DNA of 55,592 nt, taken from positions 1 through 55,592 of IMG/VR virus record IMGVR_UViG_3300046690_000366; one strand, written 5' to 3'. The notes beneath the pieces were generated by a model. That model made no database searches. It was not told where the DNA came from and was given only the letters and a program-made list of their open reading frames with translations. The DNA is from a virus. The position numbers were made by a program, and so were the translations under genes. Shown in pieces: positions 1 through 55,592 of the stretch. Positions within the stretch are counted from its first letter, which is position 1. The number at the start of each line of letters is the position of its first letter.

Positions 1-127
1 GTGCCATTGGTTCTAAGCGGATGCCTCAGTGGTCCTGTCGTTGCAGGCACTCTTTACAGTGAAGTGTTTGGCGTGACTCCGGGAACCAACTGGGATTCTC
101 CCGGTGCAGGGCTTGTCGCCCGTGACG
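1..127. repeat. 127-bp terminal direct repeat, left copy
   Basis: These 127 bases are identical to the last 127 bases of the window. A reading frame passes through the repeat unbroken when the ends are joined, so the molecule was assembled as a circle of 55,465 bp. The length 127 equals a common assembler k-mer, so the overlap is more likely an assembly signature than a physical terminal repeat. Confidence 0.95.
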
Positions 128-579
128 GAGTGTGGGGACTGCCCAACGAAGCGGGCTACAATAACATCGTCAGCGCCACTCACGCGGAGAAGAACGGTAG
201 CTTCCTCCAGCAAGCGGGACACGTCCTAACCACAATAAACCGTACGGTGATTCTCTCCGACCTTTATACCGACGCAGACGCCAACGCGACAGCGGTGACC
301 ACCACAACTCCGGGATTAGTCGCTTTCAACTCAGAGAGAGCTAACAATGGATATGTGGACTTGAAGGCGACACTGGCCTATACCTTGGCCTTCGACAATC
401 TCATGTTCGGACAGAACTACATCGCAACAGTGACCTGGGTGACCTCAGGCGGAGTGGCCACCGTTCACTCTTATCCCTTCACAGCGGGTGGTTCCATGCA
501 CACGATCACCGACAATGTGACGCTTCCGCCTAATGGTGAGTTCCTTGTGGTGATGCTGCCCACTATTCAATCCGCCTGA
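1..579 (+). CDS. Ig-repeat virion protein, C-terminal part (gene begins at 54335)
   Basis: This is the last 192 residues of a protein whose start lies at 54335; the frame is continuous across the circular join, giving 569 residues in total. The part seen here is Thr/Val/Asn-rich and predicted all-beta, with no catalytic motif. The full protein carries two putative-Ig (He_PIG-like) domains in its N-terminal two thirds. The next gene starts one base after the stop. Its place between the fibre-like cluster and the tail hub genes suggests a tail or fibre component; this is inferred. There is no start codon of its own here. Confidence 0.8.
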   Translation: MPLVLSGCLSGPVVAGTLYSEVFGVTPGTNWDSPGAGLVARDGVWGLPNEAGYNNIVSATHAEKNGSFLQQAGHVLTTINRTVILSDLYTDADANATAVTTTTPGLVAFNSERANNGYVDLKATLAYTLAFDNLMFGQNYIATVTWVTSGGVATVHSYPFTAGGSMHTITDNVTLPPNGEFLVVMLPTIQSA

Positions 580-580
580 C

Positions 581-2116
581 ATGGGATGTTCAATAACCAT
601 CAAATTCTTTACTAGCGTGAACTGCGAATGGTTTGAAGTAATAGCCAGTAGCGAAATCGCCGCCGTGGCGACGATCATGAATGCGTGGGTTGGACCGCAA
701 CCGGGCAAATTGTTCACTCTTGATCTAAACCAAGGCCAGCAGGTTGAACTAGACGGAACCCAAAGCAGCCTAGGGCTTAACGACATCGGCATCCGAATCT
801 ATAAGGGTGGGCAGGCGACCGGGGGAAGCAACACGACCTTGGACGACACGACCGCTAACTGGCCATTGGGGTTATTCGATAAAGGGTCAGGTGTTACCAA
901 AGTCGCGGCGGTGGTCATTCTTTCCGGCACAGGAGCAGGCAAGTTCAGTTACATCACCAGCAACACCAACACGCAACTAGTGTTTCCTCCGGTGGCTGGG
1001 TTGACTGTGGACTCCACTTCCGTTTACGCCGTGGTGTGGACAGTGAATCGGAACCTTGATGGGGCGACTCCTCTCATATTCACCCCATGGGAATCTGGTT
1101 CATACAGCGTTGAGATTGCGGCCAATAAAGGGGTCCAGCCTACCGCCTGGGGAAGGGCTAATTACTTCGTGCAGAACTTGAGTATTTCAGGTCCAGCGGT
1201 TCCCATGAACGCTCTGACAGGGATGGCTTACGACTCCAACCGTGATGTGTTCTGGGCTTACGACACCGACCAATCACAGGAAAGCACTTGGCTGGTAAAG
1301 ATTGCTGCTGATGGAACAGTGATGTCCCGGTTCTTCCTGGCGACTGTTATCCCCGAGAACGTCAACTACGACTCAGGCCAGGACAAACTCTTAGTGTCAT
1401 GCTCAAGCGGGTTCACCAACGATACTCTCATCATTGTGGACCCTGCCACCGAAACCATCGTTAACACTCTGGTAGGAGCGGCATTCGCTTACGGAACCTA
1501 TGCTGCGTTCTGTCCCGTCAATGGACTGATGTACTTCAGCAACGGTCATGTGTTCAACACCGCTACTCAGTTGGTGGTGGCTACAGTTGCTGGCATCAGT
1601 CGTGAAGCCACCCCGACATTCATCGCCGCAGACAACAACGTGTGGTATAACGGTCCCAATGGGTTTGATGGATTCAAAGTCTTTGTCGTGGACCCCAACA
1701 TCAACGCCATCATCCATACCATCGCGCTTCCAGCGGTGATCACCTCAAGGCGATTGGCTTATGTCCCAGCCACCGGCAAGGTCTATTCCGGTGCGGCGGG
1801 TTATCCATGCCGCCTAAGAGTGTTTGATCCTGTGGCTTACACCTTGGACCATCAAACCGACTTGGACCAAGCCACTCAGATCAGCGGATTGGTTTACCGC
1901 TCACAAGACGCAAGCCTATGGGCGGGAACCGACAGTTACTTGGGAGAGTTCTCAGACTTCATCAAGATTGATCCGGTTGGAGAAGCTATCAGCGGCCAAC
2001 TCCTGAGCGGACCACAGGTGGACAATGTTCTAGTATCCACCAACGGAGTGATGGCGCTTCAATCCATGGGCAAGACCAAGCCAGGCGAAACTTCCGTTGG
2101 TATCCACGCACCATGA
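581..2116 (+). CDS. beta-propeller-like tail-associated protein
   Basis: 511 residues. The middle and C-terminal region holds several spaced repeats of the kind found in YVTN/NHL beta-propellers, such as IIVDPATETIVNTLVG near residue 285 and VFVVDPNINAIIHTIALP near 370, each followed by a strand with a Tyr-Val-Pro or Cys-Pro-Val turn. The N-terminal 200 residues are beta-rich and unrecognised. The ATG is one base after the previous stop, and the end overlaps the next gene by ATGA. Its neighbours are tail hub and adaptor candidates, so a receptor-contacting or baseplate-like role is plausible but unproven. It could also be a host-derived adhesin. Confidence 0.7.
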   Translation: MGCSITIKFFTSVNCEWFEVIASSEIAAVATIMNAWVGPQPGKLFTLDLNQGQQVELDGTQSSLGLNDIGIRIYKGGQATGGSNTTLDDTTANWPLGLFDKGSGVTKVAAVVILSGTGAGKFSYITSNTNTQLVFPPVAGLTVDSTSVYAVVWTVNRNLDGATPLIFTPWESGSYSVEIAANKGVQPTAWGRANYFVQNLSISGPAVPMNALTGMAYDSNRDVFWAYDTDQSQESTWLVKIAADGTVMSRFFLATVIPENVNYDSGQDKLLVSCSSGFTNDTLIIVDPATETIVNTLVGAAFAYGTYAAFCPVNGLMYFSNGHVFNTATQLVVATVAGISREATPTFIAADNNVWYNGPNGFDGFKVFVVDPNINAIIHTIALPAVITSRRLAYVPATGKVYSGAAGYPCRLRVFDPVAYTLDHQTDLDQATQISGLVYRSQDASLWAGTDSYLGEFSDFIKIDPVGEAISGQLLSGPQVDNVLVSTNGVMALQSMGKTKPGETSVGIHAP

Positions 2117-3933
2117 GTTCAGACGTACGCCTAGTCACCGGCCAGTTCAACTTCGATGATGGAGTGGACTCGTCGAAGGTGCCCCTGATCCAGTCGGCCA
2201 TCAACCCTAGTGGACTTAAACGGAGCCAGATAGCTTGGGGCTCAAACCTTACCTGCCGTGGCGGTGGCCTCACCCAGCGTTACGGCTGGCAACCATTGGT
2301 CACCATAGCAGATGGCACAACCCTCTACCAAGGCGGCTGGCTCTACGATGCTTCAGTTCTCCCTGCTCCGGGCAATCCCTACCTAATGCTCTCGATAGGC
2401 GGTCGTATGATTCAGGTGCGGGTGGACACCGACAACAGCGTGCATGACGTGACAGGCGCATTCCCTGACCCCGCCAACGTGCCACAGGCTTACTTCACCC
2501 AAGGCGAACGTTTCATGGTGAAGCAGGCAGGGGACGGCACTACGCTGCCCCTGTTTTGGGATGGCGTTGCCCTGCGCCGATCGGTTGGGCTTGCTGGTGG
2601 ACCTCCGGCTGAGCTTCCCGCGGCAACCTCGATGACCTACTACATGGGCCACATCTGGTACGCCAACGGTAGGATTGTCGCGGCTGGTGACATGGTGGAT
2701 AATACTTCAAGCGGCACGGCACCCTACAACTTCGATGACTCGATTTTGAAGGAGACTGAGAATCCGTTGACAGCCGGTGGTGACGGGTTCAGGGTTCCCG
2801 CCACTGCCGGCAACATCCGCGCGCTTAACTTCCCCATCGCACTGGACCAGACGCTCGGCCAAGGCCCGCTGTTCATCTTCACTCCAAAGCAAATCTACTC
2901 GCTGACGGTTCCTGTCTCCCGTGAGGACTGGATCAACTCCACCAACACCGGCTCGTCCCCGTCCACCATGCCTTTGCTCCGGGTGGTGATGAACAACAAC
3001 GGCACCGTATCAGAACGCAGCGTGGTCAGCTTGAACGGCGACCTGTTCTACCAATCACTCGACCCCGCCATCCGTTCATTCTTCATGGCCCTACGTTACT
3101 TCAGCAACTCGTGGGGTAATCGCGGTATCAGCAACAACATCAACCGCATCCTCCAGTTCAATGACCGTTCGTTAATGCACGTGGCGTCAGGATGGGAGTT
3201 CGGTGGGCGCCTCTACCAGACTCAACTGCCCATCGTCACCCCCTGTGGCATCGCCCATCAGGCTCTAGCCGTGCTGGACCTCGACCCTATCACCACCTTG
3301 CAGGACCAGAAGCCCCCCGCGTGGGACGGCTCTAGCGAAGGCTTGGACATTCTCCAAGGGTTTAGCGGGAACTTCGGTGGACTGGAACGCGCCTTCGCCA
3401 TCGTGCGAAGTCGGGTGGACGGGTCGATCCAAGTGTGGGAGTTCACCAGCAGCAACCGATTTGAGAACGGTGACAACCGCGTAGGGTGGTACTTCGAGTC
3501 GCCATCGTTCGACTTCAGCGAGTATCCCCGCTCCCAAGGCGGTGGACCATTCGAGCTGAAGGAAATCGACGGGCTGGACCTGTGGTTGGACCGAGTATAT
3601 GGCACCGTGGATGTTACAGTTCAGTTCCGCCCCGACGAGGACGCCTGCTGGTATGACTGGGCCAAGACCACCATCTGTGCGGCACGGACCTCGTGCGAGG
3701 ACATCAACAACCCCGTCTGCTACCCTCTGGAGACTAAGGGTGAGCAGTATCGCGTGCCGTTGGGGTTCCCCAAACCCTCGAGTACCGTGTGCTCTCTCGG
3801 CAACAATCGTCCCGTGACCTGGGGTTACAAGTTCCAACTCCGCATCTCAATCAGGGGTTGGTGCCGCGTTCGTGGCTATCATTTGTATTGCTTGCCGAAG
3901 GATGCGGCACCATTTTACGCACAAGTCTGTTGA
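2113..3933 (+). CDS. tail hub/tubular protein candidate (propeller-like)
   Basis: 606 residues, overlapping the previous gene by ATGA. It has an N-terminal FDDGVDSSKVPLI segment, many repeated Trp-Asp-Gly and Ala-Asn-Gly loops, and a Cys-rich C-terminus. Size, order and texture match the large podoviral tail hub proteins (T7 gp12-like or P22 gp10-like), which are beta-propeller-like and close the tail below the adaptor. The adaptor-like gene follows after a TTT gap, as expected for that pair. The assignment rests on size and synteny, not on a catalytic motif, so a generic virion protein is the fallback. Confidence 0.6.
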   Translation: MSSDVRLVTGQFNFDDGVDSSKVPLIQSAINPSGLKRSQIAWGSNLTCRGGGLTQRYGWQPLVTIADGTTLYQGGWLYDASVLPAPGNPYLMLSIGGRMIQVRVDTDNSVHDVTGAFPDPANVPQAYFTQGERFMVKQAGDGTTLPLFWDGVALRRSVGLAGGPPAELPAATSMTYYMGHIWYANGRIVAAGDMVDNTSSGTAPYNFDDSILKETENPLTAGGDGFRVPATAGNIRALNFPIALDQTLGQGPLFIFTPKQIYSLTVPVSREDWINSTNTGSSPSTMPLLRVVMNNNGTVSERSVVSLNGDLFYQSLDPAIRSFFMALRYFSNSWGNRGISNNINRILQFNDRSLMHVASGWEFGGRLYQTQLPIVTPCGIAHQALAVLDLDPITTLQDQKPPAWDGSSEGLDILQGFSGNFGGLERAFAIVRSRVDGSIQVWEFTSSNRFENGDNRVGWYFESPSFDFSEYPRSQGGGPFELKEIDGLDLWLDRVYGTVDVTVQFRPDEDACWYDWAKTTICAARTSCEDINNPVCYPLETKGEQYRVPLGFPKPSSTVCSLGNNRPVTWGYKFQLRISIRGWCRVRGYHLYCLPKDAAPFYAQVC

Positions 3934-3936
3934 TTT

Positions 3937-4995
3937 ATGAATAGACCGACCTTCAAGAACTTCCGTGACAGACTCAGTGCGTATGCAGCATCAGTAGGCT
4001 CTCCGCTCGGAGTCTGCCTGAACAACACCACAGCCTTAGCAGGACTCGTCAACGCCGCTACCGAACGCCTGATATTCGATCCCATGTGCCCCGAGGAAGG
4101 GTGGTGGGGTGGATGGATCAAGACCGTGTTCAATGTCAGTAGATCCGACCCTTACATCACAGGTACTCGAGAGATGGCACGGATTATACTCCTTGACGTA
4201 TGCCAGCGTCCCGTAAAGCTTCAAAACGAGTTCTTTGAGTTTCTGGACTATGGCATCGGGCTACAACCAAAGGCGTGCGGGGTGGGAACCTGTCAGGGGC
4301 AACAGTTACAAGCCTATGACCGGTCCTTTGTGGTTACACTTGGTAAGCTGGCGACGACTTCCCAAATCATCCGGATCTACCCGACTGATAACCGTGACGT
4401 GGGTAAGACCGTTACCATTCAAGGTACCGATTCAAATGGTGTAACAGTCATCTCAACTGACACCACGACCAACAGCACGATTCTAGGAGAGATAGTCACC
4501 CTAGCCGTTCCCTTCACCGACACCGTAAACCAGTTCGCCACTATTACTGGGATAGAGAAGGAAGTGACGTTCGGCCCCGTCACCATCCATCAAGTTGACC
4601 CAACGACTTTCACTGAAGACTCACTCTCCTCAATGGAACCTAGCGAGACTTCGGCAGCTTACAGGCGCTACTTGCTGAATGGCCTGCCCAACTTCTGTTG
4701 TACAAACCCTGTGGGCTCGGTATCGGTGACCGCCATGGTGAAGCTTGAGTTTGTCCCTATAGCCTCAGACTCGGACTATCTCTTAATTCCCAACGTCCCT
4801 GCTCTCATAGCTGAGTGCGAGTGTCTTCGTATGGAGAACATGGACAACGTGAAGGCTCAAGGGATAGGCCAACAGAAGCACGCTAAAGCTTTGCAGCTAC
4901 TCTTCGGTGAACTCGATCACTATCTGGGAAGGGAACGACCCGCTATCAACGTCCCCATCTTCGGTAGTGACAGATTAATTCGTCAGCCCATCTAA
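3937..4995 (+). CDS. head-tail adaptor or tail tube protein candidate
   Basis: 352 residues. The start is ATG directly after TGA-TTT with no Shine-Dalgarno. The N-terminal third is helical; a beta-rich insert with ten or more threonines lies at about residues 130-220; the C-terminal segment is again helical. This helix-insert-helix layout next to a hub gene is typical of podoviral adaptor (gp11/gp4-like) proteins. Cys pairs near residues 105-112 and 252-253 may be structural. The role is inferred from order; no sequence signature is decisive. Confidence 0.5.
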   Translation: MNRPTFKNFRDRLSAYAASVGSPLGVCLNNTTALAGLVNAATERLIFDPMCPEEGWWGGWIKTVFNVSRSDPYITGTREMARIILLDVCQRPVKLQNEFFEFLDYGIGLQPKACGVGTCQGQQLQAYDRSFVVTLGKLATTSQIIRIYPTDNRDVGKTVTIQGTDSNGVTVISTDTTTNSTILGEIVTLAVPFTDTVNQFATITGIEKEVTFGPVTIHQVDPTTFTEDSLSSMEPSETSAAYRRYLLNGLPNFCCTNPVGSVSVTAMVKLEFVPIASDSDYLLIPNVPALIAECECLRMENMDNVKAQGIGQQKHAKALQLLFGELDHYLGRERPAINVPIFGSDRLIRQPI

Positions 4996-4999
4996 TTTT

Positions 5000-5806
5000 A
5001 TGGCATTTGGAACATGGTCAGTAAGTGACTTCACCGGTGGCGGTGCCGCCGACCCCAGTAAGGCACTACCAACTACGACAGCTCAAGAGAATGTCGCGGC
5101 CACACCGGATATAACTAAGTTGATGGACACTCTCAACGCCATCAATAGGAGTGCGACCACCGCGGCTCAGGGAGCGCGCCCCGCCGCAGGCCTTGAAGGA
5201 CAGAGCAACACACTCATATCAAGCGCACTACAAGGGCAGATGACGCCGCAGGAGGAAGCTACCTTAGCCAGGAAGGCTGCTGAGTGGGGTATCCGTGGTG
5301 GTGGAGCGGGAAGTCCTTCAGCCATGAGTGGAGCATTACTTCAATACGGCGACCGCCAGCGGCTACTCAACAGCTTGGGCCAGCAATGGCTCAGTGCCTC
5401 CGACGCTCGCAACCCCGCCGCACCGATTGTAGATCCAACCAAGGGAACACTTACCCCCGATCAAGCTGGCAACCTCAACCTCGGCCAAGGCAGCCTCAAT
5501 CTAGGCTGGTTCAACGCGCTAAGTCGGGCGGGGTATGGCCAGCCCAAGCAGGGTCAATATTGGGGAGTGGGACCGCCGATACCCGATATTACACCGACGG
5601 CACCGGACCCGCCGAGGATTCCACCGCCCGCTCCGTTCACTCCAACCGCTGGCTCAGGCCAACCCTACGACCCCTACAGTGGCTCAGGGGAGTTCCCTGG
5701 CGCGCCCAACCCCGAGTGGATGCCCTCGGACACCTATTTCAATCCCTCAACGGACACGTCGAACTACGACCCGTTCGCTGCTTACGACCAAGGAAGTTAT
5801 GGCTGA
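5000..5806 (+). CDS. internal virion protein candidate, small
   Basis: 268 residues, rich in Ala, Gly and Gln, with a Pro-rich C-terminal tail (residues 190-260) that has no clear fold. The N-terminal half looks helical (residues 55-140). The start is preceded only by TTTT after the previous stop. It lies between the tail adaptor candidate and two further long low-complexity proteins, the usual place for podoviral internal or ejection proteins. The family is not recognised. Confidence 0.55.
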   Translation: MAFGTWSVSDFTGGGAADPSKALPTTTAQENVAATPDITKLMDTLNAINRSATTAAQGARPAAGLEGQSNTLISSALQGQMTPQEEATLARKAAEWGIRGGGAGSPSAMSGALLQYGDRQRLLNSLGQQWLSASDARNPAAPIVDPTKGTLTPDQAGNLNLGQGSLNLGWFNALSRAGYGQPKQGQYWGVGPPIPDITPTAPDPPRIPPPAPFTPTAGSGQPYDPYSGSGEFPGAPNPEWMPSDTYFNPSTDTSNYDPFAAYDQGSYG

Positions 5807-6626
5807 TCTACCGCCCGTCTCCGCAAACTTTGACGATCCTCTGCCGGAGTCGCCCGACCCGGCGTTGGCGCCCTACCGCAGCCGCGGACCTACAGGCACG
5901 ACCACAGGCTATCTTCCTCGTCGTCCATTGCAACCACCTCAAGGCCAAGGCGGCGTCCCCATCCCCGACATGGAGCAATACACCAAGCAGGCCATGGCCT
6001 ACTACCCGATAGACCAGGCAGGCAAGGCTATCGAGATGGCGACCAAGTTCGTGGGCCAGCGCGGTTACCAGCAGGACTTGGCAAACGGGATGAGTGCCGC
6101 GCAAGCGTTTGCCAAGTGGGGTCCGATGCTCTTCCACGGTACGGCCGGCACAGGCATGGCTGCGGCGATTAGGGGCAGCCAACCTCCAGCGATGACTCCA
6201 TATCAGCAGGCCGAGATTAGCTTGAAACAACAGGCTCTTAATAGATCAACAACTCCAACCTTTGTTCAACCAGATACAACGACCGGCGCACCGGGATATT
6301 TTGCTACCCCTTCCGGAACAATACACACGGTGCCCACACCTAAGCCTCCCAAAACAACGCTTTCACCAGAGAAACAAATAGACGACAAAGCCCTTCAAGA
6401 TGAAATGAGAGCAGTTGCCACAGCCATGGGTGCAGCCTCACCTAAGCAGCTTCCCAAGCTTGAGGGCAAGATGAAGGAGTTGTCGGACAAGAGGAAGGCG
6501 TTGCTGGAGACTCCGGCACCAAACAAGCCCGGTGGTCCTTTAGCTGTCGGCACTGTGAAAGCTGGCTTTCGTTACAAAGGGGGTGACCCGTCCAAGAAAG
6601 AGAATTGGGAGAAATATCCCGGATGA
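5799..6626 (+). CDS. internal virion protein candidate, middle
   Basis: 275 residues. The frame is open further upstream, but the start was placed at ATG 5799 because an AAGGAAG ribosome-binding site sits just ahead of it and only a short overlap with the previous gene results. The N-terminal 60 residues are Pro/Arg-rich and disordered. A helical Ala/Gln/Met-rich core is followed by a Lys-rich tail ending in a KKENWEKYPG motif. Its end overlaps the next gene by ATGA. With its neighbours it forms a set of three putative ejected proteins. No enzyme motif is visible. Confidence 0.55.
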   Translation: MADLPPVSANFDDPLPESPDPALAPYRSRGPTGTTTGYLPRRPLQPPQGQGGVPIPDMEQYTKQAMAYYPIDQAGKAIEMATKFVGQRGYQQDLANGMSAAQAFAKWGPMLFHGTAGTGMAAAIRGSQPPAMTPYQQAEISLKQQALNRSTTPTFVQPDTTTGAPGYFATPSGTIHTVPTPKPPKTTLSPEKQIDDKALQDEMRAVATAMGAASPKQLPKLEGKMKELSDKRKALLETPAPNKPGGPLAVGTVKAGFRYKGGDPSKKENWEKYPG

Positions 6627-9600
6627 GTGAAGCCGCTCCATGGGAGGATTACAGCACAGCGGTAGAGGAAGGTCCGTGGACTGAGTACTCCGCACAACCG
6701 GAGCAGCCAGCGGAGAAGCCATTAACCAAGCAGATCGCGGAAGGCTTTCAGCGCGGCCAAGCCTTAGTGGCACCACTCACCGCCTCCATGCGGATACCGG
6801 GGCAGTTGCTAGACAAAGCTGCCGACTACATCTTCCCCTCACGCAAACCACTGGTCCCGCCCGAGACATTCAAGAAGATCATCACAGGTCTAACCGGTGG
6901 CGTTGAGGAACCCGGCACCACAGGCGAAGTCGTCAAGGACTGGACAGCGGAGCAGTTGAGCGGGTTAACCCATCCCAAAGTGCTCTTGCCAGCCATCATC
7001 GCCAAGCGGTTCCCCATCACAAGGGCACCCATTGGCGGCTACTTCGCCGCCCAAACAGCCGAGTCGGCTCCGGAGGCGGCTCAGCAGATTGTTCAAGGGG
7101 TTCAAGAGAAAGACCCTGAGAAAGCCGTTCGTGGCACCCTTGGGCTTGCGGCGTCAGTCGCCATCCCTGCCGCTATTGCTAAGGGGTTAAGGACGGAAAT
7201 AGAGCCTTCTGGCATCAAGCCAACGGAGGAGCCATCACCCACCCCCAAAGCTCCAGAGGTACCAGCCGAAGCACAAACAGGCGTAACCCCCACAGAACTA
7301 CCCCTTCCCGTAGCACCTGAAGCCCCTCCAGCGCCTCCAGCTCCCGAAACCACCATAACACCACCCCCACCGCCTGAAAGTGCGCCACAGACCGCCCAAG
7401 TGCCTCCAGCGGCCACTCCTGAGCCTGCTGTGGAGGCTGGTCCGGGCGGCGCCGGCCCTGGCACGCCTCATATCACCGAGGTTCCTGAAACCGGTGCTGG
7501 TGGAGAGAAGTATGGCATCGCTGAGCGGGTCAGGGAAGAGCGGGCCAAGGCTGGCCAAGTCGAACCTGTGGAACCGGGTCAAGGAATTAACACCCCCGAT
7601 TCGATTGAGCGTGGGCGGGAGATTATCCGCGCAGACCCAGAGTCGGCTCCCAAGCTGATGGCTGCGTTTGAAGCAGATCCAGCTAAGAACATTTCGGCTG
7701 ATAGCATGGCTGTCGCTCGTGCCCACGGCGAAGCTTTGGCTGCTGGCGCAAGGAATATCGAGGAACGGTTTGGCACTGAATCACCTGAATATGAGGCGGC
7801 TAAGAAAGCGTTGTCGGACTGGGACAAGCGCAGTAAGCCCATGCAAACGGAGTGGCAAAAGATCGGCATGGCACAACAAGGTGAGACCGACATTGATACC
7901 GGGTCATTTACTGGACTGGAGCGTGCCCGAGAACAGAGCACAGGTCAGGGCATACCCGAAGAGAAAATACCCACAGCCAAGAAGATTGCCGCTGGCAACA
8001 AATCCGCCCAAGATGCCGTCAATAAGGCTTCACAGAAGTTATCCCAAAGAATCCAAGGGAGAACCGACGCGGAAAAGGCGGCTTTCGACGCTGCCAACAA
8101 GACTGTAAGGGAATGGGCGATCAAACGCGCTGAACTGGAGAACAAGGCCAGGGTGGCTCAAGCGGGAAGGGATAAACAGGTTGCCGACATTCAGCTCAAG
8201 CGAGCACAGAAGGCTGAGGCTGCTGCACAGAAGGTTGTGCGTGATATGGCTGCCAGAGCCGCTAAAGAAGCCCGTCGCCGTCAGGGTGACCCATCCATTG
8301 CGGTGTGGGAAAAGGCCAACAAATACCTGGAGGAGAACCAAGGGTTATACAACTTTGACGACCTTCGGAACAAGATCGCCACCGACCTTGGGATGAAGCC
8401 TTCCCAAGTCACCTACTGGTTGTCCAAGGATGCGGTTACCAAGAAGCTGGCTGATGACCTGTGGTTGAAGCAGCGGAACGCCCGCAGGTTGAAAGAGGCG
8501 GCTAAGACATGGCTGCGAGAGTTGGATACGCCGGGCTACATGAAAGCACTTGGGTCAATTCCGCGCGCCATGTTCGGTTTAAGCGTGTTCGGCCATGGGT
8601 TCGTCGCCTTGGGCACCCACGCTCCCATGCTGGCCTTTCAACCCCGGTTTTGGGGCGCTTACGTGAGGAACTTCGGGAAGATGTATAAGATGGTGTTCAG
8701 CCCCACCTACTACGAGGCCCAGATGGCGGATCTGGTGCGCCGGCCAAACTACGCCAAGGCAAACCGGTCGGGGCTACAGAACAACCCCCATCAGTATGAG
8801 GAATATCACACGACTGCGATGCGGGATCTGGTGACGGGTTGGATTGGGGAAAAGAACATCAACCGCATCGACAACCTCGCCAGTGCCGGTAATCGTGGCT
8901 ACGGGGTTCTCAAACTGCTTCGCCAGGACGTGTGGGATCAGAAGTACAACAAGCTTCCTGATAGCGTCAGTAAACAAGAGGGTGTGGCTGAAGCTCTTTC
9001 AGATGACGTTAACCACGTCACCGGGGTCACGCGGGCGGGGGCTCCAAGGGGCTCTAACCTGCTGCTATTTGCCCCAAGGTTGGCCGGTTCCAGGGTGATG
9101 TGGTTGGGGGGCGACCCGATCCGAGCAGCTAAAACGGTGGCTAATTGGAAAAAGGCCTCGACCGCGGAACGAGTATTTGCCGTCAATCAGATGAGGGAAA
9201 AAGGGTGGGTGTTGGGCACATTCGCCTCCCTGTTGGCCTTGAATCAAGGTGTTCTTACGGGATCGGGAAGCAAACAGAAGATCAACGGGATACCTGAATC
9301 TCTGGGTGGAGCCGGATTCGACCCGCTGGCTGCTGACTTCATGAAGTTCAAGGCTTTAGGTGGAAACATCGCCTATGGCGGGGCCACCCTTACCATGGCC
9401 AAACTCCCAGCCAGGGTGGCGATGGCCATTTTATACGACGGCAAAGGGAGCAAATACATCCTCGAAGACGAGCGGGTGGATAAGGTGATCGGCTCTTACG
9501 TGCGAAGCCAGATGTCGCCTTTTGCCGGCACCATGTACGATCTTGCCACCGGTCGTGATTACGAGGGACGACCACTGCCGGCCAAGCTGTTCGGCACGGT

Positions 9601-9838
9601 CGAACAAACCCAGAGAGTGCCCAAACGCCTCCAGCAACAAGGCGTTGACGAGCCTTACACCTGGGCCGAGTTTGCCGCCACCAAACTTCCCATTCCCATT
9701 GCCGAAGGGATCAAGGAAGGCTTGCGAGGGTCGGGAATGCCCGAGGACCAAATCAAGTATTGGCTAAAAGCCGCGGCTGTCACCTCGCTGATGACCGCTA
9801 CGGGAACACGAATAACCGAAGACACCAGAGAGGAATAA
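6623..9838 (+). CDS. large internal (ejected) virion protein
   Basis: 1071 residues, starting at the ATG that overlaps the previous stop. Residues 1-20 carry two acidic PWxxY/WTEY repeats, a motif seen at the N-terminus of large polyvalent phage proteins. A long Pro/Ala/Glu-rich linker (about 195-300) is followed by an Ala/Lys/Glu coiled-coil region (about 330-560). A C-terminal domain of about 480 residues has alternating hydrophobic helices, as in proteins that pass DNA through the cell envelope. Its size and position after the tail genes fit a podoviral internal core or ejection protein. A transglycosylase motif was looked for and not seen. Confidence 0.6.
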   Translation: MSEAAPWEDYSTAVEEGPWTEYSAQPEQPAEKPLTKQIAEGFQRGQALVAPLTASMRIPGQLLDKAADYIFPSRKPLVPPETFKKIITGLTGGVEEPGTTGEVVKDWTAEQLSGLTHPKVLLPAIIAKRFPITRAPIGGYFAAQTAESAPEAAQQIVQGVQEKDPEKAVRGTLGLAASVAIPAAIAKGLRTEIEPSGIKPTEEPSPTPKAPEVPAEAQTGVTPTELPLPVAPEAPPAPPAPETTITPPPPPESAPQTAQVPPAATPEPAVEAGPGGAGPGTPHITEVPETGAGGEKYGIAERVREERAKAGQVEPVEPGQGINTPDSIERGREIIRADPESAPKLMAAFEADPAKNISADSMAVARAHGEALAAGARNIEERFGTESPEYEAAKKALSDWDKRSKPMQTEWQKIGMAQQGETDIDTGSFTGLERAREQSTGQGIPEEKIPTAKKIAAGNKSAQDAVNKASQKLSQRIQGRTDAEKAAFDAANKTVREWAIKRAELENKARVAQAGRDKQVADIQLKRAQKAEAAAQKVVRDMAARAAKEARRRQGDPSIAVWEKANKYLEENQGLYNFDDLRNKIATDLGMKPSQVTYWLSKDAVTKKLADDLWLKQRNARRLKEAAKTWLRELDTPGYMKALGSIPRAMFGLSVFGHGFVALGTHAPMLAFQPRFWGAYVRNFGKMYKMVFSPTYYEAQMADLVRRPNYAKANRSGLQNNPHQYEEYHTTAMRDLVTGWIGEKNINRIDNLASAGNRGYGVLKLLRQDVWDQKYNKLPDSVSKQEGVAEALSDDVNHVTGVTRAGAPRGSNLLLFAPRLAGSRVMWLGGDPIRAAKTVANWKKASTAERVFAVNQMREKGWVLGTFASLLALNQGVLTGSGSKQKINGIPESLGGAGFDPLAADFMKFKALGGNIAYGGATLTMAKLPARVAMAILYDGKGSKYILEDERVDKVIGSYVRSQMSPFAGTMYDLATGRDYEGRPLPAKLFGTVEQTQRVPKRLQQQGVDEPYTWAEFAATKLPIPIAEGIKEGLRGSGMPEDQIKYWLKAAAVTSLMTATGTRITEDTREE

Positions 9839-9840
9839 AT

Positions 9841-10017
9841 ATGCCCGCAGTCAGCTCCAAACAGCAGCGTTTCATGTCAATGTGCAAACACAACCCCAAG
9901 CACGCCTACGGGAAGTGCCCGTCCATGAAGGTGGCCAGTGAGTTCTCTCACAAGCCTAAAGGTGGCTACCGCAAAAAAAGGGTGGTTCCGCGCAAAGACA
10001 GCCGCGGCTTTTATTAA
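9841..10017 (+). CDS. small basic phage protein, DUF3008-like
   Basis: 58 residues. The N-terminus MPAVSSKQQRFMSMC follows the pattern MPAxSxxQQRxxGM of a widespread short basic protein family of phages and bacteria (DUF3008-like). The C-terminal half is Lys/Arg-rich. The function of the family is unknown; nucleic-acid or virion binding is plausible from the charge. It starts two A/T bases after the previous stop and ends overlapping the convergent gene by four bases, so it closes the plus-strand late block. Confidence 0.7.
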   Translation: MPAVSSKQQRFMSMCKHNPKHAYGKCPSMKVASEFSHKPKGGYRKKRVVPRKDSRGFY

Positions 10018-10517
10018 GCGGGAGAAGGCTTACTTGGACAGCGGATTGTCCCATCGCGATTGGGAGAGACGGGAGCCTGATGCTCGTGCATCTCGACTCC
10101 GAGATCTACATAAGCTCGCTCCCCAGGGAGTGGCTTGTGACGTCGAGACTTCTTGCGTTCCCGCTGTTTCGCCTCCCGGTTCTGTTGACGTCGCGCTTCC
10201 TCATCCCGTATCGCCATGTACTTCGCCCCGTTGACCACGCGGTAATTGAATTGCCCGAGCCGAATTAGCCTCCTTCCTTCTTCTTCCCTGCTCCTGCTTT
10301 CCGGGTCCGGTTCGCACAATCGCTCAATGACGCCCACAACGACGTCCTCACTCTCACCGAGAATGAACCCGAGGAGTTTTGGGTTCAATTCCACCTGCGC
10401 CCCAACCTGAGAATCAGGCTTCATGTGGGCTATGACGTATCCCCAAACGGCAAACATCGGACTACCGGCCCCTACGAGCGAACCGCTATACATCGACTCA
10501 AATATTCGGCCATACAT
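10014..10517 (-). CDS. replisome-organizer-like DNA-binding protein
   Basis: 167 residues. The first 90 residues (MYGRIFESMYSGSLVG, then a winged-helix-like core ending CEPDPESRS, EEGRRLIRL and RVVNGAKYMAIRDEE) match a widespread phage family annotated as replisome organizer or replication protein. A basic Arg/Lys/Gln linker follows. The frame is open to a TTG at 10556, but that TTG is part of a TTGACA -35 box, and the family N-terminus begins at ATG 10517, so that ATG was chosen. The gene then starts almost at the predicted transcription start. GTCAGC repeats lie just upstream. It converges with the plus-strand gene that ends at 10017. Confidence 0.75.
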   Translation of the reverse strand: MYGRIFESMYSGSLVGAGSPMFAVWGYVIAHMKPDSQVGAQVELNPKLLGFILGESEDVVVGVIERLCEPDPESRSREEEGRRLIRLGQFNYRVVNGAKYMAIRDEEARRQQNREAKQRERKKSRRHKPLPGERAYVDLGVEMHEHQAPVSPNRDGTIRCPSKPSPA

Positions 10518-10556
10518 AGTGACGTCACTATAATGATGACCGTCAGCAAGTGTCAA
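10515..10556 (-). promoter_or_regulatory. promoter with palindromic operator, near-leaderless start
   Basis: On the minus strand TTGACA (10556-10551) is followed after 18 bases by TATAGT (10532-10527). The -10 box lies in a perfect 16-bp palindrome, ATAGTGACGTCACTAT (10516-10531), which also covers the first two bases of the ATG at 10517. The expected transcription start is only about 2-4 bases before that ATG, so the mRNA would be nearly leaderless. A dimeric repressor on the palindrome would block both the promoter and the start codon. The regulator is not identified. Confidence 0.6.
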
Positions 10557-10614
10557 CGGAAAAGCTGACTGTCAGCATGTCAGCCAAAGTCAGCCTATAC
10601 AGATACAGATACAG
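10542..10614. repeat. GTCAGC repeats and (ATACAG)3: iteron-like cluster
   Basis: GTCAGC occurs at 10542, 10571, 10579 and 10589, with one inverted copy at 10564 that forms the dyad GCTGAC-T-GTCAGC. Three tandem ATACAG units follow at 10597-10614. The cluster surrounds and precedes the promoter of the replisome-organizer-like gene. Such arrays can be repressor sites or replication-origin iterons; the neighbour favours an origin but does not prove it. No gene is seen between 10615 and 10717. Confidence 0.45.
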
Positions 10615-10717
10615 AGGGGGTGTGGGGGAGATTCACCGGTCAGGGTTTCATGGTTCCGGTTCGTCTGTTAGGTCGTCAATCATAAGCAATTATGGAAGCA
10701 CTGTTCTTCTCATGAGG

Positions 10718-10966
10718 TCATTTGGCGTGTTTATTCATTGACGGTACAGAGCCGGGAATGTTTGCTGCGGCGACCTTCCACTGCTCATACGGCAGACTGC
10801 AACCCACGTTTACTCCACGCAGAAGATTGCTATGGACGTAAAGATCATGTGCGTAAACCGCGCACAATACACCGTTGTCGTAGGAGGCATTGGTTAACCG
10901 AACCACTTCGGGGCTTGGCCCGCAGCCGCACAGAATCAGCGGAACAAAAAGCATTAGATTTCGCAT
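10718..10966 (-). CDS. small lipoprotein
   Basis: 82 residues from ATG 10966. A short hydrophobic signal ends in ILCGC, which matches a lipobox with cysteine at residue 15, so a lipid-anchored envelope protein is predicted. The mature part is only about 67 residues and has two further cysteines. An upstream extension of 25 residues is open but would bury the signal peptide, so it was not used. It could act in superinfection exclusion or lysis (an Rz1-like role); neither is shown. Confidence 0.65.
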   Translation of the reverse strand: MRNLMLFVPLILCGCGPSPEVVRLTNASYDNGVLCAVYAHDLYVHSNLLRGVNVGCSLPYEQWKVAAANIPGSVPSMNKHAK

Positions 10967-10983
10967 AGGCTTAGTCCAATCTT

Positions 10984-11469
10984 CTAGGGAAGTACTGTTT
11001 GCTCTTTCCAAGTGCCGTCCTGCTTCCAAACTAGAGTCCATTTGATTTCGGGGTATTGGTGGGCGGCCACCTTCAGATTCTCAAACCCACCTCGGTGGGC
11101 AAATGGACCTTTAACTTCCCAGCTTCTAATCGCTGGGAAACGATCAAAAAATCCCACGAAGTCTGGTTTATACCAAATGCCGTTGCCAAGCTTAAACCGG
11201 ATGGCTTGTGCATGGAATATGTAATCCGGATATTCATCTTGAATCCTGGTCATGAACTCACTTTCCAGGTCATTCAACAGCGGCTTGCTGGACTGTCGGA
11301 TGCGACGGTTTGCCGCCATGAATGGTATTTTGCAGGGCTCTATTTCCTCTTCCTTGGCCATTTTCTCCTCCACTTCCCGTAGCCATTCGGTGGCCCTAAC
11401 AACGCGGGTTGGGTGTGAAAACCCTCCGTCGCTTGTCCTGACATACTTTGCTGGTATTTGTCCGCTCAT
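10984..11469 (-). CDS. PD-(D/E)XK nuclease, DUF1064-like
   Basis: 161 residues. The pattern YKPDFVGFF, then SWEVKG with a following Lys-rich helix and a YPEIKWTLV strand, is the PD-(D/E)XK core as it appears in phage DUF1064-type nucleases; the likely metal ligands are the Asp of PDF and the Glu and Lys of EVK. Such proteins are usually found in phage replication or recombination blocks and probably cut branched or foreign DNA. The start overlaps the upstream small gene by ATGA. Confidence 0.7.
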   Translation of the reverse strand: MSGQIPAKYVRTSDGGFSHPTRVVRATEWLREVEEKMAKEEEIEPCKIPFMAANRRIRQSSKPLLNDLESEFMTRIQDEYPDYIFHAQAIRFKLGNGIWYKPDFVGFFDRFPAIRSWEVKGPFAHRGGFENLKVAAHQYPEIKWTLVWKQDGTWKEQTVLP

Positions 11470-11627
11470 GGTTTAACTGGAACTATTTTAACCCTAACCG
11501 CCACCGCTTCCGGGGTTGGTTTTCCGTAACGTTCAAGCTCAACCCTGCCAGGTTCAGCCCAATTACAAACACCACCCTGAAACATCCAGGCCCAACCCTT
11601 GCCAGACTTTATTTGCTTCCGTTTCAC
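11466..11627 (-). CDS. small basic protein of 53 residues
   Basis: 53 residues from GTG 11627, beginning MKRKQIKSGKGWAWMF. The start was chosen because GGAGGTGA lies just upstream, the GTGA overlaps the previous stop, and its own stop overlaps the nuclease start by ATGA, so it is locked into the chain on both sides. It contains a Trp-Ala-Trp core and a Pro-rich C-terminus with VAVRVKIVPVKP. No family is recognised. Confidence 0.65.
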   Translation of the reverse strand: MKRKQIKSGKGWAWMFQGGVCNWAEPGRVELERYGKPTPEAVAVRVKIVPVKP

Positions 11628-11642
11628 TTCATCACCTCCGGT
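11623..11642. repeat. third copy of the SD/stop/start junction repeat
   Basis: These 20 bases match the repeats at 12062 and 12281 at all but one position. On the minus strand they read as the end of one gene, with a GGAGGTGA ribosome-binding site and the GTGA stop/start overlap. Confidence 0.75.
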
Positions 11643-12070
11643 TGTGCCACAAACCGTTCAGGAAATAGCGTGCGGCATAAGGCTTCTAGGCGTTGTTCTT
11701 TGGTGGTGTGAATCATATCGTCTCCATAAAGTTCACACCCTTCCCATGGATTTCGTACTAGTATCTGCCACAGGTTGTTCTTGTAGTCGGCCCACCTTCC
11801 TTCCTTGATGGCTTTATTCTCGCACTCATGCAGCCAGTCGAGGGTGAGGGGTGGAACTTGACCCTCTTTCTTCATGTATTCTTCGTTGCAAATCCGTTCA
11901 GTCATATCGGCAACCGAGAATCCTTTTGGTGGAAACCCCGCATCTTCAAAAAGGACTGGATGAAAAAGGCATCTGTATTTTCGGTCAGAGAGCATTTGGT
12001 TTTGTGGCAAGCGATACCACTTCCACCCCATCCACTCACACAGTGCTATATGCATTTCCTGTTGGTTCAC
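11624..12070 (-). CDS. phage ABA-sandwich-like small protein
   Basis: 148 residues. The N-terminus MNQQEMHIALCEWMGWKWY followed by a Pro-rich stretch fits small phage proteins with the ABA-sandwich fold, whose role is unknown. The frame is open to 12130, but GTG 12070 was preferred because GGAGGTGA stands a few bases upstream and it overlaps the previous stop by GTGA. The last residues, PEVMK, are encoded by the ribosome-binding site of the next gene. Confidence 0.6.
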   Translation of the reverse strand: MNQQEMHIALCEWMGWKWYRLPQNQMLSDRKYRCLFHPVLFEDAGFPPKGFSVADMTERICNEEYMKKEGQVPPLTLDWLHECENKAIKEGRWADYKNNLWQILVRNPWEGCELYGDDMIHTTKEQRLEALCRTLFPERFVAQPEVMK

Positions 12071-12085
12071 TTCCTCACCTCCGGT
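12062..12085. repeat. 24-bp SD/stop/start junction repeat, copy 2
   Basis: Identical over 24 bases to 12281-12304. On the minus strand it contains a CCGGAGGTGA ribosome-binding site, a GTGA stop/start overlap and the first codons (Asn-Gln) of the next gene. Confidence 0.85.
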
Positions 12086-12225
12086 AGGATCGGGAATATG
12101 GCGCATTGGTCTGGTCTGCCCCCACAGCACGGATCACAATCTCCGCAAGCCTCGTACCCCCTCATCCGCCAACATAAAGCGATATGCTGGTTTATTGCTT
12201 TCACGCTGTGATTTCTTTCTTCCAT
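12067..12225 (-). CDS. Cys-rich mini-protein
   Basis: 52 residues from ATG 12225. The centre has a dense cysteine cluster, YEACGDCDPCCGGRPDQC, with His and Cys nearby, which suggests zinc or metal binding; no known finger class fits exactly. The C-terminal PEVRK is encoded by the embedded ribosome-binding site of the following gene, with which it shares a GTGA overlap. A longer open frame to 12258 was rejected in favour of the first ATG after the upstream mini-ORF. Confidence 0.5.
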   Translation of the reverse strand: MEERNHSVKAINQHIALCWRMRGYEACGDCDPCCGGRPDQCAIFPILPEVRK

Positions 12226-12229
12226 GTCA

Positions 12230-12289
12230 TCATTCCAGCAGGCCAAAATCGAAATCACCCATGTCGTTTACGTCATCTTCTTGGTTCAC
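12230..12289 (-). CDS. 19-residue acidic mini-ORF (possible leader peptide)
   Basis: GTG 12289 has an excellent GGAGGTGA ribosome-binding site and overlaps the previous stop. It encodes 19 residues with seven Asp or Glu and ends four bases before the ATG of the Cys-rich mini-protein. It is either a translational-coupling leader or a remnant left when the cassette was exchanged. Coding is supported only by the start signals. Confidence 0.4.
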   Translation of the reverse strand: MNQEDDVNDMGDFDFGLLE

Positions 12290-12304
12290 TTCCTCACCTC
12301 CGGT
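12281..12304. repeat. 24-bp SD/stop/start junction repeat, copy 1
   Basis: Exact direct repeat of 12062-12085, 219 bases away. It spans the junction of the HNH-like gene and the next reading frame on the minus strand. Confidence 0.85.
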
Positions 12305-12744
12305 CGTGCGGCCATGCTAATTGGATCACAGGTGCAGATGTCTAAAGCACCAGATGCGTGACCCGGAACATATCCTCCGCACTTGTCGCATGTAACTCCA
12401 TCAGTGCTGCCAGTTTTCTTGGGAAGCCCTGCTGCCATGGCCCGCTTGTAGTCGTTCCAGCAGCCCTTGGGAGCTAAATAGCCGTCCGCTATCGCTTTTT
12501 TGGGGTACATATGAACTTCATTATGGCACTCGCCGTGCATCATCATCCATAACCTTTCTTCTAAGAATAGTTTGCCTGCGCGACCCGCCCAATGGTGGCA
12601 CTCACGATCATCGAACAGAACCCACTGGGAGCACACGGCACATAAATTGTTGTTGGCAAGGAAGATGGCCTTTTTCCTGGCATACACCGCATTGTCCTTC
12701 TGTCGGCGTGCGCTCACCTTGCGGAGGGGTTTACGTGGTTTCAT
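12286..12744 (-). CDS. HNH-type / NinG-like nuclease
   Basis: 152 residues. A basic N-terminus (MKPRKPLRKVSARRQK) precedes CAVC, then ECHHWAGRAGK and HGECHNEVHMYP, the Cys-His layout of phage HNH nucleases related to recombination proteins such as NinG. The second His of CHHW is the likely catalytic residue. A second zinc knuckle, CDKCGGY with CTC, lies at the C-terminus. The start overlaps the previous stop by ATGA. It probably resolves or nicks DNA during replication; a homing function is less likely because it is embedded in the coupled chain. Confidence 0.6.
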   Translation of the reverse strand: MKPRKPLRKVSARRQKDNAVYARKKAIFLANNNLCAVCSQWVLFDDRECHHWAGRAGKLFLEERLWMMMHGECHNEVHMYPKKAIADGYLAPKGCWNDYKRAMAAGLPKKTGSTDGVTCDKCGGYVPGHASGALDICTCDPISMAARPEVRK

Positions 12745-12935
12745 GTGCGTTTATCTGGATTAACCCAATCGTCATCCCAATCACCCTCATAATCATCATG
12801 GCAGCAGCACTCACAGGCCCTGCGGTGGTAATCGTCCTCGCCCACTAAGTGGTCGCCATCCCTGATTCTGGCACACTCATACGGGTCACTGTGGACACAA
12901 GCGCATACCTTCGTTGGTTCGGGCATCACTTCCAT
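12741..12935 (-). CDS. small acidic Cys/His-rich protein
   Basis: 64 residues with CACVHSDPYECARIRDGD and later RRACECCCHDD, a paired Cys/His layout seen in small zinc-binding phage proteins, followed by an acidic Asp/Trp tail. The start at ATG 12935 has an AGGAAAG site upstream and overlaps the previous gene by ten bases; the ATG at 12926 is an alternative. The function is unknown. Confidence 0.55.
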   Translation of the reverse strand: MEVMPEPTKVCACVHSDPYECARIRDGDHLVGEDDYHRRACECCCHDDYEGDWDDDWVNPDKRT

Positions 12936-13147
12936 ATCTTCAGTCTTTCCTGTTCGTGTTTCACCGTCGCTAAAATATGCGGGCACATCCGCCCATGGCA
13001 TTGGTAGCTCTCGCACCCACAGGCCGCCGCAGTCTTGCGCTTGCCATCCTCTACGTAGGCTAGGTCCACCACATGCACAACATCTGCTCGGCTCCTGGAT
13101 TGGACGTAGAACCGTCCTTGCTCAAATGGAATGGCCCAGACGGTCAT
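12926..13147 (-). CDS. SWIM-type zinc finger protein
   Basis: 73 residues. CGCESYQCHGRMCPHI fits the CxC...CxH core of a SWIM zinc finger, which binds DNA or protein partners, often in recombination proteins. A beta-rich N-terminal strand set (FYVQSRSRADVVHVVDL) precedes it, as in other SWIM proteins. The start overlaps the previous stop by ATGA. Confidence 0.65.
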   Translation of the reverse strand: MTVWAIPFEQGRFYVQSRSRADVVHVVDLAYVEDGKRKTAAACGCESYQCHGRMCPHILATVKHEQERLKIWK

Positions 13148-13314
13148 AAATGATCCTCGTCAGTTAAGATCATATCCCTGCCGCATTCATCGCAATAATT
13201 GGTAACGTAATCACCAAAGTTGACGGGATATAATTTGTGGCATCGGCAGCACTCTTTGTCCCGAGACTGCTCCTCGATTCCGATCAGATCTTCCAATTCG
13301 TCGTGTTCTTCCAT
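13144..13314 (-). CDS. zinc-ribbon mini-protein
   Basis: 56 residues with CCRCHKLYP and YCDECGRDM, a two-knuckle zinc ribbon, and an acidic N-terminus. ATG 13314 was chosen because AAAGGA stands three bases upstream; the longer ATG at 13329 has no such site. It overlaps the upstream gene by 31 bases. The function is unknown. Confidence 0.55.
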   Translation of the reverse strand: MEEHDELEDLIGIEEQSRDKECCRCHKLYPVNFGDYVTNYCDECGRDMILTDEDHL

Positions 13315-13658
13315 AATTCCTTTCCACATTTAGGGCAGTGAACTTTGTTGATTTCACGGCTGTAATGCCTCACAAGTGTTTCTGCTTCATATTCTGCAAT
13401 ATCCATACTCAGGGCGTTGGTGAAGCTGGGGTGCCGCAGCCATGGCCTATATTCCGGTTCCATAAGTGAAGCCACGTTGTAGGCGCTGACAGGTCGCCGC
13501 AGCCACACACATTCTTTAAGAGCTGTTGCCACTTTCGCTGCTTCTGGTGACATGAGCCCTCGGTAGGCGTCGGCCATGAAGGTGCAGAGCCACGGTCCGT
13601 AGATGGCTTTGGGGTGGTCCAACATGCAAGCAAGTATAAAGGTTTCACGTTGGGTCAT
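13284..13658 (-). CDS. unknown protein with DnaB-N-like segment and C-terminal zinc knuckle
   Basis: 124 residues beginning MTQRETFILACMLDHPKA. The helical pattern of residues 5-75 weakly resembles the N-terminal domain of DnaB-type helicases, and the C-terminus has HCPKCGKEL. No ATPase follows, so if the resemblance is real it is a helicase-loader or decoy fragment; this is speculation. Its first residues are duplicated in the mini-ORF at 13962-14039. The start overlaps the HNH gene stop by ATGA. Confidence 0.5.
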   Translation of the reverse strand: MTQRETFILACMLDHPKAIYGPWLCTFMADAYRGLMSPEAAKVATALKECVWLRRPVSAYNVASLMEPEYRPWLRHPSFTNALSMDIAEYEAETLVRHYSREINKVHCPKCGKELWKNTTNWKI

Positions 13659-13957
13659 GGTGTGGCCGTCCAGTTTGGATGATGCCTTGTATTGTTGCAT
13701 TTACGGCAAGCCAGCACGAAGTTTTCCATCTCGCTGCTACCCCCATCCGCTTTCCTCATAAGATGATCTTTAGTTGGATACAAGTCGGCGTTTGGCGAAA
13801 GCGTTGGGTTGCATACCCGGTCGCACCAGTAGCAACGGAGATTGTATAGCATCATAAGGTGTAACAGCTTCTTATTTTTAGGCCAATCTGTCGAAAATCT
13901 AACAAGTGGCTCGATTGATTTCTTTCGCCGTCTGAATGTGATTATTCTAGTTGTCAC
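13655..13957 (-). CDS. HNH endonuclease (likely mobile)
   Basis: 100 residues from GTG 13957, which has GGTGAT just upstream; GTG 13975 is an alternative. CYWC, then PTKDHL, GGSSEMENFVLACRKCNNTRHH is a standard HNH core with a structural zinc site; the His of KDH is the likely catalytic residue. It lies between a truncated and a full copy of one N-terminal sequence, which points to a mobile or homing-type endonuclease that entered the operon. Confidence 0.7.
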   Translation of the reverse strand: MTTRIITFRRRKKSIEPLVRFSTDWPKNKKLLHLMMLYNLRCYWCDRVCNPTLSPNADLYPTKDHLMRKADGGSSEMENFVLACRKCNNTRHHPNWTATP

Positions 13958-13961
13958 TTTA

Positions 13962-14039
13962 TCACCGCTCTTCACAGGTGGCTTTGGGGTGGTCGAGCAT
14001 ACAGGCGAGGATGAAGGTTTCCCTTGCGGAGTTGGTCAT
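13962..14039 (-). pseudogene. truncated 25-residue copy of the 13284-13658 N-terminus
   Basis: The mini-ORF shares 15 consecutive residues, RETFILACMLDHPKA, with the gene at 13284-13658. Seven of those 15 codons differ, all synonymously, so the copy is old and was kept under protein-level selection for a time. It ends after 25 residues, immediately before the HNH gene, but still has an ATGA overlap with the upstream gene. It is a gene remnant or a short functional peptide. Confidence 0.6.
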
Positions 14040-14320
14040 TGTCCTACGATTTGAATAGTCCCACCGCCATCTCCACCACGGAGTTTGTACACAAAGTCTC
14101 GGAAGCTCATCCCTTTCGGGCAGCGCACCGTGATATACTTTTCCTCTCCGTACTCTCGAATCCTTTTTATGGACTTCTCGGCACAGACAGGACAATAGGA
14201 ATACTCCCCGTTGAACAGGAATCCCCCGCTGTCTTCCCGGTCGGTATATTCCTCGTTACAAACGTCGCAAACAACGCGACGGCCAACATCAATGGTTGTG
14301 ATATAAGTGTGCTTTTTCAT
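14036..14320 (-). CDS. zinc-ribbon phage protein
   Basis: 94 residues. CDVCNEEY and YCPVC form a zinc ribbon around residues 18-46, and a C-terminal CPKGMSFRDFVYKLRGG segment is well structured. Such proteins are common and uncharacterised in phage replication blocks. It starts one base after the helicase stop and ends with an ATGA overlap. Confidence 0.55.
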   Translation of the reverse strand: MKKHTYITTIDVGRRVVCDVCNEEYTDREDSGGFLFNGEYSYCPVCAEKSIKRIREYGEEKYITVRCPKGMSFRDFVYKLRGGDGGGTIQIVGQ

Positions 14321-14321
14321 A

Positions 14322-15848
14322 TTATTGAATCAGTCTTTCCTTCGGCACTTCAGCCACCTTCCGAAATCGGTCATCGTAATCCCTCGGCATGAATTTCAAC
14401 GTCTTGGGTGGCCAGTAATAATTCTCCCGGAAGAACATCGCTTCAGCTTGGCGGAAAGTGGCGTTCCACTTCTGGCTTTTAGCCCGATAATAAATCACGT
14501 CCCATTTCTTTTGGGTATCAGGTGCCATCCGCTCGCGGCGTGGTTTGTATATCTCCCCATCAACCCGCTTCAGTGAGCCGTTAATTTGAATGACGAACCG
14601 AGAACGGCGGTGAGCCATGAGCCCACAGGCTGGACATTTCGGTCCACTCGCCCGGACCTTCCCGCACTCAGGGCACGTAATCGGCTCTTGCTCTTTCTTC
14701 TCCCGCAAGCGGTCGGCTCGCTCAGCGGCAACTCGATGATTCGTCATTCCAAGCTGCCAATTACGGTCCACCGCCAAAGAGCCATGTCGGTGCCAATTGC
14801 CACCGTGGTCAAGAATGATGCATTTGGATTTTCCGGGATGAGCACGGAGCAATCGGCCTCCGCTCTGAAGGAATGAAGTCAGCGCACCGAACACTGTGGC
14901 AAAACAGCCAACTTCAATCCAGGGCCAGTCAATGCCTTCCCTCAATACAAACCGATTGCACACAACCTTGATTTCACCGGACTTAGATTGCCGCGCCACT
15001 TCAGCCCTTGCCTCGTCATCTGAGGCATATTCAGTTCCGTTTATCCAGATCCGTTCGCCGTCGATATGGGCGGCTGGGATTCCTGCCTTGGCGTACTCTT
15101 GAGCAAAGAATAACGATCCAGCCACATCAGGACCAAACAGCAAGGTCGGTCTTGCATCCGGGTTATGCTTCTTCCAAGCGTCCAAGATGCGCCCGAACAC
15201 TCCTGGCCGCATGATTGCCTTGACCGCCTCCTGCTCAGTAAACTCCCTGCCGACAACATAATTCTTTATGTGCTTCAGGTCTGGCTCGTCTGGTGCGTAG
15301 GTTTCGGGTCTAACCAACGCGCCAATCTTCAAGCACTCCGACATCGTGCCAGCGACCAGCAGTTCGTCAACGCAACCACCTAGGTCTAATGGCGTAGCGG
15401 TGTAACCAACGATTGCCGCTCCGTCGGAAACATGATCAGAGAATATCCGCTGAAAAGTTGGGCCACAGTGCTGATGGAGTTCATCAACTAGAACCAGCGC
15501 AGCACTATGCAGCTTACGGGATTCCTGCTTGTAAACCCTGCTTAGCTCGGTCTGCGTCATGCACATCTGCACGTCGAGCACTAAGTTTGCTGAGTGGCCT
15601 GAAGCCCTACGACCGTAGCGAATACCCGTCTTATCTAGCACGCCGCAGGTTTGATCATAGAGCATCTTCCTCTGGGTATAGACAGCCACCGGACGCCTGT
15701 TTCCAACCGCCCAGTGAATCAAATCTGTGACCATCACGGTTTTACCACTGCCCGTCGGGCTAGTGACGCAAAGCCTTTTCACCCCCCGGTCTATGGCTGC
15801 AATAGAGCCGTCGAATGCGCGGACCTGATTTGGCCAACGGTCAGTCAC
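14322..15848 (-). CDS. SF2 DNA/RNA helicase
   Basis: 508 residues. Motif I PTGSGKT (31-37), motif II DELH (122-125, Leu in place of the usual Ala), motif III TAT (150-152) and motif VI QSGGRLLRAHPGK are in order, so it is an ATP-dependent superfamily 2 helicase of the phage UvsW/RecQ-like kind. A CPECG...CPACG zinc ribbon follows the helicase core, then a basic C-terminal region. It probably remodels recombination or replication forks, possibly with the ERF protein. GTG 15848 was chosen for its GTGA overlap; GTG 15866 is also possible. Confidence 0.85.
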   Translation of the reverse strand: MTDRWPNQVRAFDGSIAAIDRGVKRLCVTSPTGSGKTVMVTDLIHWAVGNRRPVAVYTQRKMLYDQTCGVLDKTGIRYGRRASGHSANLVLDVQMCMTQTELSRVYKQESRKLHSAALVLVDELHQHCGPTFQRIFSDHVSDGAAIVGYTATPLDLGGCVDELLVAGTMSECLKIGALVRPETYAPDEPDLKHIKNYVVGREFTEQEAVKAIMRPGVFGRILDAWKKHNPDARPTLLFGPDVAGSLFFAQEYAKAGIPAAHIDGERIWINGTEYASDDEARAEVARQSKSGEIKVVCNRFVLREGIDWPWIEVGCFATVFGALTSFLQSGGRLLRAHPGKSKCIILDHGGNWHRHGSLAVDRNWQLGMTNHRVAAERADRLREKKEQEPITCPECGKVRASGPKCPACGLMAHRRSRFVIQINGSLKRVDGEIYKPRRERMAPDTQKKWDVIYYRAKSQKWNATFRQAEAMFFRENYYWPPKTLKFMPRDYDDRFRKVAEVPKERLIQ

Positions 15849-16525
15849 TTTGCTGATGCCCTCCACTGGTTCCAGAGCCGCATTGAAACTTTAACTGACT
15901 CAAGGAAGTCCTCGTGAAGCTTTGGATTTGGGCAGGCGTGGTTCGCTGTGTCCGCACGGTTTAACGACCAGCCGAGCCAGTTCTCAACCTCAACCCAAAA
16001 AGCTAGTGCGTGCTTCGGCTTGCCATTGTCGGCGGCTTTGATAGGCATTGGCTTCAGCTCTCCATTAGCCGCGATTCGCTCAGGCGCGGTCATAATGTGC
16101 GGCTTCTCGGGTTCTTCCTCTCTGGCTTGCTCAACTCGCTTTAGAGAAGTTAATTCTTTCCTCGTCGCTCTATCAGCCTCGGCGTCTACTGTTTCTGGAC
16201 ACTTTGATTTTATAGTGCCGTGAATTTCTAATTCCGCCTCGATTTCAGAGCAGAAATTGTATGCCCACGACCGACTTCGCTGGCACATAGCCTCCACTGC
16301 GGCGGCGATGCTTTTGAACCCGTATTCGTGGTAATGCTCCTTGATGTCCAATAGCACGTCGTAAATTACCTTGCGGTTGGTGGCGACGTTGGTCATCGCT
16401 GTTAGGAATTTCTGCTTTAGCGCCGCAACCTTTTGCTCAACCGTCATTGCGGCTGGTTGGACGATTGCGATTGCTGGTGAGTTTGAGTAGGCGCTTGCGC
16501 CGAGTCGATTGAAGCCTGTGGCCAT
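15845..16525 (-). CDS. unknown replication-block protein
   Basis: 226 residues from ATG 16525. The frame is open to 16633, but that extension crosses a stem-loop and the predicted promoter, so the internal ATG was chosen. The first 100 residues are Ala/Gln/Lys-rich with a conserved-looking YHEYGFKSIAAAVEAMC segment; an acidic/basic helix follows, and a C-terminal NWLGWSLNRADT region. It is the first gene of a separately regulated segment. No enzyme motif is visible. Confidence 0.5.
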   Translation of the reverse strand: MATGFNRLGASAYSNSPAIAIVQPAAMTVEQKVAALKQKFLTAMTNVATNRKVIYDVLLDIKEHYHEYGFKSIAAAVEAMCQRSRSWAYNFCSEIEAELEIHGTIKSKCPETVDAEADRATRKELTSLKRVEQAREEEPEKPHIMTAPERIAANGELKPMPIKAADNGKPKHALAFWVEVENWLGWSLNRADTANHACPNPKLHEDFLESVKVSMRLWNQWRASAK

Positions 16526-16543
16526 AACGATGAGAGATGAAAA

Positions 16544-16611
16544 CTGCTGGCGTGTGTGTAAATGGGTGCGGGGATGCCTCCACTCTTGGGCAAAGCCAAG
16601 CACGCCAGCAG
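16544..16611 (-). ncRNA. structured 5' leader, element A
   Basis: On the minus strand CTGCTGGCGTG (16611-16601) pairs with CACGCCAGCAG (16554-16544), an 11-bp stem enclosing 46 bases that contain a second hairpin (CTTGG/CCAAG). A TTTT run follows directly. The predicted transcription start falls at the 5' end of the stem, and the ATG is 19 bases after it. It could be an attenuator, a 5'-stabilising stem or a ligand-sensing leader. Confidence 0.45.
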
Positions 16612-16615
16612 CAGA

Positions 16616-16688
16616 TTTATAGTTTAGTTTCACGGTTTACACAACCGCATTTATTGTTACGCCATTGTGTCAAAAATCAGTGACACAA
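16616..16688 (-). promoter_or_regulatory. promoter and 24-bp dyad operator
   Basis: On the minus strand TTGTGT (16644-16639), a 17-base spacer and TATAAA (16621-16616) form a plausible promoter. Upstream lies TTGTGTCA-AAAATCAG-TGACACAA (16665-16688), a perfect 8-8-8 dyad typical of repressor operators; its half-site recurs as TTGTGT inside the -35 box. The protein that binds it is not identified. Confidence 0.5.
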
Positions 16689-16724
16689 AGCAAGAAAAAT
16701 CGTCAACAAAAGTGAAATTAAAAT

Positions 16725-16788
16725 GCTGGTGGCGTCGGTAAAAACGAGTGGTCGTTGCACCACCCGGCAAGGCAATGCCGCCACCAGC
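16725..16788 (-). ncRNA. structured element B downstream of the 16795 gene
   Basis: GCTGGTGGCG (minus 16788-16779) pairs with CGCCACCAGC (16734-16725), a 10-bp stem around 44 bases that hold a second hairpin (GTGGT/ACCAC). ATTTTAATTTC follows. The stem core resembles element A (TGCTGG-GGCG). It lies just after the stop of the 16795 gene, so it may end that transcript. No gene is seen between 16526 and 16794. Confidence 0.4.
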
Positions 16789-16794
16789 GAAAGG

Positions 16795-17016
16795 TCATTT
16801 GCCTTTAAGTTTTTCTCTGAACAAGTCGAGTGCCGATTTATAGCGGATATGGCTCCGGTGTTCCGGCAGGAACCGCTTTAAGACCAGCGGTGCGAGTGGT
16901 TTCGGGTCGTGGTCCAGCACGCCTTCCCACCCGCACAAACACTGAGCCCAACCGCAATTTGGTGCTGGGGCCAGCTTGCGCCGGCAATCGGGGCAATGGG
17001 TGTCGTTTCGTTTCAT
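16795..17016 (-). CDS. zinc-ribbon mini-protein
   Basis: 73 residues with CPDCRRKLAPAPNCGWAQCLC, a zinc ribbon-like knuckle set near the N-terminus, followed by a basic helical C-terminus. The start overlaps the previous stop by ATGA. It is the last gene before element B. The function is unknown. Confidence 0.6.
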   Translation of the reverse strand: MKRNDTHCPDCRRKLAPAPNCGWAQCLCGWEGVLDHDPKPLAPLVLKRFLPEHRSHIRYKSALDLFREKLKGK

Positions 17017-17216
17017 GGCAATTTAATGCATAAGCTTCGTTCCAACATGGCTTTGACATGTTCCTGGCGCACTTGGTGAAGTCTTTCGCGGTCCAGGTCT
17101 TCTTGTGCAGAATCGCGGTCCTCTAAATTCATTAGGGCGGAACGCAATTCGTCATCTGCCGTTTCCCACCCATCTAGAAGCCATTTCAATTCGCTCGCTA
17201 TCGCCATATAGTTCAC
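17013..17216 (-). CDS. small helical protein
   Basis: 67 residues, mostly one long acidic helix with ELRSALMNLEDRD. GTG 17216 was chosen: GGAGGTAG lies just upstream and the GTGA overlaps the ERF gene stop. It may be an ERF-associated partner, judged only from the coupling. Confidence 0.5.
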   Translation of the reverse strand: MNYMAIASELKWLLDGWETADDELRSALMNLEDRDSAQEDLDRERLHQVRQEHVKAMLERSLCIKLP

Positions 17217-17968
17217 GGCGCTACCTCCGCCTCCAAGTCCTGCTGGCGCATCTGCATCTCAAAAGCCTGGATGTCTTCTTCCATCTTGGCCATTTCCTCA
17301 GGTGACTTTGGCAGGGCGAAAACGGGCCAGTTCAGCACAGTTTGATCCGGGGTGATCCAGCCCCGTGATATAAGGAAGTGCTGGACTAAGTTTTCGTTGG
17401 ACTCTCCCGGAAGTGCTTTTAGCCGTTTTAAGGCCGCAACCCGCACCTTTGGACGGTCTGGAAGCGTCTGGCTGGCCTCAGGAGGCGTTTTGACGGGCGG
17501 GGGCTGGTTAGATGGTGGGGGTAGTTCTGCGGCTTGTCTGGGGGCATTCTTGCGCGGTTGGACACGTTCACCGTTCTCCCCGTCGGTGTCTTCCTCGGCG
17601 TACATGCCAAGGACTGATGCCCAGGCATACCGGCGCAAGTAGGTGATGATGCTGCCAGCCACCTGGGCGCGGCTTTTGCCTTTCTCGTCTCCGATAGGCA
17701 AGCCAAGGGTGCCACAATCGAGGAATTGCCCGCTTTCGTGGATTAGCCGAGTGGTCAACTGCACCTGCTCTGCTGCCGTGGTTGGGACTTGCAGCACAGC
17801 CAGTTTGTGTTTGGCCAGGACGGGCCGGGAGGTTTCGATGATGGCGCCTAGCGAGGCGTAGCGATTTCGCAAGAAGGGGTTTTGCGCATCGAATGACGCC
17901 GCTTCCATCTCGCCTTGGACGGCCACCAAGGCCGCACTGACCAGGTTGTTTCCGTTTAATTCGCTCAT
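17213..17968 (-). CDS. erf: ERF single-strand annealing recombinase
   Basis: 251 residues. The ERF family core is clear: NPFLRNRYASLGAII at about residues 30-44, RLIHESGQFLDCG near 75, and QVAGSIITYLRRYAWAS with a downstream EEDTDGE near 105-130. ERF proteins anneal complementary single strands, as in P22 recombination and circularisation. A Pro-rich linker (145-175) joins a C-terminal helical domain. It overlaps its neighbours by ATGA and GTGA, and the SF2 helicase lies in the same block, a normal recombination set. Confidence 0.85.
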   Translation of the reverse strand: MSELNGNNLVSAALVAVQGEMEAASFDAQNPFLRNRYASLGAIIETSRPVLAKHKLAVLQVPTTAAEQVQLTTRLIHESGQFLDCGTLGLPIGDEKGKSRAQVAGSIITYLRRYAWASVLGMYAEEDTDGENGERVQPRKNAPRQAAELPPPSNQPPPVKTPPEASQTLPDRPKVRVAALKRLKALPGESNENLVQHFLISRGWITPDQTVLNWPVFALPKSPEEMAKMEEDIQAFEMQMRQQDLEAEVAP

Positions 17969-18219
17969 ACCTTTAGTGCTTTAAGTGCCCGCTGAAGTGT
18001 TTTGGTTGCCTGGCCAGGGTAGCCGGCCTCAAGTTCCGCAATGGCTGACAGTATGTCGCCAATGATCTCAGTTTCCTTTGTGGGGTGAATCGGTGGTAAG
18101 CCGGCCTCCGTCATGAGCTTTGAAAGCTGTTCATGGTGGCGGGCCTTGGCTTCCACCTGTTCCCAGTATTGCCGCTCTGCTTCCTGCTCGGCGGATAGTT
18201 TGTCTTGGGGTGTGATCAT
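17965..18219 (-). CDS. small coiled-coil protein upstream of erf
   Basis: 84 residues from ATG 18219, chosen because AAAGGA sits six bases upstream. It is helical, with an acidic N-terminal half containing AEQEAERQYWEQVEAKARH. Its stop overlaps the erf start by ATGA. It may be an ERF partner; the family is not recognised. Confidence 0.5.
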   Translation of the reverse strand: MITPQDKLSAEQEAERQYWEQVEAKARHHEQLSKLMTEAGLPPIHPTKETEIIGDILSAIAELEAGYPGQATKTLQRALKALKV

Positions 18220-18229
18220 GGTGTTCCTT

Positions 18230-18463
18230 TCACGCCGCGTATTGGTCAATTACGCCTTGGTCAACGCTGGTTTTGGTTGCGTTCCAGCGGGTGACCGCTT
18301 GGTTGATATGCCGTGACGTTGTCACTGAATACCGCTTGTTGGTGCAGAGTGCGCCTTTGCCGGGGACAAACGCTGCCACGGGAGTTTTGTAGCTGTAAAG
18401 AATAGTGATACCACCATCCCGCTCGATTTCGGTTTGATTGCTGCCGACTGGATTTAGCTTCAT
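18230..18463 (-). CDS. small conserved phage protein (DUF8033-like)
   Basis: 77 residues. YSYKTPVAAFVPGKG followed by RYSVTTSRHINQ matches a short widespread phage protein family with TPVA and TtSrHIN motifs, here compared with DUF8033; the family name is from memory. ATG 18463 follows AAAGG with an 8-base spacer. The role is unknown. Confidence 0.55.
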   Translation of the reverse strand: MKLNPVGSNQTEIERDGGITILYSYKTPVAAFVPGKGALCTNKRYSVTTSRHINQAVTRWNATKTSVDQGVIDQYAA

Positions 18464-18488
18464 TTTCATTGCCTTTATGTTGATTTGT

Positions 18489-18719
18489 TTACTGTGTGGA
18501 AATTGTCGGCTTGAGGCTGCAAACGTCATACTCTTCAGGCATGGCGTTTGCATACTCGAAAGCCTCCGCTAACGTTGCCTTAGCTGCTACAGCAAAAGGA
18601 GGCTGGCGACCTGAATCGTGCCGAATGGTTGCGATTGAATAACATCCCGTCTTGCTGAAACCGAATTGGCAAGCATTAGGGCTGCTAGGATAAGAATAAC
18701 CGACTGTTTTCGTTTTCAT
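18489..18719 (-). CDS. small unknown protein
   Basis: 76 residues with a Ser/Ala-rich centre and several aromatics. The ATG overlaps the upstream stop by ATGA. No motif is recognised; the only support for coding is the coupling and codon texture. Confidence 0.5.
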   Translation of the reverse strand: MKTKTVGYSYPSSPNACQFGFSKTGCYSIATIRHDSGRQPPFAVAAKATLAEAFEYANAMPEEYDVCSLKPTISTQ

Positions 18720-18955
18720 TTGGGCGTAATTAAAGATTTGTGTAAGTCCATCAGACAGGTTTCGTAATCAATAGTTAAAGACATATCTATGCCCCAAGCG
18801 GCCGCTCTCAACTCATTAGCCAATGCCAGCTTGCCCTGGCGTAGCAGTTCTTCTATGAGCATGTCCACGGGCGCCCATTCCCAGGCGTCACCCAGGAAAT
18901 GGTCTGCGAGTTCTACGGCTTGGTTGAAACGGTGCATTGACTTGGTTATTTGCAT
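18716..18955 (-). CDS. small helical protein
   Basis: 79 residues, helical, with AVELADHFLGDAWEWAPVDML and a second amphipathic helix. The start has no clear ribosome-binding site. A 6-bp hairpin (CAGCCC/GGGCTG) lies in the gap before it at 18968-18984. The function is unknown. Confidence 0.45.
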   Translation of the reverse strand: MQITKSMHRFNQAVELADHFLGDAWEWAPVDMLIEELLRQGKLALANELRAAAWGIDMSLTIDYETCLMDLHKSLITPK

Positions 18956-18967
18956 AATTTGCGACTA

Positions 18968-18984
18968 CAGCCCACTAAGGGCTG
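18968..18984. other. short intergenic hairpin
   Basis: CAGCCC-ACTAA-GGGCTG forms a 6-bp stem with a 5-base loop between the 18995 gene and the 18716 gene. No U-run follows on the minus strand, so it is more likely a processing or stabilising hairpin than a terminator. Confidence 0.35.
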
Positions 18985-18994
18985 GTGTCGGAAA

Positions 18995-19723
18995 TCAGGC
19001 GGCTTGTTTAATCCATCCCGGAGCAGGGCATTTGCCGGCCTTGACGTGTTCTCCGCGTTCAAAGCCTCTGAAATACTCCTTTGCCGTATCAGGATCGGTC
19101 TCCTTTGACCCGCCATTGATTGCAGCCATATACCCCATTAAATAGGGCAAGAAATCGGCAGGCCGAGCGTCGTCAATGGCTTCTTGGGGAGCACCATGCA
19201 TTTTCGCCAATATCCGGGCATCGGTATTGCCAGACTCGCACCCGCGTTGAATTGCGCTGGTTATGTCCCCAGCCATGAATTCACGGGCGGAGCTGCCGAT
19301 CTTGTTTACCGGACGATCCAAGCGGGTTTCAAGTGCCTCAGAATCTAATAGGCTTTTAGCCTCAGCATAGGCTTGGCGAAAAAGCTTACGGGCATTGTTA
19401 CCGGACCAGGAGCCAAGCGGAGCGTGTGTCCCATAAGAATCGCAGCATTCCGCTAAGGCTTCATCTGACAAGTTTTCCTCCTTTTCCATGCCGCAGCATT
19501 CCAAGGCACGTCGCTTGTTTTCCTCGGATAATGAAGCTAGGTCAACTAGGCGCAATTCCACTATATATTTGGGCTGGCCTTCATTGTCCCGACCGCAAGC
19601 GTCGTCCATGTTAATCAACTCCACAATCTGGAATTGCCTATTGCCGATACCGCGGAAGTTTTTCCCTCCATAGTCCAGCATGTTAACGTCTCCCGAATAA
19701 TTCCATTTAGTTAGTGTTTTCAC
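18995..19723 (-). CDS. conserved unknown early protein
   Basis: 242 residues from GTG 19723, chosen because AAAGGA lies eight bases upstream while the longer ATG frame has no site. The N-terminal DYGGKNFRGIGNRQFQIVE beta segment and a YIVELRLVDL strand resemble a domain found in several phage early proteins of unknown role. The C-terminal half is helical and acidic. No catalytic motif is seen. Confidence 0.5.
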   Translation of the reverse strand: MKTLTKWNYSGDVNMLDYGGKNFRGIGNRQFQIVELINMDDACGRDNEGQPKYIVELRLVDLASLSEENKRRALECCGMEKEENLSDEALAECCDSYGTHAPLGSWSGNNARKLFRQAYAEAKSLLDSEALETRLDRPVNKIGSSAREFMAGDITSAIQRGCESGNTDARILAKMHGAPQEAIDDARPADFLPYLMGYMAAINGGSKETDPDTAKEYFRGFERGEHVKAGKCPAPGWIKQAA

Positions 19724-19736
19724 GTGGCTTTTCCTT

Positions 19737-20054
19737 TCAGGCTGATACGAGTTCGGCAATCTGATCGGCGCAGTCATTGGCCAACTCCGTGGAATTGCTG
19801 GTTCGGTAAAGGCTGATAACAGCCCAATGCGGATGACCGTAAGCGCCGCCTGAGAAGCTATTGTCGCCCGTTTGATAAGACCAGGACGCGTCCTTGTCTT
19901 CTGACTCTGGCGTAAAGCCGATAGTCACGGACATGCCGGGACGGTCGTCTTGCTCGTCCGCCCGATACTCGTCACCGATGTCTTTCTTGAGTGCCACAAA
20001 GAGCTTGCGCCATTCGCGCACCATTGGAGTTAATTGCTGTTCTATTGTTTTCAT
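19737..20054 (-). CDS. small acidic protein
   Basis: 105 residues from ATG 20054, preceded by AAAGG with an 8-base spacer. The N-terminal helix is followed by DKDASWSYQTGDNSFSGGAY, a Ser/Asn/Gly-rich loop, and a WAVISLYR strand. The function is not recognised. Confidence 0.5.
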   Translation of the reverse strand: MKTIEQQLTPMVREWRKLFVALKKDIGDEYRADEQDDRPGMSVTIGFTPESEDKDASWSYQTGDNSFSGGAYGHPHWAVISLYRTSNSTELANDCADQIAELVSA

Positions 20055-20077
20055 CTGCATTGCCTTTTAGTTAATGG

Positions 20078-20410
20078 TTAGACGGGCTGAGAGGGATAAT
20101 AACCTTTGTCATCGTGGTGCACCCGTTCAAGGGCGATTTGATACGAGCGATCCCCAAACTCTTCAGGGAATGCCAAGCAGGGGACAACCCAGTCGCAATC
20201 CTCTTCGTACCAACCATTAGAAACATCCCCGTACTTGCTAGTCCAGTTTCGCAAGTAGGCGGGCATTTGCTGCCGTCGCGACGGGGAAAGCCATATTCCA
20301 CCATGCCCGGGTGTCATGACTTGCCAGATACCGTCTGCAATTTCCTCAGAGCAATCAATAATGCCCCAAGGACTACGTTTACCGTCTAGTGTGTGTTCTG
20401 CTGTCTTCAT
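20078..20410 (-). CDS. DUF7007-like phage protein
   Basis: 110 residues. SPWGIIDCSEEIADGIWQV, TPGHGGIWLS and WYEEDCDWVVPCLAFPEEF follow the pattern of a small domain (DUF7007-like) widely seen in phage and plasmid early genes, often with anti-restriction or regulatory neighbours. The function of the family is unknown. AAAGG lies just before the ATG. The family name is from memory. Confidence 0.55.
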   Translation of the reverse strand: MKTAEHTLDGKRSPWGIIDCSEEIADGIWQVMTPGHGGIWLSPSRRQQMPAYLRNWTSKYGDVSNGWYEEDCDWVVPCLAFPEEFGDRSYQIALERVHHDDKGYYPSQPV

Positions 20411-20422
20411 ATTGCCTTTGAT

Positions 20423-20614
20423 TTATTGGTTTACCGTCTTTCTAACTTTGTTGATTATTTCCTCTCCCTTTTTTATATCCCTTGCAAGTTCCTCGAATCG
20501 CTCTTTTGCTCCGGGGTGTTTACCGATCTTATGCCAAAGATGCCCCGACAATTCACGCATCCAGCGATCGGACAACTCAAGGTGTTCTAACACTCTGTAA
20601 AGTTCAGTGTTCAT
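20423..20614 (-). CDS. small helical protein
   Basis: 63 residues, two helices with an Arg/Glu-rich face; the start overlaps the upstream stop by ATGA. No family is recognised. Confidence 0.5.
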   Translation of the reverse strand: MNTELYRVLEHLELSDRWMRELSGHLWHKIGKHPGAKERFEELARDIKKGEEIINKVRKTVNQ

Positions 20615-20793
20615 TGAATATCCAGCAAAAGCGTCTTAGGCTTTGAGGGGCAAGCCTGAAGATGCTTAGATTGGTTGGAATAGCGCTTCGCTACTGGCTT
20701 GTCGCAAAAGGGACAGAAGCCACGATCCAAGACGGCGCGCCACTTGTCAGCTTGCTCTTTAGTTGTCTCAACACCATGAAATGACCAGTTCAT
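20611..20793 (-). CDS. C2H2-like zinc finger protein
   Basis: 60 residues from ATG 20793. CPFCDKPVAKRYSNQSKHLQAC resembles a C2H2-type finger with CxxC and HxxxC, a shape sometimes found in phage regulators. The frame is open to 20889, but TATAGT is six bases before this ATG, so a near-leaderless start is preferred. It is the first gene of the minus-strand block. A regulatory role is plausible, not shown. Confidence 0.5.
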   Translation of the reverse strand: MNWSFHGVETTKEQADKWRAVLDRGFCPFCDKPVAKRYSNQSKHLQACPSKPKTLLLDIQ

Positions 20794-20799
20794 GCCACT

Positions 20800-20805
20800 A
20801 CTATA
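20800..20805 (-). promoter_or_regulatory. possible leaderless promoter box
   Basis: TATAGT on the minus strand (20805-20800) ends six bases before ATG 20793, the same box as at 10527-10532. The -35 region is weak. It would start the mRNA about at the ATG. Between here and 21073 there is no other gene. Confidence 0.3.
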
Positions 20806-21072
20806 TGCATACGATGTGCCACAGCAGAATTGACGTAAGTGGTTGAATATCATGTGTCTAACTATGGGACAATGTAGCGAATTACACACGAATCACGATT
20901 GACCTATTGTCTCAAGACACTAGCTTCTAACCAGTACTCGAGACTCGACTGTCCACATATAAGTCAATGGCTATTCCTGCCCACAACGGCAGAAAGCAAC
21001 ATGTTTAGTTGACGCACACACAACTTTCACCTTGCACCAATGCCACCACATACCTTCTCTTAAAGAACAAAA

Positions 21073-21393
21073 GTGCCCAAGACTCCCTGGACTAAAGAAC
21101 AAGCCCATTACTTCGCTAAGAGGTCCGTTGAGGTCCGCAAGGCTAAGGCTTTAGCCCGTGCCAATGGCGTCCAGGAAGCGAAGCAGATTGTCACACCAAG
21201 CGGACCATCCACTAACGACCTTGCCCGCGCGTCACTAGAACATCGTTTAGCACATACACAGTCTGCACGTTCCGCCCTCGTTCTGTCAGAGGCTCTCCGC
21301 AACTTGGCAGCAGCCCAACGCACTACACGCCAGTCACTTCCCAAGCCCACTACACCCACGCCGGCCTCCCCAGTAGAGCCCATAGACGACTAG
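21073..21393 (+). CDS. small basic helical protein, small-terminase-like candidate
   Basis: 106 residues from GTG 21073. The N-terminus MPKTPWTKEQAHYFAKRSVE with an Ala/Arg-rich helix looks like a DNA-binding helix-turn-helix of the kind in small terminase or regulator proteins; the C-terminus is Pro/Thr-rich. It is the first plus-strand gene after the divergent switch at 20.8-21.07 kb. The assignment is weak and rests on texture. Confidence 0.4.
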   Translation: MPKTPWTKEQAHYFAKRSVEVRKAKALARANGVQEAKQIVTPSGPSTNDLARASLEHRLAHTQSARSALVLSEALRNLAAAQRTTRQSLPKPTTPTPASPVEPIDD

Positions 21394-21451
21394 GCTTGTA
21401 TGCTCGAGTACCCTGCCTGTGGTGTAGTTAGGTGAGCTTGGCGCAGTGACA

Positions 21452-21640
21452 ATGCCACTAGAGCGTAAGCCACTGGTGTTCAACGCTATGCGTGATGGCC
21501 TACTAAAGACTACCAACATTGTGCGAAAGACTAAGGAATCTCTTTGGCGTGGGCTGGGCGCGCGCGGGCCGGGGGGAGAGGGCGCAGGAGAGAGGGCGGG
21601 TGGTGCGTTAACTCTCAATTTAGACGTACGAGATATTTAA
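21452..21640 (+). CDS. doubtful small ORF spanning the G-rich tract
   Basis: 62 residues from ATG 21452 (GTG 21446 is an alternative). The N-terminal 30 residues look like protein, but the C-terminal part is Gly/Arg/Ala low complexity encoded by a G-rich tract (21551-21600). There is no clear ribosome-binding site. The 302-base stretch 21394-21695 otherwise holds only the G-rich tract and an inverted repeat. Confidence 0.3.
   Translation: MPLERKPLVFNAMRDGLLKTTNIVRKTKESLWRGLGARGPGGEGAGERAGGALTLNLDVRDI
21551..21600 (+). other. G-rich tract with quadruplex potential
   Basis: Runs GGG-CT-GGG-7 bases-GGG-CC-GGGGGG (21551-21576) meet the usual G3+ loop 1-7 rule for a G-quadruplex, and further G runs continue to 21600. 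It is unlike the surrounding sequence and lies between the divergent transcription blocks. Confidence 0.45.
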
Positions 21641-21689
21641 TGGTTTGGTGGAAACATGTTGACATGGAACGGTGGTTACACCAAACCAT
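21640..21689 (+). promoter_or_regulatory. 11-bp inverted repeat upstream of the 21696 gene
   Basis: ATGGTTTGGTG (21640-21650) and CACCAAACCAT (21679-21689) form an 11-bp perfect inverted repeat around 28 bases, just after a TATTTA box and seven bases before ATG 21696. It can be an operator for the helix-rich protein that follows or a stem in the mRNA leader. Confidence 0.4.
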
Positions 21690-21695
21690 GGAATC

Positions 21696-22061
21696 ATGAA
21701 GTTTGTTCAAGCGGTGCTTACGGAGGGGGAGTGGAAGGCGTTTAGGGTATGGCTGATGGATAATGGGAAGACGGCTAGTGAAGCTATCAGGGAGTGGGTA
21801 GGGGAGAATTGTGGCACTCGTATGTCGCCAAAGGTGGAGTCTCCTAAGAGGCAGAAGATAGCGAAGGTAGAGGTGGAAGAGGAGTGGCCGCCGGCTGAAC
21901 CTGAAGAAGCTCCGGTTCCCAAGCCTGTCCTGACGGCGGTCACCAACCCGCTTACGTCGGGCAGACCGGTTATTACCAAGAGCACGCCAATGGTATCGGC
22001 ATACAGTTCGGTGGGTAAGCCTTCGGTGGCGGACCAGTTGATGGGGAAGGTGAAGGGATGA
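21696..22061 (+). CDS. ribbon-helix-helix-like small protein
   Basis: 121 residues. The N-terminal MKFVQAVLTEGEWKAFRVWL with TASEAIREWV has the size and layout of ribbon-helix-helix (CopG-like) regulators, followed by a Pro/Val-rich tail. ATG 21696 is preferred to the upstream ATG 21672, which lies inside the inverted repeat. If it binds the repeat it would control its own expression; this is inference. Confidence 0.45.
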   Translation: MKFVQAVLTEGEWKAFRVWLMDNGKTASEAIREWVGENCGTRMSPKVESPKRQKIAKVEVEEEWPPAEPEEAPVPKPVLTAVTNPLTSGRPVITKSTPMVSAYSSVGKPSVADQLMGKVKG

Positions 22062-22312
22062 GAAACTCTTTGGCTGGAGCACTGGTCGCCATGATTGGTA
22101 TTTGCTTGTTACAACAGGTGAGGATTTACAAGTTGGAGAGGTTGGTGGAACAGAGCATGTCCATGACGGAGCAATACCAAAAGATTGCGAGGTCAGCATT
22201 AAACGAGCTTCCACCTGTTTATATTACCAACACCTTTGGGGATCACGCTACGTCTCTGACAAATCTGATTGGTGTTACAACCAACACCGCTCACTGGAAG
22301 CGACTGCAATGA
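22058..22312 (+). CDS. small membrane protein
   Basis: 84 residues. The N-terminal segment SLAGALVAMIGICLLQQV is a clear membrane span, followed by a coiled-coil stretch and a polar tail with many Thr. The start overlaps the previous stop by ATGA. The function is unknown. Confidence 0.55.
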   Translation: MRNSLAGALVAMIGICLLQQVRIYKLERLVEQSMSMTEQYQKIARSALNELPPVYITNTFGDHATSLTNLIGVTTNTAHWKRLQ

Positions 22313-22386
22313 CCGACCTAGAGCTATGGATTGGGGCGGGGATACTGGTGGTATTGGGACTGTCGTATTTGTTTTGGGGGAGATGA
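22309..22386 (+). CDS. 25-residue membrane peptide
   Basis: MTDLELWIGAGILVV... is one hydrophobic span with a charged N-terminus, ending FWGR. Both ends overlap neighbouring frames by ATGA, which supports coding. Too short to class. Confidence 0.45.
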   Translation: MTDLELWIGAGILVVLGLSYLFWGR

Positions 22387-22536
22387 TTTTGGTGGCTGCA
22401 TGGCTAGAACGAACCCTGCTGCATGGGCATTGTCTTGGCCGCTTATGTCGCAGGCAAACGTATGTGTACCGGCTATGTCGCCACTGTTTTTACAGACTGC
22501 CCGTCGGTGATTAATGGTCGGTTAGACAAGAGTTGA
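22383..22536 (+). other. unresolved overlapping mini-ORFs
   Basis: Three short frames are possible here: 22383-22514 (43 residues, Arg/Cys/Leu-rich), one from ATG 22399 or so (36 residues) and 22423-22536 (37 residues, MGIVLAAYVAGKRM). The first is coupled by ATGA to the previous mini-ORF. Which one is translated cannot be decided from sequence alone. Confidence 0.3.
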
Positions 22537-22689
22537 TCGCCGTCCGGAGACATCCTCCGGCACTACGCCCGTCCGGGTATAATCGATTCCTTCAGTCTTC
22601 AGGGCTAACAGGACAAACCACACGATGAAGCTGAATAGTCCGCTGGACAGGATAAACCCCATCAACATTCCAAGAAGCAGGAGTTTCAT
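22522..22689 (-). CDS. small membrane protein
   Basis: 55 residues from ATG 22689: MKLLLLGMLMGFILSSG with a second hydrophobic stretch FSFIVWFVLLAL, then a charged tail. This is a single long or two short membrane spans. No ribosome-binding site is evident; a GTG at 22740 is an alternative start. The function is unknown; it converges with the plus-strand mini-ORFs. Confidence 0.45.
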   Translation of the reverse strand: MKLLLLGMLMGFILSSGLFSFIVWFVLLALKTEGIDYTRTGVVPEDVSGRRSTLV

Positions 22690-22732
22690 AAAGTGAGGCG
22701 CGGGCGGCTTAGAGCCTATCCCGTTAGTTATA

Positions 22733-23062
22733 TTAGCCACCCCGCCTCTTAAAGAGACCGCCACGCTTGTCCGCACCTCTAGGGCCGACCCCTGACTCGC
22801 GAATTTGAGGGCCGTTTAACGGACTAACCGGAGCGACCGGCTTGGCCTCGGGAGCTACCCCCGGCCATCTGGCGGCAAAATCTCCCCCGCCGTCATCGCG
22901 CAGAATTTGAGGCCGAACCGCCTGAACTTCATCGCTCGGACGGGGGATAACAGTGAAGTGAACCCCGGACATGGACTCCAGCATAGACGCCGCATACTTG
23001 GCTTCAAGTTCAGTGGGATACTCCCACGCCACCGATTTGTCCGGGTTAAGGAGTTGAAACAT
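22733..23062 (-). CDS. unknown minus-strand island protein
   Basis: 109 residues. The N-terminal MFQLLNPDKSVAWEYPTEL with AAKYAASML helix and a Pro/Gly/Arg-rich disordered C-terminus ending in KRRGG. ATG 23062 was chosen as the first ATG giving the compact domain; the ATG at 23083 is an alternative. No family is recognised. Confidence 0.45.
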   Translation of the reverse strand: MFQLLNPDKSVAWEYPTELEAKYAASMLESMSGVHFTVIPRPSDEVQAVRPQILRDDGGGDFAARWPGVAPEAKPVAPVSPLNGPQIRESGVGPRGADKRGGLFKRRGG

Positions 23063-23138
23063 CCGGGGAATTAATGAACGCACTTAGCAAACGTAAACGC
23101 CGTCGGTGCATCTCGCACCGCACTACACCCCGGAGAGA

Positions 23139-23480
23139 TTAAGGAGTCGGAGCGTCCGGAACCAGGTCGTCCACGGATTTGAGGCCAGCCGATACGGCGT
23201 TGGCCTTGGCTTCAACCGCGTCCGCTGCGGCTGAGAGTGCCGGTGAGATGGTTCCTCCGGCATCGATAAGGGCTTGCAGCTTGGCCACGGCTGCGATGAG
23301 CCCGGTGGTTTCGCCGGAGACCTTGGTGATTTCAGTATTGGCAGCGTCCAGGCTGTCAGCCACCGCGGTGAGCTTTGCTGTTAATTCTGCGTCTGTCGCC
23401 ATAATAGTGTGTAGATGACCGTCGATTATTTTGAGAGCCTCAAAAATCCCGGCTAATTCCATGCGTTCTTCGCGGCTCAT
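23139..23480 (-). CDS. coiled-coil alanine-rich protein
   Basis: 113 residues from ATG 23480, which has GGTGGA five bases upstream. The C-terminal 85 residues are Ala/Val/Asp-rich heptads (AKLTAVADSLDAANTEI), a type common among small phage proteins of unknown role. An ATG at 23402 would give only this part. It is divergent from the terminase gene. A tail or scaffold-like accessory role is possible; not shown. Confidence 0.45.
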   Translation of the reverse strand: MSREERMELAGIFEALKIIDGHLHTIMATDAELTAKLTAVADSLDAANTEITKVSGETTGLIAAVAKLQALIDAGGTISPALSAAADAVEAKANAVSAGLKSVDDLVPDAPTP

Positions 23481-23540
23481 TTGAATCCACCGTATGATTA
23501 TGGCTTGCGATGTCAACAGAATTAGAGGACAAAGAAAGAG

Positions 23541-25340
23541 TTGAGCACCCAACTCAAGTACGGAAATACATGGCCGGCAGACGCCAGCGCGGTTGAGATT
23601 GAACGCTCCTGTATCCGTAAGGGAGGAAAGTGGATTGGTAAAAAGACGGGGAAAGAGTATGGCGCAGGACTCTTCACTCACTACCGGAACCTGGAAACAT
23701 TGTTGTGGCCCGAGGACGATCATCATCGGTGGAGCGACCTTCAGTTGCAGAACATCATTGATAACCGGATCACGGTGATCGGCGGAGCAAGAGATTCAGG
23801 AAAGACCTGGGGCGCTTCCAAATGGGCGTTGTGTGATTACTGGTGTTTCCCTCAGGAGACCTTGTTCCTGATGACGTCCACCACCATGCAAGGTCTGGAG
23901 CAACGGATCTGGGGTACGATTAAGAAATTGGTTCGAGCAGCCAGAGAACGTTACCCGCAGTTGGAAGGAAGTGTCGTGGACGCCAAGCACGGGTTATTCA
24001 CCGACGACATATCGGGAGACGCCGAGATCCGCGACATGAACAAGGGGATCATCGGGATACCCCTTCTTTCAAGCCAGGACGAGTTCATGGGGATGGCGCT
24101 TAAGAACTTCGCCGGGATCAAACAAGTGAGACGGAGATTGCTAGGGGACGAGCTTCAGTTCATTCACGTCGATTACCTGAAGGTGTTGGACGCGATGGAT
24201 AAGGGCGATTTCAAAGCCATCCTCTTAGGAAACATGATTGCCAATAACGGCAAGGCTTTAGATCGGGTGAGTGAACCCGTTGAGGGGTGGGCTAACCAGA
24301 AGGAACCCACCAAGACTTCCGTGTGGAAGAACAAGTACCACGGGATCACCGTCAATCTGGTCGGAACCGACTCGCCTAACTTCGATGCCTCGACCAGGAA
24401 CGCTTACCCATATTTGATCGACCAGAAAGACGTGGATACCGTGGCAGCTCGACCGGGAGGGAAAGATTCCGTTGAATGGTGGAGCCTCATCATGGGCATC
24501 CGGAAAGCTGGGGCCATCAGCGACCGCGTGCTCACCGTTGAACTGGTCAACGCCAACAACGGGTTCAAAGATGTGCTGTGGGAGACAGAGCCTACGTTGA
24601 AGATTTACGGAATAGACGCAGGGTTCGGTGGGGACGCGTGCGTATCGACCTACATCGAGTGCGGGACAGAGGTTGGTGGGAGAGAAGTCATGAAGTTTGT
24701 GGAACAGAAAGTAATCCCCGTGACTGTCTCCGGAGGAACCACCGCGGAGGATCAGATTGCAACGTATGTCCGAGCCGACTGCGCGATGCTCGGGGTGCCG
24801 GATTCAAATGTGTTTGTCGAGTGCGGGATGAGGGCGACGTTAGCGGTCTCCTTTGGAAGAATAATGACTCCCGCCATTAACGCGATTAACTTCGGTGGAC
24901 CGGCGACACAGCGTCCGGTCTCAAATGATCTTTTTGTGTTCGACGAACGGACACAGGAACGACGGTTAAAAACTTGTTATGAACACTACTCGAAATTTGT
25001 TAGCGAGCTTGCGTTTAATGTCCGAGCAGTCGTTGAGTCTGGCCAGGCGCGTACATTCCCAATGCGCTCGGCTGAAGAGTTCCAGAAACGGGAAACCCGA
25101 TTCGTCTATGGCGACCGCCATGAAATCGAAACCAAATCGGAATACAAAGCGAGGAACGGGAGCGAAAGCCCGAACTACTCGGACTCCACAATGGTTGCGG
25201 TCGAAGGGGCCAGGAGGTTGGGGTTCGTTATTGAAAGGCTAGCCGAAGGCGGAGGTTCGTCACAAGATGACTGGCTGGCACTTGAAATAGATACCTACTC
25301 AACAACTCAAAAGAAATACGAACTAAATTACGGAGTATGA
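23541..25340 (+). CDS. terL: terminase large subunit
   Basis: 599 residues. Walker A GGARDSGKT (81-89), Walker B RRLLGDE (198-204, Asp203, Glu204), and a nuclease domain with YGIDAGFGGD (Asp359) and SPNYSDST (Asp548) give the full terminase layout, which packages DNA into the procapsid and cuts it. The start appears to be TTG 23541, preceded by AGAAAGAG; no better in-frame start was found. The end overlaps the HNH/AP2 gene by ATGA. Small terminase was not identified with certainty (see 21073). Confidence 0.9.
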   Translation: MSTQLKYGNTWPADASAVEIERSCIRKGGKWIGKKTGKEYGAGLFTHYRNLETLLWPEDDHHRWSDLQLQNIIDNRITVIGGARDSGKTWGASKWALCDYWCFPQETLFLMTSTTMQGLEQRIWGTIKKLVRAARERYPQLEGSVVDAKHGLFTDDISGDAEIRDMNKGIIGIPLLSSQDEFMGMALKNFAGIKQVRRRLLGDELQFIHVDYLKVLDAMDKGDFKAILLGNMIANNGKALDRVSEPVEGWANQKEPTKTSVWKNKYHGITVNLVGTDSPNFDASTRNAYPYLIDQKDVDTVAARPGGKDSVEWWSLIMGIRKAGAISDRVLTVELVNANNGFKDVLWETEPTLKIYGIDAGFGGDACVSTYIECGTEVGGREVMKFVEQKVIPVTVSGGTTAEDQIATYVRADCAMLGVPDSNVFVECGMRATLAVSFGRIMTPAINAINFGGPATQRPVSNDLFVFDERTQERRLKTCYEHYSKFVSELAFNVRAVVESGQARTFPMRSAEEFQKRETRFVYGDRHEIETKSEYKARNGSESPNYSDSTMVAVEGARRLGFVIERLAEGGGSSQDDWLALEIDTYSTTQKKYELNYGV

Positions 25341-25825
25341 GAACAATACCGCTAACAAAAGGAAAAACAGCATTGGTTGACGATGATGATTTTGAAAGGC
25401 TGAGTCGTCATTCTTGGTCTGCCTATGAGCGGCGAGGGCTTTGGTACGCCAGGCGAGGAACCAGAAACAGAAAGCTTGGAGTGCAGAAGTTAATCAGCAT
25501 GCACAGAGAAATTTTAAATGCTCCAGACGGAATAGATGTTGATCATCGAGATAGGGATGGATTGAATAATCAGAAGTACAACCTAAGATTATGCAACAGC
25601 AAGCAGAACGGGTGTAACAGCAGGTTCTACAGCAGCAACACGAGCGGATTTAGGGGCGTGTCTCGTGCGATGAGTAAAACCAATCCGTGGCAGGCAAGTA
25701 TAAGGATTGATGGAAAACAAAAATACTTAGGAATCTTTAGTGATCGGCTGGCTGCGGCAATGGCGTACAACAATGCCGCTTTGGAATTTCATGGAGAATT
25801 TGCTAGAATCAACGAATTAACATGA
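25337..25825 (+). CDS. HNH/AP2 homing endonuclease
   Basis: 162 residues. MHREILN and DVDHRDRDGLNNQKYNLRLC form an HNH core, with a NSRFYSSNTSGFRGVSR AP2-type DNA-binding region and a WQASIRIDGKQKYLGIFS strand set at the C-terminus. This is the usual free-standing HNH/AP2 homing endonuclease of phages, often found next to terminase genes. It overlaps both neighbours by ATGA. It is a mobile passenger, not part of packaging. Confidence 0.85.
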   Translation: MRTIPLTKGKTALVDDDDFERLSRHSWSAYERRGLWYARRGTRNRKLGVQKLISMHREILNAPDGIDVDHRDRDGLNNQKYNLRLCNSKQNGCNSRFYSSNTSGFRGVSRAMSKTNPWQASIRIDGKQKYLGIFSDRLAAAMAYNNAALEFHGEFARINELT

Positions 25826-26487
25826 ACACATCACAAACCCCACCGGGTGGTTGGCAGTTCCATCAGCCTCAAACCGGATGGAGCGCACCATTCCCGGTCG
25901 GCAACACCCACGACCAGCAGGTGGTCAACATCATCAAACATCGGTTAGCCAACCCAGCAGTCACCGCCAAGCACAGGCTGGCGACTGACTTCAACAATGT
26001 GGCCAACGAACTTCAGCGGTTTACCGAGATGCGACTGGGAATCCCAGCCGCCCCAAAATCTATGCCCCCGCCACCGGAACAACCGCACGTCGCGGGGGCT
26101 GTTGCGGAGGCGGTTAGGAATGTGAAGAAGTTGGCGTCAGGTGCTGCTCTATTGCTGGAATGGCAGGAGAGTGGGGGGTCGCCGGTGCCACCGGACGTAT
26201 CCGCGGCGCGCGCTGAGATATGCTCGTTCTGTCCCAAGAACGATACCAAGAAAGGGCTGACGGCTTATTTCACTACTCCAGTGGCTAACGAGATTCGGAA
26301 GAAACTTGAGAAGCTACACGCGTTAAAGCTATCGACCCCCAGCGACAGCACACTAGGAACCTGCTCGGCGTGCCTATGCCCACTACCATTGAAAGTGCAT
26401 ACACCACTTCACCTAATCCTGAGTCGGCTCAAGCAAGACCAGAAGGCCGACTTGGACCCAAGGTGCTGGATACTGCGAAGAAATTAA
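25822..26487 (+). CDS. conserved Cys-rich phage protein
   Basis: 221 residues. An N-terminal Pro/Gln-rich stretch, then ICSFCPKND and LGTCSACLCPLPLKVHTPL followed by DPRCWIL; this layout is common near glycosyltransferases in phage structural modules. It probably binds zinc through the two Cys clusters. The function is unknown. The last 25-118 bases overlap the next gene. Confidence 0.5.
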   Translation: MNTSQTPPGGWQFHQPQTGWSAPFPVGNTHDQQVVNIIKHRLANPAVTAKHRLATDFNNVANELQRFTEMRLGIPAAPKSMPPPPEQPHVAGAVAEAVRNVKKLASGAALLLEWQESGGSPVPPDVSAARAEICSFCPKNDTKKGLTAYFTTPVANEIRKKLEKLHALKLSTPSDSTLGTCSACLCPLPLKVHTPLHLILSRLKQDQKADLDPRCWILRRN

Positions 26488-27188
26488 AAGTCCTGGTGGT
26501 TTACATTGCGGTGACGCACGGACCCATCACGGCGAACTATTGCTCACGGTTTGTTGGATCTTGGATAGTAAACCCTCCCGGAGTTGATTGTGATCTGGTC
26601 GTCTCCTGCAACGGTGGGCCACTGGCCATCGAAACGGCGATGTTGTTCCTTCCACTGCAAGCCAAGTTCTACCCTCGATCCAACGATCCTGGCTGGGACA
26701 TCAGCGCCTTCCTGGACATCGTGAGAGCGTTTGAGTGCGACATGATCTGTTGCCTCGGTGAATCAGTTTACTTCCACCGCCCCAACTGGTTAAAGAGAGT
26801 AGTGGATACGTGGACGCGGTTTGGTCCAGGGATGTATGGGTTCTTCTCTTCTCACGCCGGCAACGCGCACCTGAACACAACGGCGTTCTGTGTGGACCCG
26901 AAGTATTTGAAAGGTTATCCCCATGTCAGCACACACGCCCAACGCTACGAGTTCGAGCACGGACCCACAGCGTTATGGCGCAGAGTCCATTCCTTTGGCG
27001 CTCCGGTTATGCTGGTGACCTGGGACGGAGCGTGGAAACCGGGACAGTGGAGACAAGGCAAGAACATCCTTTGGCGCGGCGACCAGACCAACTGCATGGT
27101 GTGGGCTAATCACGTTGACCGTTACTGGGCGGCGGCGCCGTTGACCAAGGCCAAGTGGGCTAACCGATCCGACCAACCTTTCCGGTGA
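26463..27188 (+). CDS. glycosyltransferase-like protein (first paralogue)
   Basis: 241 residues from GTG 26463; an ATG at 26370 would add 31 residues within the preceding gene. A GT-A-like core starts KLKVLVVYIAVTHGP, with GVDCDLVVSCNGG and a YFHRPNWLKRVV motif, then HVSTHAQRYEFEHGP. The downstream gene has the same order of motifs. It probably transfers a sugar to a phage or host surface target. The DxD metal site is not clearly seen, so the enzyme class is tentative. Confidence 0.5.
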   Translation: MLDTAKKLKVLVVYIAVTHGPITANYCSRFVGSWIVNPPGVDCDLVVSCNGGPLAIETAMLFLPLQAKFYPRSNDPGWDISAFLDIVRAFECDMICCLGESVYFHRPNWLKRVVDTWTRFGPGMYGFFSSHAGNAHLNTTAFCVDPKYLKGYPHVSTHAQRYEFEHGPTALWRRVHSFGAPVMLVTWDGAWKPGQWRQGKNILWRGDQTNCMVWANHVDRYWAAAPLTKAKWANRSDQPFR

Positions 27189-27901
27189 AGATCTCAGTTA
27201 CCTATCCACTCCCGTTCTACAACGCCGAGGTATGGTCGGAGTTTAAGCCATACACCGTTAGATTCTGTGAAACGTGGAACAAATTCCCGCCAGGAATAGA
27301 TTGCGTTCTTAACGTATGGGTGATCCGTGGAGTAATTGATGATGGAATCATGTCCATGTTTCAGGGGCTGCCTGTCGTGTTCAATAATTACAACGGTCCT
27401 GGGTTTCACATCAGCGCACAGCAGCAGAGTGCCACGGATTCAAAGGAAAATTGTTTTGAAGTTAATTTCACAAGCCGTTGTTACTTCCATAGATCTGGAT
27501 GGCTAGAAAGGTACTATCTTGCAAGAGGGCAATACGGACCTGCACTCTATGGAATAGCGGACTCATTGGACTCCCATCATCATCTTTGTACTAGGGGACA
27601 CGCCTACGACACGGATGATATGAAACAATACCCTCATCTGATTGACAGCAGGATAAAGGAATACTTTCAGGAGTCGGGCGAGGGTTGTCTTTTGGACTGG
27701 TTCAGGTCAATCGGCAGGAAGGCATACATTGTTTCTTGGTCTGGAGTTAGAGAGGTTATTGATAGGCCCGTTGAAACCGAGAACGGTTGGAGATGCGGGG
27801 ATCAGAGCGACGTTTTAATATGGGATAAGCACAGTGACATATATGCCAACGCCAGCGATGCGGACAAAGCCAAGCTCCATCGCATCTGCTATGGACCATG
27901 A
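27185..27901 (+). CDS. glycosyltransferase-like protein (second paralogue)
   Basis: 238 residues from GTG 27185, with a GTGA overlap. It shares YFHRSGWLERYY, a GxYGPALYGIAD segment, a QYPHLIDSR segment and GDQSDVLIWDKH with the upstream gene, so the two are diverged duplicates. Both lie in the glycan island between terminase and portal. Confidence 0.5.
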   Translation: MKISVTYPLPFYNAEVWSEFKPYTVRFCETWNKFPPGIDCVLNVWVIRGVIDDGIMSMFQGLPVVFNNYNGPGFHISAQQQSATDSKENCFEVNFTSRCYFHRSGWLERYYLARGQYGPALYGIADSLDSHHHLCTRGHAYDTDDMKQYPHLIDSRIKEYFQESGEGCLLDWFRSIGRKAYIVSWSGVREVIDRPVETENGWRCGDQSDVLIWDKHSDIYANASDADKAKLHRICYGP

Positions 27902-28584
27902 AACTCGCCGTGTTCTATCACGCCCGCATCAGTGGAGGATCGGCTAATATCAACCCTGAGTTTGGCAAGCTATTGCTCAAGCACCAGTTGGATGCGCTGG
28001 TCAACAGCGGTCTTTACCAAGCGGCGGATGAGATCATGATCGGACTCAACGGCAGTGAGGAGGATTATCATTACGTCAGCAAACATTGTCCGGAGGACAT
28101 CTGCGTGCTGTGGCACGGGAAAGATTCCGAGTCGCTTTTGCCCACGATGCGGTTTATTCAGGAAGTGGTGCCCGACATCAAAGACCATCATTGTTTGTTC
28201 TTCCACACCAAAGGTGTCACACACCCGCACAGCGCCATTGATCGGGCTTGGAGAGAGTGCATGGAGAATGTGTGCATCACTCACTGGCATAAGTGCGTGT
28301 CCGATTTGGACAAAGGCTATGACACCGTGGGTTGCCATTGGCTGACTCCGGAACGGTTTCCGGGAATGGTGAAGAGTCCGTTCTGGGGCGGGGTGTTCTG
28401 GTGGGCGACATCCAAGTTCCTGTCACGGCTGCCGAAGCTGACAGAGAAAAACCCAACGTGCCGGGAGGAATGGTTTATACCAGAGCACTGGATTGGGACT
28501 GGGCCAAGGCCGAGCGTGAGAGACTATCACCCCTTCTGGCCAAGTGAGAGAGGCTGTTCACAAGCAAAACATCTATGCATATAA
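27898..28584 (+). CDS. glycosyltransferase-like protein
   Basis: 228 residues. The HTKGVTHPHSAIDRAWRECM, GYDTVGCHWLTP and FWGGVFWWATS motifs match a family of phage and bacterial glycosyltransferase-like proteins. An N-terminal KLAVFYHARISGG strand precedes a Rossmann-like fold. The start overlaps the previous stop by ATGA. It probably acts with the adjacent transferases and methyltransferase on one glycan. Confidence 0.6.
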   Translation: MKLAVFYHARISGGSANINPEFGKLLLKHQLDALVNSGLYQAADEIMIGLNGSEEDYHYVSKHCPEDICVLWHGKDSESLLPTMRFIQEVVPDIKDHHCLFFHTKGVTHPHSAIDRAWRECMENVCITHWHKCVSDLDKGYDTVGCHWLTPERFPGMVKSPFWGGVFWWATSKFLSRLPKLTEKNPTCREEWFIPEHWIGTGPRPSVRDYHPFWPSERGCSQAKHLCI

Positions 28585-29279
28585 AAGACCTGTTTCATGC
28601 TGTAGGACCATGGACCACGATGTTCAATGTGGACGGAGAGGCGTGCGGCGGAACCGAGGACAAGGAACACGACCCTGTGTTACTATGGGAACTCGAAAAG
28701 ATCGGTGGGTGCAAAGGTAAGAACATAGTAGAGCTTGGCCCTTACGAAGGGGGACAGACGGTCGCGCTATGCCGAGGGGGAGCCAACACCGTTATCGGAA
28801 TTGAATCAAACCCAAATGCTTACGTCAGGTGTTTGGTTACTAAGCGGGTGATGAATCTGCACAACGCCGAGTTTGTTTATGCCGATGCGGCCAAGTTGTT
28901 GCCCCTGTCCAAGCATCCACCTATCGACTTCGTGCTGGCTAACGGTGTCCTGTATCACCAGCGAAATCCCGCCAAGCTCATCTATGACTTGGCAGAGATG
29001 ACGGACGCAGTGTTGGTGTGGACGCAAGTCGCCAATGATACAAGCCCAAGCAACCTCTCCGCTCATTGTGAAGTTGACGAGAAACTATATCACGGGCGAT
29101 TAAACACTTACGGCGAGCGTAAGCCTGAGTTCAGCGGTGGACCCAACCCGACTTCACTCTGGTTATTTCCTGAGGAGATGCGGAGATGTTTCAAGGAAGC
29201 GGGGTTCAACAACTGGATTGAGAAACCGTGCTTTGCCAACGGTCACGGAGATTGCATGTTGTTCGTCGCACGGAAATGA
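28575..29279 (+). CDS. SAM-dependent methyltransferase
   Basis: 234 residues. VELGPYEGGQTVALC followed by VIGIESNP is the class I SAM-binding motif (motif I, with the acidic residue at the end of strand 2), and DFVLANGVLYHQRNP is the motif IV-like acidic loop. It probably methylates a sugar or other small group in the pathway of the neighbouring glycosyltransferases. It overlaps the previous gene by ten bases. Confidence 0.65.
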   Translation: MHIKDLFHAVGPWTTMFNVDGEACGGTEDKEHDPVLLWELEKIGGCKGKNIVELGPYEGGQTVALCRGGANTVIGIESNPNAYVRCLVTKRVMNLHNAEFVYADAAKLLPLSKHPPIDFVLANGVLYHQRNPAKLIYDLAEMTDAVLVWTQVANDTSPSNLSAHCEVDEKLYHGRLNTYGERKPEFSGGPNPTSLWLFPEEMRRCFKEAGFNNWIEKPCFANGHGDCMLFVARK

Positions 29280-29884
29280 AGATCACTTTCATCGTATCTT
29301 CGTACGACCGTCCGGCGATGCTTCGACTGATGCTGTCGTGTCTTCAAGTGCAGACAGAGAAAGACTGGGAATGCATCATCGCCAACAACAATCCTTACCC
29401 AGCACAGAACAGCGAGCAGCAATGGGTCATATCCCAGTTCAACGATCCCAGGTTCATCTACAAGAACCCCAAGCTCAAGGACGCCTACGAATCAATATGG
29501 GCACTGGCGCCCGAGTCTCGTGGAGATTGGCTGTGCTTTCCCAGTGATGACTGCTACTACGTCCCGCAGTTCGCGGAGAGGATGTGGAAGTTGGTAACAT
29601 CAAACCCCGCCTTCGACTTTGTGTATTGCGACATGATTTACGACCCTCGACCAAGTGAAGGCCGAGACTGGTATGCTGTGGTCAACACTTCACCCAATCA
29701 AGGTGCCATCGACAAGGCGGGGTTTCTGGTCCGAAAATCCTTGTTCCTCAAGGTTGGATGGAGAAACGTGGAAGGACAAAGCGCACTGCTACAGGGGAGT
29801 CGGGACGGTATGTTGGCCGAGGATTTAGCCAGGAGAGGAACACCGATGGTTAAGGCCAAGGGGATCATGCTGGTTCATAATTAG
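29276..29884 (+). CDS. family 2 glycosyltransferase
   Basis: 202 residues from ATG 29276 with an ATGA overlap. The N-terminus KITFIVSSYDRPAMLRLML is the standard start of a GT-2 (GT-A fold) domain; DWECIIANNN, PSDDC (likely DxD metal site) and GWR in the middle fit it. It completes an island of four transferase-like enzymes and one methyltransferase between terminase and portal. Confidence 0.75.
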   Translation: MKITFIVSSYDRPAMLRLMLSCLQVQTEKDWECIIANNNPYPAQNSEQQWVISQFNDPRFIYKNPKLKDAYESIWALAPESRGDWLCFPSDDCYYVPQFAERMWKLVTSNPAFDFVYCDMIYDPRPSEGRDWYAVVNTSPNQGAIDKAGFLVRKSLFLKVGWRNVEGQSALLQGSRDGMLAEDLARRGTPMVKAKGIMLVHN

Positions 29885-29921
29885 CTTGTCACCCCATTGA
29901 TTCAGTCGTAACGGATAGTCT

Positions 29922-32243
29922 ATGAGATTTCAAAATGTCGGTGAGGTTGAGCAAGTCGTTTGGAATGCGAGACTAGCCGACCTTCCACGCGCGGAGAACC
30001 GGGCCATCCTGCAACGTACGTATAATGGGGAACCGCCTTATGACAAGAACAAGGACCAGGAGAACTCACGTCAGGTCAACCGCAACTTCCTGCACGGTAC
30101 TCGAGTCATCAGCGAAGCACGGAGACAGTGGAACGGCGGGTTCCTTCGCCCATCGAATTACTTCTCAGTGACAGTGGACTCTGGTCCCGCCCACAAACGA
30201 TCTGAGTGGCAGAGAACTATCACCCGACACATCAACCGCCAGTTGAAGCGCGACTCGAACATGATGGAGCAGGTGAGGGCGACCGGAGCACAGGTCATGC
30301 TTCACGGGATTGGACCGGTGGTGTGGACTGATAGGCGTGATCCGATACCACGTCCCATTCCCATAGCGTCGCTGATGATTGCCAGCGAGACAGACATTGA
30401 TTTCAGAAACCTTGATTGGTACGCCATGTTTCAAGAGTGGACTCCGACGCAGTTGTACCAGATGACGCACGGTCCCAAGGTCGATCCCGGATGGAACATG
30501 AAAGCGGTGGACGCGCAGTGGTCTTACATGCGCGAGCAACTCCAAAAAGAGCCGAACTCCACTGCGTATCAATACATGCCGGAACGCATTGAAGAGTTGG
30601 CCAAGCAAGACCTAGCCTTTTGGGGAAGTGACGCCGTTCCTACGATTGACGTGTGGGATGTGAAGTTCCGGGATGACGAAGATGGTAGTGGTTGGTATCG
30701 ACGGATATTCCTCGACTGGAACGTAGGCGAAGGGGAGATGAAGTCTTACAAGGAATCAGGTGGAAGACCCGAGACACAGAACAAGGAAGGATGGCTCTAC
30801 ACCAGCGGCAAGCGGAAGTATTGCGATAACCTATCCCAAGTCTTGCACGTTCAGTATGCCGATACCTCGTGCTTCGCGCCGTTCAAGTATCACTCCGTCC
30901 GGTCCCTTGGCTGGATGATGTGGCCGGTCGTTGATTTGCTCAACCGGCTCAACTGTCAGTTCACCGAGAACGTGTTCATGAATTTGCTCTGGTGGTTTAG
31001 AGCCGCCAGCAAGCAGGACTTCGACAGGGTGAAGAAAGCCATGTTCGAGCACATGGGAGTCATTCCGCAAGGAATAAGCATGATCAGGGCGGAGGAACGG
31101 TTTAAGCCCGACCCCGCCCTGCTCGAACTCGCCTTCGGTTCATTCCGACAGACCATCTCCGAGAATGCCGCATCGTTCACGCAAGACTTCGACAAGGGCA
31201 ACTCAGGCAAAGAGATGACTGCGACGGAGACCATGGCGAGGATCAACAACACCAACGCACTGGTGAGCGGGATGTTGGACCTGGCTTACAAGTATGCGAT
31301 CCCCCAATACCGTGAAATCAGCCGCAGGTTCTGCTTGCCCAACAGTCCATACAAAGCGGTGAGAGATTTCCGCCTAGCCTGCCTCAAGGACGGTGTGCCG
31401 GCTGAAATGCTGGATGTGGAGAAGTGGGAAGTTGAACCTGACAAAGTAATGGGCGGCGGCAACAAGACTCTAGAACTTGCCATCGGCAATCAGCTTCTTC
31501 AGATCCGCAAGAACCTTGGACCGGACGCACAGAGGAAGGTGGACCACACCTACATCGAAGTTGTCACGGACGATCCCGCGGTAGCCGAGGACTTGGCACC
31601 ACTCAAGGATCAGAAGATGTTGTCGCCATCAAAGCATGACGCTCAGTTGTCCACCGACCGAATATTACGCGGGCTCAAGTTCGATATGACACCCGAGATG
31701 GTTCCCGAAGATTACGTGGTGGTGTGGCTCGGAGACATGGCGGCTCTCATCCAGCAATATCAGCAGGCGCCACCGGACGTGAAGGAACTGGCGGGCATGG
31801 GCAACTTGGGCCAGCACATCGGAGTCGCTCTCCAACAAATGGCTGGTAACGATGATGAGAAGCAGAAGGTCAAAGAGTTTGGAAAGGTGCTCTCCGGTCT
31901 GATGAAGAACTTGCACGACATGGCGGCACAGCTCCAGAAGCAACAAGCGCAGCCACAGGACAACGGCGGAGTGGACGCCAAGACCGCAGCAACCCTCAAG
32001 GGCAAGATGATCATTGACCAAGCTAAGGCGGCGAACACCCGCGAGAGCCACGCGGCACGCACGGCGCAACGGCAGGCTCAATGGGAACTGGAGCAGCAGC
32101 GTAAAGATAGGGAGTTGGCTAACGACATGCGGCGTAAGAACCTTGAGGCGCAGCAGGAGCTTGGGGTCAACGCCATCAAAGCGATGCAGGAGGTCCACCA
32201 TAACCGGCTGAAGAGCCTTAATGACGATGCCGGAGGGGAATAG
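29922..32243 (+). CDS. portal protein
   Basis: 773 residues, the first structural gene after the glycan island. Helical core with NRNFLHGTRVISEARRQWNGG near the N-terminus, a beta-rich clip region around 230-330, a long helix at 440-500, and a C-terminal helical region ending in a Gln/Lys-rich coiled coil (640-765) as in large podoviral portals, which extend a barrel into the head. Order terminase - portal - scaffold - capsid supports it. Confidence 0.75.
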   Translation: MRFQNVGEVEQVVWNARLADLPRAENRAILQRTYNGEPPYDKNKDQENSRQVNRNFLHGTRVISEARRQWNGGFLRPSNYFSVTVDSGPAHKRSEWQRTITRHINRQLKRDSNMMEQVRATGAQVMLHGIGPVVWTDRRDPIPRPIPIASLMIASETDIDFRNLDWYAMFQEWTPTQLYQMTHGPKVDPGWNMKAVDAQWSYMREQLQKEPNSTAYQYMPERIEELAKQDLAFWGSDAVPTIDVWDVKFRDDEDGSGWYRRIFLDWNVGEGEMKSYKESGGRPETQNKEGWLYTSGKRKYCDNLSQVLHVQYADTSCFAPFKYHSVRSLGWMMWPVVDLLNRLNCQFTENVFMNLLWWFRAASKQDFDRVKKAMFEHMGVIPQGISMIRAEERFKPDPALLELAFGSFRQTISENAASFTQDFDKGNSGKEMTATETMARINNTNALVSGMLDLAYKYAIPQYREISRRFCLPNSPYKAVRDFRLACLKDGVPAEMLDVEKWEVEPDKVMGGGNKTLELAIGNQLLQIRKNLGPDAQRKVDHTYIEVVTDDPAVAEDLAPLKDQKMLSPSKHDAQLSTDRILRGLKFDMTPEMVPEDYVVVWLGDMAALIQQYQQAPPDVKELAGMGNLGQHIGVALQQMAGNDDEKQKVKEFGKVLSGLMKNLHDMAAQLQKQQAQPQDNGGVDAKTAATLKGKMIIDQAKAANTRESHAARTAQRQAQWELEQQRKDRELANDMRRKNLEAQQELGVNAIKAMQEVHHNRLKSLNDDAGGE

Positions 32244-32301
32244 CGAACTGGACGATGACGGGTTGCCGGAAGATTTCCATGACTGGGAAGATGACGAATG
32301 A
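32221..32301 (+). CDS. 26-residue acidic mini-protein
   Basis: ATG 32221 (or 32227) to TGA 32301: MTMPEGNSELDDDGLPEDF, then DWEDDE. Thirteen of 26 residues are acidic. The end overlaps the next gene by ATGA, and the start lies within the end of the portal gene. Coupling favours coding. A role such as a capsid or ejection cofactor is unknown. Confidence 0.4.
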   Translation: MTMPEGNSELDDDGLPEDFHDWEDDE

Positions 32302-33590
32302 AAGAGATTAGCGACGTAACGGCTTGTGTTGTGGACAGCGGCTTGTTCTTGCCTCTAGCACATTGCATGGCAGAGAAGTGCAAGCGAACTCTCTACTGGT
32401 CACCGGACGTCCGTGCGTTCCCATCGGTGAAGCAGGCGTGCATCGGGGATGGGTTCAGCGACATCGAACGGGTCCGCGACTTCTGGTCTGAGTTGAATGA
32501 CATCGACCTGTTCGTGTTCCCCGATATTGGGCAAGCAGCACTTCAAGCCCATCTCAAGTCCATAGGAAAAAGTGTTTGGGGTTCGGGAGACGGCGACGTG
32601 CTAGAATTGAACCGTGAGAAGTTCATGCGAGTTCTGGCTAAGGTTGGTTTGGATGTGCCTGAGTTTGAAGTCGTGGTAGGATGGACCAACCTCAGGCATT
32701 ACCTTCAAGACCAAGAGGACTGTTACATCAAGATCAGCCGTTACCGCGGTGACATGGAGACGACTCACTGGAGGTCGTGGTCACAGGACGAGAACTGGAT
32801 TAACTGGCTGGCGGTCAACTTCGGTTCGGTCAAAGAACACATACGGTTCCTCGTGTTCAAGAGTATCGACACTGACTTGGAGATTGGCGGCGACACGTAT
32901 TGTGTTGGTGGACGGTTCCCCGACAAGATGCTCAATGGCTTGGAATGGAAGGATAAAAGCTATTTCTCCGCGGTGACACCCACGGGAGAGATGCCTGACC
33001 AACTCATTAAGGTCATGGACGCCTTTGTTCCGTTCCTTACCGAGGTTCACTATACCAACCAATGGTCAATGGAAGTTCGGGTGCAGGACGACAAAGCCTA
33101 CTTCATCGACGCCACCACGAGAGGAGGAATGCCATCCAGTGGTTCACAGCAACTTATCTGGAGTAACTTCCCCGAGATTATCTGGGCTGGGTCCAACGGT
33201 GAATTAGTCCAACCAGAGCCCGCCGCGCAGTTCTCCATCGAGTGCATGATTACCAGCAAGTGCGGCAAGGATTTGTGGGACGAAGTGGAGATTGATCCTG
33301 AGCTGATCCCGTGGGCACGGTTTTCCAGTTGCGCTTACATCGACGGTCGCTACTGTTTCCCACCGGACGAATTTCATGAGGGAGAATTGGGTTGGCTGGT
33401 GGCTCTAGGAGACACTCCCGCTGAAGTCCTTGCCCGTATAAAATGCCTGGCCGACCTTCTTCCGGATGGCCTAAACGCTGACGTGGAAGCTCTGGCTGGA
33501 GTCATCAAGGAAATCGACCAAGCCAAAGAGGAAGGTATCCCGTTCACCGATCAACCCGTTCCTGACCCTGCCACGGTAATTGAGGATTGA
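32298..33590 (+). CDS. ATP-grasp superfamily enzyme (PurD-like)
   Basis: 430 residues. A Rossmann-like N-terminal domain (VVDSGLFLPLAHCMAEK, VFPDIGQAALQAHLKS) precedes an ATP-grasp core: NREKFMRVLAKVGLDVPE (~105-120), a YIKISRYRGD nucleotide-binding strand, WSMEVRVQDDK and FIDATTRGG, where Glu and the Asp/Arg of the last motif are expected metal and phosphate ligands. ATP-grasp enzymes join carboxylates to amines or thiols. It lies between portal and scaffold, so the target may be a virion protein or a small metabolite; both are inference. Confidence 0.65.
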   Translation: MKEISDVTACVVDSGLFLPLAHCMAEKCKRTLYWSPDVRAFPSVKQACIGDGFSDIERVRDFWSELNDIDLFVFPDIGQAALQAHLKSIGKSVWGSGDGDVLELNREKFMRVLAKVGLDVPEFEVVVGWTNLRHYLQDQEDCYIKISRYRGDMETTHWRSWSQDENWINWLAVNFGSVKEHIRFLVFKSIDTDLEIGGDTYCVGGRFPDKMLNGLEWKDKSYFSAVTPTGEMPDQLIKVMDAFVPFLTEVHYTNQWSMEVRVQDDKAYFIDATTRGGMPSSGSQQLIWSNFPEIIWAGSNGELVQPEPAAQFSIECMITSKCGKDLWDEVEIDPELIPWARFSSCAYIDGRYCFPPDEFHEGELGWLVALGDTPAEVLARIKCLADLLPDGLNADVEALAGVIKEIDQAKEEGIPFTDQPVPDPATVIED

Positions 33591-33592
33591 AT

Positions 33593-33802
33593 ATGCCAAG
33601 CCCACTCGACAACATCCCTCCGGTAAAACCAATCGACCCTGTGGAACGTTCACTCTCAAAGCCAAACCCGTTTGCTAAACCCGGCAGCATCACCAAGACC
33701 GCACCCGCCAAGGCGACAAGAATGCGAACGCTCAACTGGAAGCGCGGTCGTGGCCGGCCACGGATACATCCCAAAGACCCACGCAACGTGACCTTCTTCT
33801 GA
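33593..33802 (+). CDS. AT-hook-like basic protein
   Basis: 69 residues. The C-terminus KRGRGRPRIHPKDP contains a classic AT-hook core (GRP flanked by Arg) that can bind the minor groove of A/T-rich DNA; the N-terminal half is Pro/Lys-rich and disordered. Starts two A/T bases after the previous stop. A DNA-binding accessory in the head is plausible. Confidence 0.5.
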   Translation: MPSPLDNIPPVKPIDPVERSLSKPNPFAKPGSITKTAPAKATRMRTLNWKRGRGRPRIHPKDPRNVTFF

Positions 33803-33803
33803 T

Positions 33804-34082
33804 ATGATACGCAGCCCAAAGGAACGGTTCATTGCCAGTGCATCGGCTTCAGTGTTCCGCAAGATGGCCACGTCTTTTGAATTTGAAGAGGCTGCGGTCG
33901 CCGCCATGATTGAAATGGAGCGGGACATGCCGATGGACTGTTCTCCAAACCAAGCCGCCGATGCTCACAACCAGATGGTTGGAGCGCGCAAGTATCTCGA
34001 TAAGCTTGTGACAATTTACCAGCCAGAAGTGACATCCGAAGAACCCACTCATCCAACACTCAACTACGAACACGGAGTATAA
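33804..34082 (+). CDS. small head-module protein
   Basis: 92 residues. Helical, with FRKMATSFEFEEAAVAAMIE and an acidic core; starts one base after the previous stop. It may be a scaffold partner or decoration protein; not recognised. Confidence 0.5.
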   Translation: MIRSPKERFIASASASVFRKMATSFEFEEAAVAAMIEMERDMPMDCSPNQAADAHNQMVGARKYLDKLVTIYQPEVTSEEPTHPTLNYEHGV

Positions 34083-34084
34083 TT

Positions 34085-35347
34085 ATGCCAGCTATCGCAG
34101 CACCACCTTCACCGAGCGCAACGCCCACAGCCGGGGTTGCCCCCACACCAGCCCCGGCTCCTATCGTCGAGAAAGAGCCGTCGTCCTACATGGCCGACGT
34201 GGAGTCGGAACTGTTGGAGATGACGCGTGATCCTCAACCCGAGAAGGAGGCAGATGAACGCCCAAAAGGCGAACGTGTCAGGGGTGCGGACGGGAAATTT
34301 ACGAGCGAACCCGAGCCGCCCAAAGAAACGGAGAAGCCTGGCACCGAACCTGTCTCTGGAAAAGAAACAACCGAAAAGGTTGAGGACAAGCCCAAGCCCG
34401 GAACCTTCGCCGCCCTCCGCAAGGCCCACGAAGAATTGCAGAAGAAGCGGGACACCGAATGGCATCCCAAGATCCAAAAGCTTGAGTCCCAGGTAAAGTC
34501 CTACGAACAGAAGATCCGGGATCTGGAAACCAACTCACCGGCACTCCAGCCGATGCAGGATAAGTTGTCGGCCATCGAGAAAGAGAACAACGCTCTCAAG
34601 GAGGAGATTCGCTACGTCAACTACAAGAAACACCCTGAGTTTGTCGATAAGTATGAGAAACCCTACAACGAAGCGTGGTCCAAGGCTGTGTCAGAGGTTA
34701 CACAACTTAGTATGGAGATGGAGGATGGCACGGTGCGAAAAGCCACCGCCAGTGACTTTCTGGCGCTTGCGAACGCGCCGCTGGACCAACTCGACGATCT
34801 TGCTGCGAAGTGGTTCCCGAAGTCATCGGCGCGTGTGATACGCCACGTAGAGAAAGTCCGTGACTTGGCCGATCAACAGGAGAAAGCCCTTGATGACGCT
34901 AAGAAGAACGCCGGCACACGAGAGTCCGAGATGGTAAAGCAAGCACAACAGCGGGACGCCACTATCACCCAGGTGTACAAACAAACGAACGATGAACTTG
35001 TTAAAAAATATCCCAAGTGGTTCGCTCCAGAGGAAGGAGATGCTGAAGGCAACACGGCGTTGGAGAAGGGTTATGAGTATGCTGATAGTGTGTTCGGGGG
35101 CAATGGCACTCTGGCGCCTGAACAGAAGGCGAAGAGACTTGCGGTTATACGCGCCAAAGCAGCCAGCTACGATAGGCTGGCGCGCAGGCTCAAGGCGCGG
35201 GAAACCCGAATAGCTGAGTTGGAGAACTCACTGGCTGAGTATGAGAAGAGCGAGCCAACCACACAAGAGACGGCTGTGCCGGGAACGGTTGCAGCGGGGA
35301 ACTTCTTTGAAACCATCGAGCAGGAGATTCGCGCACTTGCCAAATGA
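34085..35347 (+). CDS. scaffolding protein
   Basis: 420 residues. A Pro/Ala-rich disordered N-terminus, the RVRGADGKFT motif typical of phage scaffolds near residue 65, then a highly charged helical rod (100-400) with coiled-coil heptads. The position between portal and capsid and the charge pattern fit a scaffold that guides capsid assembly and leaves before packaging. Confidence 0.75.
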   Translation: MPAIAAPPSPSATPTAGVAPTPAPAPIVEKEPSSYMADVESELLEMTRDPQPEKEADERPKGERVRGADGKFTSEPEPPKETEKPGTEPVSGKETTEKVEDKPKPGTFAALRKAHEELQKKRDTEWHPKIQKLESQVKSYEQKIRDLETNSPALQPMQDKLSAIEKENNALKEEIRYVNYKKHPEFVDKYEKPYNEAWSKAVSEVTQLSMEMEDGTVRKATASDFLALANAPLDQLDDLAAKWFPKSSARVIRHVEKVRDLADQQEKALDDAKKNAGTRESEMVKQAQQRDATITQVYKQTNDELVKKYPKWFAPEEGDAEGNTALEKGYEYADSVFGGNGTLAPEQKAKRLAVIRAKAASYDRLARRLKARETRIAELENSLAEYEKSEPTTQETAVPGTVAAGNFFETIEQEIRALAK

Positions 35348-35676
35348 GAATCAAACCACTCACCGGACACGTTCTAATAAAGGTTCTTCCACCCGACACC
35401 GTAACCAGTGGCGGGATACAGATACCCAATCACACTTTTTCTCCTGAAGAGCAGCAGCAACGCGCTCATCACCCTGAACCACCACCACCTCTTAAGTGCA
35501 AAGTCTTAGAAATAGGTCCGTGGAAGAAGTTAAAGAACGGGCTGGCTTTACTGCCTCCGTTCACGACTAACGCCACCGTACTTATCCGCAATGGCAGCGG
35601 TAAACCACTCAACTATGGTATGACAGAAGAGTTGAGATTGGTGAGGAATGAGGATGTGCTAGCCGTACTCACCTAA
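35344..35676 (+). CDS. GroES-like co-chaperonin
   Basis: 110 residues. MRIKPLTGHVLIKVLPP and a mobile-loop GGIQIP, then VLEIGPW and LRLVRNEDVLAVL line up with the Cpn10 fold, including the GGI motif that docks on GroEL. A 20-residue His/Pro insert sits after the mobile loop. Phage Cpn10s (T4 gp31, RB49 CocO) help fold the capsid protein, so its place just before the capsid gene is suggestive. ATGA overlaps the scaffold stop. Confidence 0.75.
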   Translation: MRIKPLTGHVLIKVLPPDTVTSGGIQIPNHTFSPEEQQQRAHHPEPPPPLKCKVLEIGPWKKLKNGLALLPPFTTNATVLIRNGSGKPLNYGMTEELRLVRNEDVLAVLT

Positions 35677-35745
35677 AGATAGTTGTTGACGGAACAGGAG
35701 AACAGTCATAGTCCTACCTTCAGTGAGTCAGTATAGGCTGACACA

Positions 35746-35830
35746 GCGGGTGACAATCCCGCAGGCGGCGTAGAAGCTCGCCACTTCCTTCATGGTGTAA
35801 GGCCGTGGACATTAACCGAACGTCCACGGC
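35746..35830 (+). ncRNA. structured leader of the major capsid gene
   Basis: The 199-base gap before the capsid gene contains three hairpins in a row: GCGGG-7-CCCGC (35746-35762), GGCG-8-CGCC (35767-35782) and GCCGTGGAC-11-GTCCACGGC (35802-35830). The last is followed by TGAATTGTTTT, so it could be a terminator/attenuator, or the whole could be a stabilising leader or regulatory RNA. No tRNA fold is seen. Confidence 0.45.
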
Positions 35831-35875
35831 TGAATTGTTTTCTGCCACAAACGTTCACAACAAAAACGAATTTCT

Positions 35876-37471
35876 ATGGCAGACATCAGTTGCACAAAAT
35901 TTGCAGATTATATTTCCCGCCGTTCAGAGCATCTCGACGACATGATCATCATGTCCATGCATCCATTGGATTCACAGTGGATTGGCCACGTATCCACCGG
36001 ACGATTCAAGGCCGAGGACGGCGTTGAGCACACCTTCGACCGGTTCGAGAACGTATTTCCCAAGCTGGGTCCATGGGCCGATGTGCGCGCCGCGTCCTGC
36101 GTAGGAGCACCCTGTTACAAGCCCGGCACCAAGGTTGGTCTGGGATTCACTCGGGACAGCTACAAGTTGCAGGAAGCGCAGTATGAGACAGACCTGTTCT
36201 GCTGGGACTTGATTCTGTCCGCCGACCGAGCTACGCAACAGTTCGCTCATTTCATCAAGGTTCTCCGCAGAATTTCCACAATCGTCTGGTCCCACCGTTT
36301 CCGCACTGAAGCTTTGAGGATTGCCAAGTTCCGCTGGGTGTGCGCGAACAACACGCTGGTCCCTGTGACCGCGGCGTGGAACACGGCTATGACGCAACTG
36401 ACTTTGACTCCTACTGTGGCAGGCACCGACTCGCTGCCGACGTCCGCACTGGGCGCACGCCACTTACAGCGCCGGGTTGACCCGCAGATTCGGTCCGGAG
36501 CAGAAGGCCCGACCATCAACAAGCAGATGCAGCCGATGCTGGAGCTTGTGACCACGATGGACACGATATGGAACCTGACTGAAGGCGACCCGCAACTGGC
36601 CGACCATTGGCGGTTTGCCCTGTTCGCTGACGCCACCAAGTACTACAAGTACGGCTGGACTGGTTCCTGTGGTAACTTCGGTCTCCGCGCCGACGCTTAC
36701 CAACTTCGGTTCAACATCCACTCGCACGACGCCGGCACAGGTGTCACTGTGCTCGATGTGGTGTTCCCTTACACGAACATCGCCGCGACCGAAGGCATCA
36801 AGGAAGATGTGAACCAGGACTTCGACACCGCGCGTGTTGAACTGGACTTCATCTGGCACCGAAAAGCGATGACATCGCTGGTCCGTGACGCCAAAGCTAT
36901 TAACCCCGAGATGCCGTTTGCCGCGCGCGACTTCGCCGGTAAGTGGCAGTTCGTCATGGACAACCTGACGTGCGGGACGGGTGTGGACGCCAACGGTTTG
37001 GTTTTCCCGATCCCTGTGAACAACGAACGGAGGAACCAAGGCAAGTTCATCACCGACTTCGGCGGGGCTATCCAAAGCGAATACCCCGAACTAGCGGAAG
37101 CGTTTATCTCACTACGCGGACCCGCCTGCATCGTGGACATCCCGGTATGTCCCGCCGATCCTGGCTATCCTTCGCAGAACTACGAGAGCGCCAACGCGGC
37201 TTGCGCGACGGTCGCCATCAACATCGTTCAGACTCCGATTCTGGACACGGCTACGGGCACCTACGAGATCCCGATGAACACGGTTCTGTGCAACGGCATT
37301 CAAGTCGTTCACGACGCCGTTACTGGAACGGCTACGGTTGCCGCACTGGTTGTTCAACTGAACAGCGTCCTTGGTTCATTGGGAACGTGGACGGTCAGCG
37401 GTGGCACCAACATTTCTCTGAGTACTACATCCTGCACGAGCATTGGAATGCCGTGGAGCGATACGGCCTAG
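35876..37471 (+). CDS. major capsid protein
   Basis: 531 residues, no Shine-Dalgarno (A/T-rich leader ending TTTCT). The order scaffold - co-chaperonin - this gene - terminator, the size, and the mix of helices and long strands fit a HK97-fold major capsid protein. A Thr/Ala-rich C-terminal 90 residues (from about 440) looks like a decoration or insertion domain. No motif alone proves the fold. Confidence 0.7.
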   Translation: MADISCTKFADYISRRSEHLDDMIIMSMHPLDSQWIGHVSTGRFKAEDGVEHTFDRFENVFPKLGPWADVRAASCVGAPCYKPGTKVGLGFTRDSYKLQEAQYETDLFCWDLILSADRATQQFAHFIKVLRRISTIVWSHRFRTEALRIAKFRWVCANNTLVPVTAAWNTAMTQLTLTPTVAGTDSLPTSALGARHLQRRVDPQIRSGAEGPTINKQMQPMLELVTTMDTIWNLTEGDPQLADHWRFALFADATKYYKYGWTGSCGNFGLRADAYQLRFNIHSHDAGTGVTVLDVVFPYTNIAATEGIKEDVNQDFDTARVELDFIWHRKAMTSLVRDAKAINPEMPFAARDFAGKWQFVMDNLTCGTGVDANGLVFPIPVNNERRNQGKFITDFGGAIQSEYPELAEAFISLRGPACIVDIPVCPADPGYPSQNYESANAACATVAINIVQTPILDTATGTYEIPMNTVLCNGIQVVHDAVTGTATVAALVVQLNSVLGSLGTWTVSGGTNISLSTTSCTSIGMPWSDTA

Positions 37472-37492
37472 TCTGTTGAGTTGGGTTATGGG

Positions 37493-37522
37493 GGCGGTGC
37501 CTGAAACCACCGCCTCCTTTTC
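37493..37522 (+). terminator. rho-independent terminator after the capsid gene
   Basis: GGCGGTG-8-CACCGCC (37493-37514) forms a 7-bp stem with an 8-base loop, extended by G-U and G-C pairs, and TCCTTTT follows. Placed 22 bases after the capsid stop. Confidence 0.6.
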
Positions 37523-37528
37523 AAAACT

Positions 37529-37822
37529 ATGATGACTCCAGATAACCACGATGGAATGGACGAAGGCTTGTATGGTGAAGAAGAAAAGGGCGAACCCAAA
37601 ACCACCGATGAGGCCACTGAATCGTCAACTGGCCTTATCTCGAAATCGCTCCTGGGCGGTAAGCATTTCGGCGTGGGCGATGAAGTCGTACTCGAGATTG
37701 TTGCCGACCACGGAGAAGAGGTAGAAGTCAAATACGCCTCCGAAAAGCCTGAGTCCAAAACTGAAAGTGAAACCAAACCCGACGGCGGCGATGAGCTGTC
37801 GTCCATGAATGAAAGCTATTGA
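37529..37822 (+). CDS. acidic head-module protein
   Basis: 97 residues, ATG 37529 with an in-frame ATG at 37532. Glu/Asp-rich with HFGVGDEVVLEIVADHGEEVEV, a short beta core, and an acidic tail. It may be a decoration or head-completion factor; not recognised. It follows the terminator. Confidence 0.45.
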   Translation: MMTPDNHDGMDEGLYGEEEKGEPKTTDEATESSTGLISKSLLGGKHFGVGDEVVLEIVADHGEEVEVKYASEKPESKTESETKPDGGDELSSMNESY

Positions 37823-37825
37823 TTT

Positions 37826-38218
37826 ATGATTGTTGAAACCGATCCATGCTCGATAAGTGAACTGACACCCGACTCAAAATGTTTCCGGTGCCTTAGCCCG
37901 AGCCAGAAGAGAATCGCCACCGTATGGTTTATGGCGCAACTGTTGAAGCTCATTGACGGAGCCGACTACACCGATGTGAATGACTTGATGGAAGCCTCCA
38001 AATGTTTGAAGTGCGAGCCTGACTCCACATTGGAAGACTTTGAAATCGTCATCTGGCTCAACGCGGCGATGGACGCTGGACTGAGCGCCATGACTCTGGC
38101 CGAGGTGCAGGCGGCAATCAAATGCTTCTTCTGCCTTGATCCCAAAGCCGTAAAAGCTGCCAAGACGCTGCTCCTCTGCCGAATTTCAGCTATCCAATCT
38201 GCACCGATAGTCCTGTAG
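37826..38218 (+). CDS. CxxC-repeat protein (three units)
   Basis: 130 residues with three copies of a repeat: SKCFRCLSPSQKR, SKCLKCEPDSTLE and IKCFFCLDPKAVK, each CxxC then a helix. Related units occur in the next two genes. It starts at ATG after TGA-TTT. Probably helical with cysteine-stabilised turns; the role is unknown, perhaps structural. Confidence 0.6.
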   Translation: MIVETDPCSISELTPDSKCFRCLSPSQKRIATVWFMAQLLKLIDGADYTDVNDLMEASKCLKCEPDSTLEDFEIVIWLNAAMDAGLSAMTLAEVQAAIKCFFCLDPKAVKAAKTLLLCRISAIQSAPIVL

Positions 38219-38270
38219 TTTTTCCCTACATACCGTATGACAAACCTGTATCCTGCTACCGGGAGGTTTG

Positions 38271-38867
38271 ATGGCTGATTGTACTCCGAAAACTTTGCTG
38301 GAAGGAGCCAAGTGCATACTGTGCATGACGGAGAAGCAACTGCTCGCCGCGATGGTGAGCATCATGTGCGAGGGATCGCCAGCCGGAATCGCTTGTCCAT
38401 CCTTCAATAATCTGGTCTGGGATGACCCGGTAGACAACCTGGTCCTGCCGCAGTCCGGTCCCGCTCCCAATACCGGCTCTGCCACTGAAACATTCCCTTC
38501 ATCCAACGCAATCAGGTTGGTGGCCAGCGCCACGATGACGGTGATTGGACAGCAACTCAACTTCTCAAACACCAACCAGAACTCGCCCCTGACAATTCCC
38601 GACACTGGATCAAGCTGCAATGTGAGCGTCAACATCCGCAGCGTCTCCGGGTTCACGACCTACGACGTGAAGATTTGGGATGTGGGATTTAACAACAACT
38701 ATTTCGATACCGGATTGATTGTTGTCGGCGCTACCGGAACTACCACCTACCCATTTGTCCTTCCTGCTGGGCTCACGCAAGTCGTCTGCCAGATTATCGT
38801 TCAATGCGGACAACCTAACCCTCCGCTATCCGGAGCAATCGACATTCAAGCCGACTTTGGAGTATGA
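38271..38867 (+). CDS. CxxC-repeat protein with beta domain
   Basis: 198 residues from ATG 38271, with a strong GGGAGG site upstream. One repeat unit (CTPKTLLEGAKCILCMTEKQ) at the N-terminus and a beta-rich C-terminal domain of about 140 residues, like a carbohydrate-binding or decoration fold. The shared N-terminal repeat suggests a common anchor for different head domains. Confidence 0.55.
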   Translation: MADCTPKTLLEGAKCILCMTEKQLLAAMVSIMCEGSPAGIACPSFNNLVWDDPVDNLVLPQSGPAPNTGSATETFPSSNAIRLVASATMTVIGQQLNFSNTNQNSPLTIPDTGSSCNVSVNIRSVSGFTTYDVKIWDVGFNNNYFDTGLIVVGATGTTTYPFVLPAGLTQVVCQIIVQCGQPNPPLSGAIDIQADFGV

Positions 38868-38870
38868 GCA

Positions 38871-39218
38871 ATGCCTGACTGCACACCATCAACTTTAACT
38901 GAGGCATCAAAGTGCCTTAACTGTCTCACTCACAAACAATTACTCGCCGTATCGGTTTACATCAACTGCACTGCTAATGGTATGGACTGCACACCGGAAA
39001 CTTTATTGGAGGGGGCCAAGTGCCTCTTGTGTATGACTGAGAAACAACTGATCGCCTCGCTGGTGTACGTCCTGTGCCAGAGCGGTGGAGGTTCATCTGG
39101 AGGAGGTGTATCCTGCGGTGCCTCCGACCCTGTGGATACTCCCACAACAACCTGCGCGGTATATATCAACACGACCACAGGTAGAATCTGGTGGTATTAC
39201 ACAGGACAATGGAACTGA
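38871..39218 (+). CDS. CxxC-repeat protein (two units)
   Basis: 115 residues with two repeat units: CTPSTLTEASKCLNCLTHKQ and CTPETLLEGAKCLLCMTEKQ, then a Gly-rich linker and a short TTGRIWWYYTGQWN tail. It resembles the previous gene, so the set of three expands one module. The role is unknown. Confidence 0.55.
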   Translation: MPDCTPSTLTEASKCLNCLTHKQLLAVSVYINCTANGMDCTPETLLEGAKCLLCMTEKQLIASLVYVLCQSGGGSSGGGVSCGASDPVDTPTTTCAVYINTTTGRIWWYYTGQWN

Positions 39219-39220
39219 TT

Positions 39221-41032
39221 ATGAAGCACCTAACTATTCTCTTACTCATCCTGTCGGCCTTCGGAGCCTACGCCGCGCCACCGGTCCCACTCTACGTAGG
39301 CCACTTTCAAGGCAAAGGTAACATCAATGACTTCGTTGGAGATGGTACAGGACTCAGCAACGTTACGGCGGTCGCACTATCATCCAACACCATCCATAAC
39401 GCCTCCAGTGCCAGCATTGGTATCACCACCAACAGTTCAACCCTAAACACTCCATATCTTCAACCGGCGGTGACGAATGACTTCTACCTCATGTCAACAA
39501 ATGAGGCTTTGTTCGCCACACAGAATGCAACGAACAATACGAAGCTTAACGCCAACGGTATAGCCTTGCTTACGGATGTGACAAACGAGGCGTTAAAGGC
39601 CACACAGAACGCTACGAATAAGACTGTGCTTCGTGTCAACGCCACGAACATCGACAACAACCTTCAAGTTGCGAACTTCAACGCAGGAACATCTGCCAGC
39701 GGCTCCACGTTCTGGAGGGGGGATGGAACATGGGGAACTCCTCCCGGAGTAGGGGGTACGGGCATTGCCACCAATAGTGGAACAGGACTAGGAAACACCT
39801 TCACCAACGCCACGCTGTGGAACGGAACGAACCAGGGATTGGCGTTCACCAGCCCTGGGTCCGGCTTGCGTTCGGAGCAGTTCGGCTCAGGATCTATTGC
39901 ATCTGGAGTCAATGCGACTGCTTTGGGTTCAACAGCAGCCGCAACCAACACTGATGCTACCGCTTTAGGTAGAGCATCTCTGGCCGATGCAGCAAGCACG
40001 GCTATCGGATCTGGTGCTGTGGCGTTCGCAGATGGAGTTAACGGAAGCACAGCTATCGGATTTCGAGCAACAGCCAGGGCACCCCTCAGTGTTTCCATTG
40101 GTGGATTGGCCTTAGTAGCGGCGACCCACACCAATAGTATGGCTATGGGAGTGAGCGCAACCACAACGGCAGCCCACCAAATCATGCTCGGCACAGCAAC
40201 CGAAGTCGTGGTCGCTCCCGGTGGAATCCAAAGCCCGTCTTTCGCAGGCTACCCATCCAATAGCTTCATGCAACTCTACGACCCCGCTGGTGTGGTGTAT
40301 CTCTTGTCCACAAACAATTACCTATTCGTCACCAATGCTGGCAATGGTGTCATTGTGGCGAATAACATTGGTGGAAGTGCATCCGGCATCACCAACGTTC
40401 CAGCCGCCGCAATCTCGAATCAGAGTGCATTGGTTGTTGGACAGGCTACCCACGCAACCAATGCGGACAATGCTGTTTGGGCCACCAACCTCGCAGCCCA
40501 AGCAACTATCAATGTCGGAACGCTGAATGCCGGGACGTTGGTTGTGACAAATACCATCACCGGCACTGGTTCTGGGATCACTGGTATTCCAGCTGCAGCG
40601 ATAACCAATCAGAGCGCACTGGCGGCGGGGACGGCGACGACCAGCACTTACGTCACCACAAGTCCACTCACCAACAACGTCAGCGGAACAGCCGCAAGCA
40701 CAACCGACGCAGGAACCTACTGGGGCGCACAAGCCACACTCGGAACAAACACTCTAACGCTGAACAACAAGTATTACTATTTCAACGCAGCCAACGATAC
40801 GAGCATAACGAACCTGACGGTCAGCGGCGGCTGTTGGGCGGTGCTGGTTATCAACAACACCAATGCAGCAACTACGATCCATACACGCTGTGACGTATCG
40901 GGCATCGGCATCATTGGCACAGTAGCCTACACCGCGAACACAAATGGGCTCGTTGTGGCTGCTGGCAAGACTGCGATTTACAGCGTTATGTCCATGAGCA
41001 AAACCAACTACAGCAATGCTGTTCAGCAATGA
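39221..41032 (+). CDS. YadA-head-like fibre or adhesin with signal peptide
   Basis: 603 residues from ATG 39221, after TGA-TT. The N-terminal MKHLTILLLILSAFGAYA is a Sec-type signal peptide ending at Ala-Tyr-Ala. Residues near 220-290 hold repeats of the form A.GxNATALG, as in YadA/Hia trimeric adhesin heads (ASGVNATALGS, TDATALGRAS, ADGVNGSTAIG). The C-terminal part has NATNADNAVWATNLA-type Thr/Asn repeats and a stem-like region. It is a fibre or adhesin; export with a signal peptide is unusual for a virion protein. Confidence 0.65.
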   Translation: MKHLTILLLILSAFGAYAAPPVPLYVGHFQGKGNINDFVGDGTGLSNVTAVALSSNTIHNASSASIGITTNSSTLNTPYLQPAVTNDFYLMSTNEALFATQNATNNTKLNANGIALLTDVTNEALKATQNATNKTVLRVNATNIDNNLQVANFNAGTSASGSTFWRGDGTWGTPPGVGGTGIATNSGTGLGNTFTNATLWNGTNQGLAFTSPGSGLRSEQFGSGSIASGVNATALGSTAAATNTDATALGRASLADAASTAIGSGAVAFADGVNGSTAIGFRATARAPLSVSIGGLALVAATHTNSMAMGVSATTTAAHQIMLGTATEVVVAPGGIQSPSFAGYPSNSFMQLYDPAGVVYLLSTNNYLFVTNAGNGVIVANNIGGSASGITNVPAAAISNQSALVVGQATHATNADNAVWATNLAAQATINVGTLNAGTLVVTNTITGTGSGITGIPAAAITNQSALAAGTATTSTYVTTSPLTNNVSGTAASTTDAGTYWGAQATLGTNTLTLNNKYYYFNAANDTSITNLTVSGGCWAVLVINNTNAATTIHTRCDVSGIGIIGTVAYTANTNGLVVAAGKTAIYSVMSMSKTNYSNAVQQ

Positions 41033-41820
41033 AGTGGATCATTATTTTGTTATCGTGCTGCTCGTGTTTTGGTCAGGCGTTTAGCTTTGCAGACCCAACA
41101 GTGGCGTCATTTGGTGGAGCGCCTGCTGCTGGAAATTCTGGACTTTCTAATCTCCTTGCAGGGGCCACGGATGGCTACCCAGTTTATGTGGATTACACAG
41201 CCGACAATTACGCGTCCAATGCAACGTCGGCTGTGATTACCGATAATTGGACGAATCATTTGGATGGCACGAGCGTCATTTCGGACCATACCAAATGGGC
41301 GTTGATCGATGCCAGTGTGCTCAACGGTCACAAGGGCATTCACATGCCTTCCTCGGTTGGGAGCCTAACCAACCAAGTATATACACTTCCTTCTCCCCAT
41401 GAAGTATGGGCTGTGGCTGCGATTACCAATATATCTAACCCGACGATCTTTGACTCAATCAGTGCAGCGCAGAGAAACGCAGGGGTAGGTGTTTCTCCAA
41501 ACTTCAGAATGCAATCAATCGGAGGCTCCGTTCATATAGATGGCAGTCTGAACAACATGACCAATAGATACATGATGTTTCGATTCAATTTTACCGATGG
41601 CGCCTCACAGTGGTGGACAAATGGAATATCGGTAGTAAGCGGAAATCTGGCAACAAATGTAGTGTCTGGGTTAGTGATATTGAACGGCCAGACTTTGAGC
41701 GGCGCTGGCAACGTCTCACTCGTTGCATTGCGCGTATTCGCAACCAACCTTTCGGCGGGAGCGGTTAGCACCATGTCGAACTACATCTTCACGAACTATT
41801 TCCCCAGCGGTTTCCCATGA
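41029..41820 (+). CDS. secreted LamG/ConA-like lectin
   Basis: 263 residues. The signal peptide MKWIIILLSCCSCFGQA is followed by a beta-sandwich that ends VSLVALRVFATNLSAGAVST and NYIFTNYF, a layout of LamG/ConA-like lectin domains. The start overlaps the previous stop by ATGA. It probably binds glycans. It may be a fibre tip or a secreted host-surface protein. Confidence 0.55.
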   Translation: MKWIIILLSCCSCFGQAFSFADPTVASFGGAPAAGNSGLSNLLAGATDGYPVYVDYTADNYASNATSAVITDNWTNHLDGTSVISDHTKWALIDASVLNGHKGIHMPSSVGSLTNQVYTLPSPHEVWAVAAITNISNPTIFDSISAAQRNAGVGVSPNFRMQSIGGSVHIDGSLNNMTNRYMMFRFNFTDGASQWWTNGISVVSGNLATNVVSGLVILNGQTLSGAGNVSLVALRVFATNLSAGAVSTMSNYIFTNYFPSGFP

Positions 41821-43895
41821 GGCTGGCTTTGTTCATTTGCCTGTTCTCATTGTCCGCGATTGGCGGGACATTCTATGTCGCAACCAATGGGAATGATTCA
41901 TGGAGCGGAACGTTGGCGTCTCCAAACGGTGGGAATACGGACGGTCCATTCTTAACTCTTCCAGCGGCTCGGAATGCATCAAGAATAGCGAACCCACAAA
42001 CGAGTGCTTGTGTGGTCTATGTCGAACAGGGCAACTACATAATGGATTCACAGTTGTTTCTTACCAACACAGACAGCGGTTCATTGGCGCATCCGATGAT
42101 TTACAGCAATTATCCCGGTCACAGTCCAATACTCATTGGAGGTCATTTTCTGACCACATGGTCTGCTGTAACAAATGCAACCGTGTTGGCAAAGCTCTCC
42201 GCTAGTGCTCAGACGAATGTTGTTCAAGCCGATGTAAGCAGTTACTCGATAAGCCCTGTAGCTGAATATGGTTATCCAGCACAGTTTCCCCCCACAGGAT
42301 GGAAACCAGTGAACGAGCTTTACTTCAATCAGATACCAATGACCATTGCGAGGTATCCCAACGGAGAGACAAACTGGCTTCTGATGGGAACAATCATAGA
42401 TACGAATAAGTGGACTTGTACTAATACAGTTCCATACACATGGCTTTCAGGTACCAGCGGACTTCAGGTCGTTGGTTACATCCGAGCGGATTATGCGTTC
42501 TTTTCTTCGTTTGTAACTGCTATCGACACCAACACGACAACCATCACAGTTGACCCCACTCCGATTGGAGCTACACGGCACACAGCCTTTCTTAACCAGA
42601 GGTACTTCTTCCAGAACCTGTTGTCTGAACTCGATTCAGCCGGGGAATACTATATCGACCGGACCGCATCAAATATCTACTTTTGGCCACCGACAAACAT
42701 TGCGGGAGCTGAGTGCTTGTTTGGAACGACTTCAAACCTCCTGCAAATCAACAACGCGAGCAACATCCAGATTTGCGGTTTAACCTTTGAAGGAACAACG
42801 AAGTATTTAGCTACTGTTGCTGGCAGCAGCAACATTGCGTTCGGACATTGCACACTTAGAAACTGTGCCGGGCAAGGGCTTTACGTTTCAACATCTCCAG
42901 GTAGCGGTATTGATCGTTCAACACTGTACGGAACCGGACAAGCCCCGGTGTATCTCGATGGTGGCGATAGAACCACTTTAACTCCAGGCAGCAATTACGC
43001 CAACAACTGCACCATTCATGACTATGCGCGTTTAGACAGAACCTATCAACCAGGGGTTCACTTCAATGGTGTAGGTATCACAATGGCGCACAACCTCATC
43101 TATAACTGTCCACACAGCGCCATACTCGGCAACGGAAACGACAACCTGGTTGAGTACAATCATATTCATGATACAAACCTTGAAACGGCAGACGCAGCAG
43201 CTATTTACATCAACGCTGACTGGACCATGTGCGGGAATGTCTTCCGGTTTAATTATATCCACGATGTCCACCAGCTTTCCGGAGCAACTGATATAACCGG
43301 AGTAATTGGGATTTACTTTGATGCAGCTTTGAGTGGCAACTCGATTTACGGCAACTGTTTCAATCGCATCGATAAGTACGGAATCTTCGTTGGCGGCGGG
43401 AGGAGCACGATTATATCTAACAACTGTTTTGCCAGTGTTTATTACCCCACTCTCATCAGTCAAGAACTCACACGTAATAACGGGTTGCTTCTATCGTTAT
43501 CCAACAAGCTGGTAGCTCTTCCGTACAACACCCCGCCCTGGAGCACCAAGTATCCATTTCTTTCAAGCATACTCACAGACCCCGCTCACATTACCCTTGC
43601 GATGAATGATGTGATCACGACTTGCACACAGACCAATGCACACTTTGGAGCTGCTTTGTGGACGGTGTTTCAGGACGGTGCGGGAACAAACGTGGCCCAG
43701 CTTAATAACTATGCCAGTGGTGACGCGCTCTATGTGAATTATCCGGCTGACAATTTCAGGCTCCAAACCAACTCGCCGCTCTATTCTCTAACACCAGCAT
43801 GGACGGATATTCCTTATGATCTGATTGGGCCATTGGCCGATCCCGCACCTCCCGCCAGTGGGTTCTCCGGCACCGGCAACTTCACTTTCAGATGA
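41817..43895 (+). CDS. secreted beta-helix polysaccharide depolymerase candidate
   Basis: 692 residues. The signal peptide MRLALFICLFSLSAIG precedes FYVATNGNDSWSGTLASPN, the classic start of right-handed beta-helix polysaccharide-degrading enzymes. Residues 330-600 show beta-helix rungs with NNxxxxNCxxxx and IHDTNLETADAAAIYIN. The C-terminus ends SGFSGTGNFTFR, a tag shared with the gene at 44662. Catalytic residues cannot be placed from the sequence alone. It probably degrades a cell-surface or environmental polysaccharide. Confidence 0.65.
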   Translation: MRLALFICLFSLSAIGGTFYVATNGNDSWSGTLASPNGGNTDGPFLTLPAARNASRIANPQTSACVVYVEQGNYIMDSQLFLTNTDSGSLAHPMIYSNYPGHSPILIGGHFLTTWSAVTNATVLAKLSASAQTNVVQADVSSYSISPVAEYGYPAQFPPTGWKPVNELYFNQIPMTIARYPNGETNWLLMGTIIDTNKWTCTNTVPYTWLSGTSGLQVVGYIRADYAFFSSFVTAIDTNTTTITVDPTPIGATRHTAFLNQRYFFQNLLSELDSAGEYYIDRTASNIYFWPPTNIAGAECLFGTTSNLLQINNASNIQICGLTFEGTTKYLATVAGSSNIAFGHCTLRNCAGQGLYVSTSPGSGIDRSTLYGTGQAPVYLDGGDRTTLTPGSNYANNCTIHDYARLDRTYQPGVHFNGVGITMAHNLIYNCPHSAILGNGNDNLVEYNHIHDTNLETADAAAIYINADWTMCGNVFRFNYIHDVHQLSGATDITGVIGIYFDAALSGNSIYGNCFNRIDKYGIFVGGGRSTIISNNCFASVYYPTLISQELTRNNGLLLSLSNKLVALPYNTPPWSTKYPFLSSILTDPAHITLAMNDVITTCTQTNAHFGAALWTVFQDGAGTNVAQLNNYASGDALYVNYPADNFRLQTNSPLYSLTPAWTDIPYDLIGPLADPAPPASGFSGTGNFTFR

Positions 43896-44665
43896 AATCC
43901 ATTATCACAATTTGGACGTTAATGTTCACAATTTGGACATACGCCGACCTGACGGTTGGCACCATCAACGCCACGGCAGTGAATGCTGGCACGGTGACGA
44001 ACGCTCCGTCAGCGTCAGGCAGTTACAACCCAACCAATAACTCAGATAACGTAACTCCCGATTATTGGGTTTACGCGAATGATGTGTCGTCATCTCCGGT
44101 ATCGTCTTGGCCAGATAGGACAACGAATGGAATAAACCTTTCAGCCGCCACCACTGAGAGGCCGGCATTAATAACATCCGGACTTAACGGTCTGAATTAC
44201 ATTGCTTTTGATGGAACGCAAAACAGGATGAAAAACACCGTTTACCAGCAAGCACAACCCAACGAGATTGTATTTGTGGCGGCGTTTACAAATACCGGAA
44301 ACACTTTCTTCTTCGATTGCACCAACGGCAGCGCAGCGCACTATTACGGACTTATTGGGAACGCCTACAGGATATCTGGAGGTTCTCAACAGGACGTTGG
44401 GATATTTGTTACAAACAAATGGATGGTATTGGACGTGGTGTTCAATGATGCGTCCTCGGCTATTTACACAAATAACGTCTCGGTTGGAAGTATCTCAGCG
44501 CTTGGCACGAATCCCCAGTCAGGAATAGAGATTGGAACCGGGATTGATGTGTTCTTTGGCAATGTGGCCTTTGCTGAGATTCTTGGATATAAGGCAGTCC
44601 TCGGAACCACCGCTAGGTTGAACCTGTTTAATTACCTTACAAACAAGTACGTCCTTCCACCATGA
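43892..44665 (+). CDS. secreted LamG-like protein
   Basis: 257 residues. The N-terminus MKSIITIWTLMFTIWTYA is a weaker signal peptide. The beta-sandwich has VFVAAFTNTGNTFFFDC and a C-terminal EILGYKAVLGTTARLNLFNYL, the same end pattern as other LamG-like members of this cluster. Start overlaps by ATGA. Confidence 0.5.
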   Translation: MKSIITIWTLMFTIWTYADLTVGTINATAVNAGTVTNAPSASGSYNPTNNSDNVTPDYWVYANDVSSSPVSSWPDRTTNGINLSAATTERPALITSGLNGLNYIAFDGTQNRMKNTVYQQAQPNEIVFVAAFTNTGNTFFFDCTNGSAAHYYGLIGNAYRISGGSQQDVGIFVTNKWMVLDVVFNDASSAIYTNNVSVGSISALGTNPQSGIEIGTGIDVFFGNVAFAEILGYKAVLGTTARLNLFNYLTNKYVLPP

Positions 44666-46179
44666 AATGGTTGCTCTTCATTTTCATGTCGGGAACTGCT
44701 TATTGCGCCACCAACACGGCAGTCAGTGTTGATCGCGCTGACGTGCTTGCTGCGATTGCATTGTCGTCTGATGGTGATACTGTGCTAATCCCATCCGGTT
44801 CGGCCCACTACACCACGAACATGACTTTCAACAAGGCAATCTGGTTAATTGGGGCAGGGACAAACAGCACAATTATTTACGACGATATACCAAATGGAAG
44901 TGATTCTCTTGGAGATCTCTCATCGATAATTCAAATCAGCACAGTGTCGAATTCAAACTATCGCCTGTCCGGTATATGCTTTCCGAGCAACACAGTCAGA
45001 AGCGCTGTTCTTGGGGTGGCTAAAATACAGATTACAGGTTCTGGCAAAGCAATCAGAATTGATCACTGTTTATTTGAAAGCAATCCACAGCTTCGGTCCA
45101 GGGATATTACATGGAATAACTACAGTCTTGGAGTAGTGGATCATTGTTCTTTTTGGGCTGGTGCGAATCTCAGCTTCATCCACAATACATGGAAAGATAA
45201 ACTTTTCGGCGACGGCTCATGGCAAGACGACGATTCATTTGGGACAACAAATACCGTCGTTGTTGAAGACTGCGATTTTCACGGAGTTTCTTCTACTACG
45301 GGTGTGACTGATTGCTACGACGGTGGAAGATATTGCGTGCGTCATTGTTTCCTTGAAGACTGTCATTTGGATTCGCACGAGGGTGGAAGCAGAACTAGGG
45401 CAACCAGACAAATCGAGGTTTATAACAATACAGGGCTGGCGCATGATAGCAACGGATTGTTGCTTTCCCAGCGAGGAGGAAGCAGCGTTATTTTCAGCAA
45501 CACGATGACGGGGTTCGCCAATCTAGCGGGGCTTTATAATTACCGCAGCATTGTTTACTATCCAACTTGGGGCGGGGCGAGCGGGACAAACATTTGGGAC
45601 CAGAACTCGGGTATTTTGGCTAGTGGAACTTTCAACGGCGCGAATGGAGACACGACGGTTCTAACCGATACAAACAAAGCGTGGACGGTAAATCAGTGGA
45701 TCGGCTGCACAGTTCAACAAGACGCCACTTGGGCCACAAATATAAACGGTCACTTCTACGGTTTAATCACAGCCAACACTGCGACAACTTTAACCACACG
45801 CGCAAACGCATTGGGCGCTCAAATGACATGGACGAATGGCGATCCGTATGCGATTTACTGGACCACGAACACACTCGACCAGCCAGGAGAGGGCAAGGAT
45901 ACAGTTATTTTTAGCCTTGCCGATCCACCGACTCCAGCACAGTGGCCGAACCAGACGCTTACACCTTGTTACGAATGGAACAACACGCCATCCAATTTGA
46001 AGTTCTTTGCTTACGAGAATGTGAGAACAAATCAGCACTATTACGATGGGCTGGCTAAGCCGGGATACACACCTTTGATTTACCCGCATCCTCTGGTGAC
46101 GGCGCAAGATGGAGGCGCAACTAATAATTCAGTTTTCGCCCCCCTTTTCTCCGGGTCAGGATCGTTCTTCCTTAGATGA
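44662..46179 (+). CDS. secreted pectate-lyase-like beta-helix protein
   Basis: 505 residues. The signal peptide MKWLLFIFMSGTAYC is followed by a right-handed beta-helix: DGDTVLIPSGSAHY, AIWLIGAGTNSTII, then HCLFESNPQ-type and VEDCDFHGVSS rungs. A C-terminal segment YPHPLVTAQDGG recurs in the gene at 49952. It ends GSGSFFLR, like the 41817 gene (GTGNFTFR). A polysaccharide lyase-like role is possible; catalytic residues not assigned. Confidence 0.6.
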   Translation: MKWLLFIFMSGTAYCATNTAVSVDRADVLAAIALSSDGDTVLIPSGSAHYTTNMTFNKAIWLIGAGTNSTIIYDDIPNGSDSLGDLSSIIQISTVSNSNYRLSGICFPSNTVRSAVLGVAKIQITGSGKAIRIDHCLFESNPQLRSRDITWNNYSLGVVDHCSFWAGANLSFIHNTWKDKLFGDGSWQDDDSFGTTNTVVVEDCDFHGVSSTTGVTDCYDGGRYCVRHCFLEDCHLDSHEGGSRTRATRQIEVYNNTGLAHDSNGLLLSQRGGSSVIFSNTMTGFANLAGLYNYRSIVYYPTWGGASGTNIWDQNSGILASGTFNGANGDTTVLTDTNKAWTVNQWIGCTVQQDATWATNINGHFYGLITANTATTLTTRANALGAQMTWTNGDPYAIYWTTNTLDQPGEGKDTVIFSLADPPTPAQWPNQTLTPCYEWNNTPSNLKFFAYENVRTNQHYYDGLAKPGYTPLIYPHPLVTAQDGGATNNSVFAPLFSGSGSFFLR

Positions 46180-46709
46180 AACACATCGCCTTAATCTCAT
46201 TGCTCTGTGTGGCGGCGTCACTTCCGCCAATGCCACCGATGCCAAAGCCGGTCCTACGTTCTCCTAAGGACGCAGCAAGTCAGCCTGTGGTGATCAAGCC
46301 AGCCGTCACAGTGGCTCCTGTGATGCGGCAGATAACCCTTGCGTGGGATTACCCGACCAACCTGATAGCGGGGGTCCAGTTTGAGGTTTGGGCGGCTCCT
46401 ACCCTGTTCCAGGGACCGCCATTGACCAATGCCACAAACGTTCCGAATGGGTTCAACCTGCTGATCGTCGTGGACCAACCTACCGCCGTCATCCAGTCCA
46501 ACCTTCCCCAGCAGTTCTTCATCGTCCGAGCCAAGTATCGGTCAACCGGAGCATATAGTCCGTGGAACCAATCTGAGCCAGAAGGTCCGGTTGGACTAAC
46601 CGCTCCCAAGACAGGCCAGATCTTGTCCAACACCATTACCTTGAGCGCCGTGGTTCGGTCGCCGTTAACCTTTCCGTGGAGTCCCGGTGGGCTCAATGTA
46701 ACTCCATGA
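46176..46709 (+). CDS. secreted fibronectin-III-like protein
   Basis: 177 residues. The signal peptide MKHIALISLLCVAAS is followed by a Pro-rich linker and a single fibronectin-III-like domain (ITLAWDYPTNLIAGVQFEVW and RAKYRSTGAYSPWNQSEP). The last gene of the first group before the lysis cluster. It may present a carbohydrate-binding or protein-binding surface. Confidence 0.55.
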   Translation: MKHIALISLLCVAASLPPMPPMPKPVLRSPKDAASQPVVIKPAVTVAPVMRQITLAWDYPTNLIAGVQFEVWAAPTLFQGPPLTNATNVPNGFNLLIVVDQPTAVIQSNLPQQFFIVRAKYRSTGAYSPWNQSEPEGPVGLTAPKTGQILSNTITLSAVVRSPLTFPWSPGGLNVTP

Positions 46710-47005
46710 CTCAAGCTGAACACAAACGGGATATGAAACTCCTCATCAAAGCAATCGTTTACGCCCGCAGGCAAGGGGATGATGAGGAAGCCAAGAAACT
46801 ATCTCAGTATAAGCAGCACCTCAAACGCCACCGATGGTGCGCTGACTGTGGGGTTCCACTGTCACATTCGGCGTGGCGGGTAGGTTCTGTTCGGTGCAGG
46901 ATGCACTCCAACATCGCTCAGTTTTACAGCACAATACCACGACGATTAGGAGACCATGACACCAGAATCCGACGAACCCAAAAGGAACCTGCGACGCGGA
47001 TATGA
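46706..47005 (+). CDS. small zinc-binding protein
   Basis: 99 residues from ATG 46706 (ATGA overlap). Basic helix, then CADCGVPLSHSAWRVGSVRC, two CxxC-like knuckles that suggest zinc binding. The first gene of the lysis-type cluster. No endolysin motif. Confidence 0.5.
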   Translation: MTQAEHKRDMKLLIKAIVYARRQGDDEEAKKLSQYKQHLKRHRWCADCGVPLSHSAWRVGSVRCRMHSNIAQFYSTIPRRLGDHDTRIRRTQKEPATRI

Positions 47006-47225
47006 AAACGGCGGCGACTGGACAGAATACCGGAGGTTGGTCATTGCTCAACTTCAAGAACTTACCGATCAACAGAGGGACTTGATAGTGACACTCAGCA
47101 AACTCGAATCAGATGTGGCCTCACTGAAGGCAAAGCAGGCGGCTCGCGATAAACTGATGTGGATCATGGTGGCGTGCATCATACCCATTGTTTTTGCTAT
47201 GGTATTGGAAAGAGTGAAAAAGTGA
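46956..47225 (+). CDS. XhlA-like protein with C-terminal membrane span
   Basis: 89 residues. Acidic and coiled-coil N-terminal two thirds (ELTDQQRDLIVTLSKLE) and a C-terminal span WIMVACIIPIVFAMVL, the layout of XhlA/hemolysin-XhlA proteins, which act with holins. AGGAG lies three bases before the ATG. It overlaps the previous gene by 50 bases. Confidence 0.6.
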   Translation: MTPESDEPKRNLRRGYENGGDWTEYRRLVIAQLQELTDQQRDLIVTLSKLESDVASLKAKQAARDKLMWIMVACIIPIVFAMVLERVKK

Positions 47226-47509
47226 GCATTGAATCTATCATCGTCGTTTTACTTGTTTTCCAGACCGTTTTGTCGGTTGTGTCCTTTTTCATCTCGTTTT
47301 TCGACAGGCGGCGTATAGAAGGCAGGATTCACGTGGTACACCTTGCCACCGACGGCATGAAGGATGCGCTCGTGGCGGCGACGGACGCGGCGGCGTTCTT
47401 GAGGGGTGAGGCATCTCAAAGGACAAAAGATGCTCCACAACCCATGCAGCGGTTGCAGCAGATTGAGAAACAAATCGAGAAGACCGGCCAACCAGATGCA
47501 CAAAAATGA
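47222..47509 (+). CDS. membrane-anchored coiled-coil protein
   Basis: 95 residues from GTG 47222 (GTGA overlap). N-terminal span IIVVLLVFQTVLSVVSFFISF, then an amphipathic helix. Layout resembles an inner-membrane spanin or a holin partner; no family recognised. Confidence 0.5.
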   Translation: MSIESIIVVLLVFQTVLSVVSFFISFFDRRRIEGRIHVVHLATDGMKDALVAATDAAAFLRGEASQRTKDAPQPMQRLQQIEKQIEKTGQPDAQK

Positions 47510-47747
47510 AAGACGAAAATGGTATCGTATCGCCCGAAAGGTATCCGGCTACATGGGCTTGCTGGCTATGGCTGCTGGCATGTTCTACCTCACCTTGCAT
47601 TCGTTCAGGCCCAACCAATCATGGCCCCTGGGTGTCACTGCCACTGACGCTCTCATCCTTATCATCACCGGACTGTCACTATACTTAATATCTGCCCGCC
47701 GCCTTGAGGAGCGGGTCGAGGAACTGGAAGACAAAATAAACAAGTAA
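47496..47747 (+). CDS. two-span membrane protein, holin candidate
   Basis: 83 residues from ATG 47496. Two spans, MGLLAMAAGMFYLTLHSF and ALILIITGLSLYLISA, with a basic N-terminus and an acidic coiled-coil tail. Size and layout fit a class II holin; not proven. It overlaps the previous gene by 14 bases. Confidence 0.5.
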   Translation: MHKNERRKWYRIARKVSGYMGLLAMAAGMFYLTLHSFRPNQSWPLGVTATDALILIITGLSLYLISARRLEERVEELEDKINK

Positions 47748-47748
47748 T

Positions 47749-48021
47749 ATGCTACAGCACATCTTAACAAACTGGAAAACGACCTCGGCTGGAATCGTGA
47801 CGATTCTAGGCAGCGTCATTCATTTAATCTTTTCGATTAAAGCTGGAAGCGCCAACGAGAACACTTGGACCATCGTCATAACCGCAATCTTGACTGGGGT
47901 AGGTTTGATCTTTGCCGGTGATGCCGGGGCCAGCGCCACCAAGGTTGAGACTGAAGCCATCAAAACCGCTGTTGTTACCGGCGACACCAGCATACTCAAG
48001 AAAACCGATACCAAACCATGA
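47749..48021 (+). CDS. holin-like protein
   Basis: 90 residues. NWKTTSAGIVTILGSVIHL and TIVITAILTGVGLIFAGD are two membrane spans with the NWKTT N-terminal motif of common phage holins; a charged tail follows. One A/T base separates it from the previous stop. The strongest holin candidate here. Confidence 0.6.
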   Translation: MLQHILTNWKTTSAGIVTILGSVIHLIFSIKAGSANENTWTIVITAILTGVGLIFAGDAGASATKVETEAIKTAVVTGDTSILKKTDTKP

Positions 48022-48167
48022 GCACATACTTCCTGATAGTATTCTTAATCCTGTTCGGCGTGACCGGATTGGTCGGCACGTCCATACCACATTGGGTGGT
48101 GGACATATCCGACTTGGCGGCGGCACTGTCCCTGCTCATCACCGCCAACCCTTGGAGGAAGCCATGA
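48018..48167 (+). CDS. 49-residue membrane protein
   Basis: MSTYFLIVFLILFGVTGLVG with a second hydrophobic stretch DLAAALSLLI. Coupled by ATGA on both sides, which supports coding. A lysis or inhibitor role is possible. Confidence 0.5.
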   Translation: MSTYFLIVFLILFGVTGLVGTSIPHWVVDISDLAAALSLLITANPWRKP

Positions 48168-48502
48168 AACGATTAATCACCCTGTTCTCACTCCTAGCCC
48201 TGATCGGCTGCACCACGCTTGGGACGTGGCAGACCAGCTCGGGCAAGTTCCTGGCGACCACAGCGACCACCGTGGACAGTGCCATGCAGGCATGGGCGAC
48301 GTTCGTTGTGGCCGGTAGAACCACCGCCGCACAGGAAGCCAAGGTCAAAGCCCTCTACATCCAGTACCAGAGCTACATGATGATTGCTACGAACTCGTAC
48401 GCTCTAGCTGTTAAGATAGGCGACCCATCGTACTTCACAGCCGCAAGTAACAACCTGTTCTATTCCAAAGAAGAAATAGTCGGAACCACCATATCACCAT
48501 GA
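48164..48502 (+). CDS. phage lipoprotein
   Basis: 112 residues from ATG 48164. LLALIGC is a lipobox with Cys16, so the protein is lipid-anchored; the mature part is Ala/Thr-rich and helical. Lies in the lysis cluster; may be a spanin-like outer-membrane partner or superinfection-exclusion factor. Confidence 0.6.
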   Translation: MKRLITLFSLLALIGCTTLGTWQTSSGKFLATTATTVDSAMQAWATFVVAGRTTAAQEAKVKALYIQYQSYMMIATNSYALAVKIGDPSYFTAASNNLFYSKEEIVGTTISP

Positions 48503-48512
48503 AAGGAATCAA

Positions 48513-48704
48513 ATGTCTGCTTCCCTGATCGCACAACTCATCATCGCCCTCGGACCCGCCGCCCTGCAACTGATTCAGGAGCTTGCGGCCCTGTGGTCTG
48601 CACCGTCGCTCACTCCGGAGCAGGTGCAGGCAATCTGTTCCAAGGCTCAGAAGTCTTACGACGATTACATCGCCGCGGCGCGCGCCGCCGCCAAGATCCC
48701 ATGA
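48513..48704 (+). CDS. small membrane-associated helix protein
   Basis: 63 residues with an AAAGGA site five bases upstream. N-terminal hydrophobic helix SLIAQLIIALGPAALQLIQE, then a Lys/Ala helix. Possibly an inner-membrane lysis accessory; unknown. Confidence 0.45.
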   Translation: MSASLIAQLIIALGPAALQLIQELAALWSAPSLTPEQVQAICSKAQKSYDDYIAAARAAAKIP

Positions 48705-48707
48705 ACT

Positions 48708-49952
48708 ATGAAGACTCGATTCATCCTGCTACTGGTCCTCCTGATCACGTTTGTCCTGTGTCCGTTGGCCTTTGCCCCAACGATTGATTCCTACCCCAAC
48801 ACAGGCACGCTGTCGTCAGGAGACATGTTCCTGTTGGAGGCGGCCAACCGGACCACGTACCGGAACATCACTTGGGGCCAGTTTCAGACGTTGATTTCGG
48901 CTACGACAGGAACTGGCAATTTCGTTACGATCAATGCCGTAACCAACTTCAACACCTACGATTTCAGCACGAACATCTTCGCTACCACAATCAATGCGGT
49001 GACGAACATCAATAACTACGACTTCACCACCAACCTGTTTGTTACCAACCTGTTCGCCCAGACGATCAATGCAGTAACAAACATCAGTGATTTCTTCTTC
49101 ACGACGAACTTCTTCACGACCAACCTGTTTGCGACGACGGTGAACAACATCACCAACATCAGCCAAACGGACATAACGACTAACCTATTCGTGACCAACG
49201 TGTTTGCCACCACCATCAATGCAGTCACCAACTTCGACACGTTCAACTTCTCGACCAACCTGTTTTCGACCAACATTTACACAACTAACCTTTTTGCTAC
49301 CACGGTTAATAACATCACGAATATCAGTCAGACGGACATCACCACGAACCTGTTCGTCACTAACCTATTTGCTACTACGGTTAACGCCGTCACCAACATC
49401 AGCAACTTCAGCTTCCTTACGAATCTCTACGTCACCAACCTTACGGTTCAGAACTTCAACCTGACCACTAACGGGTTCGTGCTCTCCTACGGCGGCATCG
49501 GGACCAATGAGACCTGGGTCGGTCCCACACTCTTCGTGGACACAAACAAGAGCGGTGTCATCGACATCCTGGACGCAGACGGCACCACCATCATTGCCGG
49601 ATACGACACCAACTTCAACGGGTTCTTCGGACGTGGGTATGCCGTCTCAACCAACTCGTGGTCTGGCGCCACCAACGCTGTTGATTTGACTCACGCTGAT
49701 ACTTACTACGTGAGCTATATCCCGGTCAGCCTGACGGGCGTCTCTGGAAAGCTGGGAGCCTATTCTTCCGGGGTGAGTCTCTCCATATCCAATGCCGCCT
49801 CGACGAACATCACCATTGATTACACCCCGTTCAGGACATCGGATGGGTTGCGAAGTTCCACACTGACCAACGCCACTATAGGTGAGTTCTGGATCAAGTT
49901 CAGTCCAGTATGGGGCACGACTCAACTGGTAGCTCGTCCAACCTTCTTCTGA
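48708..49952 (+). CDS. repeat fibre with signal peptide
   Basis: 414 residues. The signal peptide MKTRFILLLVLLITFVLCPL is followed by MFLLEAANRTTYRNITWGQF, a tail-fibre-type N-terminal module. Residues 75-245 consist of about seven units of the pattern ATTINAVTNI...TTNLFVTNLF, Asn/Thr-rich beta-strand repeats as in trimeric fibre shafts. Two units are identical in protein (23 residues) but differ at 14 of 23 codons, all synonymously. The C-terminal domain is compact and beta-rich. A receptor-binding fibre is likely. Confidence 0.65.
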   Translation: MKTRFILLLVLLITFVLCPLAFAPTIDSYPNTGTLSSGDMFLLEAANRTTYRNITWGQFQTLISATTGTGNFVTINAVTNFNTYDFSTNIFATTINAVTNINNYDFTTNLFVTNLFAQTINAVTNISDFFFTTNFFTTNLFATTVNNITNISQTDITTNLFVTNVFATTINAVTNFDTFNFSTNLFSTNIYTTNLFATTVNNITNISQTDITTNLFVTNLFATTVNAVTNISNFSFLTNLYVTNLTVQNFNLTTNGFVLSYGGIGTNETWVGPTLFVDTNKSGVIDILDADGTTIIAGYDTNFNGFFGRGYAVSTNSWSGATNAVDLTHADTYYVSYIPVSLTGVSGKLGAYSSGVSLSISNAASTNITIDYTPFRTSDGLRSSTLTNATIGEFWIKFSPVWGTTQLVARPTFF

Positions 49953-52339
49953 TGAGACTTGCCATTGCCATTTCAATGTTGGGTTTGTCGCTGTATGGGG
50001 CGACCACGAACTGTCCCAACGCCAACCTGACAACGGTTCAGAATGCCGTTAACGCAATGTCGGATGGGGACACAGTTAACATACCATCAGGGACGGTGAC
50101 TTGGAATGGAACGCTGAGCATCACCAAACACCTATCCGTAATCGGGGCGGGAACAAATAGCACCATTGTCACGTGCTCCGGACAGGCCGTTGACATTCAA
50201 TGCACTGCATCTGGAATCATCCGAGTCAGCGCCATAAAGTTTCTAGGTCCGGGAGACAGCAGTGATTGCATGCACATTTGGGCCTTCCGGGACAGCCGGG
50301 TTAGGGTGGACCATTGCTGGATTCAGAACTTTAACGGCCCTTCTCCTGGTGGAGGATTTGCCTTCTTCAACGGTTGCGCCGGAGTCGTTGATCATTGCAC
50401 GGTGGTGGACTGCAACCGGTTTGCCAGGACGATTTGTCCGACCTCATCCTCCAGCCAAAGCGCCACTCCGGTAGAAGAGTGGTGGGTGAGAACAAACACA
50501 GCTTGGTTTCCTCCAGACTTTGCGAGCACCAACTCCATGGTTTACGAGTCTGATGTTGGAATTTGGAACACTTTCGACAGCAGCGGAAGTGGTCCAAATA
50601 TCATGTTCTCAGCCCAGGACGCAGGTGGGTATGTGGTCAGGCACTGCAACTTCACGGTGAATATCACGGTCAACAGCAGTGCCCCTCAGTTCTTTGAGTG
50701 CCACGGCAACCAGGGAGTTCCAAGTAACCCGGCAACTCCTAGGGGAACTTACGTGCTAAACATATATAGCAATACCTTCAACTGCACTGGGCTAAGCAGC
50801 AGTATTCAGTTCATTACGGCGCGAGCTGGATCTGGATTGTTGTTCTCCAACTCTGTGACTGGTACAGCAACCGGACTTGGAATATACTTTCATGAAGAGG
50901 ACATCGACCCCACAAGCTCTTGGTTTACCGGAACCATTTACGACCCGATTACGAATTACTGGATTTGGGGAAACACATCCTCTGGAACCACCTATGATGG
51001 TATTGCCCAACCCGGATACAACACTCAGGACTACCAAGGAAACGGGGTTTATTTCAGCAACCTGGTGGCCTCTCCCATAATCACTCTTACCTACCCTCAC
51101 CCTTTGGTTACAGCTCAAGATGGAGGAACCAATTCCCCGGCAATCACGCAGAATCCATCGGCTGTAACCAACTTTTCAGGAACGACCTTGAACCTTTCTG
51201 TGACGGCATCCGGAGGAACCCCATTATCCTATCAGTGGAGACAGAACACGAACTCCGTTTCGGGGCAGACATCTACATCTTTTTCCAGCAACAATGTTCA
51301 GACGACATCGAGTGGGTGGTATGACTGTGTGGTCACCAACGGAGGAGGTAGCGTAACGTCTTCGGTTGTTTACGTTCAAATAACCAACGCACCACCAACC
51401 ATTGCCACACAGCCAACTGGGAAAACTGTCAGTGTTGGAGACACTATAAGCCTGTCCACGGTCGCCACCGGTTCGACTCCATTGTCTTACCAGTGGAGGT
51501 TAAACTCGGTTGCCTTGTCCGGTGCTACATCATCCAGTTACACGACTAACAATGCCCAGACCAATAACTCAGGATCATACACATGTGTTGTCACCAACAG
51601 CTACGGTAGTATTACCACGTCTGTGGCTTCGGTTACCGTGCTTCAGGACTTAGCTCCACATGTGGCTAACTGGTGGACGAACTCAGCTTTGGCATTCAAC
51701 AGTTACAACACCGCGGTAACCGTTAGCGGTCTAAAGCCGATGCTGGTTGTATTCACTGACAGTTACTCCTCCGGTGGAAACAAAGTCACCAACGTCACGT
51801 TCAACTCGGTGAACATGACTCAGCTATACCGCACAAACTATTACTCCACTAACGGGGCTATGGATATTTGGTTCATGGCAAACCCAACTCCGGCATCAGC
51901 CAACGTGACCATCAGTGGAACATCAGTGGCAGAGTCTTTGGTGGTTGTCGTTCTGGTAACGAATGCTCCAACCGCGTGGGCTCTATTTGAACCTCCACAA
52001 GGAAATTACACCGCGGGACCATCTCTCATCGGAAGCGACACGATCAATCAGCCTTCACTCATTAACGAACTGGTTCTGGATGCGGTTGTGGCGGCGTCAT
52101 CCGCCTGCACCCCGGCATCTCCGCAGACATTGATTAACCGAGTTACCCAATCAACCCAGACAGTGCTACAAGCCTCGTGGAACAGGTCTCTTGGAGTTTA
52201 CACTCCCATGACTTGGTCTACCACGACTCCAGACACGATCACACACGTCTCGGTGTCCATTGCTCAAGCGCATCCGAATGCATTGCCCACCAAGCTCACC
52301 ATCAGCAACGTCAGGGTCAGCAACATCAAGATACCGTGA
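49952..52339 (+). CDS. secreted beta-helix with two Ig-like domains
   Basis: 795 residues from ATG 49952, overlapping TGA by one base. The signal peptide MRLAIAISMLGLSLYG precedes a pectate-lyase-like beta-helix (DGDTVNIPSG, SVIGAGTNSTI, HCWIQNFNGP). At about 390-560 lie two Ig-like domains with the Verrucomicrobiota-type PLSYQWR core (LSYQWRQNTNS and LSYQWRLNSVA). The C-terminal beta region ends NALPTKLTISNVRVSNIKIP, nearly shared with the next gene. It contains the YPHPLVTAQDGG segment also found at 44662. Confidence 0.65.
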   Translation: MRLAIAISMLGLSLYGATTNCPNANLTTVQNAVNAMSDGDTVNIPSGTVTWNGTLSITKHLSVIGAGTNSTIVTCSGQAVDIQCTASGIIRVSAIKFLGPGDSSDCMHIWAFRDSRVRVDHCWIQNFNGPSPGGGFAFFNGCAGVVDHCTVVDCNRFARTICPTSSSSQSATPVEEWWVRTNTAWFPPDFASTNSMVYESDVGIWNTFDSSGSGPNIMFSAQDAGGYVVRHCNFTVNITVNSSAPQFFECHGNQGVPSNPATPRGTYVLNIYSNTFNCTGLSSSIQFITARAGSGLLFSNSVTGTATGLGIYFHEEDIDPTSSWFTGTIYDPITNYWIWGNTSSGTTYDGIAQPGYNTQDYQGNGVYFSNLVASPIITLTYPHPLVTAQDGGTNSPAITQNPSAVTNFSGTTLNLSVTASGGTPLSYQWRQNTNSVSGQTSTSFSSNNVQTTSSGWYDCVVTNGGGSVTSSVVYVQITNAPPTIATQPTGKTVSVGDTISLSTVATGSTPLSYQWRLNSVALSGATSSSYTTNNAQTNNSGSYTCVVTNSYGSITTSVASVTVLQDLAPHVANWWTNSALAFNSYNTAVTVSGLKPMLVVFTDSYSSGGNKVTNVTFNSVNMTQLYRTNYYSTNGAMDIWFMANPTPASANVTISGTSVAESLVVVVLVTNAPTAWALFEPPQGNYTAGPSLIGSDTINQPSLINELVLDAVVAASSACTPASPQTLINRVTQSTQTVLQASWNRSLGVYTPMTWSTTTPDTITHVSVSIAQAHPNALPTKLTISNVRVSNIKIP

Positions 52340-53616
52340 AATGTCTCCTGATATTGTTGTCCCTCTCGGCGTTGAGCGCGCGCGGCGGAGCACTCAACAT
52401 CACCATTGCTCTACCTGACGAAGTGGCCAACAGTTACGAGAACAAGATAGCCCAGGGTGACACCTACCGCGTGTTCACCATGGTCGATATGAACGTTCTG
52501 GAGCCGATGCTCGGGTGCTACACGACCGGTGGGAGATTTAATTCCTTCTACTTGACCAACACTACCTACAATGATTTCGTTTTTGAAAGCCAAGTGGCGT
52601 GCCTCACCAACAACCGCGTTGTGGTCGCCTCACGCTGCGCTATAACCGGTCAGCCTACCATTGTTCAGGAATACGATCTCATCAAGGACGTGGATTTGCC
52701 CACCAACGCCGTCTTCGTATCTGAGTTCATCGTGTCTCCTGGGGCGAACTGGATGACCATGTGCCGGCTGACCAACGGCGGCGTGGCGGTGTTTACCTAC
52801 CCTAGCACGAACGGTAACTTCGGAGTCTCTTACCGCGCGCCTGGTGGAGGTTGGACTAACATGCCAGTCGTTCCCACCAACGGAGTGCCCGGTATATTCC
52901 CAGCATTTCTGTCTTCCGCTGAGAATCCGGTGGACAACTCCGCGTGGGTGTTCGCTAACCGCGATAGCTGCGGCTGTATCTGGGCGGCCAACTTCTACCC
53001 AACCAACTCCGGACTCTTCCTGTCTCAAAGCGGAGTCCTGATTGGTCCCTATGTCACCAACTTAATTTATCGAGACGATTCGATGGTTCCTTACGGTGAA
53101 TTGGAGGACATCCACGCCGTAACGGATTGGACCAACGGGGTGATCAAGCTCATGTATCCAAGCTTCTTCTACAACGTTTACAACGTCACCAACTCTCAAG
53201 GCCAGCAGTACTACGGAGATACTCCCGTAGTTGTTTCCTCCGTGGTAAACTTCACCAACCGGACTCTCACATGGTTCAATACCAACCGGCATACAGCGAG
53301 GCTTTCGGTGGTGACGGGAAGTGTTCCTTCGTCAAACACGACAACCATTACCTATGTCCAGTCCAGCCCATCCATATTCTTAACCGGGTTGAGACCCCTA
53401 CTCCAACAGGACTTGGTTTCAGGAGTGGAACAGAATCCGTTCCTGGTTTCCTATATTGCTGACAACTCGACTTACTTCGCCCACCCGTATTGCCGTGATG
53501 TGGTCTATCTCTCAACCAATAGCACTTGGTATTTGAAGATCGGAGAGAACTTCCCGGCCCCAACCAAACTGACCGTCAGCAACATAAAAGTCAAAGGGAT
53601 GGTGAAATTCCCATGA
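52336..53616 (+). CDS. secreted propeller-like fibre protein
   Basis: 426 residues from GTG 52336 (GTGA overlap). The signal peptide MKCLLILLSLSALSA is followed by a beta-rich, Tyr/Asn/Thr-heavy domain with repeated DNSAWVFANRDSCGC and LMYPSFFYNVYNV segments, propeller-like. It ends PTKLTVSNIKVKGMVKFP, the same C-terminal pattern as the previous gene. Role unclear: receptor-binding or glycan-binding. Confidence 0.55.
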   Translation: MKCLLILLSLSALSARGGALNITIALPDEVANSYENKIAQGDTYRVFTMVDMNVLEPMLGCYTTGGRFNSFYLTNTTYNDFVFESQVACLTNNRVVVASRCAITGQPTIVQEYDLIKDVDLPTNAVFVSEFIVSPGANWMTMCRLTNGGVAVFTYPSTNGNFGVSYRAPGGGWTNMPVVPTNGVPGIFPAFLSSAENPVDNSAWVFANRDSCGCIWAANFYPTNSGLFLSQSGVLIGPYVTNLIYRDDSMVPYGELEDIHAVTDWTNGVIKLMYPSFFYNVYNVTNSQGQQYYGDTPVVVSSVVNFTNRTLTWFNTNRHTARLSVVTGSVPSSNTTTITYVQSSPSIFLTGLRPLLQQDLVSGVEQNPFLVSYIADNSTYFAHPYCRDVVYLSTNSTWYLKIGENFPAPTKLTVSNIKVKGMVKFP

Positions 53617-54338
53617 GATGCCTCCTGTTATTCCTGTGCCTGTCAGCCTCGGCGCAGCCGTTTAATGCGGTGACAGGATTGCCGTTCCTGGCACCTAACG
53701 CAATTGCGTCGAGTGCTCCTACCAATTCAATTCCCGGTGCTCCGGCATTGGCCTTGTGGTGGGTAGCTTCTGACACTTTGGTTTTTGGAACAAACATAGC
53801 AGTAACAAACTGGACGGAACGTGTGAATGGAGTGCAATCCAAACAGGGAGACGCGTCACGCCAACCCACTAATTCTTTATTGGGAGTTGGGTTTGGTGGG
53901 GCTCAAGACCTGACCAATGTTTCGACGCTTACATCTCATAGCAATACCTTCTTTGTTATTTACGAAGCCACGGCAACAGCTCCTATTGCCAACGTTCTAG
54001 GAGGAGGGGGTTACGGATTTTCCCTAGCAAGTTTGGAATGGTATGAATCTGGAACTCCCCTAACTAAATTATCTTCGGCTGTTTCTCTTAACCAAGTTAA
54101 GGATTTTGTTTGGAATGGAACAAATACATTTTACACAAACAATGTTGTGTCTGCCACTGGAATATCTCTTCCTGGAATTGGCTTTACTAACATAGGAAGC
54201 GCCATGCCTAGCACTCCAAATTCATTCTGGAAAGGATACATTTTAGAGATAGCGGTTTGGACTAATACCGTATTGAGCGCGGTTAATATTTCAAACATCC
54301 ATTACTATGCCACCAATACCTACGGATTCTCTCCATGA
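53613..54338 (+). CDS. secreted LamG-like protein
   Basis: 241 residues from ATG 53613 (ATGA overlap). The signal peptide MRCLLLFLCLSASAQ is followed by a beta-sandwich of the LamG/ConA type with a YILEIAVWTNTVLSAVNIS end pattern, like the genes at 41029 and 43892. The last member of the signal-peptide cluster. Confidence 0.5.
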   Translation: MRCLLLFLCLSASAQPFNAVTGLPFLAPNAIASSAPTNSIPGAPALALWWVASDTLVFGTNIAVTNWTERVNGVQSKQGDASRQPTNSLLGVGFGGAQDLTNVSTLTSHSNTFFVIYEATATAPIANVLGGGGYGFSLASLEWYESGTPLTKLSSAVSLNQVKDFVWNGTNTFYTNNVVSATGISLPGIGFTNIGSAMPSTPNSFWKGYILEIAVWTNTVLSAVNISNIHYYATNTYGFSP

Positions 54339-55592
54339 AGTTGTGCCCCAACACCAGATTCGTCACTGAGCCGATTACCGGCGACATCCTGTTGGACCCG
54401 CAAGGTAATCCAGTGGAGTCATTGCCGCGCGACCCTGAGTGTGGGTGTGAGGCGACAGACTGCATCGAGCCAGCTCTTACAGGATTCACCAGCGAAGGCA
54501 TTGACCCCGCTATGCCGGTCGTGGACGAGTTTGTCACGGACCCTGGCGGTATGACGCTTACCGATCCACAGGGACTTGGAGTCATCTCACTCCCTCGGAA
54601 GCATGGTGCGGGTTGCACGACCACTCCATGTCTGGACAATCCATTTGGCAACTACTCAACCGAGTGCATTGATACGGGTTTCCTGCCTGACAAGTTCCTC
54701 GTGTGCGCCTGTCTCGGAGAGTTCTACTCGGTGGTCTATCGCGCCTTCGGGTTCGGCCCGTGGACATGGACGGTCTCGGGACTGCCCACGGACATCAACT
54801 ACGTCATCGACCCGTCCTGTGGAGAAATCTTCATTCACGGCACCTTTGAGGCGACGGGTAGGTTCTTTGCTACTGTAACTGTGACAGACGGCAGCGGAAA
54901 CGTGACGACCGCCAAGCTTCAGTTCAACATCATGGGTATTGTGACGACAACGATACCGACCCCGAGCCTTAACGTTCCCTATAACGTTCAGCTACAAGCA
55001 GCAGGTGGTTCTGGACATTACGCATGGAAGTTGACTTCAGGCTCTCTGGCTCAGGGTTTAACCCTATCCATCGACGGGCTTATTAGTGGAACACCAACCG
55101 CCGCACAACCCGACCAAGTGACGTTTGAAGTCATTGACCTTGAGTGTGAATCGGTGGACCCGACCTTCTATCCTCCGTCCGTTACACTGACCGGAACTGA
55201 GACCATTACGAAGCGAGTGTGGAAAGGGTTCAACGAGTTCGTAGCCTCGTCACCTCCGAATCGTTACAAGACTCTTACATGGAGTGGTCAGGTTCACGCA
55301 TTTGGAACCCCTGGACTCTATCACCACGGCCAGGACATTACCTTGGGCTACTGCGGTGCGAGCACGATTAACGATGACGGAAGTCCGGGTATCAACCGCA
55401 ACATGACGGGCTACAGTTCGTGCCAGGCCGACCGCATGGGCAACTGCACCAATACCAATCCCGGAGTGCCATTGGTTCTAAGCGGATGCCTCAGTGGTCC
55501 TGTCGTTGCAGGCACTCTTTACAGTGAAGTGTTTGGCGTGACTCCGGGAACCAACTGGGATTCTCCCGGTGCAGGGCTTGTCGCCCGTGACG
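54335..55592 (+). CDS. Ig-repeat virion protein, N-terminal part (continues at 1)
   Basis: 419 residues of a 569-residue protein that continues at base 1 after circularisation. It starts at ATG 54335 (ATGA overlap). Two putative-Ig domains are visible: WTVSGLPTDINYVIDPSCGE with TVTVTDGSGNV, and LTLSIDGLISGTPTAAQPD with TFEVIDLE, the standard GLxLxxxGxISGTP pattern of He_PIG domains. It has no signal peptide, unlike its upstream neighbours, which suggests it belongs to the virion tail module. Confidence 0.75.
   Translation, partial: MKLCPNTRFVTEPITGDILLDPQGNPVESLPRDPECGCEATDCIEPALTGFTSEGIDPAMPVVDEFVTDPGGMTLTDPQGLGVISLPRKHGAGCTTTPCLDNPFGNYSTECIDTGFLPDKFLVCACLGEFYSVVYRAFGFGPWTWTVSGLPTDINYVIDPSCGEIFIHGTFEATGRFFATVTVTDGSGNVTTAKLQFNIMGIVTTTIPTPSLNVPYNVQLQAAGGSGHYAWKLTSGSLAQGLTLSIDGLISGTPTAAQPDQVTFEVIDLECESVDPTFYPPSVTLTGTETITKRVWKGFNEFVASSPPNRYKTLTWSGQVHAFGTPGLYHHGQDITLGYCGASTINDDGSPGINRNMTGYSSCQADRMGNCTNTNPGVPLVLSGCLSGPVVAGTLYSEVFGVTPGTNWDSPGAGLVARD
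55466..55592. repeat. 127-bp terminal direct repeat, right copy
   Basis: Identical to bases 1-127. Joins the two halves of the Ig-repeat gene in frame, so the unit genome ends at 55465. Confidence 0.95.

Follow-up and report, generated by a model that had tools for sequence, protein, structure and literature searches.

An ATP-grasp enzyme encoded beside the portal gene of uncultivated phages, with a candidate portal-tail motif and acidic micropeptide as partners

In the Pup/PafA system, a small acidic tag that ends in Glu or Asp is conjugated to Lys residues of target proteins by a ligase of glutamine-synthetase-like fold. Other peptide partnerships involve the ATP-grasp superfamily, as in graspetide synthetases, which are ATP-grasp ligases paired with short precursor peptides (PMC8939145). 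The R2K clade of this superfamily (CDC123 and R2K.2/DUF4343) is predicted to modify proteins and has phage members; it is defined by the absence of the linker Lys, a second basic residue after the strand-2 Lys, and the lack of the ssxGbGl motif (PMC4431377). Among phages, LUZ24-like viruses (UFV-P2) encode a 291-aa ATP-grasp protein alongside an amidoligase and a glutamine amidotransferase, as early genes on the other strand (PMC3890496), and jumbo phages also carry ATP-grasp genes (PMC7824862). We found no precedent for an ATP-grasp gene tied to a portal in the literature searched, a provisional result given that many subscription papers lie outside it. To our knowledge, enzymatic ligation on a portal protein has not been described so far.

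We analysed a 55,592-base virus record (the window, meaning the whole stretch of DNA), in which a plus-strand ORF with an ATG start, at 32298-33590, encodes a 430-aa product. The features of the surrounding region, all on the plus strand, are as follows.

23541..25340, plus strand: terminase large subunit (phrog_2, E 2.5e-13)
29922..32243, plus strand: portal protein gene, 773 aa (profile match to a second portal family)
32196..32240, plus strand: codons of the portal C-terminal tail HHNRLKSLNDDAGGE (motif of the R-[LMF]-K-S type)
32227..32301, plus strand: gene for the acidic micropeptide PEG, MPEGNSELDDDGLPEDFHDWEDDE, unannotated (profile and selection)
32298..33590, plus strand: ATP-grasp enzyme, 430 aa, PurD-like fold (model and residue conservation)
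32730..32762, plus strand: predicted nucleotide-binding loop K145-T155 (KISRYRGDMET), the intein site of locus L012
33072..33134, plus strand: predicted metal-binding region E259-P279 (E259, D271, T273, R275, P279), the intein site of locus L124
33587..33802, plus strand: small gene, present in five loci including the window
33804..34082, plus strand: conserved small gene 5' of the scaffold gene, found directly after the portal gene where the ATP-grasp gene is absent
34085..35347, plus strand: scaffold-like coiled-coil protein (position and composition)
35344..35676, plus strand: phage-encoded Cpn10/GroES (PF00166, E 3.4e-9)
35876..37471, plus strand: putative major capsid protein (position and conservation; no family match)

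A first-pass annotation of the window had proposed a PurD-like ATP-grasp enzyme within the head module. The placement holds, as the gene follows the portal gene and lies two small genes ahead of the scaffold-like gene, and the four motifs quoted for it (NREKFM, YIKISRYRGD, WSMEVRVQD and FIDATTRGG) were all found in the 430-aa ORF. Relatives at 30-62% identity were identified in more than 80 other loci (at least 80 viral loci of uncultivated viruses, and three in MAG contigs); this recurrence, together with 13 residues invariant in 82/82 copies, rules out a chance frame. The ORF matched no Pfam or PHROG model, and 50,697 phage records contained no relative of the enzyme, nor of HEL, a second slot protein considered below; three divergent enzyme relatives, searched against the same records, returned one single chance-level match. 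The enzyme family is therefore an annotation gap.

The proposed architecture was confirmed at the level of fold. An AF2 model based on 33 sequences (pLDDT 92.5, pTM 0.91) showed the same fold as an earlier low-depth model (5 sequences, pLDDT 70.6). Foldseek ranked PurD/GAR synthetase first (1vkz, E 7.8e-19), and VIA-align superposed the model on PurD 3lp8 over 370 residues (Z 29.3, rmsd 3.3, 12% identity), with lower Z scores elsewhere (24.7 and less for PurK/PurT, about 22 for biotin carboxylase). The best TM in a viral structure library was 0.47 (by query length), with no near relative among the matches listed. Searches of the PDB with phmmer and hmmsearch recovered just biotin carboxylase, with the right motif yet at a non-significant E of 0.2-0.9, and hhalign against three PurD sequences was likewise not significant (prob 1.3%, E 0.042). 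Since the sequence-only links are not significant, the ATP-grasp assignment rests on structure and residues.

Among 82 non-redundant copies, K145, R150, E195, G197, D199, E216, K218, E259, R261, D271, R275, P279 and N290 are invariant. Three hallmarks of an ATP-grasp enzyme are in place, namely the fold, the nucleotide-strand Lys (K145, 82/82) and the acidic pair (E259 and D271, 82/82); of the two outcomes that would have counted against the first-pass annotation, neither a loss of the metal-binding Glu/Asp pair nor a failure to match ATP-grasp folds was observed. Position R106 is Arg in 78 copies and Lys in 4, and T273, at the Asn position of the metal motif (E ... D/E-x-N), is Thr in 71, Cys in 10 and Ser in 1.

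Two copies of the enzyme are interrupted by inteins with LAGLIDADG matches (E 8e-4 in L012 and 6.5e-5 in L124). One splits the predicted nucleotide-binding loop (KISRWRGD|CETTHW; L012 6381-8849) and the other the metal-binding region (FTDPT|CRH; L124 10442-12790), so that two different predicted active-site motifs are occupied. Inteins are typically found where functional proteins have conserved motifs of the active site. Because the predicted catalytic residues are invariant and inteins sit in two active-site motifs, we read the gene product as an active enzyme, which would probably perform ATP-dependent carboxylate-amine ligation.

By fold and catalytic residues the enzyme belongs to the ATP-grasp superfamily, and not to PurD itself. 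The whole-chain fold is common to both (VIA Z 29), and the PurD motif E-x-N-x-R-x-G-D-P aligns with D271-x-T273-x-R275-x-G-x-P279 (a sequence match that is not significant), such that E, N, R and P of the PurD 'LEFN-R-GDPE' region correspond to D271, T273, R275 and P279. However, identity is 12-15%, the PurD glycine-rich loop is absent, and the PurD signature R-[LF]-G-D-P-E is replaced by R275-x-G/P-x-P279, which lacks the Asp and Glu. The PurD model PF01071 had no match in the window and matched in 13/14 control genomes; a true PurD was rejected by this test and by the signature. The settings also differ, as the phage gene stands behind a portal gene.

The phage enzyme is a possible member of the R2K clade, with which it has other features in common. 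In both, the loop after the strand-2 Lys lacks ssxGbGl, and the phage enzyme carries K145 and the extra invariant basic residue R150. In contrast, R2K proteins lack the basic linker residue, where the phage enzyme has Arg or Lys (R106), and the nearest folds of the phage enzyme are instead PurD, PurK and PurT. R2K Pfam models matched none of the 13 enzyme members scanned, and placement in a head module was not seen in the consulted portion of PMC4431377. The LUZ24-like phages likewise encode an ATP-grasp protein, although theirs lies in the early region and the one studied here in the head module.

For the portal, we identified a tie to the enzyme that is conserved in position. The gene at 29922-32243 is called a portal because its family profile matches a second portal family (A6; hhalign 94.7%, E 5.7e-8), whose own matches include phage proteins with a portal annotation. 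In a survey of gene neighbours across related phages, such as the first-pass annotation had advised, the enzyme gene lay behind the portal gene on the same strand in 67/67 loci with the window's portal family, at a distance of -20 to 2014 nt that mostly holds just small genes. It was also found behind A6-type portals, directly before a phrog_156 portal (L085) and near an SU10-type portal (L081); four divergent loci (L027, L028, L077 and L080) had no recognised portal beside it. Enzyme and portal similarities were uncorrelated (rho 0.04), indicating that the enzyme gene has been exchanged between phages and that its place beside the portal outlasts this exchange.

The enzyme is nonetheless optional. 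A portal-based search for enzyme-free relatives yielded 96 non-redundant portals, 69 with the enzyme and 27 without, and 14 changes of presence or absence are needed on the portal tree. In the enzyme-free phages the small gene and then the scaffold gene come next after the portal gene, and the enzyme was not found anywhere in the whole records of 25 of the 27.

The C-terminal tail of the portal differs with the presence of the enzyme. Typical tails with the enzyme are NRLKSIED, NRLKSLNDDAGGE, NRFKSLTDE and SRLKSLSE, whereas K, E, P, T and A abound in those without it. Of the last 12 residues, two or more were hydrophobic in 53/69 portals with the enzyme versus 0/27 without (Fisher 5e-13), leaving 16/69 enzyme-bearing phages that fail this test of a motif noticed post hoc, after the data were viewed. 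In 13 independent sister pairs, on average 10.5 agreed and 0 opposed (sign test p ~0.001), and a control stretch (portal residues -60 to -31) did not differ with the enzyme. A strict expression, R[LMF][KR][SATM], matched 25/69 versus 1/27 (median sign p 0.016), which is weaker than the composition measure. Across seven head and packaging proteins, the last 12 residues of the portal were the most different (9e-12), followed by the putative capsid protein (2.6e-5). The codons of the motif vary synonymously; the signal therefore lies at the protein level, and an RNA-level cause is unlikely.

The closest relatives that show this contrast are L138, which has the enzyme-bearing insert, and L109 and L102, which do not. 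Their portal DNA is 82-83% shared up to ...EIRR, past which L138 reads SRLKSLSE and L109/L102 read ERAKADNEPETTAE and GRAKAKHESETTTE. In the A6 portal family the C-termini look alike whether or not the enzyme is present, so generality of the tail signal to that family is not supported, and the association of tail subtype with enzyme subtype was not significant (partial r 0.07; 41/500 shuffles as high). In one close relative of the enzyme-bearing phages (L140, portal 8001-10307), the enzyme is gone and an RLKL tail is retained, perhaps reflecting a recent loss of the enzyme.

Where the slot between portal and enzyme is short, it is occupied by a tiny acidic ORF, PEG, which would be missed by normal gene calling because it is tiny and overlapping. 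In the window its start lies within the final codons of the portal gene, in another reading frame, and its stop codon TGA shares bases with the enzyme ATG (ATGA). When 22 such peptides were built into a profile and the 80,838 six-frame segments of 166 loci were searched with it, 28 matches scored at least 9, and 28/28 lie in the portal-enzyme slot; untrained matches include L083, L045, L047 and L023, from phages with the other portal family. The sole match without an adjoining enzyme sits near a contig end (L157), and the enzyme, predicted from PEG, was then met at the opposite end of the same record.

The 28 peptides have a median length of 24 (about 13-43 aa) and average 49% Asp plus Glu, with Asp or Glu as the C-terminal residue in 26; 22 have no Lys, and 8 have no Lys, Ser or Thr at all. 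Between L014 and L073 the 19 residues are identical at a pS of 1.15 (saturated) and a pN of 0, and most pairs have a pS of about 0.5-1.2 and a pN of 0.05-0.3. These computed values show purifying selection on the predicted peptide at the protein level.

The alternative slot protein, HEL, is about 126 aa long, with invariant H48, E49, E52, D67, D70, H97 and E104 (HExxE), and often overlaps the enzyme start. It was found only with the enzyme (36/69 versus 0/27 in clustering, p 2e-7), including beside the enzyme of the distant locus L080. PEG and HEL, in 28 and 39 of 82 enzyme loci, never occur together (p 2e-11), 15/82 have neither, and the enzyme tree shows frequent swaps, with 28 label changes; HEL was not found in the window. 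The weak family matches of HEL (Fe_dep_repr_C, 3e-4, in 7/37 members; Peptidase_M78, 0.05) hint at a metal-binding protein. Its gene is found at L002 7567-8004 and in about 40 further loci, only alongside the ATP-grasp gene.

Two further proteins were found only in the portal-enzyme slot. One is a small basic protein with the C-terminus ..KVKS.LP/KKHVLP (L083 3510-3797, L153 8016-8231, and L033, L047, L068 and L072), whose end (..RVKSxLP or KIKKHVLP) resembles the portal tail motif. The other, in few phages, is a SET-domain protein of the lysine methyltransferase type (PF00856, E 3e-9; L024 4540-4953 and L041 3493-3909).

The fold, the conserved residues, the adjacency to the portal despite exchange, the co-variation of the tail and the protein-level selection on PEG were computed here. 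From these we infer that the protein is enzymatically active, which molecules serve as donor and acceptor, when it acts, and a benefit to the virion. We favour, at close to even odds (a probability of about 0.48), a catalytically competent carboxylate-amine ligase of PurD architecture that would work at the portal during head assembly, with the portal tail, PEG or both as substrates. Mg-ATP, held by K145, R150, E259 and D271, would phosphorylate a carboxylate, and an amine would attack the acyl phosphate to give an amide. The basic-hydrophobic portal tail (R-[LMF]-K-S...) may be the recognition site, the amine acceptor or both, while PEG, nearly always ending in Asp or Glu, may be the carboxylate donor or the molecule modified; HEL takes its place in PEG-free phages and may serve the same step. 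Candidate carboxylates are the C-terminus or side chains of PEG, the acidic C-terminus of the portal itself, or a free amino acid; candidate amines are the Lys of the portal tail or a small amine. Weighing against this reading are the post hoc choice of the tail motif, the lack of a tail contrast in the A6 family, the 16/69 enzyme-bearing phages that fail the tail test, the 15/82 with neither PEG nor HEL, and the four divergent loci whose enzyme gene has no recognised portal beside it.

The first-pass annotation had suggested that the enzyme may modify a structural protein or make a small ligated product. Both ideas have gained a candidate, the portal tail that co-varies with the enzyme and the peptide PEG respectively, with activity and substrate still conjectural. 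The change of the tail with the enzyme, a pattern read from gene comparisons, suggests that these phages may chemically modify a head protein during assembly. A more specific version, which we consider unlikely, is that the ligase joins a PEG carboxylate to the Lys of the R-[LMF]-K-S tail during head assembly, with HEL as an alternative partner. This would resemble pupylation through an unrelated enzyme fold: in both systems a small acidic peptide ending in Asp or Glu is encoded next to a carboxylate-amine ligase, with conjugation of PEG being conjecture, whereas PafA has a glutamine-synthetase-like fold and the phage enzyme an ATP-grasp fold without a proteasome link.

The main sceptical reading is that the tail is passively carried. 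The tail would ride on a mobile cassette with its junction in the final codons of the portal, PEG would be a leader ORF coupling translation of the enzyme to that of the portal, and the enzyme would act on another substrate. The way in which PEG or HEL overlaps the enzyme start, at ATGA, fits this, as does the end of DNA similarity between L138 and L109 within the last portal codons. Yet selection on the amino acids of PEG, with pN far below pS, is left unexplained; tail type shows no significant link to enzyme type; and L140 kept its tail after losing the enzyme, indicating that enzyme loss is not always the physical removal of the tail. We regard this account as rather unlikely, albeit worth keeping in view.

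That PEG is a ribosomal precursor, made into a small modified peptide for virion or host as in graspetide or pheganomycin pathways with the portal a mere neighbour, seems to us distinctly unlikely. A short, conserved peptide gene that overlaps an ATP-grasp gene and averages 49% Asp/Glu donors recalls graspetide loci, where ATP-grasp ligases are likewise coupled with short precursors and an Asp/Glu-rich peptide gene adjoins the ligase (PMC8939145). However, graspetide precursors use Lys, Ser or Thr acceptors, of which most PEG peptides have few or none (22/28 without Lys, 8/28 without all three), so that internal side-chain macrocycles would often be impossible; the phage enzyme further differs in its PurD-like fold and head-module location. 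HEL stands in PEG's stead in about half of the family, and the association with the portal tail would go unexplained.

An auxiliary metabolic ligase for small molecules (purine, amino acid or cell-wall chemistry), simply located in the late region, would suit the nearest fold, PurD being a metabolic ligase, but we hold it to be improbable in view of the lost GDPE signature, the silence of PF01071 in the window against its matches in 13/14 control genomes, an adjacency to the portal that survives exchange, and the peptide partner and portal-tail association. Least probable of all is a non-catalytic assembly factor, in which the ATP-grasp fold would serve as a chaperone or virion protein binding the portal tail: the constant position of the gene among those for assembly, close to a phage GroES, speaks for it, and the tail association would also be compatible with mere binding, but the predicted catalytic set is fully conserved down to about 30% identity and inteins occupy two active-site motifs.

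The preferred reading, of a ligase acting at the portal, concerns a widespread, optional and apparently active enzyme, for which enzyme-free sister phages provide natural controls, and a candidate substrate motif in the portal tail and a candidate peptide in PEG are at hand. It raises the testable question of whether, in some tailed phages, an ATP-dependent ligation completes the packaging vertex.

We additionally noted variable gene content around this module. The terminase-to-portal cluster of the window (26370-29884), which varies among relatives, holds a class I methyltransferase (28575-29279), a family-2 glycosyltransferase (29228-29884) and proteins without a family; in L001 the cluster includes a radical SAM protein (2139-3224). 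A GroES/Cpn10 gene, between the scaffold and putative capsid genes in the window, was seen in roughly 19 of the 86 related loci, at times at the opposite side of the module. Past the putative capsid gene, adjacent genes at 37826-39218 encode Cys-rich repeat modules (..CTPxTLLEGAKCLxCMTEKQL..) that are conserved in 28 loci.
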